Virus record (IMG/VR): IMGVR_UViG_3300043418_000125 | Coordinates: 1-54,147 of that record | Origin: a virus | Length of the DNA stretch: 54,147 nucleotides | Reading direction: 5' to 3' (one strand) | In this document: positions 1 to 54,147 of the stretch, piece by piece | Position numbering within the stretch: the first letter of the stretch is position 1 | Layout: the number at the start of each line of letters is the position of its first letter | Made by a program: the position numbers and the translations under genes | Notes under the pieces: generated by a model | The model's input: the letters and a program-made list of their open reading frames with translations, nothing else | What the model was told of the DNA's origin: nothing | The model's database searches: none

Positions 1-127
1 GCCGACGCCTGCGCTTACGTAGTTCTTGAAAGTGTTTGTAGCCATGATGTTTCCTTACAGAGCGATTGCAAACGCGAGTGCGCTGCCGAGAGTGGTTGAG
101 CTGCCGTCGATGGCCTCTTGCTGAATT
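1..127. repeat. Terminal direct repeat, left copy (circular-contig overlap)
   Basis: Bases 1-127 match bases 54021-54147 exactly. The length of 127 is a usual maximum k-mer of short-read assemblers, so this most likely marks a circular assembly rather than a physical terminal repeat. Gene order supports this: the gene ending at 55 is followed, with a normal ~10 bp gap, by the gene that starts at 54065. Bases 1-45 repeat the first codons of that gene and should not be annotated twice. Confidence 0.95.
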
Positions 128-420
128 GCCGCGAGGCCAGATGCAGTGACGCGCACTTCCAGCTTGTCGCCAGAAGACCAGCTACGTGCAGTTGTGCCGT
201 CTTGGCCACGAACAATGGTCATACCGTCGCCAGTACGAGCCGTGACCTTGATGACTTCGATGTTGTTGCTCGCGTCAACGAGGGTCGCATAGAAGTAGTC
301 ACCAGCGGACAGGGTTGGGAACAGAGCGCCGGTGCCAGTTGCAACAGTCAGTGCAGTGACGACGTTGTTGATACCGGCCGCAAGCGCTGCGCTCGCGTTG
401 TTGCTGAACTTGATAGACAT
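55..420 (-). CDS. Small virion-associated protein (121 aa)
   Basis: The protein starts MSIKFSNNA and has an alanine-rich helix, then a beta-rich body with a GDYFYATL segment and a IVRGQDGT motif. Both are typical of small phage proteins encoded beside tail-fibre genes. I chose the start at 420 because AGGAG lies a few bases upstream and the longer reading frame runs into the neighbouring gene. It sits in the late block between the repeat protein and the small structural gene at 53736-54065, which is the next gene once the contig is circularised. A structural role (fibre attachment or head-tail accessory) is inferred from position and motif only. No enzymatic motif is visible. Confidence 0.75.
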   Translation of the reverse strand: MSIKFSNNASAALAAGINNVVTALTVATGTGALFPTLSAGDYFYATLVDASNNIEVIKVTARTGDGMTIVRGQDGTTARSWSSGDKLEVRVTASGLAAIQQEAIDGSSTTLGSALAFAIAL

Positions 421-428
421 GAAAACTC

Positions 429-1334
429 CTATGCTGCCTCTTGCCAATCGGGGTACTTCACCTCGACGTCGGCAGTGATTGGGTTTGCCGAGGAACCAAC
501 CTCGACTTGGATGTAGTTCATCCATGTGTCAACCAGCTCGGCCTCGGCATAGATGCCTGAGTACGAGAGGTCGTATGTCGCGCCGCCAGCGATGAATGCG
601 TCAACCAGATGGGTGAAGTTCAGCCTCGCAGCGGTGCGAGCTGATACCTTCACGCCGGAACGAATGCTTCGCTCGACGTAAACCATCGGGGCGCCAGTGG
701 CCGCAGCCAACAGATTCGCCGCCATGACGGAGGATTTGTTCACATAGCCACTCGACTGCGCCGCAGCCAACAGGCTTGCCACCATGTTTACTTCGAGCGT
801 GGCCGAAGCCTGCGACGTTGCGCGCGCGGAAAGACTGCCTTGCAGGCGCTTGCCAAGCAAAGCAGACACAGAGACCGACGCAGCGGCCAGTGCAGCCGCC
901 CGAACGAGCTTGTTGACCCTGGCGGTTGCCGACACCTGCATCGTCGCGTTGGCGGTGGCTCCAATGCTCTTGTTGAGCTTTGCTGCCGCAGTGGTCAGGC
1001 CAGACATCGTGACCGATGCCGCCATGTTGACTTTGTGCGTGGCAGTTGCCGAGACCGTGGCGCGTCCAGTGATGGATGCGGCCTCGTTCTTCTTGACGCC
1101 GAGAGATGTGCTGGTCGTTGCGCTGGCGCTGACCGATGCGGACACCGGCTTTTTGACGCTCAACGCAGGGGTTGCTGTTGCTCGAGCAGTGATGCTCGCA
1201 GCGGCATTGACGTTGTGCGTCAGCGCAGCAGAGGTAACCGTCGCCGTAGCATTGATGCTGGCAGCTAGACCGTCGTAGTACCCGCCCGTCCCGTTAAGGA
1301 CGAGTCTGTTGAGCGGAGTGGCATTCAGAAGCAT
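429..1334 (-). CDS. Virion protein built of ~10 tandem 20-residue repeats
   Basis: The 301-aa protein has a ~24-residue N-terminus, then about ten tandem repeats of almost exactly 20 residues (residues ~25-225; the first is 21). A unit begins ASI/ASV, continues with Ala/Ser/Thr alternation and ends in a short basic stretch such as VKK or VNK. The C-terminal ~75 residues are unique and end in a Trp-Asn-Tyr region and acidic beta-like strands. Regular small-residue repeats suggest a beta-solenoid or triple-stranded fibrous shaft. It lies in the late block between head-tail genes and fibre genes, so a tail-fibre or tailspike shaft is the best inference. No catalytic motif is seen. Confidence 0.8.
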   Translation of the reverse strand: MLLNATPLNRLVLNGTGGYYDGLAASINATATVTSAALTHNVNAAASITARATATPALSVKKPVSASVSASATTSTSLGVKKNEAASITGRATVSATATHKVNMAASVTMSGLTTAAAKLNKSIGATANATMQVSATARVNKLVRAAALAAASVSVSALLGKRLQGSLSARATSQASATLEVNMVASLLAAAQSSGYVNKSSVMAANLLAAATGAPMVYVERSIRSGVKVSARTAARLNFTHLVDAFIAGGATYDLSYSGIYAEAELVDTWMNYIQVEVGSSANPITADVEVKYPDWQEAA

Positions 1335-1353
1335 GACTCACTCCGAACAATGA

Positions 1354-1791
1354 TTAGGCGAATGTGACGGCCAGTGAACCGGCAGGGAAAGAAACCGTGT
1401 CGGCCTCGTTGATGGTCTTGGCGATGGCCAAGGCGCCTTCCAACAGCATGTTGCCGCCGGACGCTGCATCAAAGATGGCGAAGTGGGTGACTGTTCCCCA
1501 ACCGCCACCAGTGGGCGTCGGGAATGTGATGGCGTTGTTGTTCGAGGTCTGGCCACCAGTGCCAGTCGAAGCGACCGTCGAGCCTGCACTTTGGGTACCG
1601 GCCCAGTTGGCCAGGCTAGAGGCAACAGACACGCGAGCGTATGCGTTGCCCGTCACCTCGGTGCCACCGGCCGCATCGCTAGGAGCGGCGGTGAACAGAG
1701 CTACGTAGAGCGTTGAGGTTGTTGGTGCAGACTGTGCGCGGAAAATCTGGTCGATGAGTTTATTTTCCAGAAAGTCGGTCATTGCGGACAT
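1354..1791 (-). CDS. Conserved phage tail/fibre-associated protein
   Basis: The 145-aa protein begins MSAMTDFLENKLIDQIF and contains LYVALFTAAP, a YARV-SLANWAGTQ stretch, NAITFPTPTGGGWG and a FAIFDA...LLEGAL segment. This is the layout of a widespread small phage structural protein usually annotated as tail fibre or tail protein. The start at 1791 has AAGGG upstream; an internal Met (at 1782) lacks a good ribosome-binding site. Gene order (after the head-tail proteins, before the repeat protein) supports a tail role. The exact function is not established. Confidence 0.8.
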   Translation of the reverse strand: MSAMTDFLENKLIDQIFRAQSAPTTSTLYVALFTAAPSDAAGGTEVTGNAYARVSVASSLANWAGTQSAGSTVASTGTGGQTSNNNAITFPTPTGGGWGTVTHFAIFDAASGGNMLLEGALAIAKTINEADTVSFPAGSLAVTFA

Positions 1792-1802
1792 GATTTATTC
1801 CC

Positions 1803-2129
1803 TTAATTGAATTGCTGTCGTACTTGGAATTTCAAGGTGTCGTAGACCGTCTGGTGTTCACCACCGAAGTCAATCTCGATTTCGCCTTCGTACTGTCCAG
1901 GCTCTACATCGAGCGAGTTGCCAGTGAAGTTGAATGAACACTCACCATTCACACCGCCGTTGAGCAGGTTGCATGTAAGTGTGGTCAACACAGTGTCGGA
2001 GCCGAGCGCCCTGAAATAGACGCGAACCGTAGTGGCGTCCAAGTTGATGGGCACGCCGTCCGCATCCTTGAGCGTGAGCTTGATGTATGGGCGATTGTCG
2101 CCAGCGACGAGTTTGATTTTCTCTGTCAT
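1803..2129 (-). CDS. Small beta-sandwich-like structural protein
   Basis: The 108-aa protein has the pattern KLVAGDNRPYIKLTLKD...VYFRALGSD, followed by a FTG...VEPGQYEGEIEI segment and a strand-rich C-terminus. Small immunoglobulin-like proteins of phage heads or baseplates look like this. It overlaps the upstream gene by 4 bases (ATGA), so the two are probably translationally coupled. It belongs to the head-tail joining group of the late operon. The fold is inferred from strand pattern, not from a search. Confidence 0.7.
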   Translation of the reverse strand: MTEKIKLVAGDNRPYIKLTLKDADGVPINLDATTVRVYFRALGSDTVLTTLTCNLLNGGVNGECSFNFTGNSLDVEPGQYEGEIEIDFGGEHQTVYDTLKFQVRQQFN

Positions 2130-2776
2130 GGCTTCCTCAGTTTCACGCTCAGGTCGGAGCGCACATTGCCGCGAATGGCGCGTTGACGCGCATCATTCAA
2201 AGCGGTCATGTACCGGCCTTGATTGACAGCAGCAGCTTCTTGGTTGGTGTAGGGCTTGCCAGGAACCAGCATCAGTCTGGCTTTGGCGCCGCAAGCGATG
2301 TATTCGCCCCACTGTTCGTAGAGGAAGTTTTCGCAACTTGTTGAATCGCGCAGAGGTACCAGCGCAACGCGCATTGTAATGGCGTTGGTGTATGTCTGAT
2401 CCGGAATTGGCAGGAAACTCACGGTATCAAAATCTTTTTGTGTGTAGCCAACCGGCTGAGATTTCGATGGCGTGTAGTTGCCAATGGTCGTGTTGTAGAC
2501 GTCTGGGGTCACGATGTCATCTGGCGCCACCGGCTCCAGCTCGGAGCCTTTGAACCAGGCTCGCATGACCTTCTGCACTCGGTAGCCTTTCGGGGCATCC
2601 AAGTCGTAGTTGTCGAGGCCAGCACGCAGGGTGATCGGGTCTTGCGTCACCTGATAAATCAGGGACTTCTCACAGAACTCGATGATGGTGTGGCGGATGG
2701 CTCGCAGAGCCACGTCAGCAGGACAGCCAGGTACTTCCGGCAGAACGTCTGGGAAAAATGCGTCGTAAGTCTTCAT
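2126..2776 (-). CDS. Head-tail connector-type structural protein
   Basis: The 216-aa protein starts MKTYDAFFPDVLPEVPGCP and resembles podovirus head-completion or adaptor proteins that begin with a helical domain (RAIRHTIIEFCEKS) and end with LMLVPGKPYTN and a helical AxxxNQGRYMTALNDAR segment. It follows another adaptor-like gene with a 4-base overlap. The position four genes downstream of the major capsid gene and the length fit a neck protein. Family membership is from recognition of this pattern rather than a search. Confidence 0.72.
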   Translation of the reverse strand: MKTYDAFFPDVLPEVPGCPADVALRAIRHTIIEFCEKSLIYQVTQDPITLRAGLDNYDLDAPKGYRVQKVMRAWFKGSELEPVAPDDIVTPDVYNTTIGNYTPSKSQPVGYTQKDFDTVSFLPIPDQTYTNAITMRVALVPLRDSTSCENFLYEQWGEYIACGAKARLMLVPGKPYTNQEAAAVNQGRYMTALNDARQRAIRGNVRSDLSVKLRKP

Positions 2777-3117
2777 ACGCCCATGAGTCCTGACTTGAAT
2801 TTTTGGAACAAGGTGGAGGCTCGGCCATCCACAGCGAACTCGTCATCACGCAACTCGGCGCGGTGAGCGGCATAGTCGGACAGACAGAGGTGGTATTCCT
2901 CTGGGACGGGTACAGTGTCGGTGACGGCAAAGGGTGGAAACGCCGCCGTCAGGTTGGACATGAACAGATCGGGACGGACACGTCGAGCCTCAATGACGGC
3001 TTGACGGATGTAGCCTAGCAACTGGGCCTCCGTATACCTTGTGACGGTGTTCGAGTCGATAACCTGGTCGTTCAGGATGACGCGAGCTTCGTCAATGATC
3101 TGTTGAAAGGTGGCCAT
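2773..3117 (-). CDS. Head-tail adaptor-like protein (DUF6682-like)
   Basis: The 114-aa protein is helical at the N-terminus (FQQIIDEARVILND, then YTEAQLLGYIRQAVIEARRVRPDLF) and carries a PVPEEYHLCLSDYAAHRAE segment. This is the pattern of small phage adaptor proteins placed between capsid and tail genes (DUF6682-like). Its stop overlaps the next start by 4 bases. It probably forms part of the neck below the portal; I infer this from position and pattern. Confidence 0.75.
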   Translation of the reverse strand: MATFQQIIDEARVILNDQVIDSNTVTRYTEAQLLGYIRQAVIEARRVRPDLFMSNLTAAFPPFAVTDTVPVPEEYHLCLSDYAAHRAELRDDEFAVDGRASTLFQKFKSGLMGV

Positions 3118-3122
3118 GTTTG

Positions 3123-3434
3123 TTACCAGAGAACCTTGCGCGCCCAGTGGTTTGCACTGAACACGTCATCTTTTGTTGGGTTGCCGTTCTTGTCTTTGAT
3201 ACCAGCAGAACGAGCGAGGTAGTTCTTGCGACGTTCAGCATCGTGATGCTGAGTGAAGTCTTCCATCCCGCGCAGACCGAACCGCACGAGCTTTACTTCA
3301 TCGCCCTTCTTGGCCAGAACCATTTTCTTTTGCGTTGCACCCTTGGGTGCGTCAACGGGCTTGTTGAAACCTGGGAACTCGTGCCCACGGTAAACAATCT
3401 TTCCGCCTTCACGCTTTAAGTTCGATGCCTTCAT
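3123..3434 (-). CDS. Small basic conserved phage protein
   Basis: The 103-aa protein ends in a conserved phage pattern: KGDEVKLVRFGLRGME, then AERRKNYLARS. Related small proteins with a V-FG and a RRK-F-AR core are common in phages, and their role is unknown. I chose the start at 3434 over a start at 3455 because AAGGAG lies 7 bases upstream of 3434. It overlaps the upstream gene by 26 bases. The strongly basic character may mean DNA or RNA contact inside the head, which is speculative. Confidence 0.7.
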   Translation of the reverse strand: MKASNLKREGGKIVYRGHEFPGFNKPVDAPKGATQKKMVLAKKGDEVKLVRFGLRGMEDFTQHHDAERRKNYLARSAGIKDKNGNPTKDDVFSANHWARKVLW

Positions 3435-3603
3435 CGGTGCGCTCCTTGGCTTCAACCTTTAGGTCGCCGGTGCCCTTGAGCTTCTTGAGCTTCAAAGCTG
3501 GCTTTTCTTTCGGCGGGAGGTATTCTTCCCATCGACCGCCTTCGATCAGGTCGGCGTCATACACAGCAATCTTGCCGGTGCGGATGTTCTTCATCTGGCG
3601 CAT
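3409..3603 (-). CDS. Small late protein after the capsid terminator
   Basis: A 64-aa lysine-rich protein starting MRQMKNIRTGKIAVYDADLI. The start at 3603 is supported by GGAG six bases upstream, directly abutting the T-tract of the terminator at 3614-3647. A longer frame from 3651 would read through that hairpin and is rejected. The N-terminal KNIRTGKIAVYDADLIEGGRW stretch looks like a small capsid-accessory or head-tail protein, but no family is recognised with confidence. Confidence 0.65.
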   Translation of the reverse strand: MRQMKNIRTGKIAVYDADLIEGGRWEEYLPPKEKPALKLKKLKGTGDLKVEAKERTDEGIELKA

Positions 3604-3613
3604 CGGAGTCTCC

Positions 3614-3647
3614 AAAAAAAGAACCCGCCCAGGGTGAGCTGGACGGG
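3614..3647 (-). terminator. Rho-independent terminator after major capsid gene
   Basis: On the minus strand CCCGTCCAG pairs with CTGGGCGGG around a 6-base loop, followed by TTC and a run of seven T. It lies just downstream of the capsid stop. The T-run abuts the GGAG of the next gene. A partial terminator here would keep capsid mRNA levels high relative to downstream genes. Confidence 0.85.
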
Positions 3648-3684
3648 CCACAAAGGTGGGGCCGAAGCCCCATCCCCCATGAGG

Positions 3685-4596
3685 TTAGCCCTTCACGGCA
3701 ACCATGTTCACCAAAGCCTCTGGCTTGATGACGGAGTAGCCGAACACGTTCAAACCACGAACGATGTTGCCGAAGGTTGACTGAGCGCGGAGAGTTTCCA
3801 CGTTGGTCATTTGAGAAGCGAAAGTGATCGCGTCTTTGGTACCAGCCAACAAGTAGCTGTCGCCGTCAGAGGTCTTGGGCAAGTTGTTCGACACGTACAC
3901 TTGGAAACGGTCGATCATGCCGAGCTTGCCGTTGCGCAGCGGAGAAACGCTGTCACCGGTCAAGTAGGCTTGCTTCAAGTCGCTGTTCTTAATCATCGCA
4001 GCCATCCAAGATGGGATGACCAACCAACGACCAGACTCAGGCACGTTCTGCTCGTCCAATGCCTGACCAGCGTCCAAGATCAAGTCGAGGATGTTGGCCT
4101 TGGTCACTGCGCGAGGAGATGCGTCGGTACCCAAGTTGATGTTGCCGGAGATGGCACCAGCGGTTGCACCCTTGTTGGTGCTGGCAGCGGCAGCTTTCAC
4201 GCCGTCCAAGATGAGCGCGTCGATAGCGATCTTCATCTGTTCGGTTGCGTCGTTGGTGAACATGTCCATCAACTTGATGTCTGTTTGCACAGCATCGACG
4301 TCATCCAACACGACGGCAAAGTATTTGCCTTGGTCGATCAACAGCTCGATAGGAGCAGAAGTCGGCACCTGGTTTGTCAGGTTGTCGCCTTTGTTGTACG
4401 AGTTGATCGTGATGGTTGGGATGGTACGGATGTGAACCTTGTCGCCCTGACCCTTGATTTCGCCTTCCCAATCGTTGTTGGAAATTTCGCTAAAAACAGT
4501 GGTTTTGTAGAACTTAGCCTGGAGCTTGCCAGACCAAATTTCGGGGATGAAGTTGCCGCTGTATTGAGTGCGGCCAGAAGCTACTGGAAAAGACAT
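3685..4596 (-). CDS. Major capsid protein
   Basis: The 303-aa protein shows the features of an HK97-fold podovirus coat protein: FIPEIWSGKLQAKFYKTTVFSEI near residue 16, the KVHIRTIPTITINSY segment, LLIDQGKYFAVVLDDVDAVQ and ATEQMKIAIDALI, and a C-terminal hydrophobic domain. It builds the icosahedral shell. It follows the scaffold gene by 32 bases and is followed by a strong terminator, the usual layout for the most abundant virion protein. There is no decoration domain or insertion. A P22-coat-like relative is possible, but the exact subfamily cannot be settled by eye. Confidence 0.92.
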   Translation of the reverse strand: MSFPVASGRTQYSGNFIPEIWSGKLQAKFYKTTVFSEISNNDWEGEIKGQGDKVHIRTIPTITINSYNKGDNLTNQVPTSAPIELLIDQGKYFAVVLDDVDAVQTDIKLMDMFTNDATEQMKIAIDALILDGVKAAAASTNKGATAGAISGNINLGTDASPRAVTKANILDLILDAGQALDEQNVPESGRWLVIPSWMAAMIKNSDLKQAYLTGDSVSPLRNGKLGMIDRFQVYVSNNLPKTSDGDSYLLAGTKDAITFASQMTNVETLRAQSTFGNIVRGLNVFGYSVIKPEALVNMVAVKG

Positions 4597-4628
4597 TTTG
4601 ATTCCTTAGAAAAGATTGAATTTGCGGG

Positions 4629-5540
4629 TCAACGTACTCGACCCTCGATTGAGGCTGCGGTGATGTCAGCCTCGATGGCGATTGCGTCTGCATCGCTCAC
4701 TTCGCCTTTGCGCATCCGGTTGTAGAACTCAGAAATCTCGGCACGAGTCCACATCCGTTTGGATGGGGGTGTGTCGGCTGCTTTGTTCGTAGCGGGTACG
4801 ACTTGGGATTCAAGCGACTGGTTGGCATTCGCCGCCCACGATGAAGCTGTCCTCTTGTACGACGTGAAGAATTTGGCTACACGGCTCGCGTCACGGCTTT
4901 GCTCGGCCTGGCTCAACAGAACTTGCTTCGTCTGTCCGGTCAGCTCGTCAACTTCCTCCAACCACTTAATGAAGTTGGGGTCTACGTTGAGCGCTTCCCA
5001 GTCAGGGATGATTGCAGTCAGTGAACGGAAGAAGTCATTCGATACCGTTTTGGTCGTCGCTTCACCGATGTCTTGCATCTGGCGTTTCAAGGCATTGATT
5101 TCTGCGTCTTTCGCCGCCAGCTCTTCACGAGCAATGCGACGTGCAACGTCAATCAAGCCTTCGCCGTATTCATCGACTTCTTGTTGCGACACCAGCGGCT
5201 CTGGTGGCTTGGCCTTGAGCTGTTGGTTCTCTTGTTCGAGACCGTCAAGGCGCTTCGTCAGTTCTTTGACTTGTTCTGCAAAACGGGGCACTTCCGAGTT
5301 GTACTTGCCTTGCAGCACCTTGAAGCGGTGTTCCCAATCTTCGCCCTGTGCAGGGGTCTGAGATTGCGAGCCGTCATTGGCGTTGGGAGGAGTACTCGCA
5401 GCAGGCGTTTCATCCGTGGGTTTCGGATCGCCGTTGGCGGGTTGCTCGGTGGCTTGCTGTTGCTTACCGTTAATCAGTTCTTCTTGCAGGCGGTTAGCAC
5501 GATCTTCGGCTTCTTGCACTGCGCGTGGCACATTTGACAT
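4629..5540 (-). CDS. Scaffolding protein
   Basis: A 303-aa acidic, glutamine- and alanine-rich protein with a disordered Pro/Thr/Asn region (~residues 25-70), a long coiled coil (~70-165) and a basic helical C-terminus. It lies directly upstream of the major capsid gene. This architecture and position are typical of phage scaffolds that guide procapsid assembly and leave before packaging. The last ~45 residues contain a helix-rich capsid-binding candidate (WTRAEISEFYNRMRKGEVSD), a pattern common in such proteins. Confidence 0.85.
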   Translation of the reverse strand: MSNVPRAVQEAEDRANRLQEELINGKQQQATEQPANGDPKPTDETPAASTPPNANDGSQSQTPAQGEDWEHRFKVLQGKYNSEVPRFAEQVKELTKRLDGLEQENQQLKAKPPEPLVSQQEVDEYGEGLIDVARRIAREELAAKDAEINALKRQMQDIGEATTKTVSNDFFRSLTAIIPDWEALNVDPNFIKWLEEVDELTGQTKQVLLSQAEQSRDASRVAKFFTSYKRTASSWAANANQSLESQVVPATNKAADTPPSKRMWTRAEISEFYNRMRKGEVSDADAIAIEADITAASIEGRVR

Positions 5541-5708
5541 TTTTACTCCGTGAGCCGAAGACGGTCGCGTTCGAGCCTCGCGGGATTCGAGCGATTCGTT
5601 CGGTGTTCAGCGGTTGCTGGTTTAAGGGCCAGCCCCTTTTGCGGCAGAACGCCGCTGACCTTTTTCCTGGCGCCAGGAAATTGGTCGATTAACCGGCCAG
5701 AGGGCCGA
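5541..5708. other. Intergenic region with several inverted repeats
   Basis: This 168-bp gap has several short stems: a 14-bp palindrome TTCCTGGCGCCAGGAA near 5664, a GCGGC-AGAAC-GCCGC stem near 5641, a GCTGG-N7-CCAGC stem near 5617 and a GGCCAGAGGGCC stem near 5693. None has a clean T-run on the minus strand. The gap separates the portal group from scaffold and capsid, so it may hold a processing site or promoter that boosts capsid expression. No convincing sigma-70 promoter was found. Confidence 0.5.
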
Positions 5709-5942
5709 TTACCGCGATTTGCGCATGACCTCGGGGGCTTCCACCGCCTTGGTCAATAGTTCGTTGACAGCCTGCGCTGCGCCTTGTTTCCAGCGGGAGA
5801 GAACTTCGTCTTTCGTTTCGCAGGATTGGACGTACAGGGCTTGTCGGGATTGCTCGAGCCAGGCTCGAACAACCTCAAAATTGTGGTTGCCCTGGAGCGC
5901 AGCGAGTGCGCTCAGGACTTGGGGTGACGGCTTCTCAAGCAT
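5709..5942 (-). CDS. Small helical head-module protein
   Basis: A 77-aa helical protein (VLSALAALQGN, then VVRAWLEQSRQAL and QGAAQAVNELLTKAVEAPEVM). Its start shares one base with the stop of the upstream gene (TGATG), so translation is probably coupled. Short proteins of this pattern are common between portal and scaffold genes in podoviruses. Function unknown. Confidence 0.7.
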   Translation of the reverse strand: MLEKPSPQVLSALAALQGNHNFEVVRAWLEQSRQALYVQSCETKDEVLSRWKQGAAQAVNELLTKAVEAPEVMRKSR

Positions 5943-6589
5943 CAGCGCTTGGGCAGCAGCGTCTTGGAGTCGATGTTGCTGGTGTCGATGACACCGCGAC
6001 CAGACGTGGCAGGCTTGGCCATCACAGGACGACGGCCTTCGTTGCCGTAGTTCTCGTTGCGAGTCATGGCATCCGACACGCGCTTCTCAACGGTGTTGGC
6101 ACCCTTGCGCTCGGCCATGTCTTGAGCGAACGTCTTGCCAGTCGAATCTGTTGCAGGACGCTTGGCTTCCATGCGAGGCGCTGCCTTGCCGGTTGCCACT
6201 TCGGTGGTGAACTTCTTGCCGTTCCACTCGAAGGTGGAGTTGCCAGCTTTGCGGTTCTCAGCGAAGGCTTCTTTGAAAGACTGCTTGATCGGGGTCGATT
6301 CGACCTTCGACTCAGGCACAGCCTCAACCTTGACCGGCTCTTGGTACTCGGGGTCGCGAGCCATTGCTACGCGCTCGTCACCGGTGGTGCCGTCGCCGTA
6401 GTTCTCGCTGCGTGCCCACTCACCATCAGACACTTCGCCGCCATCGGCGTAGTTCTTCACGGTGGGACGGCCGATCTTGCTGTGCAAGGAGCTGGCGTTG
6501 TTGCCAGCAATCTTGCTGTTCATGGTGGACGGGCCGGTGCTTGCGTTCTTCGCAAAGCTCTGGCGTTGCCAGCTTGGTACTTCTGCCAT
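5942..6589 (-). CDS. Head-module protein with FKEAFAENRKAG motif
   Basis: The 215-aa protein is polar and probably disordered at the N-terminus. Its central motif (FKEAFAENRKAG, then F-WNGKKFTTEV, residues ~104-132) recurs in small proteins near portal genes of many podoviruses. A YADGGEVSDGEW segment near residue 47 is a second recurring phage element. A minor virion component or assembly factor is inferred from the location between portal and scaffold; no enzyme motif is seen. Confidence 0.7.
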   Translation of the reverse strand: MAEVPSWQRQSFAKNASTGPSTMNSKIAGNNASSLHSKIGRPTVKNYADGGEVSDGEWARSENYGDGTTGDERVAMARDPEYQEPVKVEAVPESKVESTPIKQSFKEAFAENRKAGNSTFEWNGKKFTTEVATGKAAPRMEAKRPATDSTGKTFAQDMAERKGANTVEKRVSDAMTRNENYGNEGRRPVMAKPATSGRGVIDTSNIDSKTLLPKR

Positions 6590-6590
6590 T

Positions 6591-6923
6591 TCAGCAACCT
6601 TTCTTCATGGAGCCTGCGACCTTCACCGCACCGCCGTTGGCCATCTTGGCCATCGAGCCGTACTTCTCGGCAGACATCTTGCCGGAGGCCAGGTCTTTGC
6701 CGGTCTGGGCGAGTTTGCGTGGGTTGGATTTCTCGCCTTCACGCTTTTCCTCGACCATTTCCTTCTGCACGTATTGCTTCGGAGTGACCTTGCCAGAGCG
6801 CACAGCGCGCGCTTCGGACATTTCCTCGGCCTTGGTGTCTTTGCCGGTGAAAGGCTTGGCCTTGCCGCCGTCAGCGAAGCCAGCGGGGATTACGCCTTTG
6901 GCGGGTTTGGTGATTTTCTTCAT
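6591..6923 (-). CDS. Small basic protein downstream of portal
   Basis: A 110-aa lysine- and glycine-rich protein with two FADGGKAKPF / MANGGAVKVAGSMKKGC-type segments at its ends. Such ADGG/ANGG-containing proteins often flank portal genes. Its start overlaps the portal stop by 4 bases (ATGA). A minor head protein is likely, but function is unknown. The C-terminal Cys is unusual for such a polar protein. Confidence 0.7.
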   Translation of the reverse strand: MKKITKPAKGVIPAGFADGGKAKPFTGKDTKAEEMSEARAVRSGKVTPKQYVQKEMVEEKREGEKSNPRKLAQTGKDLASGKMSAEKYGSMAKMANGGAVKVAGSMKKGC

Positions 6924-8941
6924 TGGATAGCCTGTTGTGGTTGGACAAGATTGGTCTGCTCGGGTGGAGGGCCACCGTCGGGGCCGGTCGGAGCTGGCCC
7001 TGCAATCTGTTGCTGAGGCTGTTGAGCCTGTTGCAACTGATTCATGGCCTGCTGCACCTGCTGCTGCTTGAACTTCATGGCATCAACGGTTGGCACCAAC
7101 TTGTCGGTGTCCATGTTGAGACCCTTCGCCAGCTCGCGCAGCAAGTACGCACGACCCTCTGGGCCGATGATTTGCAGATCGACTGGGTTGTTCGTTGCAG
7201 CCAGAAACTCGTTTCGGCGAACCTGAATCTGTTCTTTGGCCAACAAGCCCATCGCACCCTTGGGCACAATCTTGAAGTCGCCTTTGATGTACGGGTCGGG
7301 GTTGTACATCATGTTGTGGATGTAGAACTTCGTCACCACCATCTCGACAACCTTGTCGATATTCATGATGGCCGACTTGATGCCCTTGGCGGCGTTGTCC
7401 ATCAGCATCGACAAACCCGAAGCAGTACGGCCAGCGCCAGAAGCACCAGAACCCGAGCCATAGATGTAGTTCGGAATGCCAGTGACTTCATCGGCTTGCT
7501 TGGCAAACTGGTTGTAGATGCCCATCAGCTCGGCGGCTTTCATCTCGGGAGAGTAGAAGCGCACGCCAGGCTGGCCACCACCGGTCTTGTCCGATGTGGT
7601 CTGCCAGATTTTCCAGGGGTACATCTGGGTGACGTCCTCGCCATCGGCAAGGCGGTCAACCGCGACTTCGACCTGTGGGCCAGACGCGATGCCCATGTTG
7701 TTTGCCAGGGAACGGGCCGAGGCGTTGCACATGATCTGCACGTCACGCATGACTTCCGGCAAGGCGGTACCCCAGAACGCGCCAGGAATGGAGCGCCACG
7801 AGGCAATCTCGTAGGGACGTTGGCCAAGCGGGTCAGGGTTCAGCACCACCTTGATGGTGAAGCCGCCAACCTGCCATGCGTTGACTTCGTACACCTTGCG
7901 CGGGTCAACGCCAGTCATGCCCCAGTCGATGAGCATTTCGCCCATGACCGGCCCCCAGAACTCCAGGGCTTCGATGATGTTGTCGTTGTAGAGGCGCGAG
8001 TGGTACTTGCCCTCGAGGTTGTCACGCTGTTGGTCGCCGTACTCGAAGTAGCGGAAACCTTTGCCAGCGTAGCGCTCAAGCACCTGGTCAATCTCGTAGT
8101 TCGAGTAGCCAGGGACGCCCTTCATGGACTCCAGCGTCTTCACCGTCAGCTTGTGGCGTTGGATGATGTAGCCGTCGTCAATGCCAGAGGCATTGGGGCT
8201 TGGGAACATGTCGTAGGGCGAAACGCGCTCAACCTCGCGGAAGAACTCGTTCGATACGATGGGGGTGAAATTTGGCCCCCAACGCAGTTTCTGTTTCTTG
8301 CGAACAGACGGCCCTTTAAAAATTGCTGTGGGGTACGTCACATAGTCGTCGATGAAGTCAATCATCGAGCGGTGGTACCCACCTTCGTCGAGCTGGTCAG
8401 CGATGACGCCAGCCATGCGCTCGGCAGTCAGCTTGGCCTCTTCGCGGAGCTGCAACAGAATCTGGTCATGCACCTCACCCATGCGCTCACGGAACGCTTC
8501 TGGGTGCAGTTGCTGGCCAGCCAAGACGTATTGCTCGGCCTCATGGCGCACGAAGTCGATGATGGACATCTTGACTTCGATGGGCAGGTCAGGCTCTTGC
8601 GATGGGGAGAGGTCGAACGGACGCTGGTTTTGCAGCATCACGTCCTGAATCCAGCTCTTCGCCGCATTGCATTTGACGTCGGTCAGCATCATGTAGATGT
8701 CTGAGCCGCCGGTCTGGCTGATTTCTGTTGCTTTGTCGGGGTCGTACTCACCACGTCGCTGGCGCTCACAGGCGAGCAGGCGCTCGGTGATGCGTTGCTT
8801 GGCGAATTTTGCTTTGCTCCAGCAGCTCGTGATGTGACCGGAGATTCCGGACGCAATCAGGTCGGAGTTATCCATGCCTTCGGCTTGAACGGCGCTCACG
8901 TCCGCTTGGACTGGCGCTTGTGCCTGGTACACGTCACTCAT
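6920..8941 (-). CDS. Portal protein
   Basis: A 673-aa protein placed directly after the large terminase and before scaffold and capsid, which is the portal position. It begins with a polar region and a helical domain, then contains PYDMFPSPNASGIDDG, an IASWRSIPGAFWGTALPEVM segment (~residue 380) and an ARSLANNMGIASGPQVEV helix. A Gln-rich C-terminal tail (QQQVQQAMNQLQQAQQPQQQ) resembles the barrel tail of podovirus portals. Twelve copies would form the DNA channel at one capsid vertex and dock the terminase. The length is in the usual range for P22- and Bcep22-type portals. Confidence 0.88.
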   Translation of the reverse strand: MSDVYQAQAPVQADVSAVQAEGMDNSDLIASGISGHITSCWSKAKFAKQRITERLLACERQRRGEYDPDKATEISQTGGSDIYMMLTDVKCNAAKSWIQDVMLQNQRPFDLSPSQEPDLPIEVKMSIIDFVRHEAEQYVLAGQQLHPEAFRERMGEVHDQILLQLREEAKLTAERMAGVIADQLDEGGYHRSMIDFIDDYVTYPTAIFKGPSVRKKQKLRWGPNFTPIVSNEFFREVERVSPYDMFPSPNASGIDDGYIIQRHKLTVKTLESMKGVPGYSNYEIDQVLERYAGKGFRYFEYGDQQRDNLEGKYHSRLYNDNIIEALEFWGPVMGEMLIDWGMTGVDPRKVYEVNAWQVGGFTIKVVLNPDPLGQRPYEIASWRSIPGAFWGTALPEVMRDVQIMCNASARSLANNMGIASGPQVEVAVDRLADGEDVTQMYPWKIWQTTSDKTGGGQPGVRFYSPEMKAAELMGIYNQFAKQADEVTGIPNYIYGSGSGASGAGRTASGLSMLMDNAAKGIKSAIMNIDKVVEMVVTKFYIHNMMYNPDPYIKGDFKIVPKGAMGLLAKEQIQVRRNEFLAATNNPVDLQIIGPEGRAYLLRELAKGLNMDTDKLVPTVDAMKFKQQQVQQAMNQLQQAQQPQQQIAGPAPTGPDGGPPPEQTNLVQPQQAIQ

Positions 8942-8954
8942 TGTTTAAACCTTT

Positions 8955-10406
8955 TTACGTCCACGCTTTTGCGGAGGCCCGTTTCACCGGACGCGCTCGC
9001 ACGTTTTTGCCGCTTCCCTCACGCACAGCCAGGCAGAGGTACTGCAAGGCGTCATGGGGATGGCTGAATCTGTCTTTTACTGGGCGGTCACGGTACCGTT
9101 CACCAGCAACCTTGAGGCGCTCGTAGCGGTACCCGCCGATAAACCCCTTGCGGAGCTGTCGGCAGTTCGGTGACAGCAGGAATCCAGGCTCACCACCCGC
9201 CATACGGTTCAGGAAGTAAGCCACTGACTCGCGTCGTGGGATGAAATCGTTGGTCTCGGCAGGCTCGGAGGCGATGCCGATTTCGAGCAGCTCCTGATAA
9301 CAGGTTCGCTCGTCTGTTGATGAACGAGAAACACCCGCAGGGTCGCCGCGCGAAATGAATTTTAAGCCAGCGTACTTGTTCATCAGCTCAGGCTTGACGA
9401 TTTCAGAAGCAAACTGACGAATGCCCATGTCCTCGGCGACAAACTCATCAAGGATGATGAGCTGACCCTTGGGAGAGAGCTGGCCAACGATGCAGGCAGG
9501 GGTCAAACCAAAGTCCCACCCCAGATAAATCGGGGCAAATCTGTTGATTTCGGGTTCTCTGTCGGCAACGTGAACCTTGTCGCTGTACTCGGGGTAGACC
9601 GGCTTACCGCTTGCGGTGGTGCCGTAGTCGCCAAGCACGAAAACCTTGATCCAGTCGTCGCCCTTGCCTGCGACCATGCGCAAGTAGTATTCGTACCCGC
9701 TTGGCAGGTTGAAGATGTTCTCGGCGTCTGGGTTCGGGATGTAGTGAACGTCGTCACCGTCCTGAACGCGCAGCAAACCGCCTGGCTGATCGAAGAACTC
9801 CCAGTTGTCAGGAGTGTCTTCCTCGGCCAGCTTGTAGTACCAGTGGTCGTCGTCTGGCGGGTTGGTATCCAAGATGATGCAGGGGTGCGTCGGGCCACCC
9901 TGCTTCAAGCTCGGGAAGCGGCCAACACGCTGCGTCACCATGTCGAAGACTTCCTTCGGCAGCTCAGACGCTTCGTTGATCCACGCGCCGGTCAATTCCA
10001 GCGAGCGCAGCTTGCCGGTGTCGTTGGCAGTCTCCATCGCAATGAAGACGACCTCCAAGTCCAGACCGATGCCGTCGCCAGTGTCCTTGATGCGGATGCG
10101 GCTCGTAATCGGCGCATCCCACTTCATCGGGGCCAGGTCATCAGGGAACCAATCGCTCCACGTTTTAATCGTGGTGGACTTGAGTTCGGGGTAGGTACCG
10201 CGAATCACAGCCCAACGCGCACGACGAACACCTTGGTACGGAACCTGTTTCAACGTATGCGCCATGATTTCCATGCAGCATGTTGAAGACTTGCCCGAGC
10301 CAACCGGCCCCTTGAGGCCGCGCACAAAGGCAGTGGATTGGTGGAAAGCTGCGGCCACAGCACCAGGTGGCGTGTAGCGGACAGCCTTGATCTGTTCGTT
10401 AGACAT
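8955..10406 (-). CDS. terL: Terminase large subunit
   Basis: A 483-aa packaging motor. Walker A is GPVGSGKS (residues 33-40), a Walker B/acidic pair lies in LTGAWINEASEL (~138-149) and a coupling segment LDTNPPDDDHW at ~179-189. The nuclease domain begins at YLGWDFGLTP with Asp298 as a likely metal ligand. The protein uses ATP to pump DNA through the portal and cuts the concatemer. It follows a small-subunit gene by 6 bases and precedes the portal. The packaging mode (cos or headful) cannot be decided from the sequence. Confidence 0.93.
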   Translation of the reverse strand: MSNEQIKAVRYTPPGAVAAAFHQSTAFVRGLKGPVGSGKSSTCCMEIMAHTLKQVPYQGVRRARWAVIRGTYPELKSTTIKTWSDWFPDDLAPMKWDAPITSRIRIKDTGDGIGLDLEVVFIAMETANDTGKLRSLELTGAWINEASELPKEVFDMVTQRVGRFPSLKQGGPTHPCIILDTNPPDDDHWYYKLAEEDTPDNWEFFDQPGGLLRVQDGDDVHYIPNPDAENIFNLPSGYEYYLRMVAGKGDDWIKVFVLGDYGTTASGKPVYPEYSDKVHVADREPEINRFAPIYLGWDFGLTPACIVGQLSPKGQLIILDEFVAEDMGIRQFASEIVKPELMNKYAGLKFISRGDPAGVSRSSTDERTCYQELLEIGIASEPAETNDFIPRRESVAYFLNRMAGGEPGFLLSPNCRQLRKGFIGGYRYERLKVAGERYRDRPVKDRFSHPHDALQYLCLAVREGSGKNVRARPVKRASAKAWT

Positions 10407-10412
10407 AGGCGG

Positions 10413-10709
10413 TTAATCCGCCGGTGTCTTGGGCGGAGCGGTGAAGTTGGTGTTTACGAAGAAGGCGACCTTGTTGGTCTCAATCTCGTGCTTGACGTTG
10501 GCCAAGTTGGGCAGCGTCTTGTCGAGCAGCATCTCAATGGCCTTGAGTCGAGGGCCAGTCATCTTGACCTTCGACTTGCCAAGGGCAAAGCCCTCGAGCG
10601 TGTTGACCAGTTGGGACACTTGGATCTTCTCGCGCACGGCATCGGCATGTTCTGCACGAAGCTGTTCGCGGCGGGCGCTGATCGCTTCTTTGTTTTTTGC
10701 AGTTGCCAT
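10413..10709 (-). CDS. terS: Terminase small subunit-like protein
   Basis: A 98-aa protein directly upstream of terL. The N-terminal half is basic and helical, and the C-terminal half has the PRLKAIEMLLDKTLPNLANVKHEIE stretch typical of small DNA-recognition terminase proteins. It would bind the packaging site and present DNA to TerL. It is the first gene of the late block; the inverted repeat at 10752-10811 lies 43 bases upstream and is a possible recognition site. No clear Shine-Dalgarno sequence is visible before the ATG. Confidence 0.75.
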   Translation of the reverse strand: MATAKNKEAISARREQLRAEHADAVREKIQVSQLVNTLEGFALGKSKVKMTGPRLKAIEMLLDKTLPNLANVKHEIETNKVAFFVNTNFTAPPKTPAD

Positions 10710-10751
10710 GTTCGTAATGCGGCGGAGCCGAAATTAGTTTTTCAGGAATCC

Positions 10752-10811
10752 AAAGGCTATGCAGACTGTCCGGCCCACCAGGTACCCCCAGTGGCAGTCC
10801 GCATAGCTTTT
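10752..10811. repeat. 17-bp imperfect inverted repeat upstream of terS
   Basis: Bases 10752-10768 and 10795-10811 form an inverted repeat with 15 of 17 matches and a 26-base loop. It lies just before the first packaging gene. It could be a terminase recognition (pac or cos) element, or an mRNA leader hairpin of the late transcript. There is no T-run, so a terminator is unlikely. Confidence 0.6.
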
Positions 10812-11056
10812 GGTGTGGCCCGTGTCGTGGGCCAGTCGGCGGGGTCAACGCGAGGAGACACCTATTACGTCCCCCGCTGCGGTAGTTAAACCTCACCCAC
10901 CGCTTGAGGAAACACAGACACTTGTTCCATGTTGGGCACGAATGTAGTCGATTGATCCGGCATTCCACAAGACACCTTGAGGGGGTTTTTCGGTTTTTGT
11001 AGAAATCGGCAGGAGTCCCTGAATACACCCCCCTTGTTTTTCAGAATGTCCAGCAG

Positions 11057-11076
11057 CCCTCCCCCACCCCCTCCCC
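11057..11076 (-). other. G-quadruplex motif beside the non-coding iterons
   Basis: The minus strand reads GGGGAGGGGGTGGGGGAGGG: four G-runs of 3-5 with one-base loops, an ideal parallel quadruplex. It ends 15 bases before the heptamer repeats of the origin-like cluster. It may stall polymerases or regulate opening at that site. Confidence 0.7.
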
Positions 11077-11091
11077 TTGGCGACAAGGGTA

Positions 11092-11250
11092 TTGGTTTAT
11101 GGTTATTGGTTCTTGGTTAATGGTTGGGATTGCGTCCGGATACCGAATCAGACCTGATCCGTATCTGATTTCAGATGCGTTTCATATCTGATTTCATATC
11201 TGATTTCATATGCGTTTCAGATGTGATTTCAGATACGAATCAGATATTCG
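11092..11250. repeat. Origin-like cluster: five 7-bp repeats plus seven 11-12-bp iterons (non-coding)
   Basis: Bases 11092-11126 are five tandem heptamers of consensus TTGGTT(C/A). After a spacer, 11163-11243 holds seven tandem iterons of 11 or 12 bp (ATCTGATTTCAT type: 11163, 11175, 11186, 11198, 11210, 11221, 11233) and a partial eighth. The same two-part arrangement occurs inside the initiator gene at 26648-26743. Iterons are typical binding sites for phage replication initiators and AT/GT-rich repeats are typical unwinding elements. A replication origin or an initiator-binding control site is inferred. Confidence 0.75.
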
Positions 11251-11926
11251 AGGGGGAAATGAGAACTTATGTGGGTGGTACCTGAACCGAAGTAGTACAT
11301 GGCCAGAGGCGGACACGTGCGTGTGTGATACCCATAGGTAGAGGCTCAGGACGCCCGTACCTGCGCGCGCGGCCAGGCCACCCACCCGTACCCCCGCCTG
11401 CCATGCACGTGCGTATGCGGATGCACATGATGAGAAATCCGTTTCACTCCCGCATGAATACAGGGGTTTCAGGGGTGTGTGTGACGTGGATGTGACGTGA
11501 TCGGGCGCCTGCACTGCCCCTTTGGGGCTGGTCTGGTCTGGTCTGTTGGCTGTCTGTTGGTGGCTGACCGGTGCCGAAACGTGGTTTTTCGCGTGGTCGC
11601 GTGTGCAATGGCATGGCTTCTTACTTTTTCAGGGCTTTGATTCCCTTTTCAATCAACGCTTTATTGTTTTGCGCTGTGGTTCGTATTCCCTTCTAAACCT
11701 CCTTATGCGAGTGCAGAACCTGAGCGGGCTTGGGTACAGGGTTTTTCGGGCGAAGGCTTCACGCGAAAACGGCGCAGGCACTGGGCTGGTGGCTGGTTTC
11801 AGGGTTTACAAATCCCCTTGGGATTCACCACCTACGCATACACCACGCATTAACGAAGTGGAGCGCGTGCGGTCAGGGGCAAAAGGGTTTCCGGCGAACC
11901 CCCTACGGGGAACCGACAAACCCCAA
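11251..11926. other. Long non-coding stretch between origin-like repeats and early promoter
   Basis: No convincing gene is seen in these ~680 bp on either strand. Open frames exist but lack good ribosome-binding sites and have odd composition. The stretch holds a GT-rich run of CTGGT/CTGTTGG repeats at ~11527-11570. On the minus strand, an AAGGAGG at ~11698 precedes a 24-codon frame with no usable start (ending at 11621), which looks like a remnant. A CCCCCTACGGGG stem lies near 11899. Confidence 0.5.
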
Positions 11927-11994
11927 CAATACCCGACAAAACTTAACGGAATTGACAAGGGGGCTTGACACAGTGACAAGGCATCGGTTACAGT
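11927..11994 (+). promoter_or_regulatory. Promoter/operator of the rightward early operon
   Basis: The -35 is TTGACA (11965-11970) and the -10 is TACAGT (11989-11994) with an 18-base spacer. Upstream lies CAATACCCGACAA (11927-11939), and GTGACAAG (11973-11980) is inside the spacer. Both elements recur in the same order in the promoter of the leftward operon (27186-27232), which points to one shared regulator, probably CI. A near-palindrome ACAAG-N4-CTTGA overlaps the -35 (11955-11968). Confidence 0.7.
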
Positions 11995-12357
11995 TCAACC
12001 CGTCGATTCAAACCGACACCGCAAAAAGGCAAGCGGGATACCAAGACAGCCGGAAGCGTAGGACGCAGTAGCAAACCCCACACAGATGCAACAGGCTGTG
12101 GACACAAGAGGGATAGCGAACATAGGCCGAGCGCAGACCGCTTTGACCCATCCGTTCCAAGGGTGGCGAGTGCGATAACGGACACCGCGAGGTGGTGGGT
12201 AGGACAAACCCCACAACGCTACTCGGGGCAACTCGCCCCGTTCAACTTCACATCAAGTGCATCAAGTGCATGACATGCCTCACCGCAGCCGTGTCATGTG
12301 CTGGACGCATTACGTCTGTCCACACAAGCTCCCTTGTTACTCTCGAAAGGAACCCGT
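11995..12357 (+). other. Untranslated leader of the rightward early operon
   Basis: About 360 bases separate the promoter from the first start codon. The leader holds a CGGGGC-AACTC-GCCCCG hairpin (12224-12240) without a T-run and a direct repeat ATCAAGTGC (near 12253 and 12262). A long structured leader with a weak hairpin would suit antitermination or attenuation. No riboswitch family is recognised. Confidence 0.45.
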
Positions 12358-13530
12358 ATGTCAGATATGTTCGCCACCGCTGGCGCCTCAACCTTTTCCC
12401 TCGCCGATGACCTTAAGGGTTTATCGAAAGATAACGTCCTGAGTCTGTTCAAGTCCCTGCGCTCGGACGGAAAGATCGGCTTCGACCATGAGCGGATGAA
12501 AAAGCAAGAGTGCATCGACAAGCTCTTCGCCGACTTCCCGCACCACGCAATCGCCGACGCCATGAACCAGCACAACTTCATGCTGCCGAGTGACGTCACC
12601 GCCAAGGCGCCCAAGGCACCCACGACCTTCAAAAAACCAGCCGCCAACAAGGCCGAACTCGCCGAAAAGCTCGCCGATCTGTTCGCCAATACCGGCGAGT
12701 CGATTGACGAAGACAGAGTGCGTGCCATCGTGGATGACGCCATCGCCGATGCGGTCAAGCGTCTGGTCAATCGCATCGAGGTGAAACAGCCCGACCTTCC
12801 CGCCGTGGATGTGGGCATTCAGCACAAGCACTTCGAGACCTTGCTCAAGGCGTGCAATGCCCGTCAAGCGGATGGGCACCGCCTGAACGTCTGGCTCGTT
12901 GGCCCTGCTGGCTCAGGAAAAACGACCGCCGCCAAAATGGTAGCCAAGGCGCTCGGCATGACGTTCACGTTCAACGGCGCGATCAGCACCGAGTTTCAGC
13001 TCACCGGCTTCAAGTCTGCGTCCGGCGAGTACCAGCGCACCCCCTTCCGCGATGCTTGGGAACACGGTGGCATCTATCTGTTCGACGAGGTTGATTCATC
13101 GAACCCCGCCGCTGTCATGCCATTCAATGCGGCACTGGCAAACGGCTGTTATGCCTTCCCTGACCGCCTCGTTGAGCGCCACCCTGACTGCATCGTGATT
13201 GCCGGTGCCAACACCAGCGGCAACGGTGCCACTCACGAATATGTGGGGCGCATGAAGCAGGACAAGGCTTTTCTCGACCGCTTCGTTGAAATCGACTGGC
13301 CTGTTGACGAGAAGCTGGAGGCCGCTGTCGTGCCGAATGAGGCATGGGTGCTGCGAGTGCAAGGCGTCCGGAAACGTGCCGCCGCCCGAGGCATCAAGGG
13401 TCACATGATTACCCCTCGTGCTTCCACCTACGGTGCCGCCCTGCTGGCCGCTGGCCTGCCAATGGACATGGTTGAGCGCATGACCTTGAAAAAGGGTCTG
13501 GCTGACGACGCATGGAACGAAATCAAATAA
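12358..13530 (+). CDS. MoxR/CobS-type AAA+ ATPase
   Basis: A 390-aa protein. The first ~145 residues form a helical region; the AAA+ domain has Walker A GPAGSGKT (182-189), Walker B YLFDEVD (~240-246) and a downstream sensor region (VIAGANTSGNG). The AAA core resembles MoxR, CbbQ and CobS ATPases, which remodel target proteins with a VWA-domain partner. The start at 12358 is preceded by AAAGGAA. It is the first gene of the early operon and 12 bases upstream of a VWA-like partner gene, so the two probably act as a remodelling pair. The target is unknown; a host protein or the phage's own replication or virion complex are possible. Confidence 0.85.
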   Translation: MSDMFATAGASTFSLADDLKGLSKDNVLSLFKSLRSDGKIGFDHERMKKQECIDKLFADFPHHAIADAMNQHNFMLPSDVTAKAPKAPTTFKKPAANKAELAEKLADLFANTGESIDEDRVRAIVDDAIADAVKRLVNRIEVKQPDLPAVDVGIQHKHFETLLKACNARQADGHRLNVWLVGPAGSGKTTAAKMVAKALGMTFTFNGAISTEFQLTGFKSASGEYQRTPFRDAWEHGGIYLFDEVDSSNPAAVMPFNAALANGCYAFPDRLVERHPDCIVIAGANTSGNGATHEYVGRMKQDKAFLDRFVEIDWPVDEKLEAAVVPNEAWVLRVQGVRKRAAARGIKGHMITPRASTYGAALLAAGLPMDMVERMTLKKGLADDAWNEIK

Positions 13531-13542
13531 CGGAGGCTCACC

Positions 13543-14346
13543 ATGAGCAAAACAATCATCGAGCGCTTCGAATCAATCGGCGCGTTTTGTAAAACCCTCG
13601 ACGCCGTGGTCAGTGACAACGACAAGGCCAAGCGTGGCACCGACTGGAACGGGCAGGAGAGCTGGCAGGAGGCGCGTACCAACGTCCTCAAGGGCAAGCT
13701 CGACGTGGTACCCAAGGCGGACAAGCTGATCGACCAGCTCACCGGCGACTCAATCGAACTCGAACAGACACGGTGGGAATTGTCGATGGCTGGCGCATTC
13801 CCCTGCGTCCCTGCCTTCCTTGCCGACTCTCCCGAGTCCATGTTCAACCAAGTGCGCAGCCCAAGCGAGACCGCACCGGTGCGAGTCTTCGCCTCAGTCT
13901 GTTGCTCGGCTGGCGTCGATGTTGCCGACCTTGAGAAGCGCGGCACCACCATCCTCGCTCTGTGCATGAAGCTGTCCAACGTGCGACCCGTCGAGTTGTA
14001 CGTCTACGCTGACATGGGCGGCACCGGTTGGGCAGCGATCCCGATGGTCAAGGTTGAAACCTCGCCCCTCGATCTGTCCACCGCGACCTATGCACTGTCC
14101 ACCGCGGCCTTCCTGCGCCAGCTCTGCTTCTCATGGGCACATCCGAAGGGTTGGTCTGGTCAGTGGGCGTGGGACGAGTCACCGACCGCCGCCTCAAGCA
14201 TCCGCAAAACCAGCGAGGCGCTCGGCGTGGGTACAGATGACCTGCTCATACCTGGCGGGTACTCAGGCGACCCGCTCATCAACCGACCTGTTGAGTGGCT
14301 CAACGAACAGATCGCTCGATTCACCGCCACCCACGAGGAGGCGTGA
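13543..14346 (+). CDS. VWA-like partner of the AAA+ ATPase (DUF7192-like)
   Basis: A 267-aa protein. An N-terminal W-NG-ESWQEA segment precedes a Rossmann-like core: PVRVFASVCCSAGVDVADLEKRGTT, then ILALCMKLSNVRPVELYVYADMG. This resembles the proteins found next to MoxR ATPases in other phages. In a true VWA domain the metal site is DxSxS; here the equivalent is SVCCSAG, so metal binding is probably lost. It is separated from the ATPase gene by 12 bases with a GGAGG Shine-Dalgarno in the gap. I infer that it acts as substrate adaptor for the ATPase. Confidence 0.7.
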   Translation: MSKTIIERFESIGAFCKTLDAVVSDNDKAKRGTDWNGQESWQEARTNVLKGKLDVVPKADKLIDQLTGDSIELEQTRWELSMAGAFPCVPAFLADSPESMFNQVRSPSETAPVRVFASVCCSAGVDVADLEKRGTTILALCMKLSNVRPVELYVYADMGGTGWAAIPMVKVETSPLDLSTATYALSTAAFLRQLCFSWAHPKGWSGQWAWDESPTAASSIRKTSEALGVGTDDLLIPGGYSGDPLINRPVEWLNEQIARFTATHEEA

Positions 14347-14453
14347 CTGGGGAGGCAGGGACACCCCTGCCCCTCTGCCTGTGTATTCCAACGAGTGCAT
14401 AGACAGAGGTTCGCTACCTCACACAATCAAAAACCCTGAAAGGACACCAGACC

Positions 14454-14951
14454 ATGCGACTCACAAACTACATCCGCGATGCCTTCGTAACCGCCGCCAT
14501 GCAGGACGTGCCGAAGGTTGATTACGAATCACAGATTCGCCAAGCCTACGTCGATGCCTACGTTGCCGCGATGCCGCCTGATGTGGCGAAGACATACAAG
14601 AAAAACCCCGAGTGGTTCAACCACTCATACAAGCACGTTCAAGGGGTGAACACATCCTTCCGAGTGCCTTCACCCGAGAACGCACCTTACACAGCCCTCG
14701 ATTCTCAACGAGTTGCCGCGATCAATCTGTTGGCAGAGAAGGCCAAGACACAACGCACCACCCGCAACGAACTAGCCGAGCGACTCAAGGGCATTGCTTA
14801 CGGTGCGACTACCCGCAAAGCACTGCTCGATGCACTGCCTGAGTTCGAGAAGTACCTGCCCGAAGACACACCCAAGGGTAGCCGCTCGGTACCTGCGATT
14901 GCAAACCTAGTGTCCGACTTCACCAAGGCTGGCTGGCCTGCCAAGAAATAA
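14454..14951 (+). CDS. Putative nucleotide-modification protein (Nmad5-like)
   Basis: A 165-aa protein whose start MRLTNYIRDAFVTAAMQDVPKVDYE matches the family called nucleotide modification associated domain 5 (Nmad5). The middle has LAEKAKTQRTTRNELAERLKGIAYGATTRKALLDALPEFEKYLP, a helical region with a conserved tail. The family is linked by context to DNA base modification in phages, but no catalytic activity is established. No partner modification enzyme (methylase, thymidylate-synthase homologue or glycosyltransferase) is visible in this genome. A GAAAGGAC ribosome site precedes the start. Confidence 0.65.
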   Translation: MRLTNYIRDAFVTAAMQDVPKVDYESQIRQAYVDAYVAAMPPDVAKTYKKNPEWFNHSYKHVQGVNTSFRVPSPENAPYTALDSQRVAAINLLAEKAKTQRTTRNELAERLKGIAYGATTRKALLDALPEFEKYLPEDTPKGSRSVPAIANLVSDFTKAGWPAKK

Positions 14952-14983
14952 CAGACGAACAGATTCAACACGAAAGGAAAATC

Positions 14984-15439
14984 ATGGGACTCGATATGTA
15001 TCTCCACGCCAAGCGTTATATCTCTGCATTCAACGAGAGCGACAAGGAGCTGGCAAACGTCATCAAGGCCGAGCGCATCAAGGGCATGGATGTTCTGGGC
15101 GAACCCAAGTACATCGAATGCGAAGCGATGTACTGGCGCAAGGCAAACCAGATTCACAAATGGTTTGTTGACAACGTGCAGGATGGAAACGACGACTGCA
15201 AGGCGTACTACGTAGGCGACGACCAGCTCAGGGCTTTGCATGACCTGTGCGAGGCAGTGCTTCTTGACCGTACCCGAGCAGAGGAGCTGTTGCCTGTGTC
15301 GAGTGGCTTCTTCTTCGGCTCCGACGCATACGGCGACGGGTACTTTGCTGACATCAGCTACACACAGACACGACTGCAAGCAATCATCGAGAGCGAAGAC
15401 CTCGACGACTGGACATTTGAGTACCACGCAAGCTGGTAA
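14984..15439 (+). CDS. Conserved phage protein, MGLDMYL family
   Basis: A 151-aa protein starting MGLDMYLHAKRYIS, with YWRKANQIHKWFVDNVQDGNDDC (~residues 50-72) and SSGFFFGSDAYGD (~105-117). The combination recurs in many phage and bacterial proteins of unknown function. The Trp-, His- and Asp-rich motif could be a ligand or metal pocket. GAAAGGAAAATC precedes the start. It is part of the early operon and probably acts on the host or on phage DNA metabolism. Confidence 0.75.
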   Translation: MGLDMYLHAKRYISAFNESDKELANVIKAERIKGMDVLGEPKYIECEAMYWRKANQIHKWFVDNVQDGNDDCKAYYVGDDQLRALHDLCEAVLLDRTRAEELLPVSSGFFFGSDAYGDGYFADISYTQTRLQAIIESEDLDDWTFEYHASW

Positions 15440-15468
15440 GCACATCACACACAACGAAAGGAAACATC

Positions 15469-15657
15469 ATGCGACTCACAGTAATTCTTGGTCTCGACCA
15501 TGTAGAACCAACAGACAAACAGTTTGAAGCTACCCGCCTGCTCGCCGAGCTGGCTGACAAACTCGCCGACAAGGGCGACCTCGCAGTGGGTGACTCGTTC
15601 GTCCTGCGTGACCCAAATGGCAACCGAGTAGGCGTGGCTGACGTCTTTGAGAACTGA
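15469..15657 (+). CDS. Small early protein (62 aa)
   Basis: Starts MRLTVILGLDHVEPTDKQFE; a helical middle (TRLLAELADKLADKG) is followed by a strand-rich end. A GAAAGGAAAC ribosome site precedes the start. Its position among other early accessory genes, with short gaps, supports a real gene. No family is recognised. Confidence 0.65.
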   Translation: MRLTVILGLDHVEPTDKQFEATRLLAELADKLADKGDLAVGDSFVLRDPNGNRVGVADVFEN

Positions 15658-15665
15658 GGTGCGAC

Positions 15666-16028
15666 ATGACCTCAATCGTCATCACCCCATTCGACAGCGA
15701 ACATGCTGAGGAATACAAAGCGTTCATCGAAAACGAAATCGACAACGCCGACTTCGAGGTGGACATGCCTGCCTGCGTCGAGCTGCTCGATGTTCGTGAA
15801 CTCCAACGCAGCAGCGGAGAGCTTCGCACCATTGCAGTTTTCGCCACCGCACTAGCCGAGGCATTGCTATCGGTTGCTGAACAGAACGACGTGAATGTTT
15901 TAAGCATGACGTTTGAAATAGACGATGACCCAAAGCCAATGTCAGTACCGCAGGCAATCGCCATGTTCAAGGAGAAGCTGCGAATGACTGGGAAAGGTAT
16001 CGCCGAGCGCGTTGCAAATAACAAATGA
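15666..16028 (+). CDS. Early protein, alpha/beta, unknown function
   Basis: A 120-aa acidic protein starting MTSIVITPFDSEHAEEYKAF, with a helix TIAVFATALAEALLSVAEQ in the middle and a strand around VNVLSMTFEIDD. It overlaps the next tiny gene by 4 bases (ATGA). It is not similar to a family I can name. Operon context suggests a host-takeover or regulatory role, which is inference only. Confidence 0.65.
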   Translation: MTSIVITPFDSEHAEEYKAFIENEIDNADFEVDMPACVELLDVRELQRSSGELRTIAVFATALAEALLSVAEQNDVNVLSMTFEIDDDPKPMSVPQAIAMFKEKLRMTGKGIAERVANNK

Positions 16029-16111
16029 ACAGACTCAATTTCACACTCGCAATCATCTATGCACTGGCGGTACTCGCCGCCGTGTACGACCTCATCAAAT
16101 GGAGACCATGA
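16025..16111 (+). CDS. 28-aa single-span membrane peptide
   Basis: The peptide MNRLNFTLAIIYALAVLAAV plus a short YDLIKWRP tail is one hydrophobic helix. The start overlaps the preceding stop as ATGA, giving tight translational coupling. Such tiny membrane peptides are common in early phage operons and may act on host membrane proteins. Confidence 0.6.
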   Translation: MNRLNFTLAIIYALAVLAAVYDLIKWRP

Positions 16112-16112
16112 C

Positions 16113-16352
16113 ATGACCGCAACCGTTGACACCGTACTCGGACTCGTTACCCGCATTGCAGAAGCCGCCATCAAGGGAGCGAAGCCGGACACGAAGGCTG
16201 CATCTGTTGCCGAGCAAGTCATCCAACTTATCGAGGCGCGAGGCGACGCCAAGATAAACGCCGTAATGGTTAAGGCACGTGAGGCATACGGCCTAAAGCC
16301 TGCAAAGAAGAAAGGTAAATCCGATGAAACGAATCCCGCCAGCCCTGCTTAA
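16113..16352 (+). CDS. Small helical early protein
   Basis: A 79-aa protein: MTATVDTVLGLVTRIAEAAI, then KAASVAEQVIQLIEARGDAKINAVMVKAREAYGL and a lysine-rich tail. It starts one base after the stop of the previous gene and overlaps the next one by 29 bases. No family recognised. The basic C-terminus may bind nucleic acid. Confidence 0.65.
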   Translation: MTATVDTVLGLVTRIAEAAIKGAKPDTKAASVAEQVIQLIEARGDAKINAVMVKAREAYGLKPAKKKGKSDETNPASPA

Positions 16353-16416
16353 TCTGTTGATCTTCATCTTCATCATCTGTGCCCTCACCCTGCCGAGCGC
16401 ATTCTTCACTCACTAA
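16324..16416 (+). CDS. 30-aa membrane peptide overlapping the previous gene
   Basis: MKRIPPALLNLLIFIFIICA followed by LTLPSAFFTH forms a single hydrophobic span. It begins in another frame within the end of the previous gene. GAAAGG lies a few bases upstream of its ATG, inside the lysine codons of that gene. It ends 9 bases before the next gene. Existence is likely but not certain. Confidence 0.5.
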   Translation: MKRIPPALLNLLIFIFIICALTLPSAFFTH

Positions 16417-16425
16417 GGACTCACC

Positions 16426-16824
16426 ATGACCGCACCATTTACCACCTACCTCATCGACCCATTCGCCTGCACTATCACCGAGGTGCAGTACAGCGGACAC
16501 TACCAAGACATCTACAAGCACATCGACGCCGAGTGCTACGACTGCGCTCGACTGAACGTAGAGGGTGACGGTCTGTTCGTTGACGACGAGGGAATGTTCA
16601 AAGAGGGGACGATGTTCTTCTATCACGAGGACTACCCTCACCCACTGGCAGGCAAGGCGCTCATGCTTGGCTGCAACATGGAGACTGGCGAAACACAAGC
16701 GCCCTACACCACGCTCGATGAACTCACTCGCAAGGTCAGGTTCGTCATGCCGCTGCGTATTAATGGCGACCTCGTATGGATGGACAACGAGGGCGAACTG
16801 GTTGAGCTAGACCACGAAGCATGA
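16426..16824 (+). CDS. Conserved early phage protein, GLFVDDEG/PLAGKAL pattern
   Basis: A 132-aa acidic protein starting TAPFTTYLIDPFACTITEV. The motifs GLFVDDEGMF and YPHPLAGKALMLG, then ETGETQAPYTTL, recur in phage proteins of unknown function. It ends at a strong terminator (16846-16872), so it may close the first transcription unit of the early operon. It may bind a small ligand through the conserved Asp/Gly pattern; this is a guess. Confidence 0.7.
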   Translation: MTAPFTTYLIDPFACTITEVQYSGHYQDIYKHIDAECYDCARLNVEGDGLFVDDEGMFKEGTMFFYHEDYPHPLAGKALMLGCNMETGETQAPYTTLDELTRKVRFVMPLRINGDLVWMDNEGELVELDHEA

Positions 16825-16845
16825 CACCACACACACCCCACACAG

Positions 16846-16872
16846 AGGCCGCATCAGCGGCCTTTATCTTTT
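16846..16872 (+). terminator. Rho-independent terminator within the early operon
   Basis: AGGCCGC (16846-16852) and GCGGCCT (16857-16863) form a perfect 7-bp stem around ATCA, followed by TTATCTTTT. It lies between 16824 and the gene at 16893 and would divide the operon into proximal and distal parts. Confidence 0.85.
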
Positions 16873-16892
16873 CTGCAACTCAAGGACTCAGC

Positions 16893-17612
16893 ATGACATT
16901 CAAAACGCACAACGACATTGACATCAACATCAACGGCACCTGCCTGCAAGGTGAGGTGGACGCAAGCTATGCAGAACTGTGCGCCCTGTTCGGGTCACAT
17001 CACGATGGTGATGGGTACAAGGTGGACGCCGAGTGGTACGTGAAGTTCGACGACGGGACTATCGCCACCATCTACAACTGGAAGAACGGCAAAAACTACG
17101 AGGGAGAGAACGGCCTGCCGCTCGAACAGATTGATAGCTGGCACGTCGGCGGAGACTCCGCCCAGGCTGAGACCAACGTACAGATTGCACTCGACCTGCA
17201 CCGCGAGAGCAAACAAACAGACGAAGCCAAGGGCGACAAGTTCAAGGAGGCGTTCGGCTCAGTGTTTGAAATGTTTGAGTCGATTGCAAAAACCAAAGGC
17301 GTCCCGTTTGCCCGAGTCATTGAGCTTGCGACCCACATCCGCAAGAAGCAAGAGCTTATGACCATCATGGTGAGCGGCATGGTCAGCAACGAACACATAC
17401 CAGAGGAGGCAGGCAAGGCGCTCATGGCATTGGACTCGTCAATCTCCGCCAAGATTATTTCACTGGCCTGCGACATTGGGCAACTCAAGGTCAAAGACAA
17501 AGAAGGCGCCGAGGAAATTATGAATTGGACGGAACGAATCATGGAGGCCGAGCAAGCTGGTGCAAAGAATCTGTTCGGCGATCTGTTCAAAAAGGCTGGC
17601 GCTGATGATTGA
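16893..17612 (+). CDS. Two-domain early protein, unknown function
   Basis: A 239-aa protein. The N-terminus (~1-85) is a small alpha/beta domain (GTCLQGEVDASYAELCALFG, then EWYVKFDDGTIATIYNWKNGKNY) seen in other phage early proteins. The rest is helical, with a long helix AFGSVFEMFESIAKTKGVPF near the middle. I chose the start at 16893 because it lies just after the terminator with AAGGAC before the ATG. The last 8 bases overlap the next gene. Function unknown. Confidence 0.7.
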   Translation: MTFKTHNDIDININGTCLQGEVDASYAELCALFGSHHDGDGYKVDAEWYVKFDDGTIATIYNWKNGKNYEGENGLPLEQIDSWHVGGDSAQAETNVQIALDLHRESKQTDEAKGDKFKEAFGSVFEMFESIAKTKGVPFARVIELATHIRKKQELMTIMVSGMVSNEHIPEEAGKALMALDSSISAKIISLACDIGQLKVKDKEGAEEIMNWTERIMEAEQAGAKNLFGDLFKKAGADD

Positions 17613-17814
17613 ACTCACCGTACAGCGTGGCTATGTGACCGCCTCAGTGGCGGCACAGATTGAAGGCGTCACTCGCCAAGCAATTAACCAGCGACTCAAG
17701 CGAGGGCGCATCAAAGGCGCGTTCCTCATGGATTGCGGGGATGGCAGAGAAGTCTGGTGCGTCCCTCGCAAATCACTCAAACCAAAACAGGAGAAGGCAG
17801 ATGAATCAAATTGA
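17605..17814 (+). CDS. Small helix-turn-helix DNA-binding protein
   Basis: A 69-aa protein with MIELTVQRGYVTASVAAQIE, then GVTRQAINQRLKRGRIKGAF: a winged or simple HTH whose recognition helix is around TRQAINQRL. The basic C-terminus ends in CVPRKSLKPKQEKADESN. This is the layout of small phage regulators or excisionase-like proteins. It could control the early operon itself. It overlaps both neighbours slightly. Confidence 0.72.
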   Translation: MIELTVQRGYVTASVAAQIEGVTRQAINQRLKRGRIKGAFLMDCGDGREVWCVPRKSLKPKQEKADESN

Positions 17815-18292
17815 AAAGGACTGGACAACAGACTCGGGTCTTCGTGCCGTCGTGATGCTCACCGAGATGGGTCATCGCTGCGGATACGTTGGTGTGCCGC
17901 ATGGGCATCCGCTCTACGAACATGCCTATGACGCACCGCACGTCATGCTCTCGATGGACATGAACAGAAGCACCGAGAAGATGAGTCCCATGCAGATAAT
18001 GCTTGGCGCATTCAAGGACAACGACCAACTCACAAGCCCCGAGTATGTGTTCGAGGTTCATGGTGGGCTGACATTCTCGGGCGGCAGCAAGGAATACCCA
18101 GTCGAATCCGATTTGTGGTGGTTCGGCTACGACTGCGCTCATGCCGGTGACTTGCCCGAGCCTGAGTCAAAGATGGGGCGCATGTATGCAGAGCATGGGT
18201 TCGCTGACCGTGATGGTGTGCTGCGGACGCTGGACTTCTGTGTCGCTGAGTGCGAGTCACTGGCAAGGCAACTTGCGGAGGTGGCGCAATGA
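17801..18292 (+). CDS. Conserved phage protein, YVGVPHGHP / HGGLTFS / WWFGYDCAHAGD family
   Basis: A 163-aa protein with CGYVGVPHGHPLYE near residue 27, HGGLTFSG near ~87 and WWFGYDCAHAGD near ~107. The motif set recurs widely in phage and bacterial hypothetical proteins. Conserved His, Asp and Cys suggest a metal or catalytic centre, but the reaction is unknown. The start at 17801 has AGGAGAAGG upstream and lies in the end of the previous gene. It overlaps the next start by 4 bases. Confidence 0.75.
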   Translation: MNQIEKDWTTDSGLRAVVMLTEMGHRCGYVGVPHGHPLYEHAYDAPHVMLSMDMNRSTEKMSPMQIMLGAFKDNDQLTSPEYVFEVHGGLTFSGGSKEYPVESDLWWFGYDCAHAGDLPEPESKMGRMYAEHGFADRDGVLRTLDFCVAECESLARQLAEVAQ

Positions 18293-18495
18293 AGAGCCTC
18301 GACTTCACAGGCATGGCCTTGTACTTCGCATTCGGCATCGTGCTGAGTGCATCAGGACACAGCATCGGCGACCTCACGTACTGGCTTCTGTTCATTCTGT
18401 TCATCGCATCGGATGTTCACTCATCCAACGTGGCTTACCGGCGCGGCATGGATGCAGGCAGCGAGATAACCAAGAAGGTATGGGGCATCAAGTGA
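18289..18495 (+). CDS. Two-span small membrane protein
   Basis: A 68-aa protein with hydrophobic stretches GMALYFAFGIVLSASG and LTYWLLFILFIASD and a short charged tail. The ATG overlaps the upstream stop as ATGA. It is one of several tiny membrane proteins of the early operon. No similarity to holins is claimed, because the lysis cassette lies elsewhere. Confidence 0.65.
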   Translation: MKSLDFTGMALYFAFGIVLSASGHSIGDLTYWLLFILFIASDVHSSNVAYRRGMDAGSEITKKVWGIK

Positions 18496-18515
18496 AACCA
18501 CCACAAGGAATCGAA

Positions 18516-18656
18516 ATGATTAAGACCTACACAGACAGCGTTCGCCACACGGTAACGCTCGGCATGGCGTACCGCTGTGTCTACTGCGGCGTGATTTGGC
18601 AACGACCAAGAGACGCACGAGAACACGTATTGATTTGCACAGAAAGAACCAAATGA
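18516..18656 (+). CDS. 46-aa zinc-knuckle protein
   Basis: A short protein with CVYC and HVLIC, a C-x2-C ... H-x4-C arrangement that can hold one zinc ion. A GGAATCGAA sequence precedes the start. The stop overlaps the next start as ATGA. It may bind DNA or a host protein. Confidence 0.6.
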   Translation: MIKTYTDSVRHTVTLGMAYRCVYCGVIWQRPRDAREHVLICTERTK

Positions 18657-19093
18657 ACTTAGACGACATTCGCATCCACTTCCGCATCGGCAGCGTTCAG
18701 CACAAGATGCTTTCCCTCATAGCCAAGCGCGACTACAACTCGACAGAGTTACGCAAGGACACCGGCGCCACCATCCGCATCGAGCGGGTTCGCGAGATTC
18801 TTCACGAGCTGAAAGGCTTGAAGCTGATTAGCGTGGGGCGAGGCGGAGACCACTGGGCAATCACAACAGAAGGTTTGCACGTCAGTGTGCTACTCGGCGC
18901 AGTGCCTGCCACCTCCGTGGTGAAACGCAGCAAGAGCGAGAAGCGCGCAGAAATGTACGAGCGCCCCAACTACGAGCCGAAAGAACTTGGCTTCACATGC
19001 CTACGACCAGGTGCGTATGACGCATTCTTGCTCCCGTCCCGCATCGGCAACGAGCTGCACTACCCCAACGCTCGCAAGACAACAACAGATTAA
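18653..19093 (+). CDS. Winged-helix-like regulator
   Basis: A 146-aa protein. The N-terminal ~70 residues look like a winged helix: HKMLSLIAKRDYNSTELRKD, ERVREILHELKGLKLISVGRG, then HWAITTEGLHV. The C-terminus is basic and ends in a region around ELGFTCLRPGAYDAF. The pattern is typical of small transcription regulators. The gene is coupled to the zinc-knuckle gene, so the pair may act together. Confidence 0.65.
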   Translation: MNLDDIRIHFRIGSVQHKMLSLIAKRDYNSTELRKDTGATIRIERVREILHELKGLKLISVGRGGDHWAITTEGLHVSVLLGAVPATSVVKRSKSEKRAEMYERPNYEPKELGFTCLRPGAYDAFLLPSRIGNELHYPNARKTTTD

Positions 19094-19111
19094 CCAACAG
19101 GAGAAGACACC

Positions 19112-19579
19112 ATGAACAAATCAACCCGCACCCAGATCGCAATTATGAATCGCATCGAGTCACTCGCAGACTCGGACATCTTCGGCTTCCAGACTGGCGA
19201 CCTCGTATCGTTCCTCGACTACGACCATGCCAAGCCATTCATCAAGGCAGACACGACGCCCGAAGAGTGGGCGGAGGTAACCAAGGGAATCACATCACCC
19301 GCTCAGTGCATCACCGAGTACATGGCGTTTGCATGGGACAAGGCGAACAACCGCCGAGGCATCTCAGCAGGACGCAGCATCGCTCACATGGTTACGTGGC
19401 TGTGGCTGGATGGCAAGGACGAACTCGCCAAACAGATTGAGGACTACGACTATTACGGCAAGCCGCAACTCGTGGCTGTGTGTAACGAGTACGGCATCGA
19501 CTGGAAACAGTACGACGATGGCGAGTGGGTGTGCAACGAGGATGACACGCCTCGCACTGCCGAGGAGGTGTTGGCATGA
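19112..19579 (+). CDS. Early protein, unknown function (155 aa)
   Basis: Contains SDIFGFQTGDLVSFLDYDHA, then an AWDKANNRRGISAGRSIAHMVTWLWLDG segment and an acidic C-terminus (DDGEWVCNEDDTPRTAEEVL). GGAGAAGACACC precedes the start. It overlaps the next membrane gene by 4 bases. The Arg/Ser-rich centre could be a binding surface; no family is recognised. Confidence 0.65.
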   Translation: MNKSTRTQIAIMNRIESLADSDIFGFQTGDLVSFLDYDHAKPFIKADTTPEEWAEVTKGITSPAQCITEYMAFAWDKANNRRGISAGRSIAHMVTWLWLDGKDELAKQIEDYDYYGKPQLVAVCNEYGIDWKQYDDGEWVCNEDDTPRTAEEVLA

Positions 19580-19737
19580 GCGAAGCAACAGGACTCGTTA
19601 TCTCCCTGACCTGCGTTGCGGCGTGGTTCAACCACATCTTCACGTGCTTCTCCGAAGGGCTGTGGGGATTCCTCGTTGCCGGTGCGCTGGCATTTCCAAT
19701 CGGCATCATTCATGGGATGTGGCTATGGTTCAGATAA
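19576..19737 (+). CDS. 53-aa two-span membrane peptide
   Basis: MSEATGLVISLTCVAAWF and GFLVAGALAFPIGIIHGMWL are two hydrophobic stretches. The start overlaps the previous stop and the end overlaps the following gene by 13 bases. One of four tiny membrane genes in this operon. Confidence 0.55.
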   Translation: MSEATGLVISLTCVAAWFNHIFTCFSEGLWGFLVAGALAFPIGIIHGMWLWFR

Positions 19738-19919
19738 ACGCATTCCACCCTGACTACATCAAGACGTACCACCCCGATCTAACTCAGAAGATCATCAAGG
19801 AACAGAAGGCCAAGGAGAACGGGCAACTCTACGGCTCGAAGGCGAGGGAGAAAGAGTCAAGCACTGAACCCAACTCGAACACCATCCAACAGTTTCCAAA
19901 GAGGGAGAAAAAGAAATGA
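19725..19919 (+). CDS. 64-aa basic early protein
   Basis: Starts MVQINAFHPDYIKTYHPDLT and ends in a lysine/glutamate-rich, probably disordered tail (KREKKK). It begins inside the previous membrane-peptide gene and ends with an ATGA overlap with the next gene. Its coupling to both neighbours supports a real gene; function unknown. Confidence 0.6.
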   Translation: MVQINAFHPDYIKTYHPDLTQKIIKEQKAKENGQLYGSKAREKESSTEPNSNTIQQFPKREKKK

Positions 19920-20203
19920 ACAGGCCCGAGCTAACCTACGAAGAGTTCTGCGCCATGCCCTTGCAGTACACACAGGGCATCCGCATGAACGACTCAGCCG
20001 TTCGTCAGTACGGCAATGTGGGGCTTGGCTTCTACAAAGAAGTCGTCACACCATACGACGAGCGGACTGGGGAGTGGGGCACACCGACGACCGTGTTCTA
20101 TCTGCCCGACGACGAGCGCACGTTTGACACACCCGACCAGCTCTATGTCGCGTACATGGAGAAGGCTTGCGGAATGGAGGCGGCGCATGGTGCCGAGCAT
20201 TAA
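19916..20203 (+). CDS. Small early protein (95 aa)
   Basis: Starts MNRPELTYEEFCAMPLQYTQ, with GNVGLGFYKEVVTPYDERTG in the middle and an acidic C-terminus. It overlaps the previous stop by 4 bases and the next gene by 17 bases. It has no recognised domain. Early operon membership suggests host modulation. Confidence 0.62.
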   Translation: MNRPELTYEEFCAMPLQYTQGIRMNDSAVRQYGNVGLGFYKEVVTPYDERTGEWGTPTTVFYLPDDERTFDTPDQLYVAYMEKACGMEAAHGAEH

Positions 20204-20477
20204 GCTGGTTGCTTGGCAGGATAGAGACCCGCACTTTATCTTTGTGGGAATCCCTGACCAACGAGGTAGGTACCTTCGCACCGACACATCTGTTGCTCTC
20301 GTGCCTTGCCCAAACTGCCACGCTGCGGTGGGTGAGCCATGTAAAGGGCACGGCGGCAAGTACGGCGGGACTACACACGTGTCTCGACGCCAAGCCAACT
20401 ACAAGAACTGGGGACATCGAGCCTTCGATGTTCTACCAACACCACCAACTACACCTGACGAATGGATGGAACCATGA
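20187..20477 (+). CDS. Zinc-finger early protein (CPNC...PCKGH)
   Basis: A 96-aa protein. The core is ALVPCPNCHAAVGEPC, followed by KGHGGKYGGTTHVSRRQANY: three or four Cys plus His, a zinc-ribbon type used by small phage DNA-binding proteins. It starts within the previous gene. Its basic end (SRRQANYKNWGHR) fits nucleic-acid binding. It overlaps the next start by 4 bases. Confidence 0.68.
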   Translation: MVPSIKLVAWQDRDPHFIFVGIPDQRGRYLRTDTSVALVPCPNCHAAVGEPCKGHGGKYGGTTHVSRRQANYKNWGHRAFDVLPTPPTTPDEWMEP

Positions 20478-20830
20478 CGGATAAAACAACAGGCTTCTTC
20501 AGCCGCGAAGCAATGAAAGCGCACAGCGATGGACACGTGCAGAGTAAGCACTGGTCAGACTGTGCCGTTCACAGTGAGCCTGCGTACCCAAAGGGTGAGT
20601 GCGACTGCGGCGGGTATGAGCCGGTGGCAATTATTCACCGCAACGAGTACAACGAGTACAGGCTTGAGCCGCACGATGACTTCAAAATTGACAGCATCCC
20701 AATGAATGTCGATGTGCCACTGTTCAAGTCAACGCAGCGCAAGCGAGTTCTATTTCCCACAATGCTCCGAAAAATGTGGAGCGGCGGCGAAGTTCAGGCA
20801 TGGCTTGACAACAACGTGAACGGCCTTTAA
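20474..20830 (+). CDS. Last gene of the rightward early operon (118 aa)
   Basis: An early protein with HWSDCAVHSEPAYPKGECDCGGYE, a Cys/His cluster that could bind zinc, then YRLEPHDDFKIDSIPMNVDVPLF and a helical end. The start at 20474 overlaps the preceding stop by 4 bases. It faces the leftward operon across 27 bases with a stem-loop. Function unknown. Confidence 0.65.
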   Translation: MTDKTTGFFSREAMKAHSDGHVQSKHWSDCAVHSEPAYPKGECDCGGYEPVAIIHRNEYNEYRLEPHDDFKIDSIPMNVDVPLFKSTQRKRVLFPTMLRKMWSGGEVQAWLDNNVNGL

Positions 20831-20840
20831 CCAACAGATT

Positions 20841-20857
20841 GCGGGATAGACACCCGC
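20841..20857. terminator. Stem-loop between converging operons
   Basis: GCGGG (20841-20845) and CCCGC (20853-20857) flank a 7-base loop. There is no clear T-run on either strand, so it is at best a weak or Rho-assisted bidirectional terminator. It fills the gap between the converging stops at 20830 and 20858. Confidence 0.4.
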
Positions 20858-21352
20858 CTACTCTGCCAACTCGAAGTCACCCTCACCAAACATCTTCTCG
20901 TGCAGCCGCTCCACCCCTCGGGTTTGATACGGCAGCCACGCTCTCAGTGCCGAGCTGCGCCAGCCGCAGACCTTCCGGTAGCTGACACCCCTCTCCTCTG
21001 CAATCGCCCTGATGCTTGGTCGCTTCGTTGACCAGTGCAACAGCACGAGCTGCAACTCTCTGACGCTAGGCATCACGCCTGCAAGATTCGGCCACAGAAA
21101 CTCGGCCAGCCCACGAATCGCGTCTGTCCTATCCCTACCCCTACCGTACATCGCAATCACGGCACAGCGCTCCGCTGGATGCAGCCTAGACACCATGCTC
21201 TGAATCATCGCAGCCTGCGCGTGCAAGTCCATCGGCGATAGGTCATCTTGACTGGTGCCCCTCACCTTCATCGGGTCTGAGCGCGAATACTCGGCACGCT
21301 CGCCCACGTTGTACGAAAACTTCACGGCTTGCTCAACAGACTGAAACTTCAT
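20858..21352 (-). CDS. HTH protein, possible Q-like late regulator
   Basis: A 164-aa protein. The C-terminal half contains SIRAIAEERGVSYRKVCGWR, a helix-turn-helix, followed by a basic tail. The N-terminal half is helical with a sigma-like feel (LHPAERCAVIAMYGRGRDRTD). It is the last gene of the leftward replication operon. Lambda-type Q antiterminators occupy a comparable position and activate late genes, so a late regulator is a reasonable guess. A generic DNA-binding protein is the alternative. Confidence 0.55.
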   Translation of the reverse strand: MKFQSVEQAVKFSYNVGERAEYSRSDPMKVRGTSQDDLSPMDLHAQAAMIQSMVSRLHPAERCAVIAMYGRGRDRTDAIRGLAEFLWPNLAGVMPSVRELQLVLLHWSTKRPSIRAIAEERGVSYRKVCGWRSSALRAWLPYQTRGVERLHEKMFGEGDFELAE

Positions 21353-21795
21353 GCCTGCACTCCTTCGAGTGTCAGCTCGTCCACGCCCAGGCCACAGCCA
21401 GCCTCATAGACAGACGCCACGCGCACAGCCTCCGCTGCATTAGCGCCCATGTGCATTGCCGCATAGGCATAGTCACGACCACTGCCCATCGCGAAGGTAG
21501 GGTCTTCAATAAGGTACGGCACAGGCGCACGCTCAAACTTCCAAGCCTTGCCCTGCTCGTCAATCATCACCATCCCAACCCACTCGTCATCCTTCTTCTG
21601 GAACTCAGGCCAGTCCTCGCGCTTCATGCCCTGCTCTGCCCACTCGAACATCATCTGGCCTCTGTCCCAGTCGCCACTCACAGCGAACAGCCTGCCGTTG
21701 ATGCGGCGAACCTTCGTCACCTTGCGAATGAGTCCCGATGTGGTGGCCTGCTTGTCAGCAGCCAGCGTCTTCCCATCCCATGCGATTACTGTCAT
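21349..21795 (-). CDS. Proteasome-beta/HslV-like Ntn hydrolase
   Basis: A 148-aa protein starting MTVIAWDGKTLAADKQATTS. HslV and proteasome beta subunits begin their mature form with a catalytic Thr and carry a D-x-QAT motif ~17 residues on; here Thr2 follows the initiator Met and D14-K-Q-A-T aligns with it, with VTKVRR further on for the catalytic Lys region. SGD and GSGRDYAYAAM also match the family. Removal of Met1 would free Thr2. It would act as a small peptidase. No ATPase partner of the HslU type is encoded, so it may act on its own or with a host unfoldase. Part of the replication operon. Confidence 0.75.
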   Translation of the reverse strand: MTVIAWDGKTLAADKQATTSGLIRKVTKVRRINGRLFAVSGDWDRGQMMFEWAEQGMKREDWPEFQKKDDEWVGMVMIDEQGKAWKFERAPVPYLIEDPTFAMGSGRDYAYAAMHMGANAAEAVRVASVYEAGCGLGVDELTLEGVQA

Positions 21796-22265
21796 TCGTG
21801 CTGCCCTCCGTCATGCTCCAATGCCCAACAGAGAATGGACAAGGCATCTGCCTCGTTGTCATCTGTCACGCCATAGCCTCGGTGCTGCACGGCTTCAATC
21901 ATTTCCTGCTTCGAGGCATTGCCCTTGTTGGTCATATGCTTCTTGATGGTACCGACCGGCACGCCCTGATATGGGATGTGGTTCAGCTCGCACCATGAAG
22001 TCAGCGTGGCGAGCAAGCCACCGTACACGTGCGCTGCATCCGTACTCATGTGACGACGCACCTCCTCGAAGTACACCGCCTGAATCTCACGCGACATCGC
22101 CTGCAATTCGTTCAGCCACTTTTTGAATCGCAGGTAGCGCATACCCCCACCCTCATAGCGACCCGTCTTGAACGAAACCCAACCATGCTGGATGTCACCG
22201 GTGGATGGGCGAAGCGCCCAACCGGTAGTCGTGCCCAAGTCCAGGGCGAGAATCTGTTCCTTCAT
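21792..22265 (-). CDS. RuvC-like Holliday junction resolvase
   Basis: A 157-aa RNase H-fold nuclease. Acidic residues expected for metal binding are Asp9 (ALDLGTTTGW), Glu67/68 (VYFEEV) and Asp135/136 and Asp140 (TDDNEADAL). It would cut branched DNA formed during recombination or clear junctions before packaging. The start at 22265 overlaps the previous stop by 4 bases. The length is slightly shorter than bacterial RuvC but usual for phage forms. Confidence 0.85.
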   Translation of the reverse strand: MKEQILALDLGTTTGWALRPSTGDIQHGWVSFKTGRYEGGGMRYLRFKKWLNELQAMSREIQAVYFEEVRRHMSTDAAHVYGGLLATLTSWCELNHIPYQGVPVGTIKKHMTNKGNASKQEMIEAVQHRGYGVTDDNEADALSILCWALEHDGGQHE

Positions 22266-22786
22266 ATCTGTTCTTTCCTGGGCCGACCTGGCCCACGCTT
22301 CGATGTACTGATGGCGTGCATTGCCGCCCCGATATTCTCGCTCGACGGCAAACCCACCACCTGACCCGATTGCCCCATGACCGCCTGCTCCCACACTCGC
22401 GGCCTGCGCGGGTCTAGCAGAGGCACGCCCACCACCTCAGAGCTTCGCGACTCTCGAATGAAGACTGTCTCTGGGTGCCCACACAAACCACGCTGCACCA
22501 TGCTATCGCGATAGCGCTTTGTGCAATCACGACACGGCTCGATGGGTGCATCACCCCTTCCTGTCTGAGCGGACAGACGCGAGGCCACCACGTACTCGCG
22601 CCACTGCTCGTAGGTGAAACACTTTGGCGGCTCGGCTGATGCGACGCCATCTTTAATGGCCTTGCCGAACTCTTCAATGATTGCTCGGCGCTCATGCCTG
22701 TTGCACGCGCCGAAGACTCCTGCTCTGTTGTGGCACGAGAGGTGCCGACACTGCATGGGTGATAGGGTCAAGGTCAGCTTAATCAA
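22262..22786 (-). CDS. Cys-rich protein with a C-terminal AT-hook-like motif
   Basis: A 174-aa protein. The N-terminus has C-x4-C and further Cys-His residues (MQCRHLSCHNRAGVFGACNRHE) that can bind zinc, a second cluster CRDCTKRY lies near residue 95, and the C-terminus ends SKRGPGRPRKEQI, an AT-hook-like GRP core in a basic context. A DNA-binding role in replication or recombination is likely. The gene overlaps the HNH-like gene by 8 bases. Its family is unknown to me. Confidence 0.6.
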   Translation of the reverse strand: MIKLTLTLSPMQCRHLSCHNRAGVFGACNRHERRAIIEEFGKAIKDGVASAEPPKCFTYEQWREYVVASRLSAQTGRGDAPIEPCRDCTKRYRDSMVQRGLCGHPETVFIRESRSSEVVGVPLLDPRRPRVWEQAVMGQSGQVVGLPSSENIGAAMHAISTSKRGPGRPRKEQI

Positions 22787-23114
22787 ACTTCAATCTTTCT
22801 TCGCGGACTGCTTGCAACAGAGTCAGCGCGACGTGTTCAAACTGTGTGCCGTTACGTTCTTCCCATGCGTGGACGTCGTGGTGCAGCTCGTCATGGCAAG
22901 GGCGACACAGCGGGATTACCCACCAGTCAGGCACCTTGGTGCCCATGCCCTTGAACCCTGCACCGTGGGGATGGTGAGGGTCATCTGCCGGAGCATTGCA
23001 ACTCACGCAACGCAGGGACTTCACCCAATTCATGTATCCGCGATTCTCAATGCGCTCGACATAGCCGCGCATCAGCGCATCACGGAACGTCATGTATGGG
23101 GGAATGATCTTCAT
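22779..23114 (-). CDS. HNH-like zinc-binding nuclease (DUF968/Ref-like)
   Basis: A 111-aa protein with C-x2-C (LRCVSCNAP), a DDPHHPHG pair, then WWVIPLCRPCHDELHH. This is the treble-clef HNH layout of DUF968/Ref-type nucleases used in phage recombination. The conserved His-His and the second C-x2-C-H would form the zinc and metal sites. It probably nicks or cuts DNA intermediates with the RuvC-like enzyme encoded two genes downstream. Confidence 0.75.
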   Translation of the reverse strand: MKIIPPYMTFRDALMRGYVERIENRGYMNWVKSLRCVSCNAPADDPHHPHGAGFKGMGTKVPDWWVIPLCRPCHDELHHDVHAWEERNGTQFEHVALTLLQAVREERLKFD

Positions 23115-23416
23115 CAGACGATGCCGCGCTCTTTGAGGATGGACATGCCTGCGTACACGATGGCGCCGAACACTTCTGTCTCGAAGGCTTCACCACTGCG
23201 CAGGCTGGCAGCTTCTTCCAGCTTCTTTGCTGCCTGTCCAGTGGCGAATCCACGCCCGTGCATCTTCACGTAATGCACCCAAGGCTGTTCGAGGAATGGT
23301 GTGACGTTGCCACCGTGGCGTTCGCCCTTACCGTACATGGCCTGCTCGATGGCGCCCAACAGTACGGGTGCGAGTGGGTGGTTCAAGATTTCTTCTTGGC
23401 GTTTTGTCAATTTCAT
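23114..23416 (-). CDS. Conserved phage protein, HGRGFATGQAAKKLEEA pattern
   Basis: A 100-aa protein: KLTKRQEEILNHPLAPVLLG, KGERHGGN, QPWVHYVKMHGRGFATGQAAKKLEEA and a C-terminal GAIVYAGMSILKERG. No enzymatic family is recognised. It lies between a membrane protein gene and the HNH-like gene in the replication operon and shares a base with its neighbour. A DNA metabolism role is inferred from context. Confidence 0.65.
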   Translation of the reverse strand: MKLTKRQEEILNHPLAPVLLGAIEQAMYGKGERHGGNVTPFLEQPWVHYVKMHGRGFATGQAAKKLEEAASLRSGEAFETEVFGAIVYAGMSILKERGIV

Positions 23417-23784
23417 TTAGCTGTCTCCTTTGGTGATAGTGCTTTGTCGAGAATTTCTTGCAGTCGGTTTACTTCGTCGTCATGCAGGTATGTGAGGCCA
23501 GCCGTGCGCAGCCGAAGCACCTGTCGCTCTAGGCGGTCGCACACGTTGTCGTTCACAGTGATGCCGCGCATGGTGTACTCCTTGCGAATCACCTGCTCGG
23601 GCAGTGCGGGCAGTGCGGGCAGTGGTGCAGTCCTCCATTCCACGAACTTCTGGATCGCAAAGCGAACGACTCCGTACACAGAGCCAAGCATCGCCAGCTT
23701 GTAGATCAGGTACCCACACAGCACCCACACAGTCATCGTTGGTAGACCGGCAATGGCCTCGATAAGTAGTTTCAGTTCTTCCAT
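23413..23784 (-). CDS. Membrane-anchored replication-operon protein
   Basis: A 123-aa protein with one or two hydrophobic stretches near the N-terminus (LPTMTVWVLCGYLIYKLAML and GSVYGVVRFAI), followed by a Pro-Ala-Leu repeat (PLPALPALPEQ) and a cytoplasmic coiled-coil-like C-terminus (DNVCDRLERQVLRLRTAG). Start chosen at 23784. It overlaps the next gene by 4 bases. It may anchor replication factors to the membrane; this is inference. Confidence 0.65.
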   Translation of the reverse strand: MEELKLLIEAIAGLPTMTVWVLCGYLIYKLAMLGSVYGVVRFAIQKFVEWRTAPLPALPALPEQVIRKEYTMRGITVNDNVCDRLERQVLRLRTAGLTYLHDDEVNRLQEILDKALSPKETAK

Positions 23785-23785
23785 T

Positions 23786-24127
23786 TCATGCTCCGTATGC
23801 GCGACGCTCTTGTCGCTGGTTGGCTTGGCTGGTCTGCCATACGGCAACACCGAGCTTCGCAATCTCAAGGTGCCAGCGCAGGCGCTCGCTCTCCTCTGTT
23901 GCCACCTTCAATCCTTGCAGCAGTGCGATGTACTCTGGGTGTGAGCGAGCCTCTCGTTCTTGTGCTGCGGCAGTCTTGTGCCCATCAACCTCAGCGCCCT
24001 TCATCAGAATCGCGAGCTTGCTCTTCTTCATCTCTTCCAAATAGTTTCGCTCGGCATACGCCTTTGAGTATTGGACAGACGTTTCGCGCAGCTCTGCCAA
24101 TCTCACTTCTGTTTTGTCGTTCATCAT
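23786..24127 (-). CDS. Coiled-coil replication-operon protein
   Basis: A 113-aa helical protein (EVRLAELRETSVQYSKAYAE, then LEEMKKSKLAILMKGAEVDG and a long C-terminal helix). Similar helical proteins occur in phage replication operons, often near single-strand binding or annealing proteins, but the role is unknown. It begins with two Met codons; either could be used. Confidence 0.65.
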   Translation of the reverse strand: MMNDKTEVRLAELRETSVQYSKAYAERNYLEEMKKSKLAILMKGAEVDGHKTAAAQEREARSHPEYIALLQGLKVATEESERLRWHLEIAKLGVAVWQTSQANQRQERRAYGA

Positions 24128-24381
24128 CGCCCCCTCTTTAAATTCACTGACCTCGATGGGTAGTAGTTGTCTGGCACCGTGAACACCTTGTCAGGGTCAG
24201 GCTCTTCTTTCTTTCCTACCTCGTGACCAGTCACGAAGTCCTTCGCGTACAGCAGCTTGCAATCAGGGAACGTCTTGCGGAACTCGTCCATCATTGCTGC
24301 CACGTTGGGCATGAGCTGCCGGTTGCGTTCGGCCTGCTCACGCCGCATCCTGTCGCGTGCGTCGATTGCTTCTTCACTCAA
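24124..24381 (-). CDS. Small protein, replication operon (85 aa)
   Basis: A polar protein: MSEEAIDARDRMRREQAERN, FRKTFPDCKLLYAKDFVTGHEVG, then a VPDNYYPSRSVNLKRGR tail. Four-base overlaps with both neighbours suggest coupled translation. No domain recognised. Confidence 0.62.
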   Translation of the reverse strand: MSEEAIDARDRMRREQAERNRQLMPNVAAMMDEFRKTFPDCKLLYAKDFVTGHEVGKKEEPDPDKVFTVPDNYYPSRSVNLKRGR

Positions 24382-24944
24382 AATGGAATCTCCGAAGTCT
24401 TCTTAGTGCTGAATGCTGCGTTCATTGCCGCTGCGGCCTGGCCAAGTTTGATGTCCCTGGTTGGGTGCAGCTTCTTAATCTGTTCGCAAACCTGTTCAAG
24501 CTCAACGCCGGTGCGGATGACGCCGTGGTCATTCAAGAAGTCCGCCGCCTGCTCGAGTGCGAACCTGCGGATGACGCGCTCGGTCTCCACGTTGGTGGCG
24601 TAGGTCTTGTTATTGTTCGTCGCCATCTCAAGGTCGAACGACAACTGCTTGACTGCCTCTTTGTATTTGGCAAGCTCACGCTCCAACTCTGCAATACGTG
24701 GGTCGCCGGTTCGCTCTTCGCCAATCAACGTGTCAACAGTTCGCCGAATGTCCTGTGCAATCAGGTGCGGGTATTCAATCCATACCTGCGGAGCCACACG
24801 ATGCGATGCTGACTTGCCGTTCTTGCGCACGTTGATGACGTAATCCATCGTTGCAAAGTTCTGCACTACTTCGATGCCAACGCCTCGCGCACTCTCGATA
24901 CGCACTGCTGCGTCAATAATTTTTTGATCTATCGTTGCGCTCAT
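24378..24944 (-). CDS. Coiled-coil protein after the helicase
   Basis: A 188-aa protein starting MSATIDQKIIDAAVRIESARG. It has an N-terminal alpha/beta region, a long coiled coil around IAELERELAKYKEAVKQLSFDLEMA (residues ~85-110) and a C-terminal helical region ending KKTSEIPF. The start at 24944 overlaps the helicase stop by 4 bases, so a helicase-partner role such as loader or clamp is possible but unproven. No ATPase motif is present. Confidence 0.62.
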   Translation of the reverse strand: MSATIDQKIIDAAVRIESARGVGIEVVQNFATMDYVINVRKNGKSASHRVAPQVWIEYPHLIAQDIRRTVDTLIGEERTGDPRIAELERELAKYKEAVKQLSFDLEMATNNNKTYATNVETERVIRRFALEQAADFLNDHGVIRTGVELEQVCEQIKKLHPTRDIKLGQAAAAMNAAFSTKKTSEIPF

Positions 24945-25894
24945 ATCGCTTCCCCTTCTGGTGCTGTGTAACGGGAGTAGTCGTAGAGCATCGGACGTGC
25001 TGGATGTTCTGAGTACGAGACCGCACCCTGCACGTAATACAACCCAACTCGGCCTTCCCAATCTCCGTGTCGATTCTTGTCGCAAACCAGAATGGCGTCA
25101 GGGATTGACTCGTCAACCTCCTTGCCCTTCTGTTTGTCCTGTTCCTTGCGTTTGTTGCGCCAGACTGTGAACGACTGGTCAACCTGGTCAACGATTGCGC
25201 CGCTGCCCTTGGCGTCCATCTTTCCTGGCACCTGGTTCTCGTCAGCCAGCTTGCGGCTGTGATGAATGATGTGGACGTGGACGTTGTAGTCCTGCGCAAA
25301 GGCACAGACTGAATCGACAAAGTTCTTCTGTCCGTTGTAGTCATCCTCGCCCTTGACCACCTTCATCAGTGAGTCAACAACGAAGTGCTGCAAGCCGAAC
25401 TTGTTCACGGCATAGCGCATGATGGCCAGCAAGTGATCTGGGTCTGTGTGACCCATCTTGTCGTACAGCCACAGCTTGCCGGTCGCATGGCTGATGACGC
25501 TATCAACAAAGCCTTCGCTCGGGTGTGCGCTCGCCGCTGCCTGCTTACACATGCGTGCGAGTGTGGCCTTGGGTTTCATTTCAAACGAGGCGATGCAAAC
25601 CTTCTGGCCTTGATGCAGGAAGTCGAGCATCACGTGGCTGGTCAACAGACTCTTGCCGTGTCCGTTCACACCCATCCACAGGCTCACCTCACCTGGGCGG
25701 AAGCGGATGTGGTCGAAGGTCTTCTGCCACGGCAGGGTTGCACCACGCAGGGTGTCGCCACCAGCAAGGTAGGCCACCACGTCGTCACGGTAGGCGAGCG
25801 GTGCCACCAGTTTGTCAACGTCATGTGGCTCGGCTGCGTACTGCGCGAAGTCGTAGCTGTCGGCAGAGAAAATCAAGTCGTCGGCATTACTCAT
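24941..25894 (-). CDS. Replicative DNA helicase, DnaB/Twinkle-like
   Basis: A 317-aa RecA-fold helicase. Walker A is GVNGHGKS (residues 75-82), a Walker B-like Asp is D174 in HFVVDSLMK, and a VHIIHHSRK segment (~207-215) corresponds to the H/Q sensor motif of DnaB-type enzymes. It lacks the long N-terminal domain of bacterial DnaB, so it resembles small phage helicases. It would unwind DNA at the fork. It overlaps the upstream gene by 8 bases and lies two genes from the initiator. Confidence 0.87.
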   Translation of the reverse strand: MSNADDLIFSADSYDFAQYAAEPHDVDKLVAPLAYRDDVVAYLAGGDTLRGATLPWQKTFDHIRFRPGEVSLWMGVNGHGKSLLTSHVMLDFLHQGQKVCIASFEMKPKATLARMCKQAAASAHPSEGFVDSVISHATGKLWLYDKMGHTDPDHLLAIMRYAVNKFGLQHFVVDSLMKVVKGEDDYNGQKNFVDSVCAFAQDYNVHVHIIHHSRKLADENQVPGKMDAKGSGAIVDQVDQSFTVWRNKRKEQDKQKGKEVDESIPDAILVCDKNRHGDWEGRVGLYYVQGAVSYSEHPARPMLYDYSRYTAPEGEAI

Positions 25895-26357
25895 GGCGCT
25901 TCACCCCCTTGAATGCAACTCGGTCGAAGCGGCTCATGGGAGACAGGTCGAATGTCTCAGGCTGATTCCCGATGCCAAGCTCAGGGATGCCGAGGTACCC
26001 GCTGTGCCATGTGAGCTGGAGGCCATGCTGTTTGATGACGTCCCACATCCACAGGTAGCCGATGGTGGGCGTGAATGGCTTGACGTAGCCGCCATTGGGG
26101 GCTTGGCGAACGACGGCCTTGCTGACCTCGCTCACGCGCTGGTGCGGCACCTTGTCGTGGTACACAAGGCAGACACTCAGGTCTCGCACCCATCGCCAGT
26201 CGAAGGTGCTGATGCGGTCGGCAGGGTCGAGCAGGACTTGGAAGTTCCCGTCAACCAGTGGGCCAACGAGGCTGACGAACACAATCTCGTTCGGGCGCTT
26301 GCCCTGCATCCGCATGTCCCAAATCTCTTGGGCGCCGTATGGCAGTGTCGGGTTCAT
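25887..26357 (-). CDS. Protein between initiator and helicase, unknown function
   Basis: A 156-aa protein starting MNPTLPYGAQEIWDMRMQGK. It has alternating strands (EIVFVSLVGPLVDGNFQVLLDP, then WVRDLSVCLVYHD) and TIGYLWMWDVIKQ. Its ATGA overlap with the initiator and its overlap with the helicase start suggest a function at the initiation step, for example helicase loading. No AAA+ or other motif supports that directly, so function remains open. Confidence 0.6.
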   Translation of the reverse strand: MNPTLPYGAQEIWDMRMQGKRPNEIVFVSLVGPLVDGNFQVLLDPADRISTFDWRWVRDLSVCLVYHDKVPHQRVSEVSKAVVRQAPNGGYVKPFTPTIGYLWMWDVIKQHGLQLTWHSGYLGIPELGIGNQPETFDLSPMSRFDRVAFKGVKRHE

Positions 26358-27052
26358 AGCAGACCCCCGAAGTGGTCTTCTGCTTGGGCGCCGCCATCAC
26401 CTGTCTCGTCTGTCCAGCGTTGCTGGTTCAGCCAGGTGCTTGGGTACTGGATGAACTGTCCGTCATCCTTCGTCCACTCACGGGATTGCTTGGCACGTTG
26501 CAGTCCGGCCATGATGGCCTGCATCAACGCCTCGTCTGGCGCGATACGCAGCCATGCCTTCAACGCCTCTGGCTTTGCTACCTTCTTGGGGTAAGCAGCC
26601 CAGAAAATATCGAAGCCCTCGTCCGCGACCTTAGCCTTTGGCTTAGGTTGGTTCTTGGTTCTTGGTTCTTGGTTCTTGGTTGGGATACGATCCGCATCTG
26701 ATTTCGTATCTGAAACCACATCTGATTTCGTATCTGATTTCGCAGCCCAACGTGATCTGTTGGCGTTACGAGCCGAGTCTGATTTCGCAGCGTACTTGGA
26801 CAGCTCCAAGTCGCAGCGCTCATTGCGCCAGCCGTCAGGCGTCAGCACAAAAAACTCCTTGAGGACGGCCTCGACCTCTGCCGTTTGATCGCGCATGGCA
26901 ATCAGACGGGCGACCTGGCCAACGTCAGCGGGGAATGGGGATTCTTCTGTGTAGTACGCATCGAGCAACCGGCGATAAGCCAAGTCCTCGAGCAGAGACA
27001 GGTGTCGGGTCTTCGTCAGGTAATCCCTGACATGAAACGGGTAGTGGTACAT
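26354..27052 (-). CDS. Replication initiator-like protein (DUF1376)
   Basis: A 232-aa protein starting MYHYPFHVRDYLTKTRHLSL, the DUF1376 signature of lambda-O-like replication proteins. A polar linker (residues ~95-140) carries a four-residue repeat (KSDT, KSDV, VSDT, KSDA) and a TKNQEPR repeat; the DNA of this linker is a string of iterons and heptamers. The C-terminal part has FDIFWAAYPKKVAKPEALKAW and the STWLNQQRW motif common in phage initiators. I chose 27052 because earlier starts give an unusual extension through the promoter. Lambda O also carries its own origin inside its gene. It presumably binds the iterons and recruits the helicase. Confidence 0.8.
   Translation of the reverse strand: MYHYPFHVRDYLTKTRHLSLLEDLAYRRLLDAYYTEESPFPADVGQVARLIAMRDQTAEVEAVLKEFFVLTPDGWRNERCDLELSKYAAKSDSARNANRSRWAAKSDTKSDVVSDTKSDADRIPTKNQEPRTKNQPKPKAKVADEGFDIFWAAYPKKVAKPEALKAWLRIAPDEALMQAIMAGLQRAKQSREWTKDDGQFIQYPSTWLNQQRWTDETGDGGAQAEDHFGGLL
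26648..26743. repeat. Origin-like iterons and heptamers inside the initiator gene
   Basis: Bases 26648-26682 are five tandem heptamers (TTGGTTC four times, then TTGGTTG). Bases 26696-26743 are four exact-period 12-bp iterons: ATCTGATTTCGT, ATCTGAAACCAC, ATCTGATTTCGT, ATCTGATTTCGC. A degenerate further copy lies near 26776-26788. The layout copies the non-coding cluster at 11092-11250. It resembles lambda, where the origin lies inside gene O. Confidence 0.85.
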
Positions 27053-27185
27053 CAATGCCTTTCGCGCCTTTCCTCTAAAACCCCGAAGGGGCCGGAAGGG
27101 GGCTACGAAAGGACTCGAAAGCTCGCCCCCGTTCAGTTCTCGGAGCGACCAAGAACCTATCCGGCAATCGCAAGTGTCCTTGTTT

Positions 27186-27232
27186 CTTGTCACATAGTCA
27201 ATAGCATATCCTTGTACTCTTGTCGGGTATTG
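27186..27232 (-). promoter_or_regulatory. Promoter/operator of the leftward replication operon
   Basis: On the minus strand, in order: CAATACCCGACAA (27232-27220), TTGACT as -35 (27201-27196), then GTGACAAG (27193-27186). The -10 at ~27178-27173 (GACACT) is weak. The same 13-mer and TTGAC-N3-GTGACAAG occur at the rightward early promoter. Two further ACAAGG half-sites flank the element. This suggests repression by CI. Confidence 0.65.
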
Positions 27233-27249
27233 CAGGGGTTCGTATTGGA

Positions 27250-27278
27250 TTGACTAGAAAACAAGGCTCTTGTAGTCT
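27250..27278 (+). promoter_or_regulatory. Promoter of the CI repressor gene with a palindromic operator
   Basis: TTGACT (27250-27255), a 17-base spacer and TAGTCT (27273-27278). The palindrome ACAAG-GCT-CTTGT (27261-27273) fills the spacer, so CI could autoregulate its own transcription. Confidence 0.6.
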
Positions 27279-27311
27279 TCGGCTGCACACCACAAGGCAA
27301 AGGTCTTTTCA

Positions 27312-27953
27312 ATGGCAGAACTAGGACACAGAATTAAACAAGTGCTTGCGGAGAAGGGTCTCACGCAGGCCCAACTGGCGAGGCTTGTCGGTGTCAAACA
27401 GCAGACCATCAGCTACATCTGTGCGCCGGATAGCCCCGCCTCCACTTCGCGGTACGCCAACAAAATTGCTGAGGTGCTTGGCGTCAACCCGTCTTGGTTG
27501 CAAGACGGTCAGGGGGACAGGCATGAACCAACGGTGAGGATTGAACTTGAGGGAGTTGAGCTATCAGTCAGACGGGTGGCATTCCTACGGCACGAGGACG
27601 TCATCCCATTCGTGAATGGCCAAGAGATCAAAGGAAAGAAAATGGGTTTGATGACAGACGCAGACGTCAGCGGGTTGTCGTTTGCGATTGAGATTGAAGG
27701 CGACAGCATGAGGCCGCTGTTCCGTCCAGGTGATCGTGTCGTGATTGATGCCAACATCAAGCCGGAGCCTGGCGACTTCGTGGTCGCCCAGTCTGACGGC
27801 GCCTTGACGTTCAGGAAATTCCGATCCCGAGGTGATACCCAGTTCGAGCTGGTACCCCTTAATGACGACTGGCCGGTGATTCGCTCTGAGTCAACACTTG
27901 TCAAGGTCATTGGAGTCATGGCTGAACACCGCAGCTACCGACGAAAGACATAA
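27312..27953 (+). CDS. cI: CI-type repressor, HTH plus S24 LexA-like domain
   Basis: A 213-aa protein. The N-terminus (residues ~5-60) is an HTH_3 domain with LTQAQLARLVGVKQQTISYI. The C-terminus is a LexA/CI-type serine peptidase: Ser132 in EGDSMRPLF and Lys169 in TFRKF as the dyad. DNA damage would trigger RecA-assisted self-cleavage; no obvious Ala-Gly cleavage site is visible before Ser132, so the cleavage site is uncertain. It is transcribed away from the replication operon and followed by a perfect terminator. It should hold the lysogenic state. Confidence 0.9.
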   Translation: MAELGHRIKQVLAEKGLTQAQLARLVGVKQQTISYICAPDSPASTSRYANKIAEVLGVNPSWLQDGQGDRHEPTVRIELEGVELSVRRVAFLRHEDVIPFVNGQEIKGKKMGLMTDADVSGLSFAIEIEGDSMRPLFRPGDRVVIDANIKPEPGDFVVAQSDGALTFRKFRSRGDTQFELVPLNDDWPVIRSESTLVKVIGVMAEHRSYRRKT

Positions 27954-27975
27954 ACCACATTGACTTAGGTCAACT

Positions 27976-28001
27976 AAGCCCTGCTTTGTCAGGGCTTTTT
28001 T
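27976..28001 (+). terminator. Rho-independent terminator after cI
   Basis: AAGCCCTG (27976-27983) and CAGGGCTT (27990-27997) form a perfect 8-bp stem around a 6-base loop, followed by a T-run to 28001. It isolates cI from the recombination operon. Confidence 0.92.
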
Positions 28002-28108
28002 GTGTCCTGCGCTACAACAAACGAACAAGTTCGTAGTAGTTCTGCTTGTTTTATCCATGCAAACCCTCACAAACCCCTGCGTTTTAGTAGGACATTAAAC
28101 AAGGACGC

Positions 28109-28137
28109 TTTACAAGACACAAAGACCATCAGATAAT
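28109..28137 (+). promoter_or_regulatory. Strong sigma-70-like promoter of the recombination operon
   Basis: TTTACA (28109-28114), a 17-base spacer and GATAAT (28132-28137). AAACAAGGACGCTT just upstream resembles AAACAAGGACACTT at the leftward operator, so CI may control this promoter too. A CGAAC-AA-GTTCG element lies upstream at 28022-28033. Confidence 0.7.
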
Positions 28138-28179
28138 CTTGTCCGTGCAGTCGAATGGTTTGACTGCCGGAGACACCAA

Positions 28180-28821
28180 ATGACCACAACCACCCCTGAT
28201 ACGGCGACAAGTGCGCCTGTGAATTTTTCTGTTCTTCGCAAGGTCAACGTCAATGACCACATCAAGAAGAAGAACAATCTCTCCTACCTGTCCTGGGCCT
28301 ATGCCGTAGACGAGCTGTTGCAGCTCGACCCCTCTGCAACTTGGGAGTACCGCTTCGGCAAGCAGCCAGTGGTCACAGCAATGGACACCACGGTGTTCCT
28401 CGACGTTCCCTACGTCCGCATCGGCGACACCGCAATGGTGTTCTGCACGGTCAATGCCTTCGGCGTGTCGCGCACTGCGCAACTGCCGGTCATGGATCAC
28501 CGCAATAAGCCCATCCCCAACCCCGATTCATTCCAGCTCAACAACGCCATGCAGCGTTGCTTGGTCAAGGCCATCGCGCTGCACGGTCTGGGTCTCTACA
28601 TCTACGAGGGCGAGGACATCCCCGAGGAAGACAAAGAGCCACCCAAACCCAAGCTCACCGCCGAACAGATTGCCGCCGCCAAGAAGTCACTGGCCGATTG
28701 CAAAACGATTGACGCCCTGCGCGACACGTTCAACGCCTTCGATGAAGTGACCCGCGACATCACCAAGGAGTACGCGCTCTCGCTGCGCAAGAAGCTCGAA
28801 GCTGCCGCGAAAGCTGCGTGA
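28180..28821 (+). CDS. Single-strand annealing protein, DUF1071/Sak3-like
   Basis: A 213-aa protein with KKKNNLSYLSWAYAVDELLQ (residues ~29-48), the signature of the DUF1071/Sak3 annealing family, then TVFLDVPYVRIGDTAMVFCTV and a FQLNNAMQRCLVKAIALHGLGLYIYEGED segment. The C-terminal ~60 residues are a helical tail. It would anneal complementary single strands with the YqaJ exonuclease encoded next. The gene shares one base with the exonuclease start (TGATG). Confidence 0.82.
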   Translation: MTTTTPDTATSAPVNFSVLRKVNVNDHIKKKNNLSYLSWAYAVDELLQLDPSATWEYRFGKQPVVTAMDTTVFLDVPYVRIGDTAMVFCTVNAFGVSRTAQLPVMDHRNKPIPNPDSFQLNNAMQRCLVKAIALHGLGLYIYEGEDIPEEDKEPPKPKLTAEQIAAAKKSLADCKTIDALRDTFNAFDEVTRDITKEYALSLRKKLEAAAKAA

Positions 28822-29450
28822 TGCAGAACATCGAGCAACGCACCGAGGCTTGGTTCAAAGCCCGTGAGGGGAAGCTGACGGCTTCTTCTTTCGCTGCCGC
28901 TGCTGGCCTTGGGCCAGGTTCACGCCAACAGGCGTGGCGCCGACTGATGGGACTCGAAGAGTTCTACGAAAACGAAGCAATGAATTGGGGAACAGAGAAT
29001 GAACCGAATGCGCTGGCGGCATACAGCACGCACTTTCTGGCGGAAGGTGACTCTTCAAATCTGGTGGGCTTTGTTCAGCACAAGGATTTGGCTTGGCTTG
29101 GTTGTTCACCCGATCTTCTTATCGGGAATAAGGGCTTGGGTGAAATCAAATGTCCGGCATCGAAAGTCATCTACCCCGATGTCCCGATTTATTACATGGC
29201 GCAAATGCAGGGCCAGATGGAAATCACAGACCGCGACTGGTGTGACTTCATCGTCTGGACGCCCGACGCCATAAGCGTTCGCCGAGTTCAACGCTGCCCC
29301 GAATACTGGCAGTGGCTCTACGAAAAGCTCGCTGAGTTTTGGATGTACGTCGAAGCGCAACTCGAACCGCCCCGTGCGAAACGCGAGAAGCCGCCGGAGA
29401 CCATCCACCTCATCGGCAGAGAAACTGTCATTCAACTTAACCAACTCTGA
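28821..29450 (+). CDS. YqaJ-type recombination exonuclease
   Basis: A 210-aa protein of the lambda-exonuclease/YqaJ family. It begins QNIEQRTEAWFKAREGKLTAS, with GTENEPNAL (metal-binding Glu), CSPDLLIGNKGLGEIKCPAS (Asp and E-x-K catalytic core) and a YYMAQMQGQMEIT segment. It would resect double-strand ends to give substrate for the annealing protein. I prefer the ATG at 28821 over a GTG three bases earlier because it overlaps the upstream TGA. Confidence 0.87.
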   Translation: MQNIEQRTEAWFKAREGKLTASSFAAAAGLGPGSRQQAWRRLMGLEEFYENEAMNWGTENEPNALAAYSTHFLAEGDSSNLVGFVQHKDLAWLGCSPDLLIGNKGLGEIKCPASKVIYPDVPIYYMAQMQGQMEITDRDWCDFIVWTPDAISVRRVQRCPEYWQWLYEKLAEFWMYVEAQLEPPRAKREKPPETIHLIGRETVIQLNQL

Positions 29451-29461
29451 AAGGGAATCAC

Positions 29462-29899
29462 ATGACACATCAAACAGGCGTATTCCGCATTGGCAAAGAC
29501 GCCGAGCTACGCACCGCAGGCAACACCTCGGTCATCAATCTGGCGCTGGCCAGCAACTACGGAAAGAAGGGTGACGACGGCAAGAAGCCAACACAATGGA
29601 TTGACGCCGCGCTGTGGGGCAAACGCGCCGAGGCGCTCGAGCAGTACCTCGTTAAAGGTCAACAGGTGTACTGCGTCCTGAAAGACGTTCACATCGAGAC
29701 CTACGAGAAGCGCGACAGCGGTACCGCATCCAAGCTGGTTGCCGAAATCCTCGACATTGAACTCGTGGGCAGTAGCGGTCAGTCCGGTGAGCGCAACGAG
29801 CGTCCTCGTGCAGAGCCTCGCCGCGAAGAACGCCCTCGCCAGCAAGCGCCGCAGCGCAGCTCGAGCTTCGATGACATGGATGACGACATCCCGTTCTGA
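29462..29899 (+). CDS. ssb: Single-stranded DNA-binding protein
   Basis: A 145-aa OB-fold protein with VFRIGKDAELRTAGNTSVINLALASN, WIDAALWGKRAEAL and a strand-rich core, then an Arg/Pro/Glu-rich disordered linker and the acidic tip DDMDDDIPF that docks SSB-partner proteins. It protects single strands in replication and in recombination by the neighbouring pair. It follows the exonuclease gene by 11 bases. GAAAGGGAATC precedes the ATG. Confidence 0.93.
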   Translation: MTHQTGVFRIGKDAELRTAGNTSVINLALASNYGKKGDDGKKPTQWIDAALWGKRAEALEQYLVKGQQVYCVLKDVHIETYEKRDSGTASKLVAEILDIELVGSSGQSGERNERPRAEPRREERPRQQAPQRSSSFDDMDDDIPF

Positions 29900-29900
29900 C

Positions 29901-30092
29901 ATGAGGCACATCCTGCTTCTGTTGGCACTCGGGATTGGCGGCTACTTCGTATGGCAAGCCATTGGAAACGCAGCCCGAGTCCACACCAGACTGTTCCTTG
30001 GCCAGCATCTGTTCAAGGTTGCAGCAATCGTCGTAGCAGTGTTTGCGTTCTTCATCTCGCAAGCCCTCTACGGTTCAGCAAAACTTTTCTAG
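29901..30092 (+). CDS. 63-aa two-span membrane protein
   Basis: Two hydrophobic spans (HILLLLALGIGGYFVWQAIG and HLFKVAAIVVAVFAFFISQA) with a short cytoplasmic end. It starts one base after the SSB stop. It is the first of a membrane cassette that goes on to two lipoproteins. No family recognised. Confidence 0.65.
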   Translation: MRHILLLLALGIGGYFVWQAIGNAARVHTRLFLGQHLFKVAAIVVAVFAFFISQALYGSAKLF

Positions 30093-30101
30093 GACACCAC
30101 A

Positions 30102-30914
30102 ATGAAAGCAATCCTCTCCATCGCACTCGCTCTGCTGATCGCCAGCATGACTGCCTGCACACAGATTGACACCGGCAACATCGGCGTCGAATCCACTCTT
30201 GGCCAGGTCAAGAAAGAGACCCTGCCCCCAGGCGTCTACTTCACCATGTTCAAGAAGGTCACTGAGGTTTCAGCCAAAGAGCTGCGCCTGTCGCTCGATG
30301 ACTTAAAACCACAGACCAGCGACAAGATCACGCTGCAAGACTTGGACGTGGACATCTACGTGCAGATCGACCCTGCTCATGCCAGCGACATCATGACCCG
30401 CTGGAATGGCGACATCAGCTACGAGAAGGGTGAAGACAGCGCACGCATCGGCATCAACTACGTGACGCGCCAAGCACGTGAGGCCATCTACAACGCAGTG
30501 TCCAAGCGTGGCTCTGCCACTGTCCACACCGAGCGCACAGAGATTGCCGCTGCCGTGGTCAAGGCTTTGCAAGAAGACCTCGATGACTCAGCCGGTAAGG
30601 GTTGGTTCTTCGTTCGCTCTGCCAACGTGCGCAACCTGGTGACAGACCCCGCGCTCGAGAAGGCAATCATGGAAGCGGCCAACCGCCAGTTCCAGATCAA
30701 TGCCAAGCAGAAGGAAGTCGAGCTGGCCAAGGCAGAAGCCGAGCGTCAGCGTGTCGAAGCACAAGGTATCGCTGACGCCATTCGCATCAAGGCTGCGGCC
30801 GTGTCATCGCAAGGTGGCCAACAGTTCGTTGACCTCGAGGCAATCAAGAAGTGGGACGGCAAGCTGCCATCCACCATGTCTGGCAACGCCACTCCATTCA
30901 TTCACGTGAAGTAA
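30102..30914 (+). CDS. SPFH/Band-7 domain lipoprotein
   Basis: A 270-aa protein with a type II signal peptide (LLIASMTAC, Cys19 lipidated) and an SPFH domain: TGNIGVESTLGQVKKETLPP, YVQIDPAHASDIM, TRQAREAIYNAVS, then the long C-terminal helix (KQKEVELAKAEAERQRVEAQ) typical of prohibitin/HflK-type proteins. These form large rings or microdomains in membranes. HflK/HflC modulate FtsH and lambda lysogeny in E. coli; a phage version could act on the host FtsH or exclude other phages. The role is inferred. Confidence 0.8.
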   Translation: MKAILSIALALLIASMTACTQIDTGNIGVESTLGQVKKETLPPGVYFTMFKKVTEVSAKELRLSLDDLKPQTSDKITLQDLDVDIYVQIDPAHASDIMTRWNGDISYEKGEDSARIGINYVTRQAREAIYNAVSKRGSATVHTERTEIAAAVVKALQEDLDDSAGKGWFFVRSANVRNLVTDPALEKAIMEAANRQFQINAKQKEVELAKAEAERQRVEAQGIADAIRIKAAAVSSQGGQQFVDLEAIKKWDGKLPSTMSGNATPFIHVK

Positions 30915-31153
30915 TGAAGGCTCTACTCGCAATCGCTCTTCTCCTTTGTGTCGCTGCGTGCGGCAAGAAGGAAATGCCACCACAGGAGGGCGACCTCCCC
31001 CGTGGCTGCGACAAGGTGCAAATCCTTCGTGTGGATGCACACAACGACGGGACATACGAAACCCTGATGGAACAACAGAGCGCAATGCGTAAGCGGTATC
31101 TGCGCGACGGCAACTTCGGCAACGTCGGTGACGTGTTCACCTTCTGCCACTAA
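30914..31153 (+). CDS. Small lipoprotein
   Basis: A 79-aa protein with a type II signal peptide (LLLCVAAC, Cys16) and a short mature part containing two more Cys (PRGCDKVQ and TFCH). It overlaps the SPFH stop by one base. Superinfection-exclusion lipoproteins are of this size, but no family is recognised, so this stays a suggestion. Confidence 0.65.
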   Translation: MKALLAIALLLCVAACGKKEMPPQEGDLPRGCDKVQILRVDAHNDGTYETLMEQQSAMRKRYLRDGNFGNVGDVFTFCH

Positions 31154-31176
31154 GAAAAACAACCAGAGAGGAAGTC

Positions 31177-31368
31177 ATGGATAGACAGCAACACAGGAAG
31201 CTCGTTCGCGAGCGAGTGAACGACGAGAACAAAAAGCTCGCAGCACAATTCGCAATCCCCAAGGCATTCATTGCACACGCACGACGCCACGGTATGCAAG
31301 TCGTGGACATCATTCAAGCGCAGTTCAAACACAAGGACGCTGGCACATTGAGAGGTAAGAAAGCATGA
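31177..31368 (+). CDS. Small basic protein (63 aa)
   Basis: A helical, basic protein (QQHRKLVRERVNDENKKLAA, then IPKAFIAHARRHGMQVVDII). AGAGAGGAAG precedes the ATG and the stop overlaps the next gene by 4 bases. Function unknown; nucleic-acid binding possible. Confidence 0.6.
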   Translation: MDRQQHRKLVRERVNDENKKLAAQFAIPKAFIAHARRHGMQVVDIIQAQFKHKDAGTLRGKKA

Positions 31369-31832
31369 GTAACTTTGAACGCACCGCACAGTGGCTCGCA
31401 GCCTGCGGCAAGGAAGTTGGCCACAAACAGAATCTGTCCACACAGATTGGTTGCCACATGGAGGAGTTCCTCGAGTTCACCAAGACGCTGGCATTCAGCG
31501 GCGACGGCGAGACTGCTGTGTTCCTCACGCCCCTGCAAGTGCAAGCCGCCATCGAAACGCTCAACCGCTTCGCCACTGAAATCAAGCGCGGCTCCATCGT
31601 GGCCACCATCCCACGTGAAGCACGTGCCGAATGCCTCGACTCACTGTGCGACATGCAAGTCACCGGCGACGGTGTGGCATGGCTGGCGGACTTCAACAAG
31701 ATCGCGGCAGACGAAGCTGTGCTGCAAGCCAACGAAGCCAAGCTCGTTGACGGCAAGCCAGTGATTCTCGAGGGCGGCAAGATTGGTAAGCCCGAGGGCT
31801 GGACTCCTGCTGACCTGTCGAGGTTCGTATGA
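31365..31832 (+). CDS. MazG/PRA-PH-like NTP pyrophosphohydrolase
   Basis: A 155-aa all-helical protein. CHMEEFLEFTKTL supplies the E-x-x-E-like metal motif. The middle DSLCDMQVTGDGVAWL and the C-terminal ANEAKLVDGKPVILEGGKIGKPEGWTPADL segment match the phage HisE/MazG-like clade, which hydrolyses nucleoside triphosphates. Possible roles are nucleotide pool control and lowering ppGpp or aberrant nucleotides. The neighbouring overlaps (4 bases each side) mark it as part of the operon. Confidence 0.75.
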   Translation: MSNFERTAQWLAACGKEVGHKQNLSTQIGCHMEEFLEFTKTLAFSGDGETAVFLTPLQVQAAIETLNRFATEIKRGSIVATIPREARAECLDSLCDMQVTGDGVAWLADFNKIAADEAVLQANEAKLVDGKPVILEGGKIGKPEGWTPADLSRFV

Positions 31833-32020
31833 GCGCCATCGAACACAAGCCAGACACCATGCTCCTGATGGCAAACATCCACGCCAGCAACGAGACAGTC
31901 AGCGTGCGCTCAAACATGGGCACGCTGCCCGAGGTACTGGAAAGCATGGAGCGCTTCTTGCGCGGCTGTGGCTACCAGTTCGAGGGTGAGCTGGACATCA
32001 TTCCACCGGAAAAACTTTAA
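31829..32020 (+). CDS. 63-aa operon protein
   Basis: Starts MSAIEHKPDTMLLMANIHAS, then LPEVLESMERFLRGCGYQFEGELDII. Two or three strands and one helix; no family recognised. It overlaps the MazG stop by 4 bases. Confidence 0.6.
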   Translation: MSAIEHKPDTMLLMANIHASNETVSVRSNMGTLPEVLESMERFLRGCGYQFEGELDIIPPEKL

Positions 32021-32041
32021 TCATCAACTAAGGAAATCAAA

Positions 32042-32269
32042 ATGAAACAACAACGCATCTATCTCGTCGGCCACGGTCATGACATCCGCCTCGTCAAAGC
32101 GGCTCACCGCTCGCAAGCACTGGGTCACGTGGCACGCTCGATCATCAACGTGAAGGTAGCCAGCCAGGACGAACTCGTCGAGGCGCTCGGCCACGGCATC
32201 GCGGTTGAGTCCGCATCGCCCGACGCAGAGACCAGCGAACTCTTCGGTGGCGATCAACAGGCAGCGTAA
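32042..32269 (+). CDS. Small protein (75 aa), unknown function
   Basis: Starts MKQQRIYLVGHGHDIRLVKA; the pattern suggests an alpha/beta fold, with AAHRSQALGHVARSI and an acidic C-terminus. GGAAATCAAA precedes the ATG. It shares one base with the following membrane gene. Confidence 0.6.
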   Translation: MKQQRIYLVGHGHDIRLVKAAHRSQALGHVARSIINVKVASQDELVEALGHGIAVESASPDAETSELFGGDQQAA

Positions 32270-32412
32270 TGCTTAAACAGATTCGTTATCTGTTCAGCAT
32301 GGCGGCAACCTTTGTCGCCATCTTCTCAATCTGCTTTGCCCTGTGGGTCATCGTCGGTGCGTGCATCGGCTTTGGCTGGACAGTGGGCAAAGCGTTAGCA
32401 GGAATCATCTAA
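32269..32412 (+). CDS. 47-aa membrane peptide
   Basis: A peptide with a long hydrophobic region (ATFVAIFSICFALWVIVGAC, then IGFGWTVGKALAGII). Start and stop each share one base with the neighbours (TAATG), so it is very likely translated with them. It lies just before the Xis-like gene. Confidence 0.6.
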   Translation: MLKQIRYLFSMAATFVAIFSICFALWVIVGACIGFGWTVGKALAGII

Positions 32413-32621
32413 TGAAGGAAATCATCCAACTTCGGGAGGTGGCCAGTCTACTCAACGTGAACCAAGAAACGGCGCGTCGTTGGGCAGTCAGCGGTCGCAT
32501 CCCCGCCTTCCGTTTTAACGGCAAGGGTCGGTGGCGTGCGTTCCGCGAGGATATTGACAAGTACCTTGCAGCGCATCAATCTACCGCTGCGACTGGGCAA
32601 GTCGTGAGCGCCAATCAGTAA
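32412..32621 (+). CDS. xis: Excisionase-like HTH protein
   Basis: A 69-aa protein: EIIQLREVASLLNVNQETAR, RWAVSGRIPAFRFNGKGRWR, then FREDIDKYL. This is the MerR-type winged HTH used by phage excisionases. It sits directly upstream of the integrase gene and in the same direction, the usual Xis position. It would bend DNA at the attachment sites to favour excision. A transcription-regulator role is the alternative. Confidence 0.8.
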   Translation: MKEIIQLREVASLLNVNQETARRWAVSGRIPAFRFNGKGRWRAFREDIDKYLAAHQSTAATGQVVSANQ

Positions 32622-32644
32622 TAGTTTTTGAAAGGACTACTGAC

Positions 32645-33709
32645 ATGGCGCTTTATAGAAGAGAGAAGTCGAAGGTATGGTGGATTGACGTCACTGCCCC
32701 CAACGGACAGCGGCATCGCGTCACAACCAGGACGACCAACAAGCAGCTCGCCAACGAGTTCGAAGCCAAGTTCGTCACGGATTTGTACAAGACTCAGCGG
32801 TTGGGCCTGCAAGGGGATCGCCGGTTCAGTGAAGCAATCAAGGTGCTGCTGACCGAGAAGGAAGGCAAGGACGTCTACATCGAGTACGAGCGCCAGCTCG
32901 GGTGGTGGCTTGAACAGTTTGGCGACATTCTGGTCAAGGACATTACCAAGGGGTTGATTCTCGACACGATAGCGCTCAAAGAGGCGACGGTTTCAAAGGC
33001 GACTTGCAACCGTTACCTCTCTGCCCTTCGAGTTTGTTTGAACCTGGTGAAGAAGAAGCACGGCTGGATTGAGCAGGTGCCGGATTTCTTTATGAATCAG
33101 GAGAGCAAGGGTCGGGTTCGCTGGCTGAAACCCGATGAAGTGGCGCGGCTGATTTCCAGCTTACCGGAACATCTGCGTGGGCCTGCGGTGCTGGCGCTGG
33201 CAACAGGGTTGCGCCGCAGTGTGGTGACAGGATTGAAGTGGGGTCAGGTGGACTTGGTGCGCAAGGTCATCACCATTGATGGTGAACACATGAAGAATGG
33301 TGAAGACCTGGGCATCCCGTTGTCAGAGATGGCGGTGGCGGTGCTGCGTGAACAGATCGGCAAGAACGTGGAGAACGTCTTCACGTACTGCGGTCGCTCG
33401 TTCAAACGCTGTTCTGAGAAAACCTGGGACAAGGCTTTGGAGAAGGCGGGTATCGAGGATTTCAGGTGGCACGATTTGCGCCATACCTGGGCCACCTTGA
33501 TGACGCAGGCGGGGGTACCGGATGCGGTGCTGATGACCTTGGGTGCGTGGAAGACGCTCTCGATGGTTCGTCGGTATGCGCACCATGCCACCGAGTCGGT
33601 TCGTCCGCACGCTCAGGCGGTGGACGGGGCGCTCTCTGGGGTCATGTCACAAATCCTGCCACACCCTCCGACCGGAGTGAATGTTCACCCACTTCGGAGA
33701 GTCATGTAA
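32645..33709 (+). CDS. int: Tyrosine integrase
   Basis: A 354-aa protein. An N-terminal arm-binding domain and a SAM-like core domain (residues ~60-150) precede the catalytic domain with Arg190 (LALATGLRRS), His276 and Arg279 (HDLRH), Trp302 (GAWKT) and nucleophile Tyr311 (RRYAHH). It would recombine attP with the bacterial tRNA-Ser gene. The gene ends 12 bases before the tRNA-like attP core, the usual layout of tRNA-integrating phages. Start at 32645 has AAAGGACT upstream. Confidence 0.95.
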   Translation: MALYRREKSKVWWIDVTAPNGQRHRVTTRTTNKQLANEFEAKFVTDLYKTQRLGLQGDRRFSEAIKVLLTEKEGKDVYIEYERQLGWWLEQFGDILVKDITKGLILDTIALKEATVSKATCNRYLSALRVCLNLVKKKHGWIEQVPDFFMNQESKGRVRWLKPDEVARLISSLPEHLRGPAVLALATGLRRSVVTGLKWGQVDLVRKVITIDGEHMKNGEDLGIPLSEMAVAVLREQIGKNVENVFTYCGRSFKRCSEKTWDKALEKAGIEDFRWHDLRHTWATLMTQAGVPDAVLMTLGAWKTLSMVRRYAHHATESVRPHAQAVDGALSGVMSQILPHPPTGVNVHPLRRVM

Positions 33710-33721
33710 GTCATTGATTAT

Positions 33722-33780
33722 TGGCGGAAAGGGTGGGATTCGAACCCACGTTACCGCATAACGGTAAACCGGATTTCGAG
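33722..33780 (-). other. attP: attP core: 3' half of tRNA-Ser(CGA)
   Basis: Read on the minus strand, 33780-33722 begins in an anticodon loop (CTCGAAA: anticodon CGA), then the 3' anticodon stem, a long variable arm (TTACCGTTATGCGGTAA), a T-arm (GTGGG-TTCGAAT-CCCAC), the acceptor strand CCTTTCC, discriminator G and CCA. The 5' half is absent. It is the part of a host tRNA-Ser gene that a phage carries to restore the gene after integration. It is 12 bases from the integrase stop. Confidence 0.88.
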
Positions 33781-33941
33781 CCTGTGACAACTCTGAATTG
33801 CACGCGCAAAAAACTCCTGAGAAATCAGGCTCTTGCGCTCACGATAGCCCAGATTTTCGTGCATTCACGTCACACGGAATCCTGCCTTTTCCTGCCTTGA
33901 TCTGCATATCTACGACACGTTTACGACACACCAAAAAAGCA

Positions 33942-34421
33942 ATGGCAACAAGCAAGAAACCCCGTAAGAAGTACCAACCAAAGATCGCGGCAAAGCTGCC
34001 CGTGGTCTACCGTTTTGCCCCCGACGCCGAGCGCGATCTGCAACTGGCTCCGCACGCTGCGCTGACCAACTTCAAGCTAGGCACCGTGGCCGACGAGGAT
34101 TGGCACACGCTGGCCTCAAGGCTGAATCTCGGCAGCACCATCGCCCACCAAGTCTTCGAGGGCGTGGAGGCCAGGGTCGCAATGAACGATGCCGTCGAGG
34201 CACTGCGGTCTGTGTGGGTGCGCCACGAAAAGACTGGCAAGTGGGGCACCACCGGCGAGGAATACAACACCATCGCCTTGGGGCTGACGCTCACGGACGA
34301 CATGCAGGCGAAATGCACCCGCCGAGAAATGCGGAAAGCCATTGAACACGTCATCGAGAACGCAGCCGTCAACCGTCGTGGCCTTACCACGAAACAGATG
34401 CTGGCTGGTTCTGTCATCTAG
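33942..34421 (+). CDS. Conserved protein next to attP (159 aa), unknown
   Basis: Starts MATSKKPRKKYQPKIAAKLP, with a basic N-terminus and a YRFAPDAERDLQLAPHAALTNFKLGTV region, then helical segments. I do not recognise a named family. The start at 33942 was chosen because the upstream frame contains the attP region and no better ribosome site. It lies at the end of the prophage after integration and may be expressed from the lysogen, so it is a candidate lysogenic-conversion or immunity gene. The stop lies one base from the convergent stop of the giant virion gene. Confidence 0.6.
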   Translation: MATSKKPRKKYQPKIAAKLPVVYRFAPDAERDLQLAPHAALTNFKLGTVADEDWHTLASRLNLGSTIAHQVFEGVEARVAMNDAVEALRSVWVRHEKTGKWGTTGEEYNTIALGLTLTDDMQAKCTRREMRKAIEHVIENAAVNRRGLTTKQMLAGSVI

Positions 34422-34422
34422 C

Positions 34423-37400
34423 CTATTTGGATCGAGCCATCTTGATTCGAGCCTCCTCGACCTGTTTGGCATAGTCTGTTCGGAGCTGTTGAATGCGCTC
34501 AATCTCGAGCCGCTTCTCAGCGCCGGACATCGTGGCGTCATCCTCGACTACCTTGAGCTGCTTGTTCAGCTTGGATAGGCTATCCGAGGCTTTGGCGTAC
34601 AGCTTGCTCATGGAAATCTGGTCGCCCTTCTCTTCGGCAATCGCCTCAGCCCGTTTGTACTGGCCAAGGTTGATGAAGTTCTGGTAGTCGGCCACCGCAG
34701 TCGCAGCTTCCTTGGCGTTCTCGTAGAACGAGGTGACGTACTTCGACTGGCCTTGCGGCATGGTCTTCACGTAGTTTCCCACCACCAAGAAGTCGTCGAT
34801 GCGCTCAAAGCGCGATGACTCACCTGGCTTGAGCGGAGCAACCGCCATGTTCGATGTCGCCTGCATGGCGGTACCGACCCAACCCAAATACCCCCGAATG
34901 AGGTAGTCGTACTGGATGGGCGAGAGCTGCATGTTGTCGGCGTTGATCGCCCCGCCGGTGACGGCAGAGGCCATCTCGGCAAACATGCCGTTGATCTTGC
35001 CCAGACCCACCGCCACGGCAGACGTGCCCTGGTTGACTCGGTTGCCAACAGACAGACGCTCCATGCCCATCGACTCGATTGGTCGGCTGGTGAAGCCATC
35101 CTTGTTGCGAGCGATGTCGTACACGGGGCGAACAATCTGGGGCACAGGGTTGATGGCCAGGTTGTCAGCGAACACCGCCAACAGACGGCGACCGAACACC
35201 TTGCCTTCCACGTTCTTGTCCACGAGCTGCTCGGTAAAGCGCTCGACGATGGTCTCGAAGGCGCCCATCTCGAATGGCTTGGGGATGCGCAGGCCGGTCT
35301 TGGTGCCAGGCACCTTGAACCAGAAGAACGCGTCACGTTCCCAATCCTCCAGCGCCTTGTAGTCGTCGTCATCCTTCTGGCTGAGGTACAGCACGATGCC
35401 GAACATCGTGATGGCGCCCAACACAGCAGAGAACTTCGCGGCTTTCTGGCGCTCGGACTCTGTTGCATTTCCGCTGAGAGACTGAACCACTGGGTCTAAG
35501 CCGTCGCGGCCGAGCTTGTACAGGCCCTGCAAGCGAGCATTGAAGTACGGCAGGATTTGGGACAGATACCGCACTGCAACAAAGCCACCTTGCAGCGAGA
35601 AGTCCTGCAAGTCACGGGCAGCGTATGCGGCCTCGAGGTGGGTGGCACCGTTCGCACGGAGCTGGTTGTACAAAGCGAGGCGGTTGGAGTTTTCCATCGC
35701 GTCACTGATTTCGTCGTATTTGTCCCACACACCCTTGAAGGCTTCCTTCACCTTGGTCTCGGTGGTGAGGATGTCCTTGTTGGGAACGCCCTTGCGGATG
35801 AGGTGCTTCACATTGGAGGCAGCATCACCGTCAAAGGCGTTGCCCATTGCAAAGATGCCGCCGCCAGCCAGAGCTGAGGCGCGGTCATCTTTGTACGCAC
35901 GCCATCCTTCGATGACGTTGGCGATGGGGTTCTTATTCAGCTCGGAGATGCCGATGGACTGAACAGAGTCGCGGATCAAGTTGTTGATCTTGAACGTGGG
36001 GCTGAGGGAGATGAAGCGAGTCAGCGTGGTCTTGAACTCGCGAGCCGTGTTCGTCCAGAAGCCGTAGCTAGGCACGCTGGCCACCGCATCCAGCGAGGCC
36101 AACAGGAACTCGTCGTCAATGCGCCAGTGTTGCTCTTTGCCATCGACCATCGTCTTGACAGAATCCTTCTCGGCGACTTTGAGTTTGGTCACAATGCCGC
36201 CCATCTGCATGGCAGAGTTGAGCGTTTCATTCGCAGCTTCGTTTTTCATCGACGCAGACAAAATGTGCGACCAGTTCATCAGCACGTTTTCCATCAGGTC
36301 GTTGAGCGGACGCTCGGAGCCTTTGAGCTTCTTCGACAGGTACTGGCCAACGGCAGCAGTGGATGTCTGGGCACCCGACAGGCTGCGGTCGTCATCCATG
36401 TTGCGGTAGAACGGCACGTACCAAATGTCAGACGAGAAGCGCTTGTACGCTGCCTCGTCAATGAGACCGTTGGTGCGAGCGATGTCGAGAACAGAGCGGT
36501 TCAGCTCGTTCATCTGTTGCAGGGTGTTGACGTACAGCGCCGCGCGCGACTTGCCATCTTTGGTCGTGCCCAGGTTGAGCTTCTTCAACTCAGCAATCTC
36601 GTCGTCCTTGAAGAAGTGTTCGCGGTCAGACTTCTTCAACTCGCCTGCGCGGTTGGCAGCAATCCACAGCAGGAAGCGGTCAACCTCGATGCCGAGCGGT
36701 TGCAAGACTTCGAGCAGACCCTTGGTGCCCTTCTTGATGTTGAGAGCGCCATCGTCGTTGAACACCTGGCCGTAGTGCAGCAGCGCGGAGACAGCGCCGT
36801 CTTGTGGGCCGTTCGACATGCGCAGCTTCATGTACGCCTTCATGTCCAGGTCGCGCACAGAGCGGAACTTATCGAAGGTGCCCTGCACCACGCGCAGCCA
36901 GAAGCGAGGCTTCAATGCCTCAAGGCGCTCTTGGATTGATGGAGGCGAGTAGTGACCCTTGGCCAACGCAATGGCGCGTGCCTTGGGTGAGAGGTCGTCG
37001 TACTGAGCCTCGTAGTCGTGGCGACGGAACATGGGCAAGCCATCCTCAGCCACGATCTGTTGCAGCTTCTCGGGAATGACGAAGCCGAGCTGTTGCCCAG
37101 TGCCTTCGATGTTCATCACCTCAACCTTGCCGCCCATCTCTTTCTTGCCAATCAAATCCTTTACCACAGACGGTACGGTCTGGTTGTAGTAGCTGGCCAC
37201 GCCATCGCCACCAATGTCCATCTCTTCGCCGACCAGCTCGAGCGTGCCGCCATCGTTGATGGCTTTGTTGGCCAAGTCCTTGCCGACCGTAGCCGACAGT
37301 TCTTTCTGGCCGACACCCTTCTGGTTGATGACGCTGGCACCAGCCTTGTTGCCCACCACGTCGAACGTGCCGTCATCGTTTTGTTTGATGGTCAGCTTGT

Positions 37401-40400
37401 CAACAGAGTTCGACAGTTTGTAGCGGTCAACCTGTTGCTCGCCGGTAGTCCATGCGATGCGGTTGATACCCTGCTCTTGGGCGTAGGCAATCGCACGCTT
37501 CAACAGAAGCGCAGTCCATGCCTTCGTGTCTTTCATCATCGGCGCGTCGGGCACCTTGCCCTCTTCGTTGCCGAAGCCAAGCTCGCGACCGTCTTGGCCA
37601 CGCTGGCTTTGAATCTCTTCAAGGAACAGAACGTCGTTGCCGTCCATATCCTTGCGCTGGTTCATGCGAACCCAACCGAGGTGCTTGCCACCTGACTCTG
37701 GGCCGAAGTGGATCTCGTCAAAGTCTTTGTACGGCTTGGTGCGGCCGGACGGTTCGGTGACGATGAGTTCGACGTAGTTCTTGCCACCGGCCAATGTGTA
37801 CTGGCGGTGCTTGGTGCCCTGCAACAGACGAGGGTCGAGCGACAGCTCATCAATCATCTCCTCGCGGGTCAGGTCGATGTCTTCCTCGAGCGTGCCAGTC
37901 TGGTCGGCGTACATTGAGCGGATGTCTTCGTCGCTCAGGCGCTTACCGGCGCCACTGAGAATGACGTCGTTCAGGTGCAGCTTGTTGCCAGCAATGAAGT
38001 CCAGAACCTGTTGCTTCGTGACCTTGCCGGTTTGCATGGCCAGCCAGTCGTTCACGCCAGTCCATTTGATTTCCTCTTCGCGCACGCCAGGGAGCTTGCC
38101 GATGATGGCAACCCAGTCCTTCGCCTGTGCGGATTCCTGCTTGGCAGCGCGTGTGGCACGCTCAAGCGCTGAGTAGAAGGTCGGAGCCTTGCCACGCATC
38201 TGGCCTTCCAGCATGGATGCGTCAGCGGCCTTTGTACCGCCCTTACCTTCTTCACCTTCGCCATCGACAACGAACTTGCGTGCGTTGCGAACGAGCTGGT
38301 TAATCTCGTTGTTGCTGGCGTAGGCAATGTTGAATGTCTCACGCAGCCATTTGCGGATGGCGGCGTAGATCGTGCGCAGTGCAGACTTGGCATCGGCATC
38401 GAGCTTGTCGCCCTTCTCCGCCATGTCGGCCAAGACTTCCTCGGTGGCCTCCTCGAGTGCGAGACCTTCTTTGACCATCATGGCTTCTGCACGCTGGCGA
38501 ACAGTCTTGTTGCCGTTGAACAGACCACGCATGGTCTCTGCGTGCTTCTCGCCCAGGATCGAGCGCAAGCCGAAGTGGCCTGCGATTTCGTGAGCGATGG
38601 TCAGGATGGCGTCGTTGGCGTTGTGGATGTTGCCAGCAACCAAGTACACCTTGCCATTGAGGTAGATGCCTGGCACCTTGTTGGCCATACCGGCGCGTTT
38701 GATGCGAGTTAGCGTTTTGATCGGCAGGTCATCCTCTGTCTCGAGAACAACCACGTTGGGCATGTTTGCCCACTCGCCAGTCATCTTGGCCAAGACCTTC
38801 TTGACATCGGCCTTGTTCATGCCGGTGTCGCCAACCGTGGTCACACGGTAGTGAGCCTTGTAGCCTTTGTTGAGCTGCGCAATTTCGTTCAGCTCGCGCA
38901 TGGCACCGATGAAGTCACCAGATTCCGCCATCTCTTTCAGGCGAATCTCGTCCTCCATATCCAAGGCGTTGTCGTTGTACGCCTTGTCGATGCGCTCAAT
39001 AGCCTTCTTGAGCTTTACAGGGTCAACCTTCGGGCTGGCCTTCTTTACTTCTGGTTCGGGTTCTGAGCGCTGCTCAGTTGGCGCTTCGCCAGTTCGTTCT
39101 TCACTATTCTGGCTCGGGCTTTCGGTGCGAGCTTGCTCAGTGCCACCATCCCCTTCAACAGATTTTGCTTCCTTAGCTTGTCGAGCGACTTCATCATTGA
39201 TTTCTTCCTCAGTGAATCCAAGCGCCAGCATAGCTGAACGCAGGTCAGTATTGCTCTCGCCACCAATGGCGATTGCATCGTCAATGTCGAACAAGCTGGC
39301 ATCGTCCAGCTCGCCCACGTATTGCATGGCTTCGCGCTCTGCCGCCTCGTAGCCATCGTCACCTTCGTCTAAGAAGGCTTGGTCTTCTGCATCTTCCTGC
39401 TCGCGCTGGCGCTGCTCCTCCATGCGCTGTGCAAGGATGTCATCAGCGTCGTCGCCGTACAGGGGTGCAATCTTCTCACCGCGCATGGCGCGTTGGATGA
39501 GTGCATAGATTTCGTCTTGGCCACCGATGGCGTCCTTGGGCAAGAAGCCACGCTCGGCAGCGTAGGTCTGCAAGTCATCCAGCGACAGTCCGGTCTTGCG
39601 GAACACAGGGCCGTAGCCAGACGCCATGAATGCGCGGCGCTCTTTGATGCCAGGGGCAAACTCCAGCACGACATCGAGCTTGATGCCGTAACGGCCGAGG
39701 AACGCCTTGAATGGGTTGTCCTTGGCCAGAGCTGAACGCAGGCGATCACCAGCAGAGCGTTTCTTTTCTTCCTTGGTCTGTTCGACTTTGGGAGTTTCAT
39801 CGACATGTTTTGCAGACGTGTCGTTTTCAGGCTCGGCTTTCGACACGACAGGCTCGGCCTTTGGTTCAGCCTTGGTTTCCTCGGCCTTTACTACCGGAGC
39901 TTGTGGCGCTGCTACCGGAGCTGGCTGCGCTGCTACCGGAGCGGCTGCTGGCTTCTGCTCGAGCGCGAGGGGTTTGCCCTTCACGCCATCCTTCACCCAT
40001 GACTTGAATGCCGCCATAGGCATTTCGCTGATGGCGCCCAAGCCAGTCCAGCCTGGGGTGTAGTTGGCCAAGTACGCCTTGCGTGCCTCGGCCTCGGTGT
40101 TGAAACCGACAAGCGCCTTGTGTTCGTCGAAGCTGCCGTCTTTGTTTACTTGGTCAACGACGAACACCTTCTTGCTGCCAGGGTTGCCGCCGATGAAGAC
40201 GTCAACGTGGTCTTTGTCTTTGCCGACAGTGCCCTTGATGTAGCCATAGTGGTTGGCCATCGTGTTCTTCCACTCGGTACCGTCAGGAGACTTACCGCTG
40301 CGCTCGGAGCCAGCAGGGTTCTCGATGGCGATACGCAAGCCGCCCACAAACTTCGGTGGGAGGTGCCCCTTCTTGTAGACGCCAGACTTCTTCTGGGCCT

Positions 40401-42477
40401 CAGTGGGTTGTGGCGTGTCATTGAGCGGACTGGTCGCAGCTTGGTGCGCAGCCTCGTCGATCTGCTCGACAGCGGATGGGGTCTCAGGTTTCTTGCGGCC
40501 CTCGATGAAATAGAACATGCCACCGCCAGCAGCCTTGGCTCTCTTGCCTTGGCGAATCTGGAACTCCATGTCATCAACAGAGCTTGCGTAACCACCCTCT
40601 CGTTGACCAGTTTCCTTGTTCTTGGGGCCGAGCAAAAAGGTCTCGGCTTGGGCCATGCTCACAAACTTGTTGCCCACGGTCTGTTGGCCAACCTGGAACG
40701 TAGGCATGACGTCGTAGCCTTCCTTGCGAGCCACCAGGTCTTCTGGTGACATGGCCACGGTACCGGCTTGGTTTGTGGTCTCAGGCAGAACGACAGGTTG
40801 AGCCTCACCTTCGAGGGTTTTGGTTTCCTCGTTGGGGGTCACGCTGTCGCGGCGAATCACTGGGTCTGTTGCGCCAGTATTGCTGCCGATGCCGGTCGAT
40901 GCCGTGTCGCCATAGGCAGCACGCACATCCTCGCCACGCTCTTTGGTGCGCTTGGCCTGCTCCTCTGGGGTGACAGGCTCGACACCACTGAGCATCTCTT
41001 TTACGCGCATGGCTTGCGTCACCACAGCGTCGAAGCGTGGGTCATCAGACGACTCAATGCCAGCGGCACGCAGGGCGGCAGCTACCTTGGGGTCGTCTTG
41101 GAATGCAGCGAAGACTTCGGCGCGGCCGTCCTCAGTGGATAGCTTCTGCTCAAACATCGAACGAGCTTGCTCGATGGTCATCTTCTGGTCTTCGCCCTCG
41201 CCACCCTTCTTGCCGAAGGCGCCCTTACCTGCACCGAACAGCACGCCACCCACCGCACCGGCAGCAGCCGAGTCGATGTAGTCGCGGATGGCTTCGGATG
41301 TGGCCAGGTCTTTACCGGCGCCAAAGCGCTCAAAGCCGGTTTGCACAGCTTCGGTGGTGGACTCACGCAAGCCACCCTTGAATGATTCAACAGCCAGGTT
41401 GCGCACCAGGCCGTTGCCGCCGAGGGCTTTCGTTAAACCCTTCACGGCAAACAGATCAGATACCGTGTCTGTTGCAGCGGCAAGGACGGCACCCGTCCAC
41501 ACTCGGCCCAGATCAACGTCACCACCTTTGGCGGCATCCTTGGCGTCGCCGTAGATGGACGCGCCTTCCATTGCGAGGTTCTGGCCAGACACGGCAGCGG
41601 CTGCGCCGACGCCCTTCATAACCGACTGCGCTGCTTGGGTATAGGCGAGCTTCTCCGCTTCGGCAGCGGCCATGCCCTTGCCTGCGTTGACAGCGATGTT
41701 CTTGGCGACCTCACCCTCGAGCTTGGCAGCGATCAGTTTCTTGATGCCGGTCTGTGCTGCGCCGCGCGCAAACGTGCCTTCGACAGCGCCTGCAACGGTA
41801 CCGGCGCCAGGCAGGACAGAACCAACAGCAGCGCCAGCACCGGCCGCAACCAGTGTCTGCGCAGCTTGGCCAACAGCATAGCCGCCCCAGTATTTGAAGA
41901 AGTCACCGAACGACGCCTTGCCGTCCATGACATTGCTGAACGACTCATAGTCCTGCGCATCCTTCTGGGACTCCTCTTTGATGCCCTTGTAAGAGTCATA
42001 CAACTTGCCCGAGGTTTCCTTGGCGCCAACAGTGTCAGCCAACAAGGCTGCACCACCGACCGCCATCTCTTTGGCCGAGTCAATGCCGCCAGCCTTCAAG
42101 CCGCGAGCTGTTGGCCCCGACGCTGGTTCAGCGGGTTTCTGGGTCTCAGTCTGGGCAGGCTCACTCCATGAGCCTGGCACTGCGAACGAGATGCTTGGAG
42201 AATCTGTTGCAGTCTGTTTGGGTTGCGACACAGGCTTGATCGGCGCACCTGCCAGCGAAGCGGGGAATGCAAATGAGATAGGAGCTGGAACTGGAGCTGC
42301 GGCTTGCGTGTTGTCAGGTAGCGGCTCAACCTTGCGAGACAACTGAGGGTCAGTCTTCTCCTTGAGGCCAAGCACATCCTGGCGGAGCGCCGTCTTGCTA
42401 TCCAAGAACAACCCGTCCGAGTCGTCTTCCTGAGTACGAAGCAAAGGGGCGGGGCGCCCCAGTCGCAGATCATCCAT
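34423..42477 (-). CDS. Giant ejected polyvalent virion protein
   Basis: A 2,684-aa protein, the last gene of the late block. Visible parts: N-terminal Pro/Ala-rich region and Gly/Ala hydrophobic stretches (~195-360); an inorganic-pyrophosphatase-like polyvalent domain (YGYIKGTVGKDKDHVDVFIG, ~715-835); an LPD-type domain (NPFKAFLGRYGIKLDVVLEF, ~915-1010); a metallopeptidase-like domain with HEIAGHFG (His1296, Glu1297, His1301); a FGPESGGKHLGWVR and FLEEIQSQRG region (~1590-1640) known from large polyvalent proteins; and an LPD38 domain (~2015-2450: IWYVPFYRNMDDD, NPIANVIEGWRAYK, YFNARLQGLYKLGR), then a hydrophobic LGAITMFGIVLYLS and a C-terminal coiled coil. Such proteins are packaged and enter the cell with the DNA. 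It follows two smaller internal virion proteins by 3 bases. Confidence 0.85.
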   Translation of the reverse strand: MDDLRLGRPAPLLRTQEDDSDGLFLDSKTALRQDVLGLKEKTDPQLSRKVEPLPDNTQAAAPVPAPISFAFPASLAGAPIKPVSQPKQTATDSPSISFAVPGSWSEPAQTETQKPAEPASGPTARGLKAGGIDSAKEMAVGGAALLADTVGAKETSGKLYDSYKGIKEESQKDAQDYESFSNVMDGKASFGDFFKYWGGYAVGQAAQTLVAAGAGAAVGSVLPGAGTVAGAVEGTFARGAAQTGIKKLIAAKLEGEVAKNIAVNAGKGMAAAEAEKLAYTQAAQSVMKGVGAAAAVSGQNLAMEGASIYGDAKDAAKGGDVDLGRVWTGAVLAAATDTVSDLFAVKGLTKALGGNGLVRNLAVESFKGGLRESTTEAVQTGFERFGAGKDLATSEAIRDYIDSAAAGAVGGVLFGAGKGAFGKKGGEGEDQKMTIEQARSMFEQKLSTEDGRAEVFAAFQDDPKVAAALRAAGIESSDDPRFDAVVTQAMRVKEMLSGVEPVTPEEQAKRTKERGEDVRAAYGDTASTGIGSNTGATDPVIRRDSVTPNEETKTLEGEAQPVVLPETTNQAGTVAMSPEDLVARKEGYDVMPTFQVGQQTVGNKFVSMAQAETFLLGPKNKETGQREGGYASSVDDMEFQIRQGKRAKAAGGGMFYFIEGRKKPETPSAVEQIDEAAHQAATSPLNDTPQPTEAQKKSGVYKKGHLPPKFVGGLRIAIENPAGSERSGKSPDGTEWKNTMANHYGYIKGTVGKDKDHVDVFIGGNPGSKKVFVVDQVNKDGSFDEHKALVGFNTEAEARKAYLANYTPGWTGLGAISEMPMAAFKSWVKDGVKGKPLALEQKPAAAPVAAQPAPVAAPQAPVVKAEETKAEPKAEPVVSKAEPENDTSAKHVDETPKVEQTKEEKKRSAGDRLRSALAKDNPFKAFLGRYGIKLDVVLEFAPGIKERRAFMASGYGPVFRKTGLSLDDLQTYAAERGFLPKDAIGGQDEIYALIQRAMRGEKIAPLYGDDADDILAQRMEEQRQREQEDAEDQAFLDEGDDGYEAAEREAMQYVGELDDASLFDIDDAIAIGGESNTDLRSAMLALGFTEEEINDEVARQAKEAKSVEGDGGTEQARTESPSQNSEERTGEAPTEQRSEPEPEVKKASPKVDPVKLKKAIERIDKAYNDNALDMEDEIRLKEMAESGDFIGAMRELNEIAQLNKGYKAHYRVTTVGDTGMNKADVKKVLAKMTGEWANMPNVVVLETEDDLPIKTLTRIKRAGMANKVPGIYLNGKVYLVAGNIHNANDAILTIAHEIAGHFGLRSILGEKHAETMRGLFNGNKTVRQRAEAMMVKEGLALEEATEEVLADMAEKGDKLDADAKSALRTIYAAIRKWLRETFNIAYASNNEINQLVRNARKFVVDGEGEEGKGGTKAADASMLEGQMRGKAPTFYSALERATRAAKQESAQAKDWVAIIGKLPGVREEEIKWTGVNDWLAMQTGKVTKQQVLDFIAGNKLHLNDVILSGAGKRLSDEDIRSMYADQTGTLEEDIDLTREEMIDELSLDPRLLQGTKHRQYTLAGGKNYVELIVTEPSGRTKPYKDFDEIHFGPESGGKHLGWVRMNQRKDMDGNDVLFLEEIQSQRGQDGRELGFGNEEGKVPDAPMMKDTKAWTALLLKRAIAYAQEQGINRIAWTTGEQQVDRYKLSNSVDKLTIKQNDDGTFDVVGNKAGASVINQKGVGQKELSATVGKDLANKAINDGGTLELVGEEMDIGGDGVASYYNQTVPSVVKDLIGKKEMGGKVEVMNIEGTGQQLGFVIPEKLQQIVAEDGLPMFRRHDYEAQYDDLSPKARAIALAKGHYSPPSIQERLEALKPRFWLRVVQGTFDKFRSVRDLDMKAYMKLRMSNGPQDGAVSALLHYGQVFNDDGALNIKKGTKGLLEVLQPLGIEVDRFLLWIAANRAGELKKSDREHFFKDDEIAELKKLNLGTTKDGKSRAALYVNTLQQMNELNRSVLDIARTNGLIDEAAYKRFSSDIWYVPFYRNMDDDRSLSGAQTSTAAVGQYLSKKLKGSERPLNDLMENVLMNWSHILSASMKNEAANETLNSAMQMGGIVTKLKVAEKDSVKTMVDGKEQHWRIDDEFLLASLDAVASVPSYGFWTNTAREFKTTLTRFISLSPTFKINNLIRDSVQSIGISELNKNPIANVIEGWRAYKDDRASALAGGGIFAMGNAFDGDAASNVKHLIRKGVPNKDILTTETKVKEAFKGVWDKYDEISDAMENSNRLALYNQLRANGATHLEAAYAARDLQDFSLQGGFVAVRYLSQILPYFNARLQGLYKLGRDGLDPVVQSLSGNATESERQKAAKFSAVLGAITMFGIVLYLSQKDDDDYKALEDWERDAFFWFKVPGTKTGLRIPKPFEMGAFETIVERFTEQLVDKNVEGKVFGRRLLAVFADNLAINPVPQIVRPVYDIARNKDGFTSRPIESMGMERLSVGNRVNQGTSAVAVGLGKINGMFAEMASAVTGGAINADNMQLSPIQYDYLIRGYLGWVGTAMQATSNMAVAPLKPGESSRFERIDDFLVVGNYVKTMPQGQSKYVTSFYENAKEAATAVADYQNFINLGQYKRAEAIAEEKGDQISMSKLYAKASDSLSKLNKQLKVVEDDATMSGAEKRLEIERIQQLRTDYAKQVEEARIKMARSK

Positions 42478-42480
42478 TTC

Positions 42481-43878
42481 TTAGTCCTTCGGCAGCAAAA
42501 TCTTCTTACCGTTGATTGTCACGTATGGCAGACCAGATGCTTGGTCAATTCCATCAGCGCCCTTGCCTTCTGCAAATCGACGTTGCAGGACAGGCATCGC
42601 GGAAACGATTGCTGCCGGTGGCACTTTGCGTTCATTGAGCGAGTACAGCGACTGCGCGTAGCTCGACACCTCGCGGCGTTTTTCATGCTCGGCACGGGCC
42701 TTGGCATAGTCTTCACGCTCACGGGGCATCATTGCCGCAATCTCATCCTTCGGCTTGACCTCGAAGTCCTTGACGCCGAACGAGCTGTTGAACATCTTGC
42801 CAGCGCTCTCGTCTTCCTTGAGCTGTTGGGCACGCTCAGTGATGGCGGCGTTGGCAGCGCGTGTGGTCTTGTTGGTCGCAGCGTTGTCTGCGGCACTTGC
42901 GGCGTATGCCTTGGAGTGCAGCATCTGCGCATCGGCCGTCTTCTCCTTGGCGCCAAGCTCTCGGCCTTTGAAGTTGTTCTCGACGTCCATCTGTACCAGA
43001 CGTTCTGGGCTGAGGGTGCCGAGTGCGGCAAAGATGTTGTTGGCAGGGATGTCTTTGGTGGTGGGCTTGCCATCTGGGCCGGTAACAGTCACACCTTTCC
43101 AGACGTGAGTCTGTTCGTCGTAGGTGCCGCCCTTGTAGTTCAAGCCGAGACCGGCCTTCTGGGCAAACTTGCTCACCATGTCCATCGCGCCAGGGTCGCC
43201 ACTGACCACAGCGGCAGAGGCGGCTTTACGCAGCTCGTCTACCGCGCTGTTCTTCCACTCGTCAATCTTCTTGTCGAGTTCCATGCGCTTGTCGAGCTGG
43301 CCAGTCTTCTCGTAAAACTCGCCGTAGATGTTCTTGAGGCCGTCCCAGTACAGGTCATTGGCCTGCTTCTGGTTCTTGTACAAGCCTTCGCCGTTTGACT
43401 TGAAGATGTCCATCTGGCGTTGAGTCATCGACAGAGACTTCTGCTCAGGAGCTGGCGCAGCGGGTGCAGCGGGTGCAGCGGGTTGGCCAGGCGTGCCAAT
43501 GGCCTGCGTTGGGGCAAGCTGAGGTGCTGGCGCTTGGGCTTGAGGATCAGGCTGACCAGTGGAGATGGCTTGCTGGCGTGCGAACTTGGCGTTCTCTGCG
43601 CGGTCGTAGCTGGCATCGGCCAGTTCACCAGTCTGTTTGGCTTCGTCGTTAATCTCGGCGCCTGGCAATTTGCCATTCGCGAATTGCGAACGCCACTGAG
43701 CAGTCTTCTCGCCCACGGCTTTCAGCTCGTCACGAATGCGAGTCTTCTCTTCTTGGTCGCCCTTCTCCCACTCGAAGCGCTGCTTGTCGCGCTCGTCCGC
43801 TTCCATGCGGCGTGTGTTGTCGCCATAGTCTTTGACGCCTTGCGCCATGCCGGTGGCGATTGCTGAAATCACGCTCAT
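42481..43878 (-). CDS. Internal virion protein
   Basis: A 465-aa polar, helical protein. The N-terminus has a coiled coil (NTRRMEADERDKQRFEWEKG), then a Pro/Ala linker (residues ~110-145) and long helices around MDIFKSNGEGLYKNQKQAND. The C-terminus ends INGKKILLPKD. It sits between the giant polyvalent gene and another Ala-rich protein, the place of ejection proteins in podoviruses. It probably forms part of the injected core or tunnel. No enzyme motif is present. Confidence 0.75.
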   Translation of the reverse strand: MSVISAIATGMAQGVKDYGDNTRRMEADERDKQRFEWEKGDQEEKTRIRDELKAVGEKTAQWRSQFANGKLPGAEINDEAKQTGELADASYDRAENAKFARQQAISTGQPDPQAQAPAPQLAPTQAIGTPGQPAAPAAPAAPAPEQKSLSMTQRQMDIFKSNGEGLYKNQKQANDLYWDGLKNIYGEFYEKTGQLDKRMELDKKIDEWKNSAVDELRKAASAAVVSGDPGAMDMVSKFAQKAGLGLNYKGGTYDEQTHVWKGVTVTGPDGKPTTKDIPANNIFAALGTLSPERLVQMDVENNFKGRELGAKEKTADAQMLHSKAYAASAADNAATNKTTRAANAAITERAQQLKEDESAGKMFNSSFGVKDFEVKPKDEIAAMMPREREDYAKARAEHEKRREVSSYAQSLYSLNERKVPPAAIVSAMPVLQRRFAEGKGADGIDQASGLPYVTINGKKILLPKD

Positions 43879-43880
43879 TC

Positions 43881-45128
43881 TTATGCTCCCTTCAAAGCGC
43901 TGCGGCGCTGTACTGCTGCTGGCGTGTGGGTCTTGGCCACCACCTTGTTGAGCTTGTTGACGCCGATGGCACGCACGGTGTCGGCTGGCAGGACGTACTC
44001 GCCGTTCGACAGCTTGGCGTCGATGACGTCATCCACGGGGCCACCTGGGCCGCGCACTGCGCCACCACCGCGATGAACCTTGCCGCCGTCCGCAAACACC
44101 TTGGCACCCATCGCGCCGTTGGCAGCGCCAGCACCGGTGCCGGTCACGCCGTATCCGATGGCTGCACGCACGCCCATGTTGGTCAAGCCGGACAGAGCCG
44201 AGTCAGCCGCAGCCTGTTGGCCAGCCGCGATCTTGTAGCCGGTACCGTACAAGTTGCCTGCGCCGTAGTACGAGTTCGCAGCGTTGCCCATCTGGCTGCT
44301 GAACGAACCGTAGGCCGAGCCGAGCGCAGCGCCTGGGGCACCGGCGGTACTCAAAGCGGCAGAGCCGGAGTTGACACTCGAGTTGCCAGCCGATGTAGCA
44401 ATGCCGTAAGCAGTAGACGAGTTCGAGGCCAAGTTACGGCCGAGCGATGCAGCGTCCATCTTGCGTGCGTAGCCAAGCTGTTCGGCATTGGTGCGTGCAT
44501 TGGTTGCGGCACCGGCCTTGTCAGCGGCTTCGCCTTGGGCGAGCTGCATGTTCAGCGCGGCAAATCGGTTGGAGTTGGGGTTGACGCCATAGCGTGCCAA
44601 CGTGTCCAGAGCCTGCTTGCGCTGTGCGTCATAGGCTTGGCTGACATCAGCCATACCCTTACGCGCCAGCTCTTCCTGCTTGGCGTCTGTGTTGTAGCTG
44701 TTGGCGTCATCGACCAGACTCTGTTCCAACGGACGGAAGGTGTTCTTCTCGTAGTTGGCATAGTCTTGAGCGCGAGCTTCGTTCGATGCAGCGATGGTGC
44801 TTTGCTGCTTCATGGTGTCGAGCTGCGCCTGGGACACGGCTTCAGCCAAGGGCTTCATGTCGGCATACTGCTGCTTTTGGAAGTCCAGATATTCGCGAGC
44901 GGTCTGCTGCTGAATTTTTGCCGCCTCGGCAGTGGATGCGGCCTGTGCGCTCATGCCTTGGGCTTGGGCGTTGGCTGCGCTCTCCGCGCTGCTCGATGCT
45001 TGGTCGGCGGCAACGTATGTGCCCACCACCATGACAGCAGCGGCAGCCACGTTGCAGAAGCGACGGTTCTGGAACTCGTCATCAAAGTCGCGGTCGCGCT
45101 CCAAGAACGACTTGTGAAGTTTTCGCAT
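43881..45128 (-). CDS. Internal virion / ejection protein
   Basis: A 415-aa Ala/Gly/Ser-rich protein: a membrane-like span near the N-terminus (NVAAAAVMVVGTYVAADQ), coiled coils, a Gly/Ala region, and a C-terminal motif GGGAVRGPGGPVDDVIDAKL followed by SNGEYVLPADTVRAIG. This motif is common in podovirus internal virion proteins of the ejection core. The start at 45128 has GGGG upstream; a longer frame would overlap the acetyltransferase gene. It probably acts with the two downstream proteins. Confidence 0.8.
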   Translation of the reverse strand: MRKLHKSFLERDRDFDDEFQNRRFCNVAAAAVMVVGTYVAADQASSSAESAANAQAQGMSAQAASTAEAAKIQQQTAREYLDFQKQQYADMKPLAEAVSQAQLDTMKQQSTIAASNEARAQDYANYEKNTFRPLEQSLVDDANSYNTDAKQEELARKGMADVSQAYDAQRKQALDTLARYGVNPNSNRFAALNMQLAQGEAADKAGAATNARTNAEQLGYARKMDAASLGRNLASNSSTAYGIATSAGNSSVNSGSAALSTAGAPGAALGSAYGSFSSQMGNAANSYYGAGNLYGTGYKIAAGQQAAADSALSGLTNMGVRAAIGYGVTGTGAGAANGAMGAKVFADGGKVHRGGGAVRGPGGPVDDVIDAKLSNGEYVLPADTVRAIGVNKLNKVVAKTHTPAAVQRRSALKGA

Positions 45129-45129
45129 T

Positions 45130-45588
45130 TCAATCCCCGATAAATTTCGTGTAGAGCCGCTCTGTCTCGTGCCAACCAAGGCGCTCGAAGATTCGACCCA
45201 TGTCCAATGACAGCTTGGTGCCGGTAAACATCTTCTCCACGCCGCGAGCTTTTAAAGTCTTCTCGGCTTCTTTGAAGAGTTTCACCCCGACCATTCCTTT
45301 ACGGTGGTCAGGATGAATGAAGTACATGTCCGTGAATGCGGACAGACTGTTTCGATAATGCAGATGACCCTTCACGATGCTGACGTGATAACCAATCATC
45401 TTTCCCTCGCACCGCGCAACGACCAAATGCAGAGCGCCTTTGTTGGCGATGTCTGCATAGGTTGCGTAATCAGGGTCGAGCGGGATGGTGTCTTTGTTCA
45501 TGGCCACCTCATCCCAGTGCAGGGGCCACAGCGCTTCCATTTCTTTCAGCGCATCAAACCAGTTTTCAACAGCGTAGGTAACAGTCAT
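45130..45588 (-). CDS. GNAT acetyltransferase-like protein
   Basis: A 152-aa protein. The acetyl-CoA loop region is DMYFIHPDHRKGMVGVKLFK (R/Q-x-x-G-x-G/A variant), preceded by strands with ALHLVVARCEGKMIGYHVS. It belongs to a clade often found in the virion module of podoviruses. It may modify a virion or host protein. It overlaps the hydroxylase gene by 4 bases. Confidence 0.8.
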   Translation of the reverse strand: MTVTYAVENWFDALKEMEALWPLHWDEVAMNKDTIPLDPDYATYADIANKGALHLVVARCEGKMIGYHVSIVKGHLHYRNSLSAFTDMYFIHPDHRKGMVGVKLFKEAEKTLKARGVEKMFTGTKLSLDMGRIFERLGWHETERLYTKFIGD

Positions 45589-46136
45589 TTGCTCACCTTA
45601 ATGTCAACGATTAAGTGAGTGCGATCTTCTGCGCTGTTGTTGATAACTTCATGCTCTTTGGTGTTGTCGAACCACCAGACTTCGCCGGTCTTCATCTGCA
45701 CCTGTTCATCACCCGCGCGGAACACGCAGCCTGGCTCACTCTTCAAGACGATGTGGAATCGCTCGTAGTACGTGGCAGGAGAGCCTTCATCGCAATGGGG
45801 TCTGATTCGCGAACCTGGCTTGAGCTTGGTAATCAAGCATCGGCCGAGGCGCTCACCTTCGACACGAGCCATCAAACCAAACACGAGTGGTCGTGCTTGG
45901 GGCAGGATGATGAATGGCGCATAGTTAATGCACTCAATCGCATCCATGATTTGAATGTTCGTGGTCGAGGTGTCGATGGGATTGAATCGCAGCCAGATGT
46001 CATCTGCCTCGTCATGCGGAGAGTTCGGGTAGGTGGTTCGCAAATCGTTGCCGTTCCACAAATCCGGATGTAAAGCGAGTGCCACATTCAATGGCGTTAC
46101 ATCTATTCCCTCTGCAATCTTGAGGAAGTTTTTCAT
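45585..46136 (-). CDS. Aspartyl/asparaginyl beta-hydroxylase-like dioxygenase
   Basis: A 183-aa protein with the double-stranded beta-helix motif of Fe(II)/2-oxoglutarate enzymes: RPHCDEG (His114, Asp116) and EHEVINNSAEDRTHL (His162 as third ligand; Arg172 for 2-oxoglutarate). The Asp/Asn hydroxylase family adds a hydroxyl to protein side chains. It lies in the tail module next to a GNAT gene. A virion protein substrate is possible. The ligand residues are intact, so it may be active. Confidence 0.8.
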   Translation of the reverse strand: MKNFLKIAEGIDVTPLNVALALHPDLWNGNDLRTTYPNSPHDEADDIWLRFNPIDTSTTNIQIMDAIECINYAPFIILPQARPLVFGLMARVEGERLGRCLITKLKPGSRIRPHCDEGSPATYYERFHIVLKSEPGCVFRAGDEQVQMKTGEVWWFDNTKEHEVINNSAEDRTHLIVDIKVSK

Positions 46137-46154
46137 CGGTGTTCTCCAGAAAAG

Positions 46155-46355
46155 TTAATGAGCGTTGATACGCTCAATTATCTCGTTAATCTTGGAAACT
46201 ATTACCGCTAAATCTGTCGTGCCGGTGGGCAGGGGTTTGATTATTTCTCCCCGCACTCCCGTGAGTAACTCGATGTTTTCTTTCATCGGCATCAGGATTC
46301 GCTGGAGAGCGGTATCGCTGATGCCTTGGATGCCAGGAATTGCAGGCTTTTTCAT
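46155..46355 (-). CDS. Small tail-module protein (66 aa)
   Basis: Starts MKKPAIPGIQGISDTALQRI, with a coiled-coil-like C-terminus (VIVSKINEIIERINAH). The start at 46355 overlaps the upstream stop as ATGA. It may be a small tail or ejection chaperone. The longer frame from 46442 lies in the gene upstream and is rejected. Confidence 0.65.
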   Translation of the reverse strand: MKKPAIPGIQGISDTALQRILMPMKENIELLTGVRGEIIKPLPTGTTDLAVIVSKINEIIERINAH

Positions 46356-48166
46356 ATCGTTGCCAGCTCTTTCGATGTCTCGGCCACCTTGATGAATCGC
46401 AGCGGCACGTTGCCGTTGACCTGAAATTCCCATCGGTCGCACTTAAACCCAGAGGGCAGGCGGAACGGCTGGTGGTTCTTCACGTAGATGGTGGCTCGCA
46501 GCACGCCGTCGCCGTAGATGGTCAACGTGACAAAGCGCTCATCAATCAATGGGATCGGGTTTAGCACCGAGCCGTTGAGCAGCATGGTGTTAATGGGCGT
46601 GTCGTTGACTCGACCCAACAGACCAGAAACAGATGCCCAGATGGCTCTGTTCTTGGCCTTGATGTACTCGATGAAACTCAGCTTGTCCTGGTCGCCGATG
46701 GGGTTCGAGTTCTCGAAGTCGGCATCAATCTGGCCAGCGCCGAGGTTGAGCGGACGGGGGAACACAAAGACCTTCGACTTCCACTCGTAGGGCAAGCCGT
46801 TGTACGGGTCGCTGTCCCACCCCTTGATTTCGCTGTCTTCGCAGACGAAGAGCTTGGCGTTCACAGGGTCGGTGTGAGCAGCGGTCGCGTACAGGTTGGT
46901 CTCTGTCAGCGGCGATGCGGCTTGGTTACGGTCAAGAATCAAACCGCCCTTCTTCTTGTCCGTCTTGTAGAACAGGAAGTAGCGTCCATCCTGCACCTCG
47001 CCCACCATCGAGGATGGGTTGTACAAGGCCCACTCGTCACGAGTGAACAGGTTGCGCGTCACGTTGTCCACCACGCTCGGGCCAATCTTGATGATGCCGT
47101 TGGGTGATGCGTACATGGCGCCCTGCTCGTCGCTCGCGATGGAGCGCTTCGAGACACAGGGTTCGTACAGGGGCAGCTTTTCCTGCGACATGCCAGCAGG
47201 GTTCGAGCCGGTGATGACGAAGGGGTTGCCTTTGGTGCCCACCACCAACGAAGAGCCGTAGGCAGCGAGGCCGACGATGGGGTATTCCACCGCCAGCGCG
47301 TACTCAGGAGGCCATGCGTGAGGCAGGAAAGGCTCCGAGAAGAAGACCTGATTGCCAACGAAGCCAGCCATGATGCCGTTGGCCATGCTGACCAAGCCGC
47401 GCAAGCCGTCAGGTGGAGGCGCCCATGTGGTTGAAGGCAGCGAACCACCCAAGGCCACAGCACTCAGGCTGTCGGAGTAGCTGGTCGTGCCAATCGAAAC
47501 GTCTGCCACCTTGAGGAATGAGGTCGCCGAGGTACCAGTCACCGAGCGGTACACGCGCACCTTGGTGATGTTGTACTTGCCGAACGGAGCGGCGGACGGC
47601 AGGCCGGAGACCACCACGGTACCTCCTGGGCTGACCGTGACCTGGCTGGACACGGGTGATGGCCCCGACTCTTCCTCAATCGTCCCGAACATCGAGATGT
47701 AGGTGTAGAGGTAGACACGGTTCTCAGACGTGCCAGAACCGCCCGAGGCGGACACGGTAGGGGCCGAGGCAGGGTTGGGTACACCCATGAGCAAATAGTC
47801 GCCAGGAAACGGGCCTGAGCCAGTTTCAGCCAGCGCGGCATTGGTCTTCTTGGGCTTGCCGTCACCAGAGCCGGTGTAGTACAGAGGGCTACCGCTGTCG
47901 TAAATGGGGCCAGCGGCCACGTCCACGTCGTCAGCGAAGGTCAGCCACAAGTCGTCACCGGCGCTGTTCAGCGTGCGGTAGATGGTCAGCGGGACAAACG
48001 AGGTGATGAGGCGGCGCGGGTCAAGGATGCCTGGGCGCTGCCACGAACGAACCTCGTTGCTGTACAACTTGGTATTGATGGCCTTCTGGGCCTCGCTCTC
48101 CTGCAACAGATACGGGCTTTGGCGTGGCACGAAGCCAGCAAAGCCTTGCAGTTTGATTCCGGCCAT
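46352..48166 (-). CDS. Tail structural protein, beta-rich
   Basis: A 604-aa protein starting MAGIKLQGFAGFVPRQSPYL. Strand-rich with a propeller-like middle: VYLYTYISMFGTIEEESGPS (fibronectin-like), then LRGLVSMANGIMAGFVGNQV and PVVDN-type repeats. Podovirus tail-tube or needle-hub proteins of ~600 aa have this look. It lies between the endolysin and the injection genes. No enzyme motif. Confidence 0.7.
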   Translation of the reverse strand: MAGIKLQGFAGFVPRQSPYLLQESEAQKAINTKLYSNEVRSWQRPGILDPRRLITSFVPLTIYRTLNSAGDDLWLTFADDVDVAAGPIYDSGSPLYYTGSGDGKPKKTNAALAETGSGPFPGDYLLMGVPNPASAPTVSASGGSGTSENRVYLYTYISMFGTIEEESGPSPVSSQVTVSPGGTVVVSGLPSAAPFGKYNITKVRVYRSVTGTSATSFLKVADVSIGTTSYSDSLSAVALGGSLPSTTWAPPPDGLRGLVSMANGIMAGFVGNQVFFSEPFLPHAWPPEYALAVEYPIVGLAAYGSSLVVGTKGNPFVITGSNPAGMSQEKLPLYEPCVSKRSIASDEQGAMYASPNGIIKIGPSVVDNVTRNLFTRDEWALYNPSSMVGEVQDGRYFLFYKTDKKKGGLILDRNQAASPLTETNLYATAAHTDPVNAKLFVCEDSEIKGWDSDPYNGLPYEWKSKVFVFPRPLNLGAGQIDADFENSNPIGDQDKLSFIEYIKAKNRAIWASVSGLLGRVNDTPINTMLLNGSVLNPIPLIDERFVTLTIYGDGVLRATIYVKNHQPFRLPSGFKCDRWEFQVNGNVPLRFIKVAETSKELATI

Positions 48167-48182
48167 CTGTGTTCCTGTCTAG

Positions 48183-48653
48183 TTAAGCTGTGGCGAATTG
48201 TCGTGCGTACTCGTCGGCAGACAGCAAGCCTTGCGCGTATTTGTTTTGTGGACGGAAGATGGTGAGCTTCTGGCCGCGCATCTCAGGGGCAAACGAGATG
48301 TGAGTCCAGCGTGCGTACTCGTGAATCATCTGGTCGAACTTGATGCCCGATGCTTCGATGGCCTTGCATACAGCCAAGGGGTCGCCAAAGCCAGCGCATG
48401 TGAAGTCGATGGCCCAACCATCCATGTGTGAGGAAACCTTCGATCCGCCCACTGCGACGTTCACGTCGGGAAGGCGCAGCCACGAGTTCACGTGGATCGA
48501 CTTGCCCAACAGAGCGCGAATCTGTTCCATGCCAGCAGCAGCGTGCTTCATGTTCTCAAACTGCAACGTGCTTGGCTGATTGCTGATTCCCATGCGGACA
48601 GCAGTCTCAGAGTAAGTGGCTTCTTCGAGGGTGAAGTGTTCGGAGAGGTTCAT
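48183..48653 (-). CDS. Endolysin, M15 peptidase
   Basis: A 156-aa protein. The D-Ala-D-Ala peptidase motif SSHMDGWAIDF gives His76 and Asp83, and WTHISF gives His118 as third zinc ligand. It would cut the peptidoglycan stem peptide during lysis. No signal peptide is visible, so it needs the holin. It overlaps the holin-like gene by 4 bases. Size matches phage peptidase endolysins. Confidence 0.88.
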   Translation of the reverse strand: MNLSEHFTLEEATYSETAVRMGISNQPSTLQFENMKHAAAGMEQIRALLGKSIHVNSWLRLPDVNVAVGGSKVSSHMDGWAIDFTCAGFGDPLAVCKAIEASGIKFDQMIHEYARWTHISFAPEMRGQKLTIFRPQNKYAQGLLSADEYARQFATA

Positions 48654-49147
48654 TTGTGCAGCGCCTTCATTGCGTCGGTTTTGTCCTTGCTGCCCTGGCT
48701 GGAGCCAAAGTAGAAGCCAAGGACTTGGGTGGCCGCGCTGGTGATGAAGCCGAGCGCGTAGATGATGATGTTTTCTTGCGAGTCGGGGATGTTCGCGAAG
48801 ATGAGCAAGCCGATCAAAAAGAAGGCCAAGCCCACGGTGCCGAGCGCCAGAATGGGTGGGGTCAGCTTCTCAAGGATATGGGCGTTCGCGCTGGTGGCGA
48901 TGGCGGTGTGCGCGGCGCGCGCGCTGTCGCGGTCGGCGTTCTCGAGCTTGAGCTTCTCAAGGTCAATCTCAGCCAGCTTGGCGGCAGCTTCGGGATCGCG
49001 TGCCACAGCGGTGGCCACAGCCTCAACCGTGTCAGCCACACCGAGCTTGTCAGCCATTGCCTTGACGGCCGCGCCACCCAACGGGCCAGCCACCACGGTG
49101 GCCAGCGCGGGTGCTGCGCTCTTCAACAAATCAAGTAGCTTGTCCAT
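48650..49147 (-). CDS. Holin-like membrane protein (GTA_holin_3TM type)
   Basis: A 165-aa protein. The N-terminus has a hydrophobic/amphipathic region (SAAPALATVVAGPLGGAAVKAM), a charged helix and two strong spans near the C-terminus (PILALGTVGLAFFLIGLLIF and IIYALGFITSAATQVLGFYF). This resembles the GTA-type three-span holin. It is next to the endolysin with a 4-base overlap. Start at 49147 was preferred over a longer frame that would run into the neighbouring gene. Confidence 0.78.
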   Translation of the reverse strand: MDKLLDLLKSAAPALATVVAGPLGGAAVKAMADKLGVADTVEAVATAVARDPEAAAKLAEIDLEKLKLENADRDSARAAHTAIATSANAHILEKLTPPILALGTVGLAFFLIGLLIFANIPDSQENIIIYALGFITSAATQVLGFYFGSSQGSKDKTDAMKALHK

Positions 49148-49445
49148 TGCTGTCGCCAGTTGTGTCTTTGGGAGCGGTGCTACCGCCTTTGCGTCCGGAG
49201 ATGGCACCCATTGCACCAACGCCCATGAAGGCGATGGCTTTCAAGATTTCGAGGAACACGGCGTCGATAGGCGCGAGGGTCGAGTCTTCCGGTACAAAAG
49301 CCACGGAGTACAAGATGCCGAAGGCGATGCCCAACACCATGACGGTGATTGCGCGAACCACGAACGACCATGTGCGGACTTCGATTTCGTCTTCGGTCAA
49401 ACGATTAGTTGGACGTGTCATCCACAGTTGAATTAGCTCTTTCAT
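49131..49445 (-). CDS. Second holin-like membrane protein
   Basis: A 104-aa protein with two spans (SFVVRAITVMVLGIAFGILY and FLEILKAIAFMGVGAMGAIS) and a hydrophilic C-terminus. It overlaps both neighbours. Together with the larger protein it could form a holin/antiholin pair, or be the real holin. Order in the lysis cassette supports a lysis role. Confidence 0.72.
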   Translation of the reverse strand: MKELIQLWMTRPTNRLTEDEIEVRTWSFVVRAITVMVLGIAFGILYSVAFVPEDSTLAPIDAVFLEILKAIAFMGVGAMGAISGRKGGSTAPKDTTGDSNGQAT

Positions 49446-49623
49446 GCAAGTCTTTCCTTAGTTGCGATTTCAGATTTTTAAGCTCACGAATCTCCTGTCG
49501 CACCTCTGCGCGGATACGCAGATGGTCGATGTAGATGAGTGCTGAGATGGGTAGTGCGAGGAAGATGACGAACGACAGAACAACGACACCGACTACAAAC
49601 CAGTGTGTGTCCTCACGAGCCAT
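49405..49623 (-). CDS. Single-span lysis-region membrane protein
   Basis: A 72-aa protein: WFVVGVVVLSFVIFLALPIS near the N-terminus, then a charged coiled coil (RIRAEVRQEIRELKNLKSQL). This topology fits an i-spanin or accessory lysis protein. The start at 49623 is preferred over 49728 because the longer form adds a disordered Gly/Ser stretch inside the previous gene. It overlaps neighbours on both sides. Confidence 0.6.
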   Translation of the reverse strand: MAREDTHWFVVGVVVLSFVIFLALPISALIYIDHLRIRAEVRQEIRELKNLKSQLRKDLHERANSTVDDTSN

Positions 49624-50369
49624 CCGAGTGACAGTAGAAAGCCCCACATCCACAGAACCACCAGCAGGACTAGAGCCGAAGCCACCGCCCTGTCGATTCG
49701 ATGGTTGCGTAGGAGTTCTCGTTGCCACTTCTTGTCACGTACTTTCTTCGCAGCCAATAGGCGTGCGACTTCCTGTTCCTCAAGAATGAGGTCGTACATC
49801 TTGAGGAACTGTCGGTAGAGGTCTCCGAGGCCGAGCTTCTCAGGCGTGCCGTAGATCATTGCGTGGCTGACCTGGGCTTGCATCTCCTGCATCTGCCACT
49901 CGATTTCAATTCGGTCGAGTGCGCTGTCGGCAACCTTGTCTGTTGTCTTTGACTGTTCCTCGAGAACTCGGCAGTGCGCCCTTAGCTCTCGGAAGATTTC
50001 AAAGAGGACTTTGAGGTTGGCGAAGATGTCGTGAACAGCCTTGGCCTTGTACTCTTCATAGGTCTGCTCAGGCTCAGGCTCGCGCTTCACCTTCTTTGGT
50101 TTGGTAGCCTCATTGATGAGGGCACCATCCGCTACGGGTGCGGCTTGAGGAGCTGGCGTTGGCTTTGCAGGCTTGACGCCAAACAGACCTTGTATCCATG
50201 ACCAGAAGCCAGAGACCTCATTGAAGATGGCCTTCGCATCTGCGACGCCACCCTCAACAGACTTCTTGAACTTCTGGATTTCAGCCTTGCCTTCGGAGAG
50301 AAGCTCGCAACCCTTTCGGACTGCTGCCACGGCAGCTTGTGCCGCCATGAGAAGGCTGATTGGATCCAT
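49593..50369 (-). CDS. Large lysis-region protein with C-terminal span
   Basis: A 258-aa protein. The N-terminal helix region (SLLMAAQAAVAAVRKGCELL) leads to an amphipathic FWSWIQGLFG, then a Pro/Ala linker, a long helical domain and one C-terminal span (ASALVLLVVLWMWGFLLSLG). It lies between fibre-linked genes and the holin genes. Similar proteins occur in marine podoviruses in the lysis region; role unknown. Confidence 0.62.
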   Translation of the reverse strand: MDPISLLMAAQAAVAAVRKGCELLSEGKAEIQKFKKSVEGGVADAKAIFNEVSGFWSWIQGLFGVKPAKPTPAPQAAPVADGALINEATKPKKVKREPEPEQTYEEYKAKAVHDIFANLKVLFEIFRELRAHCRVLEEQSKTTDKVADSALDRIEIEWQMQEMQAQVSHAMIYGTPEKLGLGDLYRQFLKMYDLILEEQEVARLLAAKKVRDKKWQRELLRNHRIDRAVASALVLLVVLWMWGFLLSLGWLVRTHTGL

Positions 50370-50370
50370 G

Positions 50371-50646
50371 TCAACTCATCGTCTTGTCTGCTTTAGAGTC
50401 CAGGCGATCAAAGATTTGGTGGAGCATCGACTTGATTTCACGGACATCCTCGCGGTAGTCATCCTTGCGAACAAAGTTCTCAGGAGCGAAATCATCTTTC
50501 GACACGTACAGCCTTGGGAGCTGGTCGATTTTGTCTTCTAGCTTTTGAATGCGCTGCGTGATGGTGTTGATGACATACACAGCGAGAAAGCCAGCGACCA
50601 CAACAACGATGTTGAAGATTTGTTGGTACATGCCACTCTCGGTCAT
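50371..50646 (-). CDS. Single-span membrane protein with coiled coil
   Basis: A 91-aa protein with an N-terminal span (IFNIVVVVAGFLAVYVINTI), then a coiled coil (QRIQKLEDKIDQLPRLY, DVREIKSMLHQIFDRLDSKA). It shares one base with the previous stop (TGATG). It may be a lysis regulator or i-spanin. No o-spanin lipoprotein is visible nearby. Confidence 0.65.
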   Translation of the reverse strand: MTESGMYQQIFNIVVVVAGFLAVYVINTITQRIQKLEDKIDQLPRLYVSKDDFAPENFVRKDDYREDVREIKSMLHQIFDRLDSKADKTMS

Positions 50647-50819
50647 CAGGCGCTTTCTGGTGTATCGGCTGGTTCTGGTGTGTTGCCTTCAGCAAGCCAT
50701 CTCAAATAGGCTTGGTAGTCTGTGTTGGCGGGGTCGAATGGGATGCTATTTACTGCAATACCATTAACCACTTCACTGATTGCAGATGCGTGTTGCACTA
50801 GTTTATAAGTCTTGCTCAT
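50646..50819 (-). CDS. 57-aa protein coupled to the tail fibre
   Basis: Starts MSKTYKLVQHASAISEVVNG and has YQAYLRWLAEGNTPEPADTP at the end, a motif common in tiny proteins directly after phage tail fibre genes. It shares one base with each neighbour. It may be a fibre chaperone or part of the tip; function unproven. Confidence 0.72.
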   Translation of the reverse strand: MSKTYKLVQHASAISEVVNGIAVNSIPFDPANTDYQAYLRWLAEGNTPEPADTPESA

Positions 50820-51763
50820 CAAAGCTCCGTTCCGGTTGATTCAAATAAGACGGAAACAGCGTAAACATCTCCAGTGCCTGCGGCACTCAAGTTGTAGTAG
50901 CCGGAATTAACTGAATCTGCAATAAGTTGACCATAAGGATTTGGCGCATACACGTTGGCCTGTGCGGACGGTCCGCTTACACGACTCCATGTTGGGAGAG
51001 CTCGCATTGGCGCCCACGATGCAGCGCAAGTCACGGCGTAGGCAGCCCCCATGGAATAACCACGAGCAGAAACATGCAAGCGTTGGTAATACCGCTGACA
51101 CAAAGCCAACTCGAGACCAACAAAACGATTCTCAAATGTCGGCGCGATGATGGCGCCCTTTTCGAGTTGCAAGTCGGTGATGCAGAAATTCTTGCTGGTG
51201 CAAGTAATCGGGTTGGCGGAGTAAACCTCAACCATCAAACCGTTGGCCGCATCGGTCGAGCCGAGCGTGAACACCGCGCTGAATGGAACCACCACGCCAG
51301 ATGGAACAGAGATAGCACTGCCCGTTTGAATGGCCGTGATGCCACCCCCAAAGTTGTCCACTGCGTTGGCTTTGCTCAGGCGGGGCACAAACTGTTGAGT
51401 GCTGCCAGTGTCTTGGTACAGCAAGCCGCTGACGGTGACGTTCTTGCCACTCAGGTCAATGCCGTTTTGCGCTTCCATGCGCTGACACCAGTACGGCACG
51501 CCGTTGGTCATGCTGCCGGTAATGTAGTGAGCCAGGCCACTCGAGGAGCCGCCAAATGCCGACTTAAACAAGTTGACGTTGATGCCGGTACCGGACACCA
51601 CACCTGCCAGGAAGCGGTCTGTTCCGTAGGCGGGGGTAGTCGTGGTGACGTTGACTACGCCGCGCTGCCCGATGATGGCGTTGCCATTGATGAGTCGGTT
51701 GCGGAACGAAATGCCACCGCTGGCCATCGACCCGATGTTTGCAAGGTCTCTTGCTTTTGTCAT
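50819..51763 (-). CDS. Tail fibre protein
   Basis: A 314-aa protein starting MTKARDLANIGSMASGGISF, the virion-attachment pattern seen in many phage fibres, followed by RNRLINGNAIIGQRG and a jelly-roll-like body ending in a FENRFVGLELALCQRYYQRL segment. It probably binds a surface receptor. It is preceded by a terminator whose T-run joins its ribosome site. The next gene downstream is coupled. Confidence 0.82.
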   Translation of the reverse strand: MTKARDLANIGSMASGGISFRNRLINGNAIIGQRGVVNVTTTTPAYGTDRFLAGVVSGTGINVNLFKSAFGGSSSGLAHYITGSMTNGVPYWCQRMEAQNGIDLSGKNVTVSGLLYQDTGSTQQFVPRLSKANAVDNFGGGITAIQTGSAISVPSGVVVPFSAVFTLGSTDAANGLMVEVYSANPITCTSKNFCITDLQLEKGAIIAPTFENRFVGLELALCQRYYQRLHVSARGYSMGAAYAVTCAASWAPMRALPTWSRVSGPSAQANVYAPNPYGQLIADSVNSGYYNLSAAGTGDVYAVSVLFESTGTEL

Positions 51764-51772
51764 GGGAACTCC

Positions 51773-51800
51773 AAAAAAAATCCGCCCTCATGGAGCGGAT
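51773..51800 (-). terminator. Rho-independent terminator before the tail fibre gene
   Basis: On the minus strand ATCCGC pairs with GCGGAT around a 9-base loop, followed by a run of eight T, then GGAG and the fibre ATG. It lies after the second fibre-partner gene. Confidence 0.85.
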
Positions 51801-51854
51801 CGCCAATCTGTTTAACTCACCAGCCAGAGCTTGCGCTCCAGCGTTGGTGTGTCG

Positions 51855-52034
51855 TTACTGTGTCACCGAGGTGAGCTGCTCTGCGGTTGGTTGTGCGAGC
51901 GTTGGATGATTCCAGGCTGCAATGTAGTCACCACGACCATCGCTGTCGTTTTGCAAGCGGATGGTGTCCATGAAGTCTGCGTCTTGCAGTTCAGGGTAAA
52001 TTGCTTTGATTTTTTCGTAGAGTGTTGTCATCAT
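51855..52034 (-). CDS. Fibre-partner protein, copy 2
   Basis: A 59-aa protein: MMTTLYEKIKAIYPELQDAD, a RLQNDSDGRGDYIAAWNHPT stretch and AQPTAEQL. It is a paralog of the protein at 52909-53082 (most residues identical after the first few). The ATG overlaps the stop of the C1q-like fibre gene (ATGA). Position directly after a receptor-binding protein gene suggests a fibre chaperone or capping subunit. Confidence 0.8.
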   Translation of the reverse strand: MMTTLYEKIKAIYPELQDADFMDTIRLQNDSDGRGDYIAAWNHPTLAQPTAEQLTSVTQ

Positions 52035-52804
52035 GCTGCCCTTACCATTGATGCTTGGAACCATGTTGCACTTACAGTGCCTGTAAAGGTTGTAGATGTC
52101 CCACCTGACTGATACCCATACAGTTCAACATAATCGGTTGAACCGTTAAAATATATTAGCGCCGATACCGTAGAGGATGTGCCGTTTGCGTTATAGCCAA
52201 CAACCATTCCGTCTTTAAATCTTGTTCCGTTTTTGTATATTGTTGTGATGCAAATACCAGCCGTACCTGACCCATAACTAGCGCTACCGTCAACTTGATA
52301 GTAGCCTGCAACCGTAGGTGTAAAACGATAATTTGTGGAATTGTCGTAATTTGAATTTGTATCAAATTCTTCAACATTGCATTGCACTTTAGTAAAAGTT
52401 GCGTTAGTAATACTTTGCGAACTATTTAAATAAGCGCTAAACGCAGGGCCATTACCAGCCACGTTTGCAGCCAGCTTGGCTTGGGTGACGTTGGCATCAA
52501 CAATCTTTGCGGTTGTGACCGAGCCGTTCGCAGGAGTTGCGTTCGACAAGCTCGACACGCCGTAGGCGATGATGCGAACCAGATCGCCAATGCCAGCGCC
52601 AACAGCCAAACGAACCAATGCGCCGTCTGTTGCAGTGAAGTCTGCGCTGCCCAGGTCGTTGCCGTTCAGCTCGACGTCAAGGAAGTTCGCACCCACGGTA
52701 TAGCCACCAGGCGGATAGAAGTCTGTCTTACCAGCGACAGTGACGACTTCCTCATAGATGAGGCGGTTCGTCTGTACGACAGGCGGGTTGCCGATATAAC
52801 TCAT
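52031..52804 (-). CDS. C1q-like receptor-binding protein, copy 2
   Basis: A 257-aa protein. The N-terminal ~100 residues carry repeats (FTATDGALVRLAVGAGIGDL); residues ~115-257 are a C1q-like trimeric head (FTKVQCNVEEFDTNSNYDNS, YRFTPTVAGYYQVDGSASYG, DYVELYGYQSGG). The head is paralogous to the one at 53082-53723. Its coding DNA is AT-rich (about 27% GC in 52321-52380), unlike the GC-rich genome, which suggests a transferred head module. It probably binds host glycans or proteins. Confidence 0.82.
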   Translation of the reverse strand: MSYIGNPPVVQTNRLIYEEVVTVAGKTDFYPPGGYTVGANFLDVELNGNDLGSADFTATDGALVRLAVGAGIGDLVRIIAYGVSSLSNATPANGSVTTAKIVDANVTQAKLAANVAGNGPAFSAYLNSSQSITNATFTKVQCNVEEFDTNSNYDNSTNYRFTPTVAGYYQVDGSASYGSGTAGICITTIYKNGTRFKDGMVVGYNANGTSSTVSALIYFNGSTDYVELYGYQSGGTSTTFTGTVSATWFQASMVRAA

Positions 52805-52814
52805 GGGTTACTCC

Positions 52815-52841
52815 AAAAAAACAAAACCCGCCGAAGCGGGT
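52815..52841 (-). terminator. Rho-independent terminator with UUCG loop
   Basis: On the minus strand ACCCGC-TTCG-GCGGGT is a 6-bp stem with the stable cUUCGg loop, followed by TTTGTTTTTTT and GGAG of the next gene. Confidence 0.88.
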
Positions 52842-52908
52842 CGATGCAACGGATGGGCCATCCGGTGCAGGTTCAATGTTGGCGCGGCTTACGCGCCTTG
52901 GTGTGACG

Positions 52909-53082
52909 TTATTGTGTCACTGCTGCGAGCTGCTCTGCGGTCGGCTGTGCAAGCGTTGGATGGTTCCAGGCTGCGATGTAATCGCCGCGCTCATCGAGGT
53001 CGTTTTGCAAACGAATCAATTCCCTGAAATCTTCATTTTGCAATTCAGGATAAAGTGCTTTGATTTTTTCATAGAGCGTCAT
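52909..53082 (-). CDS. Fibre-partner protein, copy 1
   Basis: A 57-aa protein: MTLYEKIKALYPELQNEDFR, ELIRLQNDLDERGDYIAAWN, HPTLAQPTAEQLAAVTQ. It matches copy 2 closely. The start shares one base with the stop of the upstream fibre gene (TAATG). Role as above. Confidence 0.8.
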   Translation of the reverse strand: MTLYEKIKALYPELQNEDFRELIRLQNDLDERGDYIAAWNHPTLAQPTAEQLAAVTQ

Positions 53083-53723
53083 TATGGGAGCCTTACAAGT
53101 GAAGCAGAAAATGCAGCTTGTGCAGTGTATGTGGTCGCAACGCCGCCGGTTAACTGGTAGAAGTACACTTCCAAGTAGTCAGTGGTACCGTTCATATAAA
53201 CAAGCGCGGAGCCAGCCGACCACCATCCAATAGCGTCAGAACCGGCTCTGTATAGACCACCGTTCTTGAATAAGCCAGCATACTTCTCCGCCTGCGATGT
53301 GCAACCTGCACTCCAATTTACTTGGTAGTACCCTGCAATCGTTGGCTGAAACGCATAGGCTGGACATGAGCCAACGGCACTAGCTGTATTGTTGTAGAAG
53401 GAATTGGTGTCAAAGTCTTCGACTTGAAAGGCGACCTTCGTGAACACGTTATTGTTTACCGACGTCCCCACGTTAGCGTAAGCGCTGAAAGCAGGCCCGT
53501 TTCCGACTACGTTTGCAGCGAGCTTAGCCTGTGTGACAAATCCATCTGCAACCTTTGCTCGTCCAGCGGCATCGGCCGTGAAGAAGCCATCTGCGAATTT
53601 CGCAAGGCCAGTCGCGCCAACAGCAAAAATGCCATTGAGTAGCTTTGACAGAGATACGGTACCGTCAGCTAGTTGCTGACCAGAGGTAACTTGGTCAGCG
53701 GGTTTCTTTCCAATCCAAGACAT
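53082..53723 (-). CDS. C1q-like receptor-binding protein, copy 1
   Basis: A 213-aa protein. The N-terminus has repeats (FAVGATGLAKFADGFFTADA, then GRAKVADGFVTQAKLAANVV), followed by a C1q-like head (FTKVAFQVEDFDTNSFYNNT, YAFQPTIAGYYQVNWSAGCT, DYLEVYFYQLTGG). The KVADG repeats form a shaft. It starts the duplicated fibre section directly after the small protein gene at 53736. Confidence 0.82.
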   Translation of the reverse strand: MSWIGKKPADQVTSGQQLADGTVSLSKLLNGIFAVGATGLAKFADGFFTADAAGRAKVADGFVTQAKLAANVVGNGPAFSAYANVGTSVNNNVFTKVAFQVEDFDTNSFYNNTASAVGSCPAYAFQPTIAGYYQVNWSAGCTSQAEKYAGLFKNGGLYRAGSDAIGWWSAGSALVYMNGTTDYLEVYFYQLTGGVATTYTAQAAFSASLVRLP

Positions 53724-53735
53724 AAGCGTCCCCTA

Positions 53736-54065
53736 TTAAGAGATTTCGAGAACGGATGTCAGCACGTCAACCGAGCTGGCCGTATCGGAGACAACAGTGA
53801 TCTTGTCACCGGCCTCGAGGACAACCTTCTGGTCGCCGCCGATTGGAATGAGTGCACCACCCACGGGAATCAATGCGCCCTTCACCAAATACACCGCCAC
53901 GCCACCGGCAGTCACCTTGATGTCTGCGTTGACGTTGTTGGCTGTGATGTTGGCAACAGACATGCCAATGATGGTTGCTTGCACGCCTGCACCGGCTGTG
54001 TACACATCAGCACCGGCTGTGCCGACGCCTGCGCTTACGTAGTTCTTGAAAGTGTTTGTAGCCAT
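53736..54065 (-). CDS. Small structural protein spanning the contig join
   Basis: A 109-aa protein starting MATNTFKNYVSAGVGTAGAD, with VIGMSVANIT-like and VVLEAGDKITVVSDTASSVD segments typical of small phage head or tail decoration proteins. The start is in the repeated bases, so the same start appears at 45 on the left end. It belongs to the late block that continues through the join. Confidence 0.78.
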   Translation of the reverse strand: MATNTFKNYVSAGVGTAGADVYTAGAGVQATIIGMSVANITANNVNADIKVTAGGVAVYLVKGALIPVGGALIPIGGDQKVVLEAGDKITVVSDTASSVDVLTSVLEIS

Positions 54066-54147
54066 GATGTTTCCTTACAGAGCGATTGCAAACGCGAGTG
54101 CGCTGCCGAGAGTGGTTGAGCTGCCGTCGATGGCCTCTTGCTGAATT
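54021..54147. repeat. Terminal direct repeat, right copy
   Basis: Identical to bases 1-127; see the left copy. Removing one copy gives a 54,020-bp circle. Confidence 0.95.

Follow-up and report, generated by a model that had tools for sequence, protein, structure and literature searches.

In phage lambda, the origin of replication consists of iterons located inside the gene of the initiator O, followed by a melting region. Satellite phage P4 has two separated cis regions, ori and crr, which carry the same initiator-binding repeats, the initiator being a primase-helicase. To our knowledge, the pairing in phages of an origin inside the initiator gene with a matched noncoding one rests mainly on SPP1. 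In SPP1, oriL lies in gene 38 and oriR in a noncoding stretch of the late region, 12–13 kb apart; both are bound by gp38, and a switch from theta replication, begun unidirectionally at oriL, to sigma replication has been proposed to occur when forks meet bound oriR (PMC6316719, PMC3485210). In P1, two groups of iterons bound by the initiator are located around repA (PMC10999674).

The window, i.e. the whole stretch of DNA analysed, is 54,147 bp long. Its ends are identical over 127 bp and its circular map is thus probably complete. As judged from its gene content (integrase, CI-like repressor), the phage is of the temperate type. Sak annealing protein, RecE-like exonuclease and portal genes are also present, as are a 2684-aa protein (34423–42477, minus strand) matching DarB-like antirestriction and virion-protein PHROGs, and a tRNA-Pro (AGG) gene (49007–49096, minus strand). 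The first-pass annotation had described a noncoding block of five heptamers and seven iterons of 11–12 bp, and the same two-part layout, in the same orientation, within a DUF1376 gene 15.5 kb away. Both arrays, their identical orientation and the distance of 15.5 kb were recovered (Table 1), the noncoding block lying in a gap of about 1.6 kb (10710–12297). The gap heptamers proved more degenerate than the announced TTGGTT(C/A): five 7-bp units are present (TTGGTTT, ATGGTTA, TTGGTTC, TTGGTTA and ATGGTTG on the plus strand) and only two are exact, while the in-gene copy is made of five TTGGTT units at exact 7-bp spacing.

Table 1. Position of the two repeat blocks and of the surrounding features in the window
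Feature	Coordinates	Strand	Remarks
Terminase large subunit (TerL) gene	8955..10406	-	
98-aa gene, small-terminase candidate	10413..10709	-	directly upstream of TerL; candidate by position only
Predicted terminase-operon promoter	10941..10970	-	TTGTGG-18-TACATT; read by eye; similar elements in relatives
Gap-site short-repeat module	11092..11126	-	five 7-bp units: AACCATT-AACCAAG-AACCAAT-AACCATA-AACCAAT (minus strand)
Gap-site iterons	11139..11250	-	about 7 copies, family 1 (CTGAAATCAGAT), spacing 11–12 bp
Motif GAGCCTCTACCTATGGGTA	11329..11347	-	upstream of the gap site; conserved in the clade; candidate cos/pac or regulatory element
Predicted divergent promoter of the CobS-like gene	11965..11994	+	TTGACA-18-TACAGT; consensus scan; similar sequence in relatives
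CobS-like AAA ATPase gene	12298..13530	+	other side of the gap from the terminase genes
DnaB_C-like helicase gene	24941..25894	-	downstream of the DUF1376 gene
DUF1376 gene, probable replication initiator / primosomal protein (232 aa)	26354..27052	-	PF07120, E 4.8e-24; PHROG primosomal / replication initiation
In-gene short-repeat module	26648..26682	-	five AACCAAG-type units
In-gene iterons	26688..26742	-	4–5 copies, family 1

In the shuffle comparison named beforehand as one able to overturn the pairing, local alignment of the two blocks gave a score of 64, against a maximum of 33 among 2000 dinucleotide shuffles (mean 17.0, sd 2.6). An iteron motif derived solely from the DUF1376 genes of other phages had seven matches within 120–130 bp at 11161, in line with the seven gap iterons claimed, and four at 26696; the next best stretch of the window had at most one. 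None of the ORFs spanning the gap block had a match in the syntenic relative G002, and neither a BLAST search of the gap against cultured phages nor a search against Rfam returned anything.

The DUF1376 protein matched PF07120 with 85 bits (gathering cut-off 30.1). Its open frame reaches a GTG at 27193, and the relatives begin at the equivalent of MYHYPFHV. The 98-aa gene showed no family match and has counterparts at the same place in relatives (51–73% identical). The predicted terminase promoter is located about 120 bp past the repeat end of the gap site and was not found by the promoter consensus scan, which returned the single divergent element, with 1.0 expected in shuffles. The motif GAGCCTCTACCTATGGGTA lies between the CobS-like gene and the iterons and is kept across the clade, even in a relative, G089, from which the gap site is missing.

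The in-gene block proved to be widespread among DUF1376 phages. A scan of IMG/VR for three tandem AACCAAG units gave at least 119 stretches. Among the matches listed, the array was located within a DUF1376 gene, on the sense strand, in 90 of 119, and at least two array-bearing contigs beyond these 90 (L063, L072) encode weaker DUF1376 members. All three reading frames are represented among the array starts (55, 26 and 4 of 85 genes), which points to selection on the DNA. The repeats preceding it differ from phage to phage: the commonest 9-mer before the array had a mean count of 3.2, compared to 1.6 after codon shuffling, and exceeded every codon shuffle in 49 of the 85 genes. The window follows the same pattern, iterons and then tandem AACCAAG on the sense strand.

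AACCAAG arrays were also detected after iterons in two replication-initiation genes of PHROG 2447 (L021:2094–3125 and L032:12056–13216), both without DUF1376 match. Because these initiator genes carry the heptamers, the repeat module is not restricted to a single initiator family. On contig 3300020042_011521, heptamers are found at gene boundaries; as an origin block this candidate was rejected, the heptamers being a general repeat there.

In all, 38 other array-bearing contigs, mostly from DUF1376 phages, were searched over their whole length for a second copy of their own block. An iteron-plus-repeat block clearly above noise was found only in G002 and G009, the latter being the only case outside the clade of the window (1 of about 37). 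In G009 (L141), the two blocks of iterons (AACGCAATGCC) and heptamers share one strand, are separated by 344 bp and lie outside the DUF1376 frame. Matches in G023 and G029, both without DUF1376, were limited to heptamers, and G027 gave a single 25-bp match. G002 (IMGVR 3300033521_000005) is syntenic with the window at about 35–79% protein identity, and its second block occupies the equivalent position, with the orientation unchanged and 15 kb away from the first block, but is built of different iterons.

A search based on the portal protein gave many more relatives, from which four complete phages with a normal DUF1376 gene (G060–G063) were added. Together with the window and G002, these make six syntenic complete phages with a gap site (G000, i.e. 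the window, G002 and G060–G063), all uncultured like the rest of the clade as represented here, and close enough that clade counts are not independent trials. In all six the site lies between the CobS-like AAA gene and the terminase genes, the latter being 13.1–16.6 kb from the initiator gene. A further relative, G064, whose DUF1376 gene is divergent, lacks both iterons of these families and a noncoding gap at this place. In G089, which has DUF1376 and the GAGCCTCTACCTAT motif, there is neither a gap site nor a copy elsewhere above noise, and the flanking GAGCCTCTACCTAT motif and the promoter are kept despite this. Terminase relatives of at most 68% identity, taken from viral and bacterial genome collections, showed neither recognisable iteron families nor heptamers in the gap; those checked as contigs were mostly without DUF1376.

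Three other observations were made around this position. In G002, an extra cluster of family-2 iterons without heptamers (L264:9054–9106) is located about 180 bp before the gap site. Upstream of TerL in L401 and L406, family-2 iterons are followed by a 6-bp AACTAG tandem instead of the repeat module. L266 has a CT-rich repeat in front of TerL, which was rejected as low complexity.

The iterons of the six phages fall into two families, family 1 (CTGAAATCAG) in G000, G061, G062 and G063, and family 2 (ATAGGGGGGC) in G002 and G060. Using motifs built from phages outside the clade set, both sites were matched in G000 (11161 and 26696), in G060 (6524 and 47625) and in G002 (matches at 39494, 54555 and 54318); no cross-family match occurred in these three genomes. 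The iterons of G061–G063 are variants poorly detected by the short motif. Alignment of their in-gene block to their own gap scored 41–56, compared to a 95th percentile of 21–22 for random stretches of the same genome, and their gaps contain clusters of the palindromic core. As expected, the blocks of some family-1 phages fit the gap of another such phage no worse than their own. The in-gene block of G000 can also be aligned to the G002 gap via common heptamers.

The repeat unit covaries as well, with octamers (AACCC...) at both sites in G062 and G063 and AACCATT/AACCATA at both sites in G061. Within each phage, the two blocks have their own iteron family in common, and usually also the short-repeat variant. 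In G060, the in-gene iterons are decayed and without heptamers, and family-2 iterons and AACTAAG units form a noncoding block between the Sak and CI genes, in the opposite orientation. Since this block is present although the in-gene copy has decayed, G060 still has a pair of sites. Partial contigs bring the number of iteron families seen at the gap position to four, with families 3 (CGTTCAACG) and 4 (CCCAGTGGG) each followed by a short tandem repeat.

The protein reading the iterons was investigated with a nearest-neighbour comparison of 62 DUF1376 proteins with an assigned iteron family. The nearest protein by N-terminal domain had the same family in 41 of 62 cases (shuffled mean 13.3, maximum 23), while the C-terminal part, although encoded equally close to the iterons on their other side, gave 11 of 62, which corresponds to chance. 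After removal of close relatives the N-domain signal fell to 28–30 of 62, which no shuffle reached (maximum 26). Five families can be told apart by residues 94, 97 and 98, located where the DUF1376 helix ends: AAN in family 1 (12 of 12), GGA in family 2 (21 of 21), AAG in family 3 (11 of 12, with one KAG), xNG in family 4 (7 of 7) and NIA in family 5 (8 of 8). Within each family, these residues are encoded by 6 to 12 distinct codon combinations. The possibility that codons 91–99 are themselves iterons is largely excluded, 59 of 60 proteins having no core of their own family there at up to one mismatch. The window protein (A94, A97, N98) has the family-1 code, and all six clade members obey the code, with gap sites of the matching family.

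The iteron families were assigned from the linker DNA in sets chosen by the authors, and held-out cases therefore matter; agreement in these was judged by eye and not scored blind. Uncultured held-out phages that agree are L084, L093, L016 and G089 (family 4), L068 (family 2) and L049 (family 3); L018 (AGA) would be a miss if positions 97 and 98 alone were used, and unseen residue codes accompany unseen iterons. For the 6 of 12 cultured phages with a known code (three of family 3, three of family 4), agreement by eye was complete; two cultured phages with ASA have GCGAACGCA iterons, as do L027 and L031. Because the iteron type follows residues 94/97/98 and not the C-terminal half, it is likely the DUF1376 protein that reads the iterons, and at both sites. 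The structure model of DUF1376 displays a confident helical N domain, which can be read as winged-helix-like; a fold search of the model against the PDB gave no significant match. In a literature search carried out largely on papers available without subscription, no link of DUF1376 to an origin was found.

The short repeats differ between the two sites in a way that relates to coding. Within the clade, AACCAAG accounts for 11 of 19 in-gene units, and AACCAAT, AACCATA or AACCATT for 36 of 45 gap units (from partly related contigs). Repetition of the latter three creates a stop codon in every frame, that of AACCAAG creates none. The coding copy thus looks like a compromise that avoids stops, while the gap copy resembles the preferred form. 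In L535 (Moraxella phage Mcat25, 701–1135), the DUF1376 gene stops inside the repeat module at a TAA from AACCAATAA, giving a 144-aa protein, which fits a stop-codon constraint on in-gene units. By calculated stability of 35-bp windows, the gap repeats belong to the least stable 0.5% of the genome and the in-gene repeats to the least stable 5%; for the gap repeats, this is what would be expected of a melting element.

From the two matched modules, their conserved position, their concerted change and the residue code, we infer binding, melting, origin activity and a replication switch as follows. The DUF1376 protein would be an origin-binding initiator, a helix of which (around residues 90–102) would read the phage-specific iterons, and the adjacent module of 7–8-bp AACC repeats would be the place of DNA melting and helicase loading. 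The same protein would bind ori1, inside its own gene, and ori2, which lies about 15 kb off in the noncoding gap that immediately precedes the terminase operon. Early replication would most likely start at ori1. The gap site, by analogy with oriR of SPP1, is most likely a second initiator-bound origin or a fork-control site: ori2 would serve as a second, late origin, as a point near the packaging genes where the bound initiator controls forks, or as both, and might help the change from circle replication to packaging concatemers, as proposed for oriL and oriR. The model as a whole, with one DUF1376 initiator binding both sites and the second one serving as origin and/or fork control near the packaging genes, is held with moderate confidence.

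Among the roles that the first-pass annotation had offered for its two origin-like sites, that of an alternative origin, here widened to fork control, is the best match, since melting repeats and iterons are both preserved in the gap copy; the pairing itself is strongly supported by the comparison of phages. A partition site appears less likely, as the phage has an integrase and the genes inspected close to the block, which is flanked by terminase and CobS-like genes, included neither ParA nor ParB. Analysis of GC skew, also proposed at the outset, gave no support for a start or end of replication at the gap. The apparent change of sign near the gap in some phages is lost once four-fold sites are considered, at which the skew goes with the coding strand; it was therefore rejected as evidence of replication direction.

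Two main rivals of an origin or fork-control role remain. In the first, the gap iterons would titrate the initiator or handcuff with the in-gene iterons and so limit initiation. Identical initiator sites at a distance, with seven iterons in the gap and four in the gene of the window, are what such a control site would offer, and RepA of P1 binds two iteron groups and controls copy number via them (PMC10999674). A control site needs no melting module, yet nearly every gap site has one which covaries with that of the gene, and the distance of 13–16.6 kb and the place by the packaging genes are conserved; this explanation is thus considered unlikely. The second rival, for which the chances are rated equally low, is a transcription switch, whereby the gap-bound initiator would repress or activate the terminase (late) promoter and/or the CobS-like operon and couple late expression to replication. 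The location between divergent predicted promoters, with that of the terminase operon some 120 bp away, also fits transcription control. The distance to that promoter is, however, long for direct repression, G089 keeps promoter and motif though the site is gone, and the repeat module is left unexplained.

Far less probable is a terminase pac/cos recognition site, as which the repeats directly upstream of the terminase genes could be taken: TerL is 73% identical between G000 and G002, yet their iteron families are unrelated, the iteron type matches the initiator of the phage instead, and the nearby conserved GAGCCTCTACCTAT motif is a better candidate. It is just as improbable that the gap copy is a functionless leftover of duplication or gene conversion of the initiator gene, since, easily as short repeats recombine and alike as the two copies of a phage are, their likeness ends at the modules, with differing copy numbers, arrangement and units, the position is kept across portal proteins 65–76% identical to that of the window while the iteron family changes, and the restriction to a stop-free unit is loosened outside genes.

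With an origin or fork-control site as the preferred reading, the clade amounts to a set of natural replicates that kept the pair through changes of iteron, repeat unit and location. Within it, the question of what a second origin is for, the concatemer-switch model of oriR included, lends itself to comparison and swapping. DUF1376, a domain of unknown function, would gain a specific role and a predicted DNA-recognition code, by which origins could be located in many phages from sequence alone. It is more tentatively proposed, at somewhat less than even chances, that DUF1376 proteins form a large undescribed class of initiators whose iterons can be read from residues 94/97/98, and that one clade pairs its origins, the second at the head of the packaging operon, with concerted change at both sites of the iteron family, the repeat unit and even the place of the first site.

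Compared to the known systems, the window shares with P1 the presence of two groups of initiator-binding iterons. In P1, a plasmid prophage with par genes, these groups flank repA at short range and govern copy number, and unlike sites of the iterons-only P1 type, the gap site retains its 7-bp repeat module. Lambda has one such site, and its initiator belongs to a different family; the window departs from the single array of the O type by a second matched array outside the gene. The likeness to SPP1 is one of layout. In both phages a site in the initiator gene is matched by a noncoding one (12–13 kb apart in SPP1, 15.5 kb here), direct repeats and melting region are similarly organised, a DnaB-type helicase is encoded nearby, and a single-strand annealing recombinase is accompanied by an exonuclease (here Sak and RecE-like). 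One initiator is proven to bind both sites in SPP1 and is predicted to do so here. SPP1 is a lytic phage of a Gram-positive host, whereas the window phage is temperate by gene content; its melting module is a tandem 7–8-bp AACC repeat, and its iterons switch family between close relatives.

Follow-up and report, generated by a model that had tools for sequence, protein, structure and literature searches.

The giant gene of this temperate phage encodes a polyvalent protein that would be packed into the virion through its C-terminal module (the C-module), ejected, and processed by a zincin-type metallopeptidase domain, freeing an InPase domain and a GNAT-like domain as cargo in the host. We give this reading a probability of roughly 0.6. 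The protein is of a known kind, belonging to the polyvalent proteins of Iyer et al. (2017; PMC5512222). Its chain combines an InPase, a zincin and a predicted GNAT fold, in agreement with the first-pass annotation, which had called it polyvalent.

Genome and reading frame

The window, by which we mean the whole stretch of DNA analysed, is a 54,147-base IMG/VR record. It carries an exact direct terminal repeat of 127 bp (positions 1-127 and 54021-54147), of the type left by an assembler on a circular or permuted genome. The record is hence a complete genome of about 54,020 bp. It encodes a terminase, a portal (6920-8941), a major capsid protein and an integrase (32645-33709). The structural genes are read from the minus strand, starting near 10.7 kb and running to position 1; on the circular map they continue from 54 kb to 34,423, and the giant gene closes the structural operon. 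No close cultured phage was found at the DNA level for positions 30000-54147.

The giant ORF (34423..42477, minus strand) is a single open frame from ATG to stop, encoding 2684 aa (about 294 kDa). It occupies 14.9% of the complete ~54-kb genome, which bears out the share of about 15% proposed earlier. The plus-strand reading of the same positions is riddled with stops. The ATG follows the stop codon of the preceding gene (42481-43878) at a distance of 3 nt and is immediately preceded by AAGGA. Two contigs, both from a single sample, are 100% identical to the window where they match it; the only part of the ORF that they do not cover is 41216-41274. Furthermore, full-length relatives span 2418-3304 aa, and the length of the ORF is therefore not an assembly artefact. 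No place covering 80% of the protein was found in 50,697 phage records. In one relative (L018) the sequence is spread over two ORFs (1769 aa and 1055 aa), owing to either a frameshift or an error.

Domain layout

Relatives on viral contigs (41 loci) show five parts, namely an N module, InPase, zincin, the region 1433-1833 and the C-module. The combination and order of domains had been thought possibly new. This cannot be maintained, because the identical five-part layout is found on two more contigs of uncultured viruses (L100 and L119). A separate 4317-aa protein (L127:348-13298) has N-like, InPase, zincin and GNAT matches and no C-module match.

The N module (aa 1-664; 40486..42477, minus strand) contains an Ala/Gly-rich tract at 201-300 and belongs to no Pfam family. 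Close relatives have it, as do a few further viral contigs, and it gave no match across the 50,697 phage records. The family assignment of the InPase domain (PF18823, aa 693-829; 39991..40401, minus strand) is certain from its Pfam match (E 6.6e-54; 181.9 bits against a cut-off of 26.8). The acids D754, D759, D784 and E785 are kept in 30/30 rows of the alignment and D756 in 28/30, so that the domain described earlier as pyrophosphatase-like has its conserved acids intact. It is followed by a linker (aa 839-1150; 39028..39963, minus strand) with a net charge of -25 within aa 1001-1100, of which residues 907-1150 are 40% identical to L022.

At E values up to 1, Pfam found only InPase and LPD38 in the giant protein and no lytic transglycosylase, as the first-pass annotation had remarked. 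In the middle parts of 10 relatives the sole match was InPase in L003, the rest falling below the cut-off.

A portal identity was considered and rejected. The sole PDB sequence match, the portal 9b41_L, aligns through its InPase-like C-terminal stretch only, and the real portal of the genome is the gene at 6920-8941. InPase domains also occur fused to true portals.

The HExxGH zincin

Alignment and model place a zincin-type metallopeptidase domain of the HExxGH form at aa 1206-1423 (38209..38862, minus strand). The HEIAGH motif occupies aa 1296-1301 (38575..38592, minus strand), and E1347 (38437..38439, minus strand; 28/28 rows) is the proposed third zinc ligand. The 28 rows were chosen as homologues of the window zincin, with L058, L154, a few distant matches and near-duplicates excluded. 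None of them departs from H1296, E1297, H1301, E1347, R1375 or R1379, and 27/28 keep G1300. A metallopeptidase-like domain had been proposed earlier with His1296 and Glu1297 exactly as placed here.

The predicted model of aa 1195-1833 (pLDDT 84.5) shows a helix, three strands, the HEIAGH helix and a later helix with E1346/E1347; the zincin residues are held by model helices 93-128 and 147-160. This order of elements matches the one given for zincins of polyvalent proteins by Iyer et al. (2017; PMC5512222), who also describe one set with four residues separating the histidines, the HEXXXH form. The window zincin is thus a known variant rather than a new type of site. Taken together, the conserved residues and the model argue that the HEIAGH domain is a zincin-type metallopeptidase. 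The rows of the fold search with this model covered model residues 305-625 only, the part behind the zincin, and a zincin profile search against PDB sequences gave nothing meaningful. A conserved cleavage site after the zincin was not found; Gly-Gly is present in some close rows and absent elsewhere.

A predicted GNAT fold

The region that follows (aa 1433-1833; 36979..38181, minus strand; bounded by model and alignment) begins with an N-terminal subdomain of ~70 aa. It had been annotated as an LPD-type domain, an assignment that we replace by a predicted GNAT acetyltransferase fold. The VIA search aligned aa 1499-1819 (model residues 305-625; 37021..37983, minus strand) to GNAT folds. Among the 50 matches listed, mostly acetyltransferases by title, Z ranged from 9.6 to 7.3, the best superposing at 3.5 A over 142 residues. 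In line with this, the top Foldseek matches of the model were spermidine/spermine acetyltransferases (SSAT, E 7.2e-4, prob 1.00). Pfam missed the domain in the window protein: Acetyltransf_1 matched 1/62 rows (E 0.009), and the window row had no match.

The residues E1621, Q1623, S1624, W1654, W1676 and R1685 are kept in 51/51 rows. So many invariant polar and aromatic residues suggest that the GNAT-like domain is an enzyme. The usual acetyl-CoA motif of GNATs is RxxGxG/A, which was not seen in canonical form in the window GNAT region. A profile search of the region against PDB sequences gave nothing meaningful.

In a scan of IMG/VR, 384 of 557 pattern-matched stretches were confirmed as members of this GNAT-like family, of which the best 80 were kept. 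Judged by these sequence matches, the family is common in uncultured phages, while it is rare in cultured ones (4/50,697 records at the sensitivity used). The domain was also present in 2/398 bacterial genomes drawn from the phylum of G001, in one of them within a 4815-aa frame. A limited search of the open-licence PMC literature did not find this GNAT assignment.

Residues 1434-1502 (37972-38178) are 54% identical to pieces of cyanophage ORFs labelled 'lysin'. It is possible that this opening stretch of 70 aa moves independently of the rest of the GNAT region, as a small domain.

The C-module and probable virion packaging

The C-module (aa 1845-2680; 34438..36945, minus strand) is a predicted all-helical virion module, its model being almost entirely helical (pLDDT 82.4, pTM 0.82). 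It includes LPD38 (PF18857, aa 2370-2553; 34819..35370, minus strand), whose earlier assignment is certain from the Pfam match (E 2.3e-32; 113.1 bits against a cut-off of 27). The 'hydrophobic stretches' announced earlier come down to one segment inside the C-module, besides the Ala/Gly tract at 201-300. The only 19-residue window that reaches a Kyte-Doolittle mean of 1.4 is aa 2347-2365 (35383..35439, minus strand). It is kept in 37/47 rows, with another such segment elsewhere in the module in 1/47.

Searched with the C-module model, Foldseek gave nothing below E 1.2 and VIA nothing at Z >= 8, which is not proof of a new fold. T7 ejection proteins were absent among the matches listed by both programs, and a profile search against PDB sequences gave nothing meaningful. 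The C-module matches many phage proteins, several of them labelled large polyvalent protein. It terminates within 15 aa of the protein end in 54/60 proteins. In contigs of bacterial genomes it was found at 39 loci, mostly Proteobacteria by title.

Two ejection-type proteins had been proposed upstream of the giant gene. The nearer one (465 aa; 42481..43878, minus strand) gave no match in family searches. The next (432 aa; 43881..45179, minus strand) belongs to a virion structural family, phrog_8003, and is a homolog of BcepIL02 gp66 (33% identical over part of its length). Further upstream lies an internal virion protein (phrog_511; 46352..48166, minus strand) that is 35% identical to BcepIL02 gp63. 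In BcepIL02, gp63 and gp66 precede gp70 in the same order as in the window, and the C-module profile matches gp70 (E 4.4e-56). Part of the structural gene set is similar to that of Bcep22-like podoviruses. Only 3/15 window proteins match the BcepIL02 region at E up to 1e-3, so that this kinship is confined to some structural genes.

The counterpart of gp70 in phage JC1 is gp69 (4515 aa, LPD38 at 4195-4401), which was detected with 51 unique peptides in CsCl-purified virions and stands second in the table of virion proteins (PMC9144972). Because this homolog of the C-module is present in purified virions, the window protein is likely packaged as well.

Two further genes of the structural operon come after that of the internal virion protein and before the giant one. 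They encode an aspartyl/asparaginyl beta-hydroxylase (45585-46136, minus strand; PF05118, E 2e-20) and, separately, a small GNAT (45130-45588, minus strand). BcepIL02 likewise has an acyltransferase at the corresponding place. A tRNA-Pro (AGG) was predicted at 49007-49096 (minus strand), within a holin-like ORF (48650-49219), and may be a false call or the relic of an attachment site.

A nearly constant peptidase and proposed exchangeable cargo

We compared 60 C-module proteins (113 ORFs reduced at 90% identity) and placed them on a quick tree with long branches flagged. An HEx(2-3)H motif lies within 1400 aa upstream of the C-module in 57 of them; InPase is present in 11, GNAT in 26 and the N module in 14. 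Where the frame starts inside the locus (n=51), the corresponding numbers are 49, 9, 20 and 14. In a separate count the motif was found within 900 aa upstream in 61/67 proteins, against 1.9 expected from shuffled sequences. For this count, 132 C-module ORFs were narrowed to 106 (>800 aa upstream, >500 module positions) and then to 67 (80% identity). Four of the six exceptions have a motif elsewhere in the ORF (L017, L046, L132, L152), and two have none (L080, L170). No earlier statistics on the pairing of C-module and zincin were found in a limited search of the open-licence PMC literature.

The zincin in this slot is not always of the same type. A profile of the second type, HE[LM]VH, gave no match to the window protein, and a profile comparison of the two types was not significant. 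Their layout is alike, however, and a distant common origin is likely. With types assigned by profile match (L031 is borderline, having HEALH yet matching the HExxGH profile), the C-module tree shows at least 15 changes of type, against 24.9 in shuffles. The zincin type is therefore inherited to a degree, yet often exchanged. For instance, the nearest row on the tree (L003; 73% identical in the C-module) keeps InPase (67%) and GNAT (54%), but carries the other zincin in the same slot.

The close relative L107 has extra sequence separating zincin and GNAT. Pfam found ART-PolyVal in 1/62 scanned rows, and we infer that it belongs to L107.

We read the C-module and zincin as a carrier with its processing protease, and InPase and GNAT as exchangeable cargo. 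The helical C-module (1845-2680, with LPD38 and one hydrophobic helix) would retain the protein in the particle together with the internal virion proteins, and the giant protein would leave the particle with the DNA. The HExxGH zincin would process the protein, most likely its own chain, during packaging or entry. The freed InPase might then hydrolyse pyrophosphate or a nucleotide-like signal, and the freed GNAT-like domain might acylate a host target. Processing of polyvalent proteins by zincins was already proposed by Iyer et al. (PMC5512222); what is new here is that the peptidase, from its near-constant presence beside the C-module, is treated as a part of the carrier and not as cargo. In the open-licence PMC literature we recognised no later study of how polyvalent proteins are processed or of the acetyltransferases they carry. 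Counting against the mechanism, the window protein, unlike JC1 gp69, has no lytic activity for crossing the wall.

Moreover, self-cleavage need not follow from the presence of a zincin, since the N4 virion RNA polymerase (vRNAP) and two zincin-bearing plasmid proteins are reported to be packaged or transferred uncut (PMC5512222). An alternative explanation might be that the zincin is itself an effector that cuts host proteins after ejection, while the chain acts as an unprocessed multi-enzyme. Iyer et al. list this possibility along with the uncut proteins, and the differing zincin families in the slot could reflect differing host targets. Yet, the clear cargo domains are patchy (InPase 11/60, GNAT 26/60) compared with the zincin motif (57/60). 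Such near-constant company of the virion module is what would be expected of a component of the carrier, although it is not decisive. We consider an effector role of the zincin possible, but doubtful. It is quite improbable that the giant is mainly a structural ejection or tail-core protein with enzyme-like domains as decoration or envelope-crossing aids, because the InPase and zincin active sites are intact and the domains are gained and lost around a persisting C-module, even though the gene ends the structural operon, adjoins internal virion proteins and encodes a single hydrophobic helix in its C-module (37/47 rows).

Most giant phage proteins carry labels such as 'hypothetical', 'portal' or 'methylase'. 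The window protein suggests how they can be read, with a virion module that stays constant, a peptidase that is almost always present and cargo that can be exchanged. Should the cargo be freed by the peptidase on entry, the attached domains would form a catalogue of proteins of the first minutes of infection, and the GNAT-like family would be among the commoner early-acting domains in uncultured phages. More speculatively, the C-module and metallopeptidase might be a general phage carrier of any attached chain, in which the protease is repeatedly swapped between zincin types in a kept slot and cuts the cargo free in the new host. The GNAT-like family would then be an unnamed effector that acts early and is common among uncultured phages. 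We offer this only tentatively.

Comparison with known systems

Like the polyvalent proteins of Iyer et al. (PMC5512222), the window protein joins disparate activities in one large chain and adjoins virion genes, a late-gene context. Their descriptions include InPase, zincin-like peptidases with the HEXXXH form, two GNAT families and LPD38. No feature of the window protein places it outside this group.

The DarB-like giants JC1 gp69 and BcepIL02 gp70 share with it a homologous C-module with LPD38, a position at the end of the structural operon and an HExxH motif upstream of the C-module. They are larger (4515-4667 aa versus 2684 aa), and the window protein carries InPase and GNAT where JC1 gp69 has a lytic-transglycosylase-like domain (80-192) and methylase/helicase family matches (PMC9144972). 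The N4 virion RNA polymerase (gp50) is likewise a giant ejected protein, with a zincin (HELVH at 2228). It bears a polymerase instead of InPase and GNAT, and the C-terminal region after its zincin is needed for encapsidation (PMC5512222). This C-terminus showed no homology to the C-module (hhalign probability 0.6%), a weak test with one N4 sequence.

Ejection proteins of the T7 gp16 type have an N-terminal lytic transglycosylase, which Pfam did not find in the window protein.

The nearest cultured candidate found with zincin and C-module is protein WNO49116.1 of Achromobacter phage CF418P1. It also has 2684 aa, an InPase region (match from residue 682), a HEVVGH zincin and a C-module, and is located ahead of the lysis genes. 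Unlike the window protein, it has no GNAT match. This polyvalent protein (L166:6532-14586) is labelled 'putative portal', a label that InPase fusions to true portals may explain.
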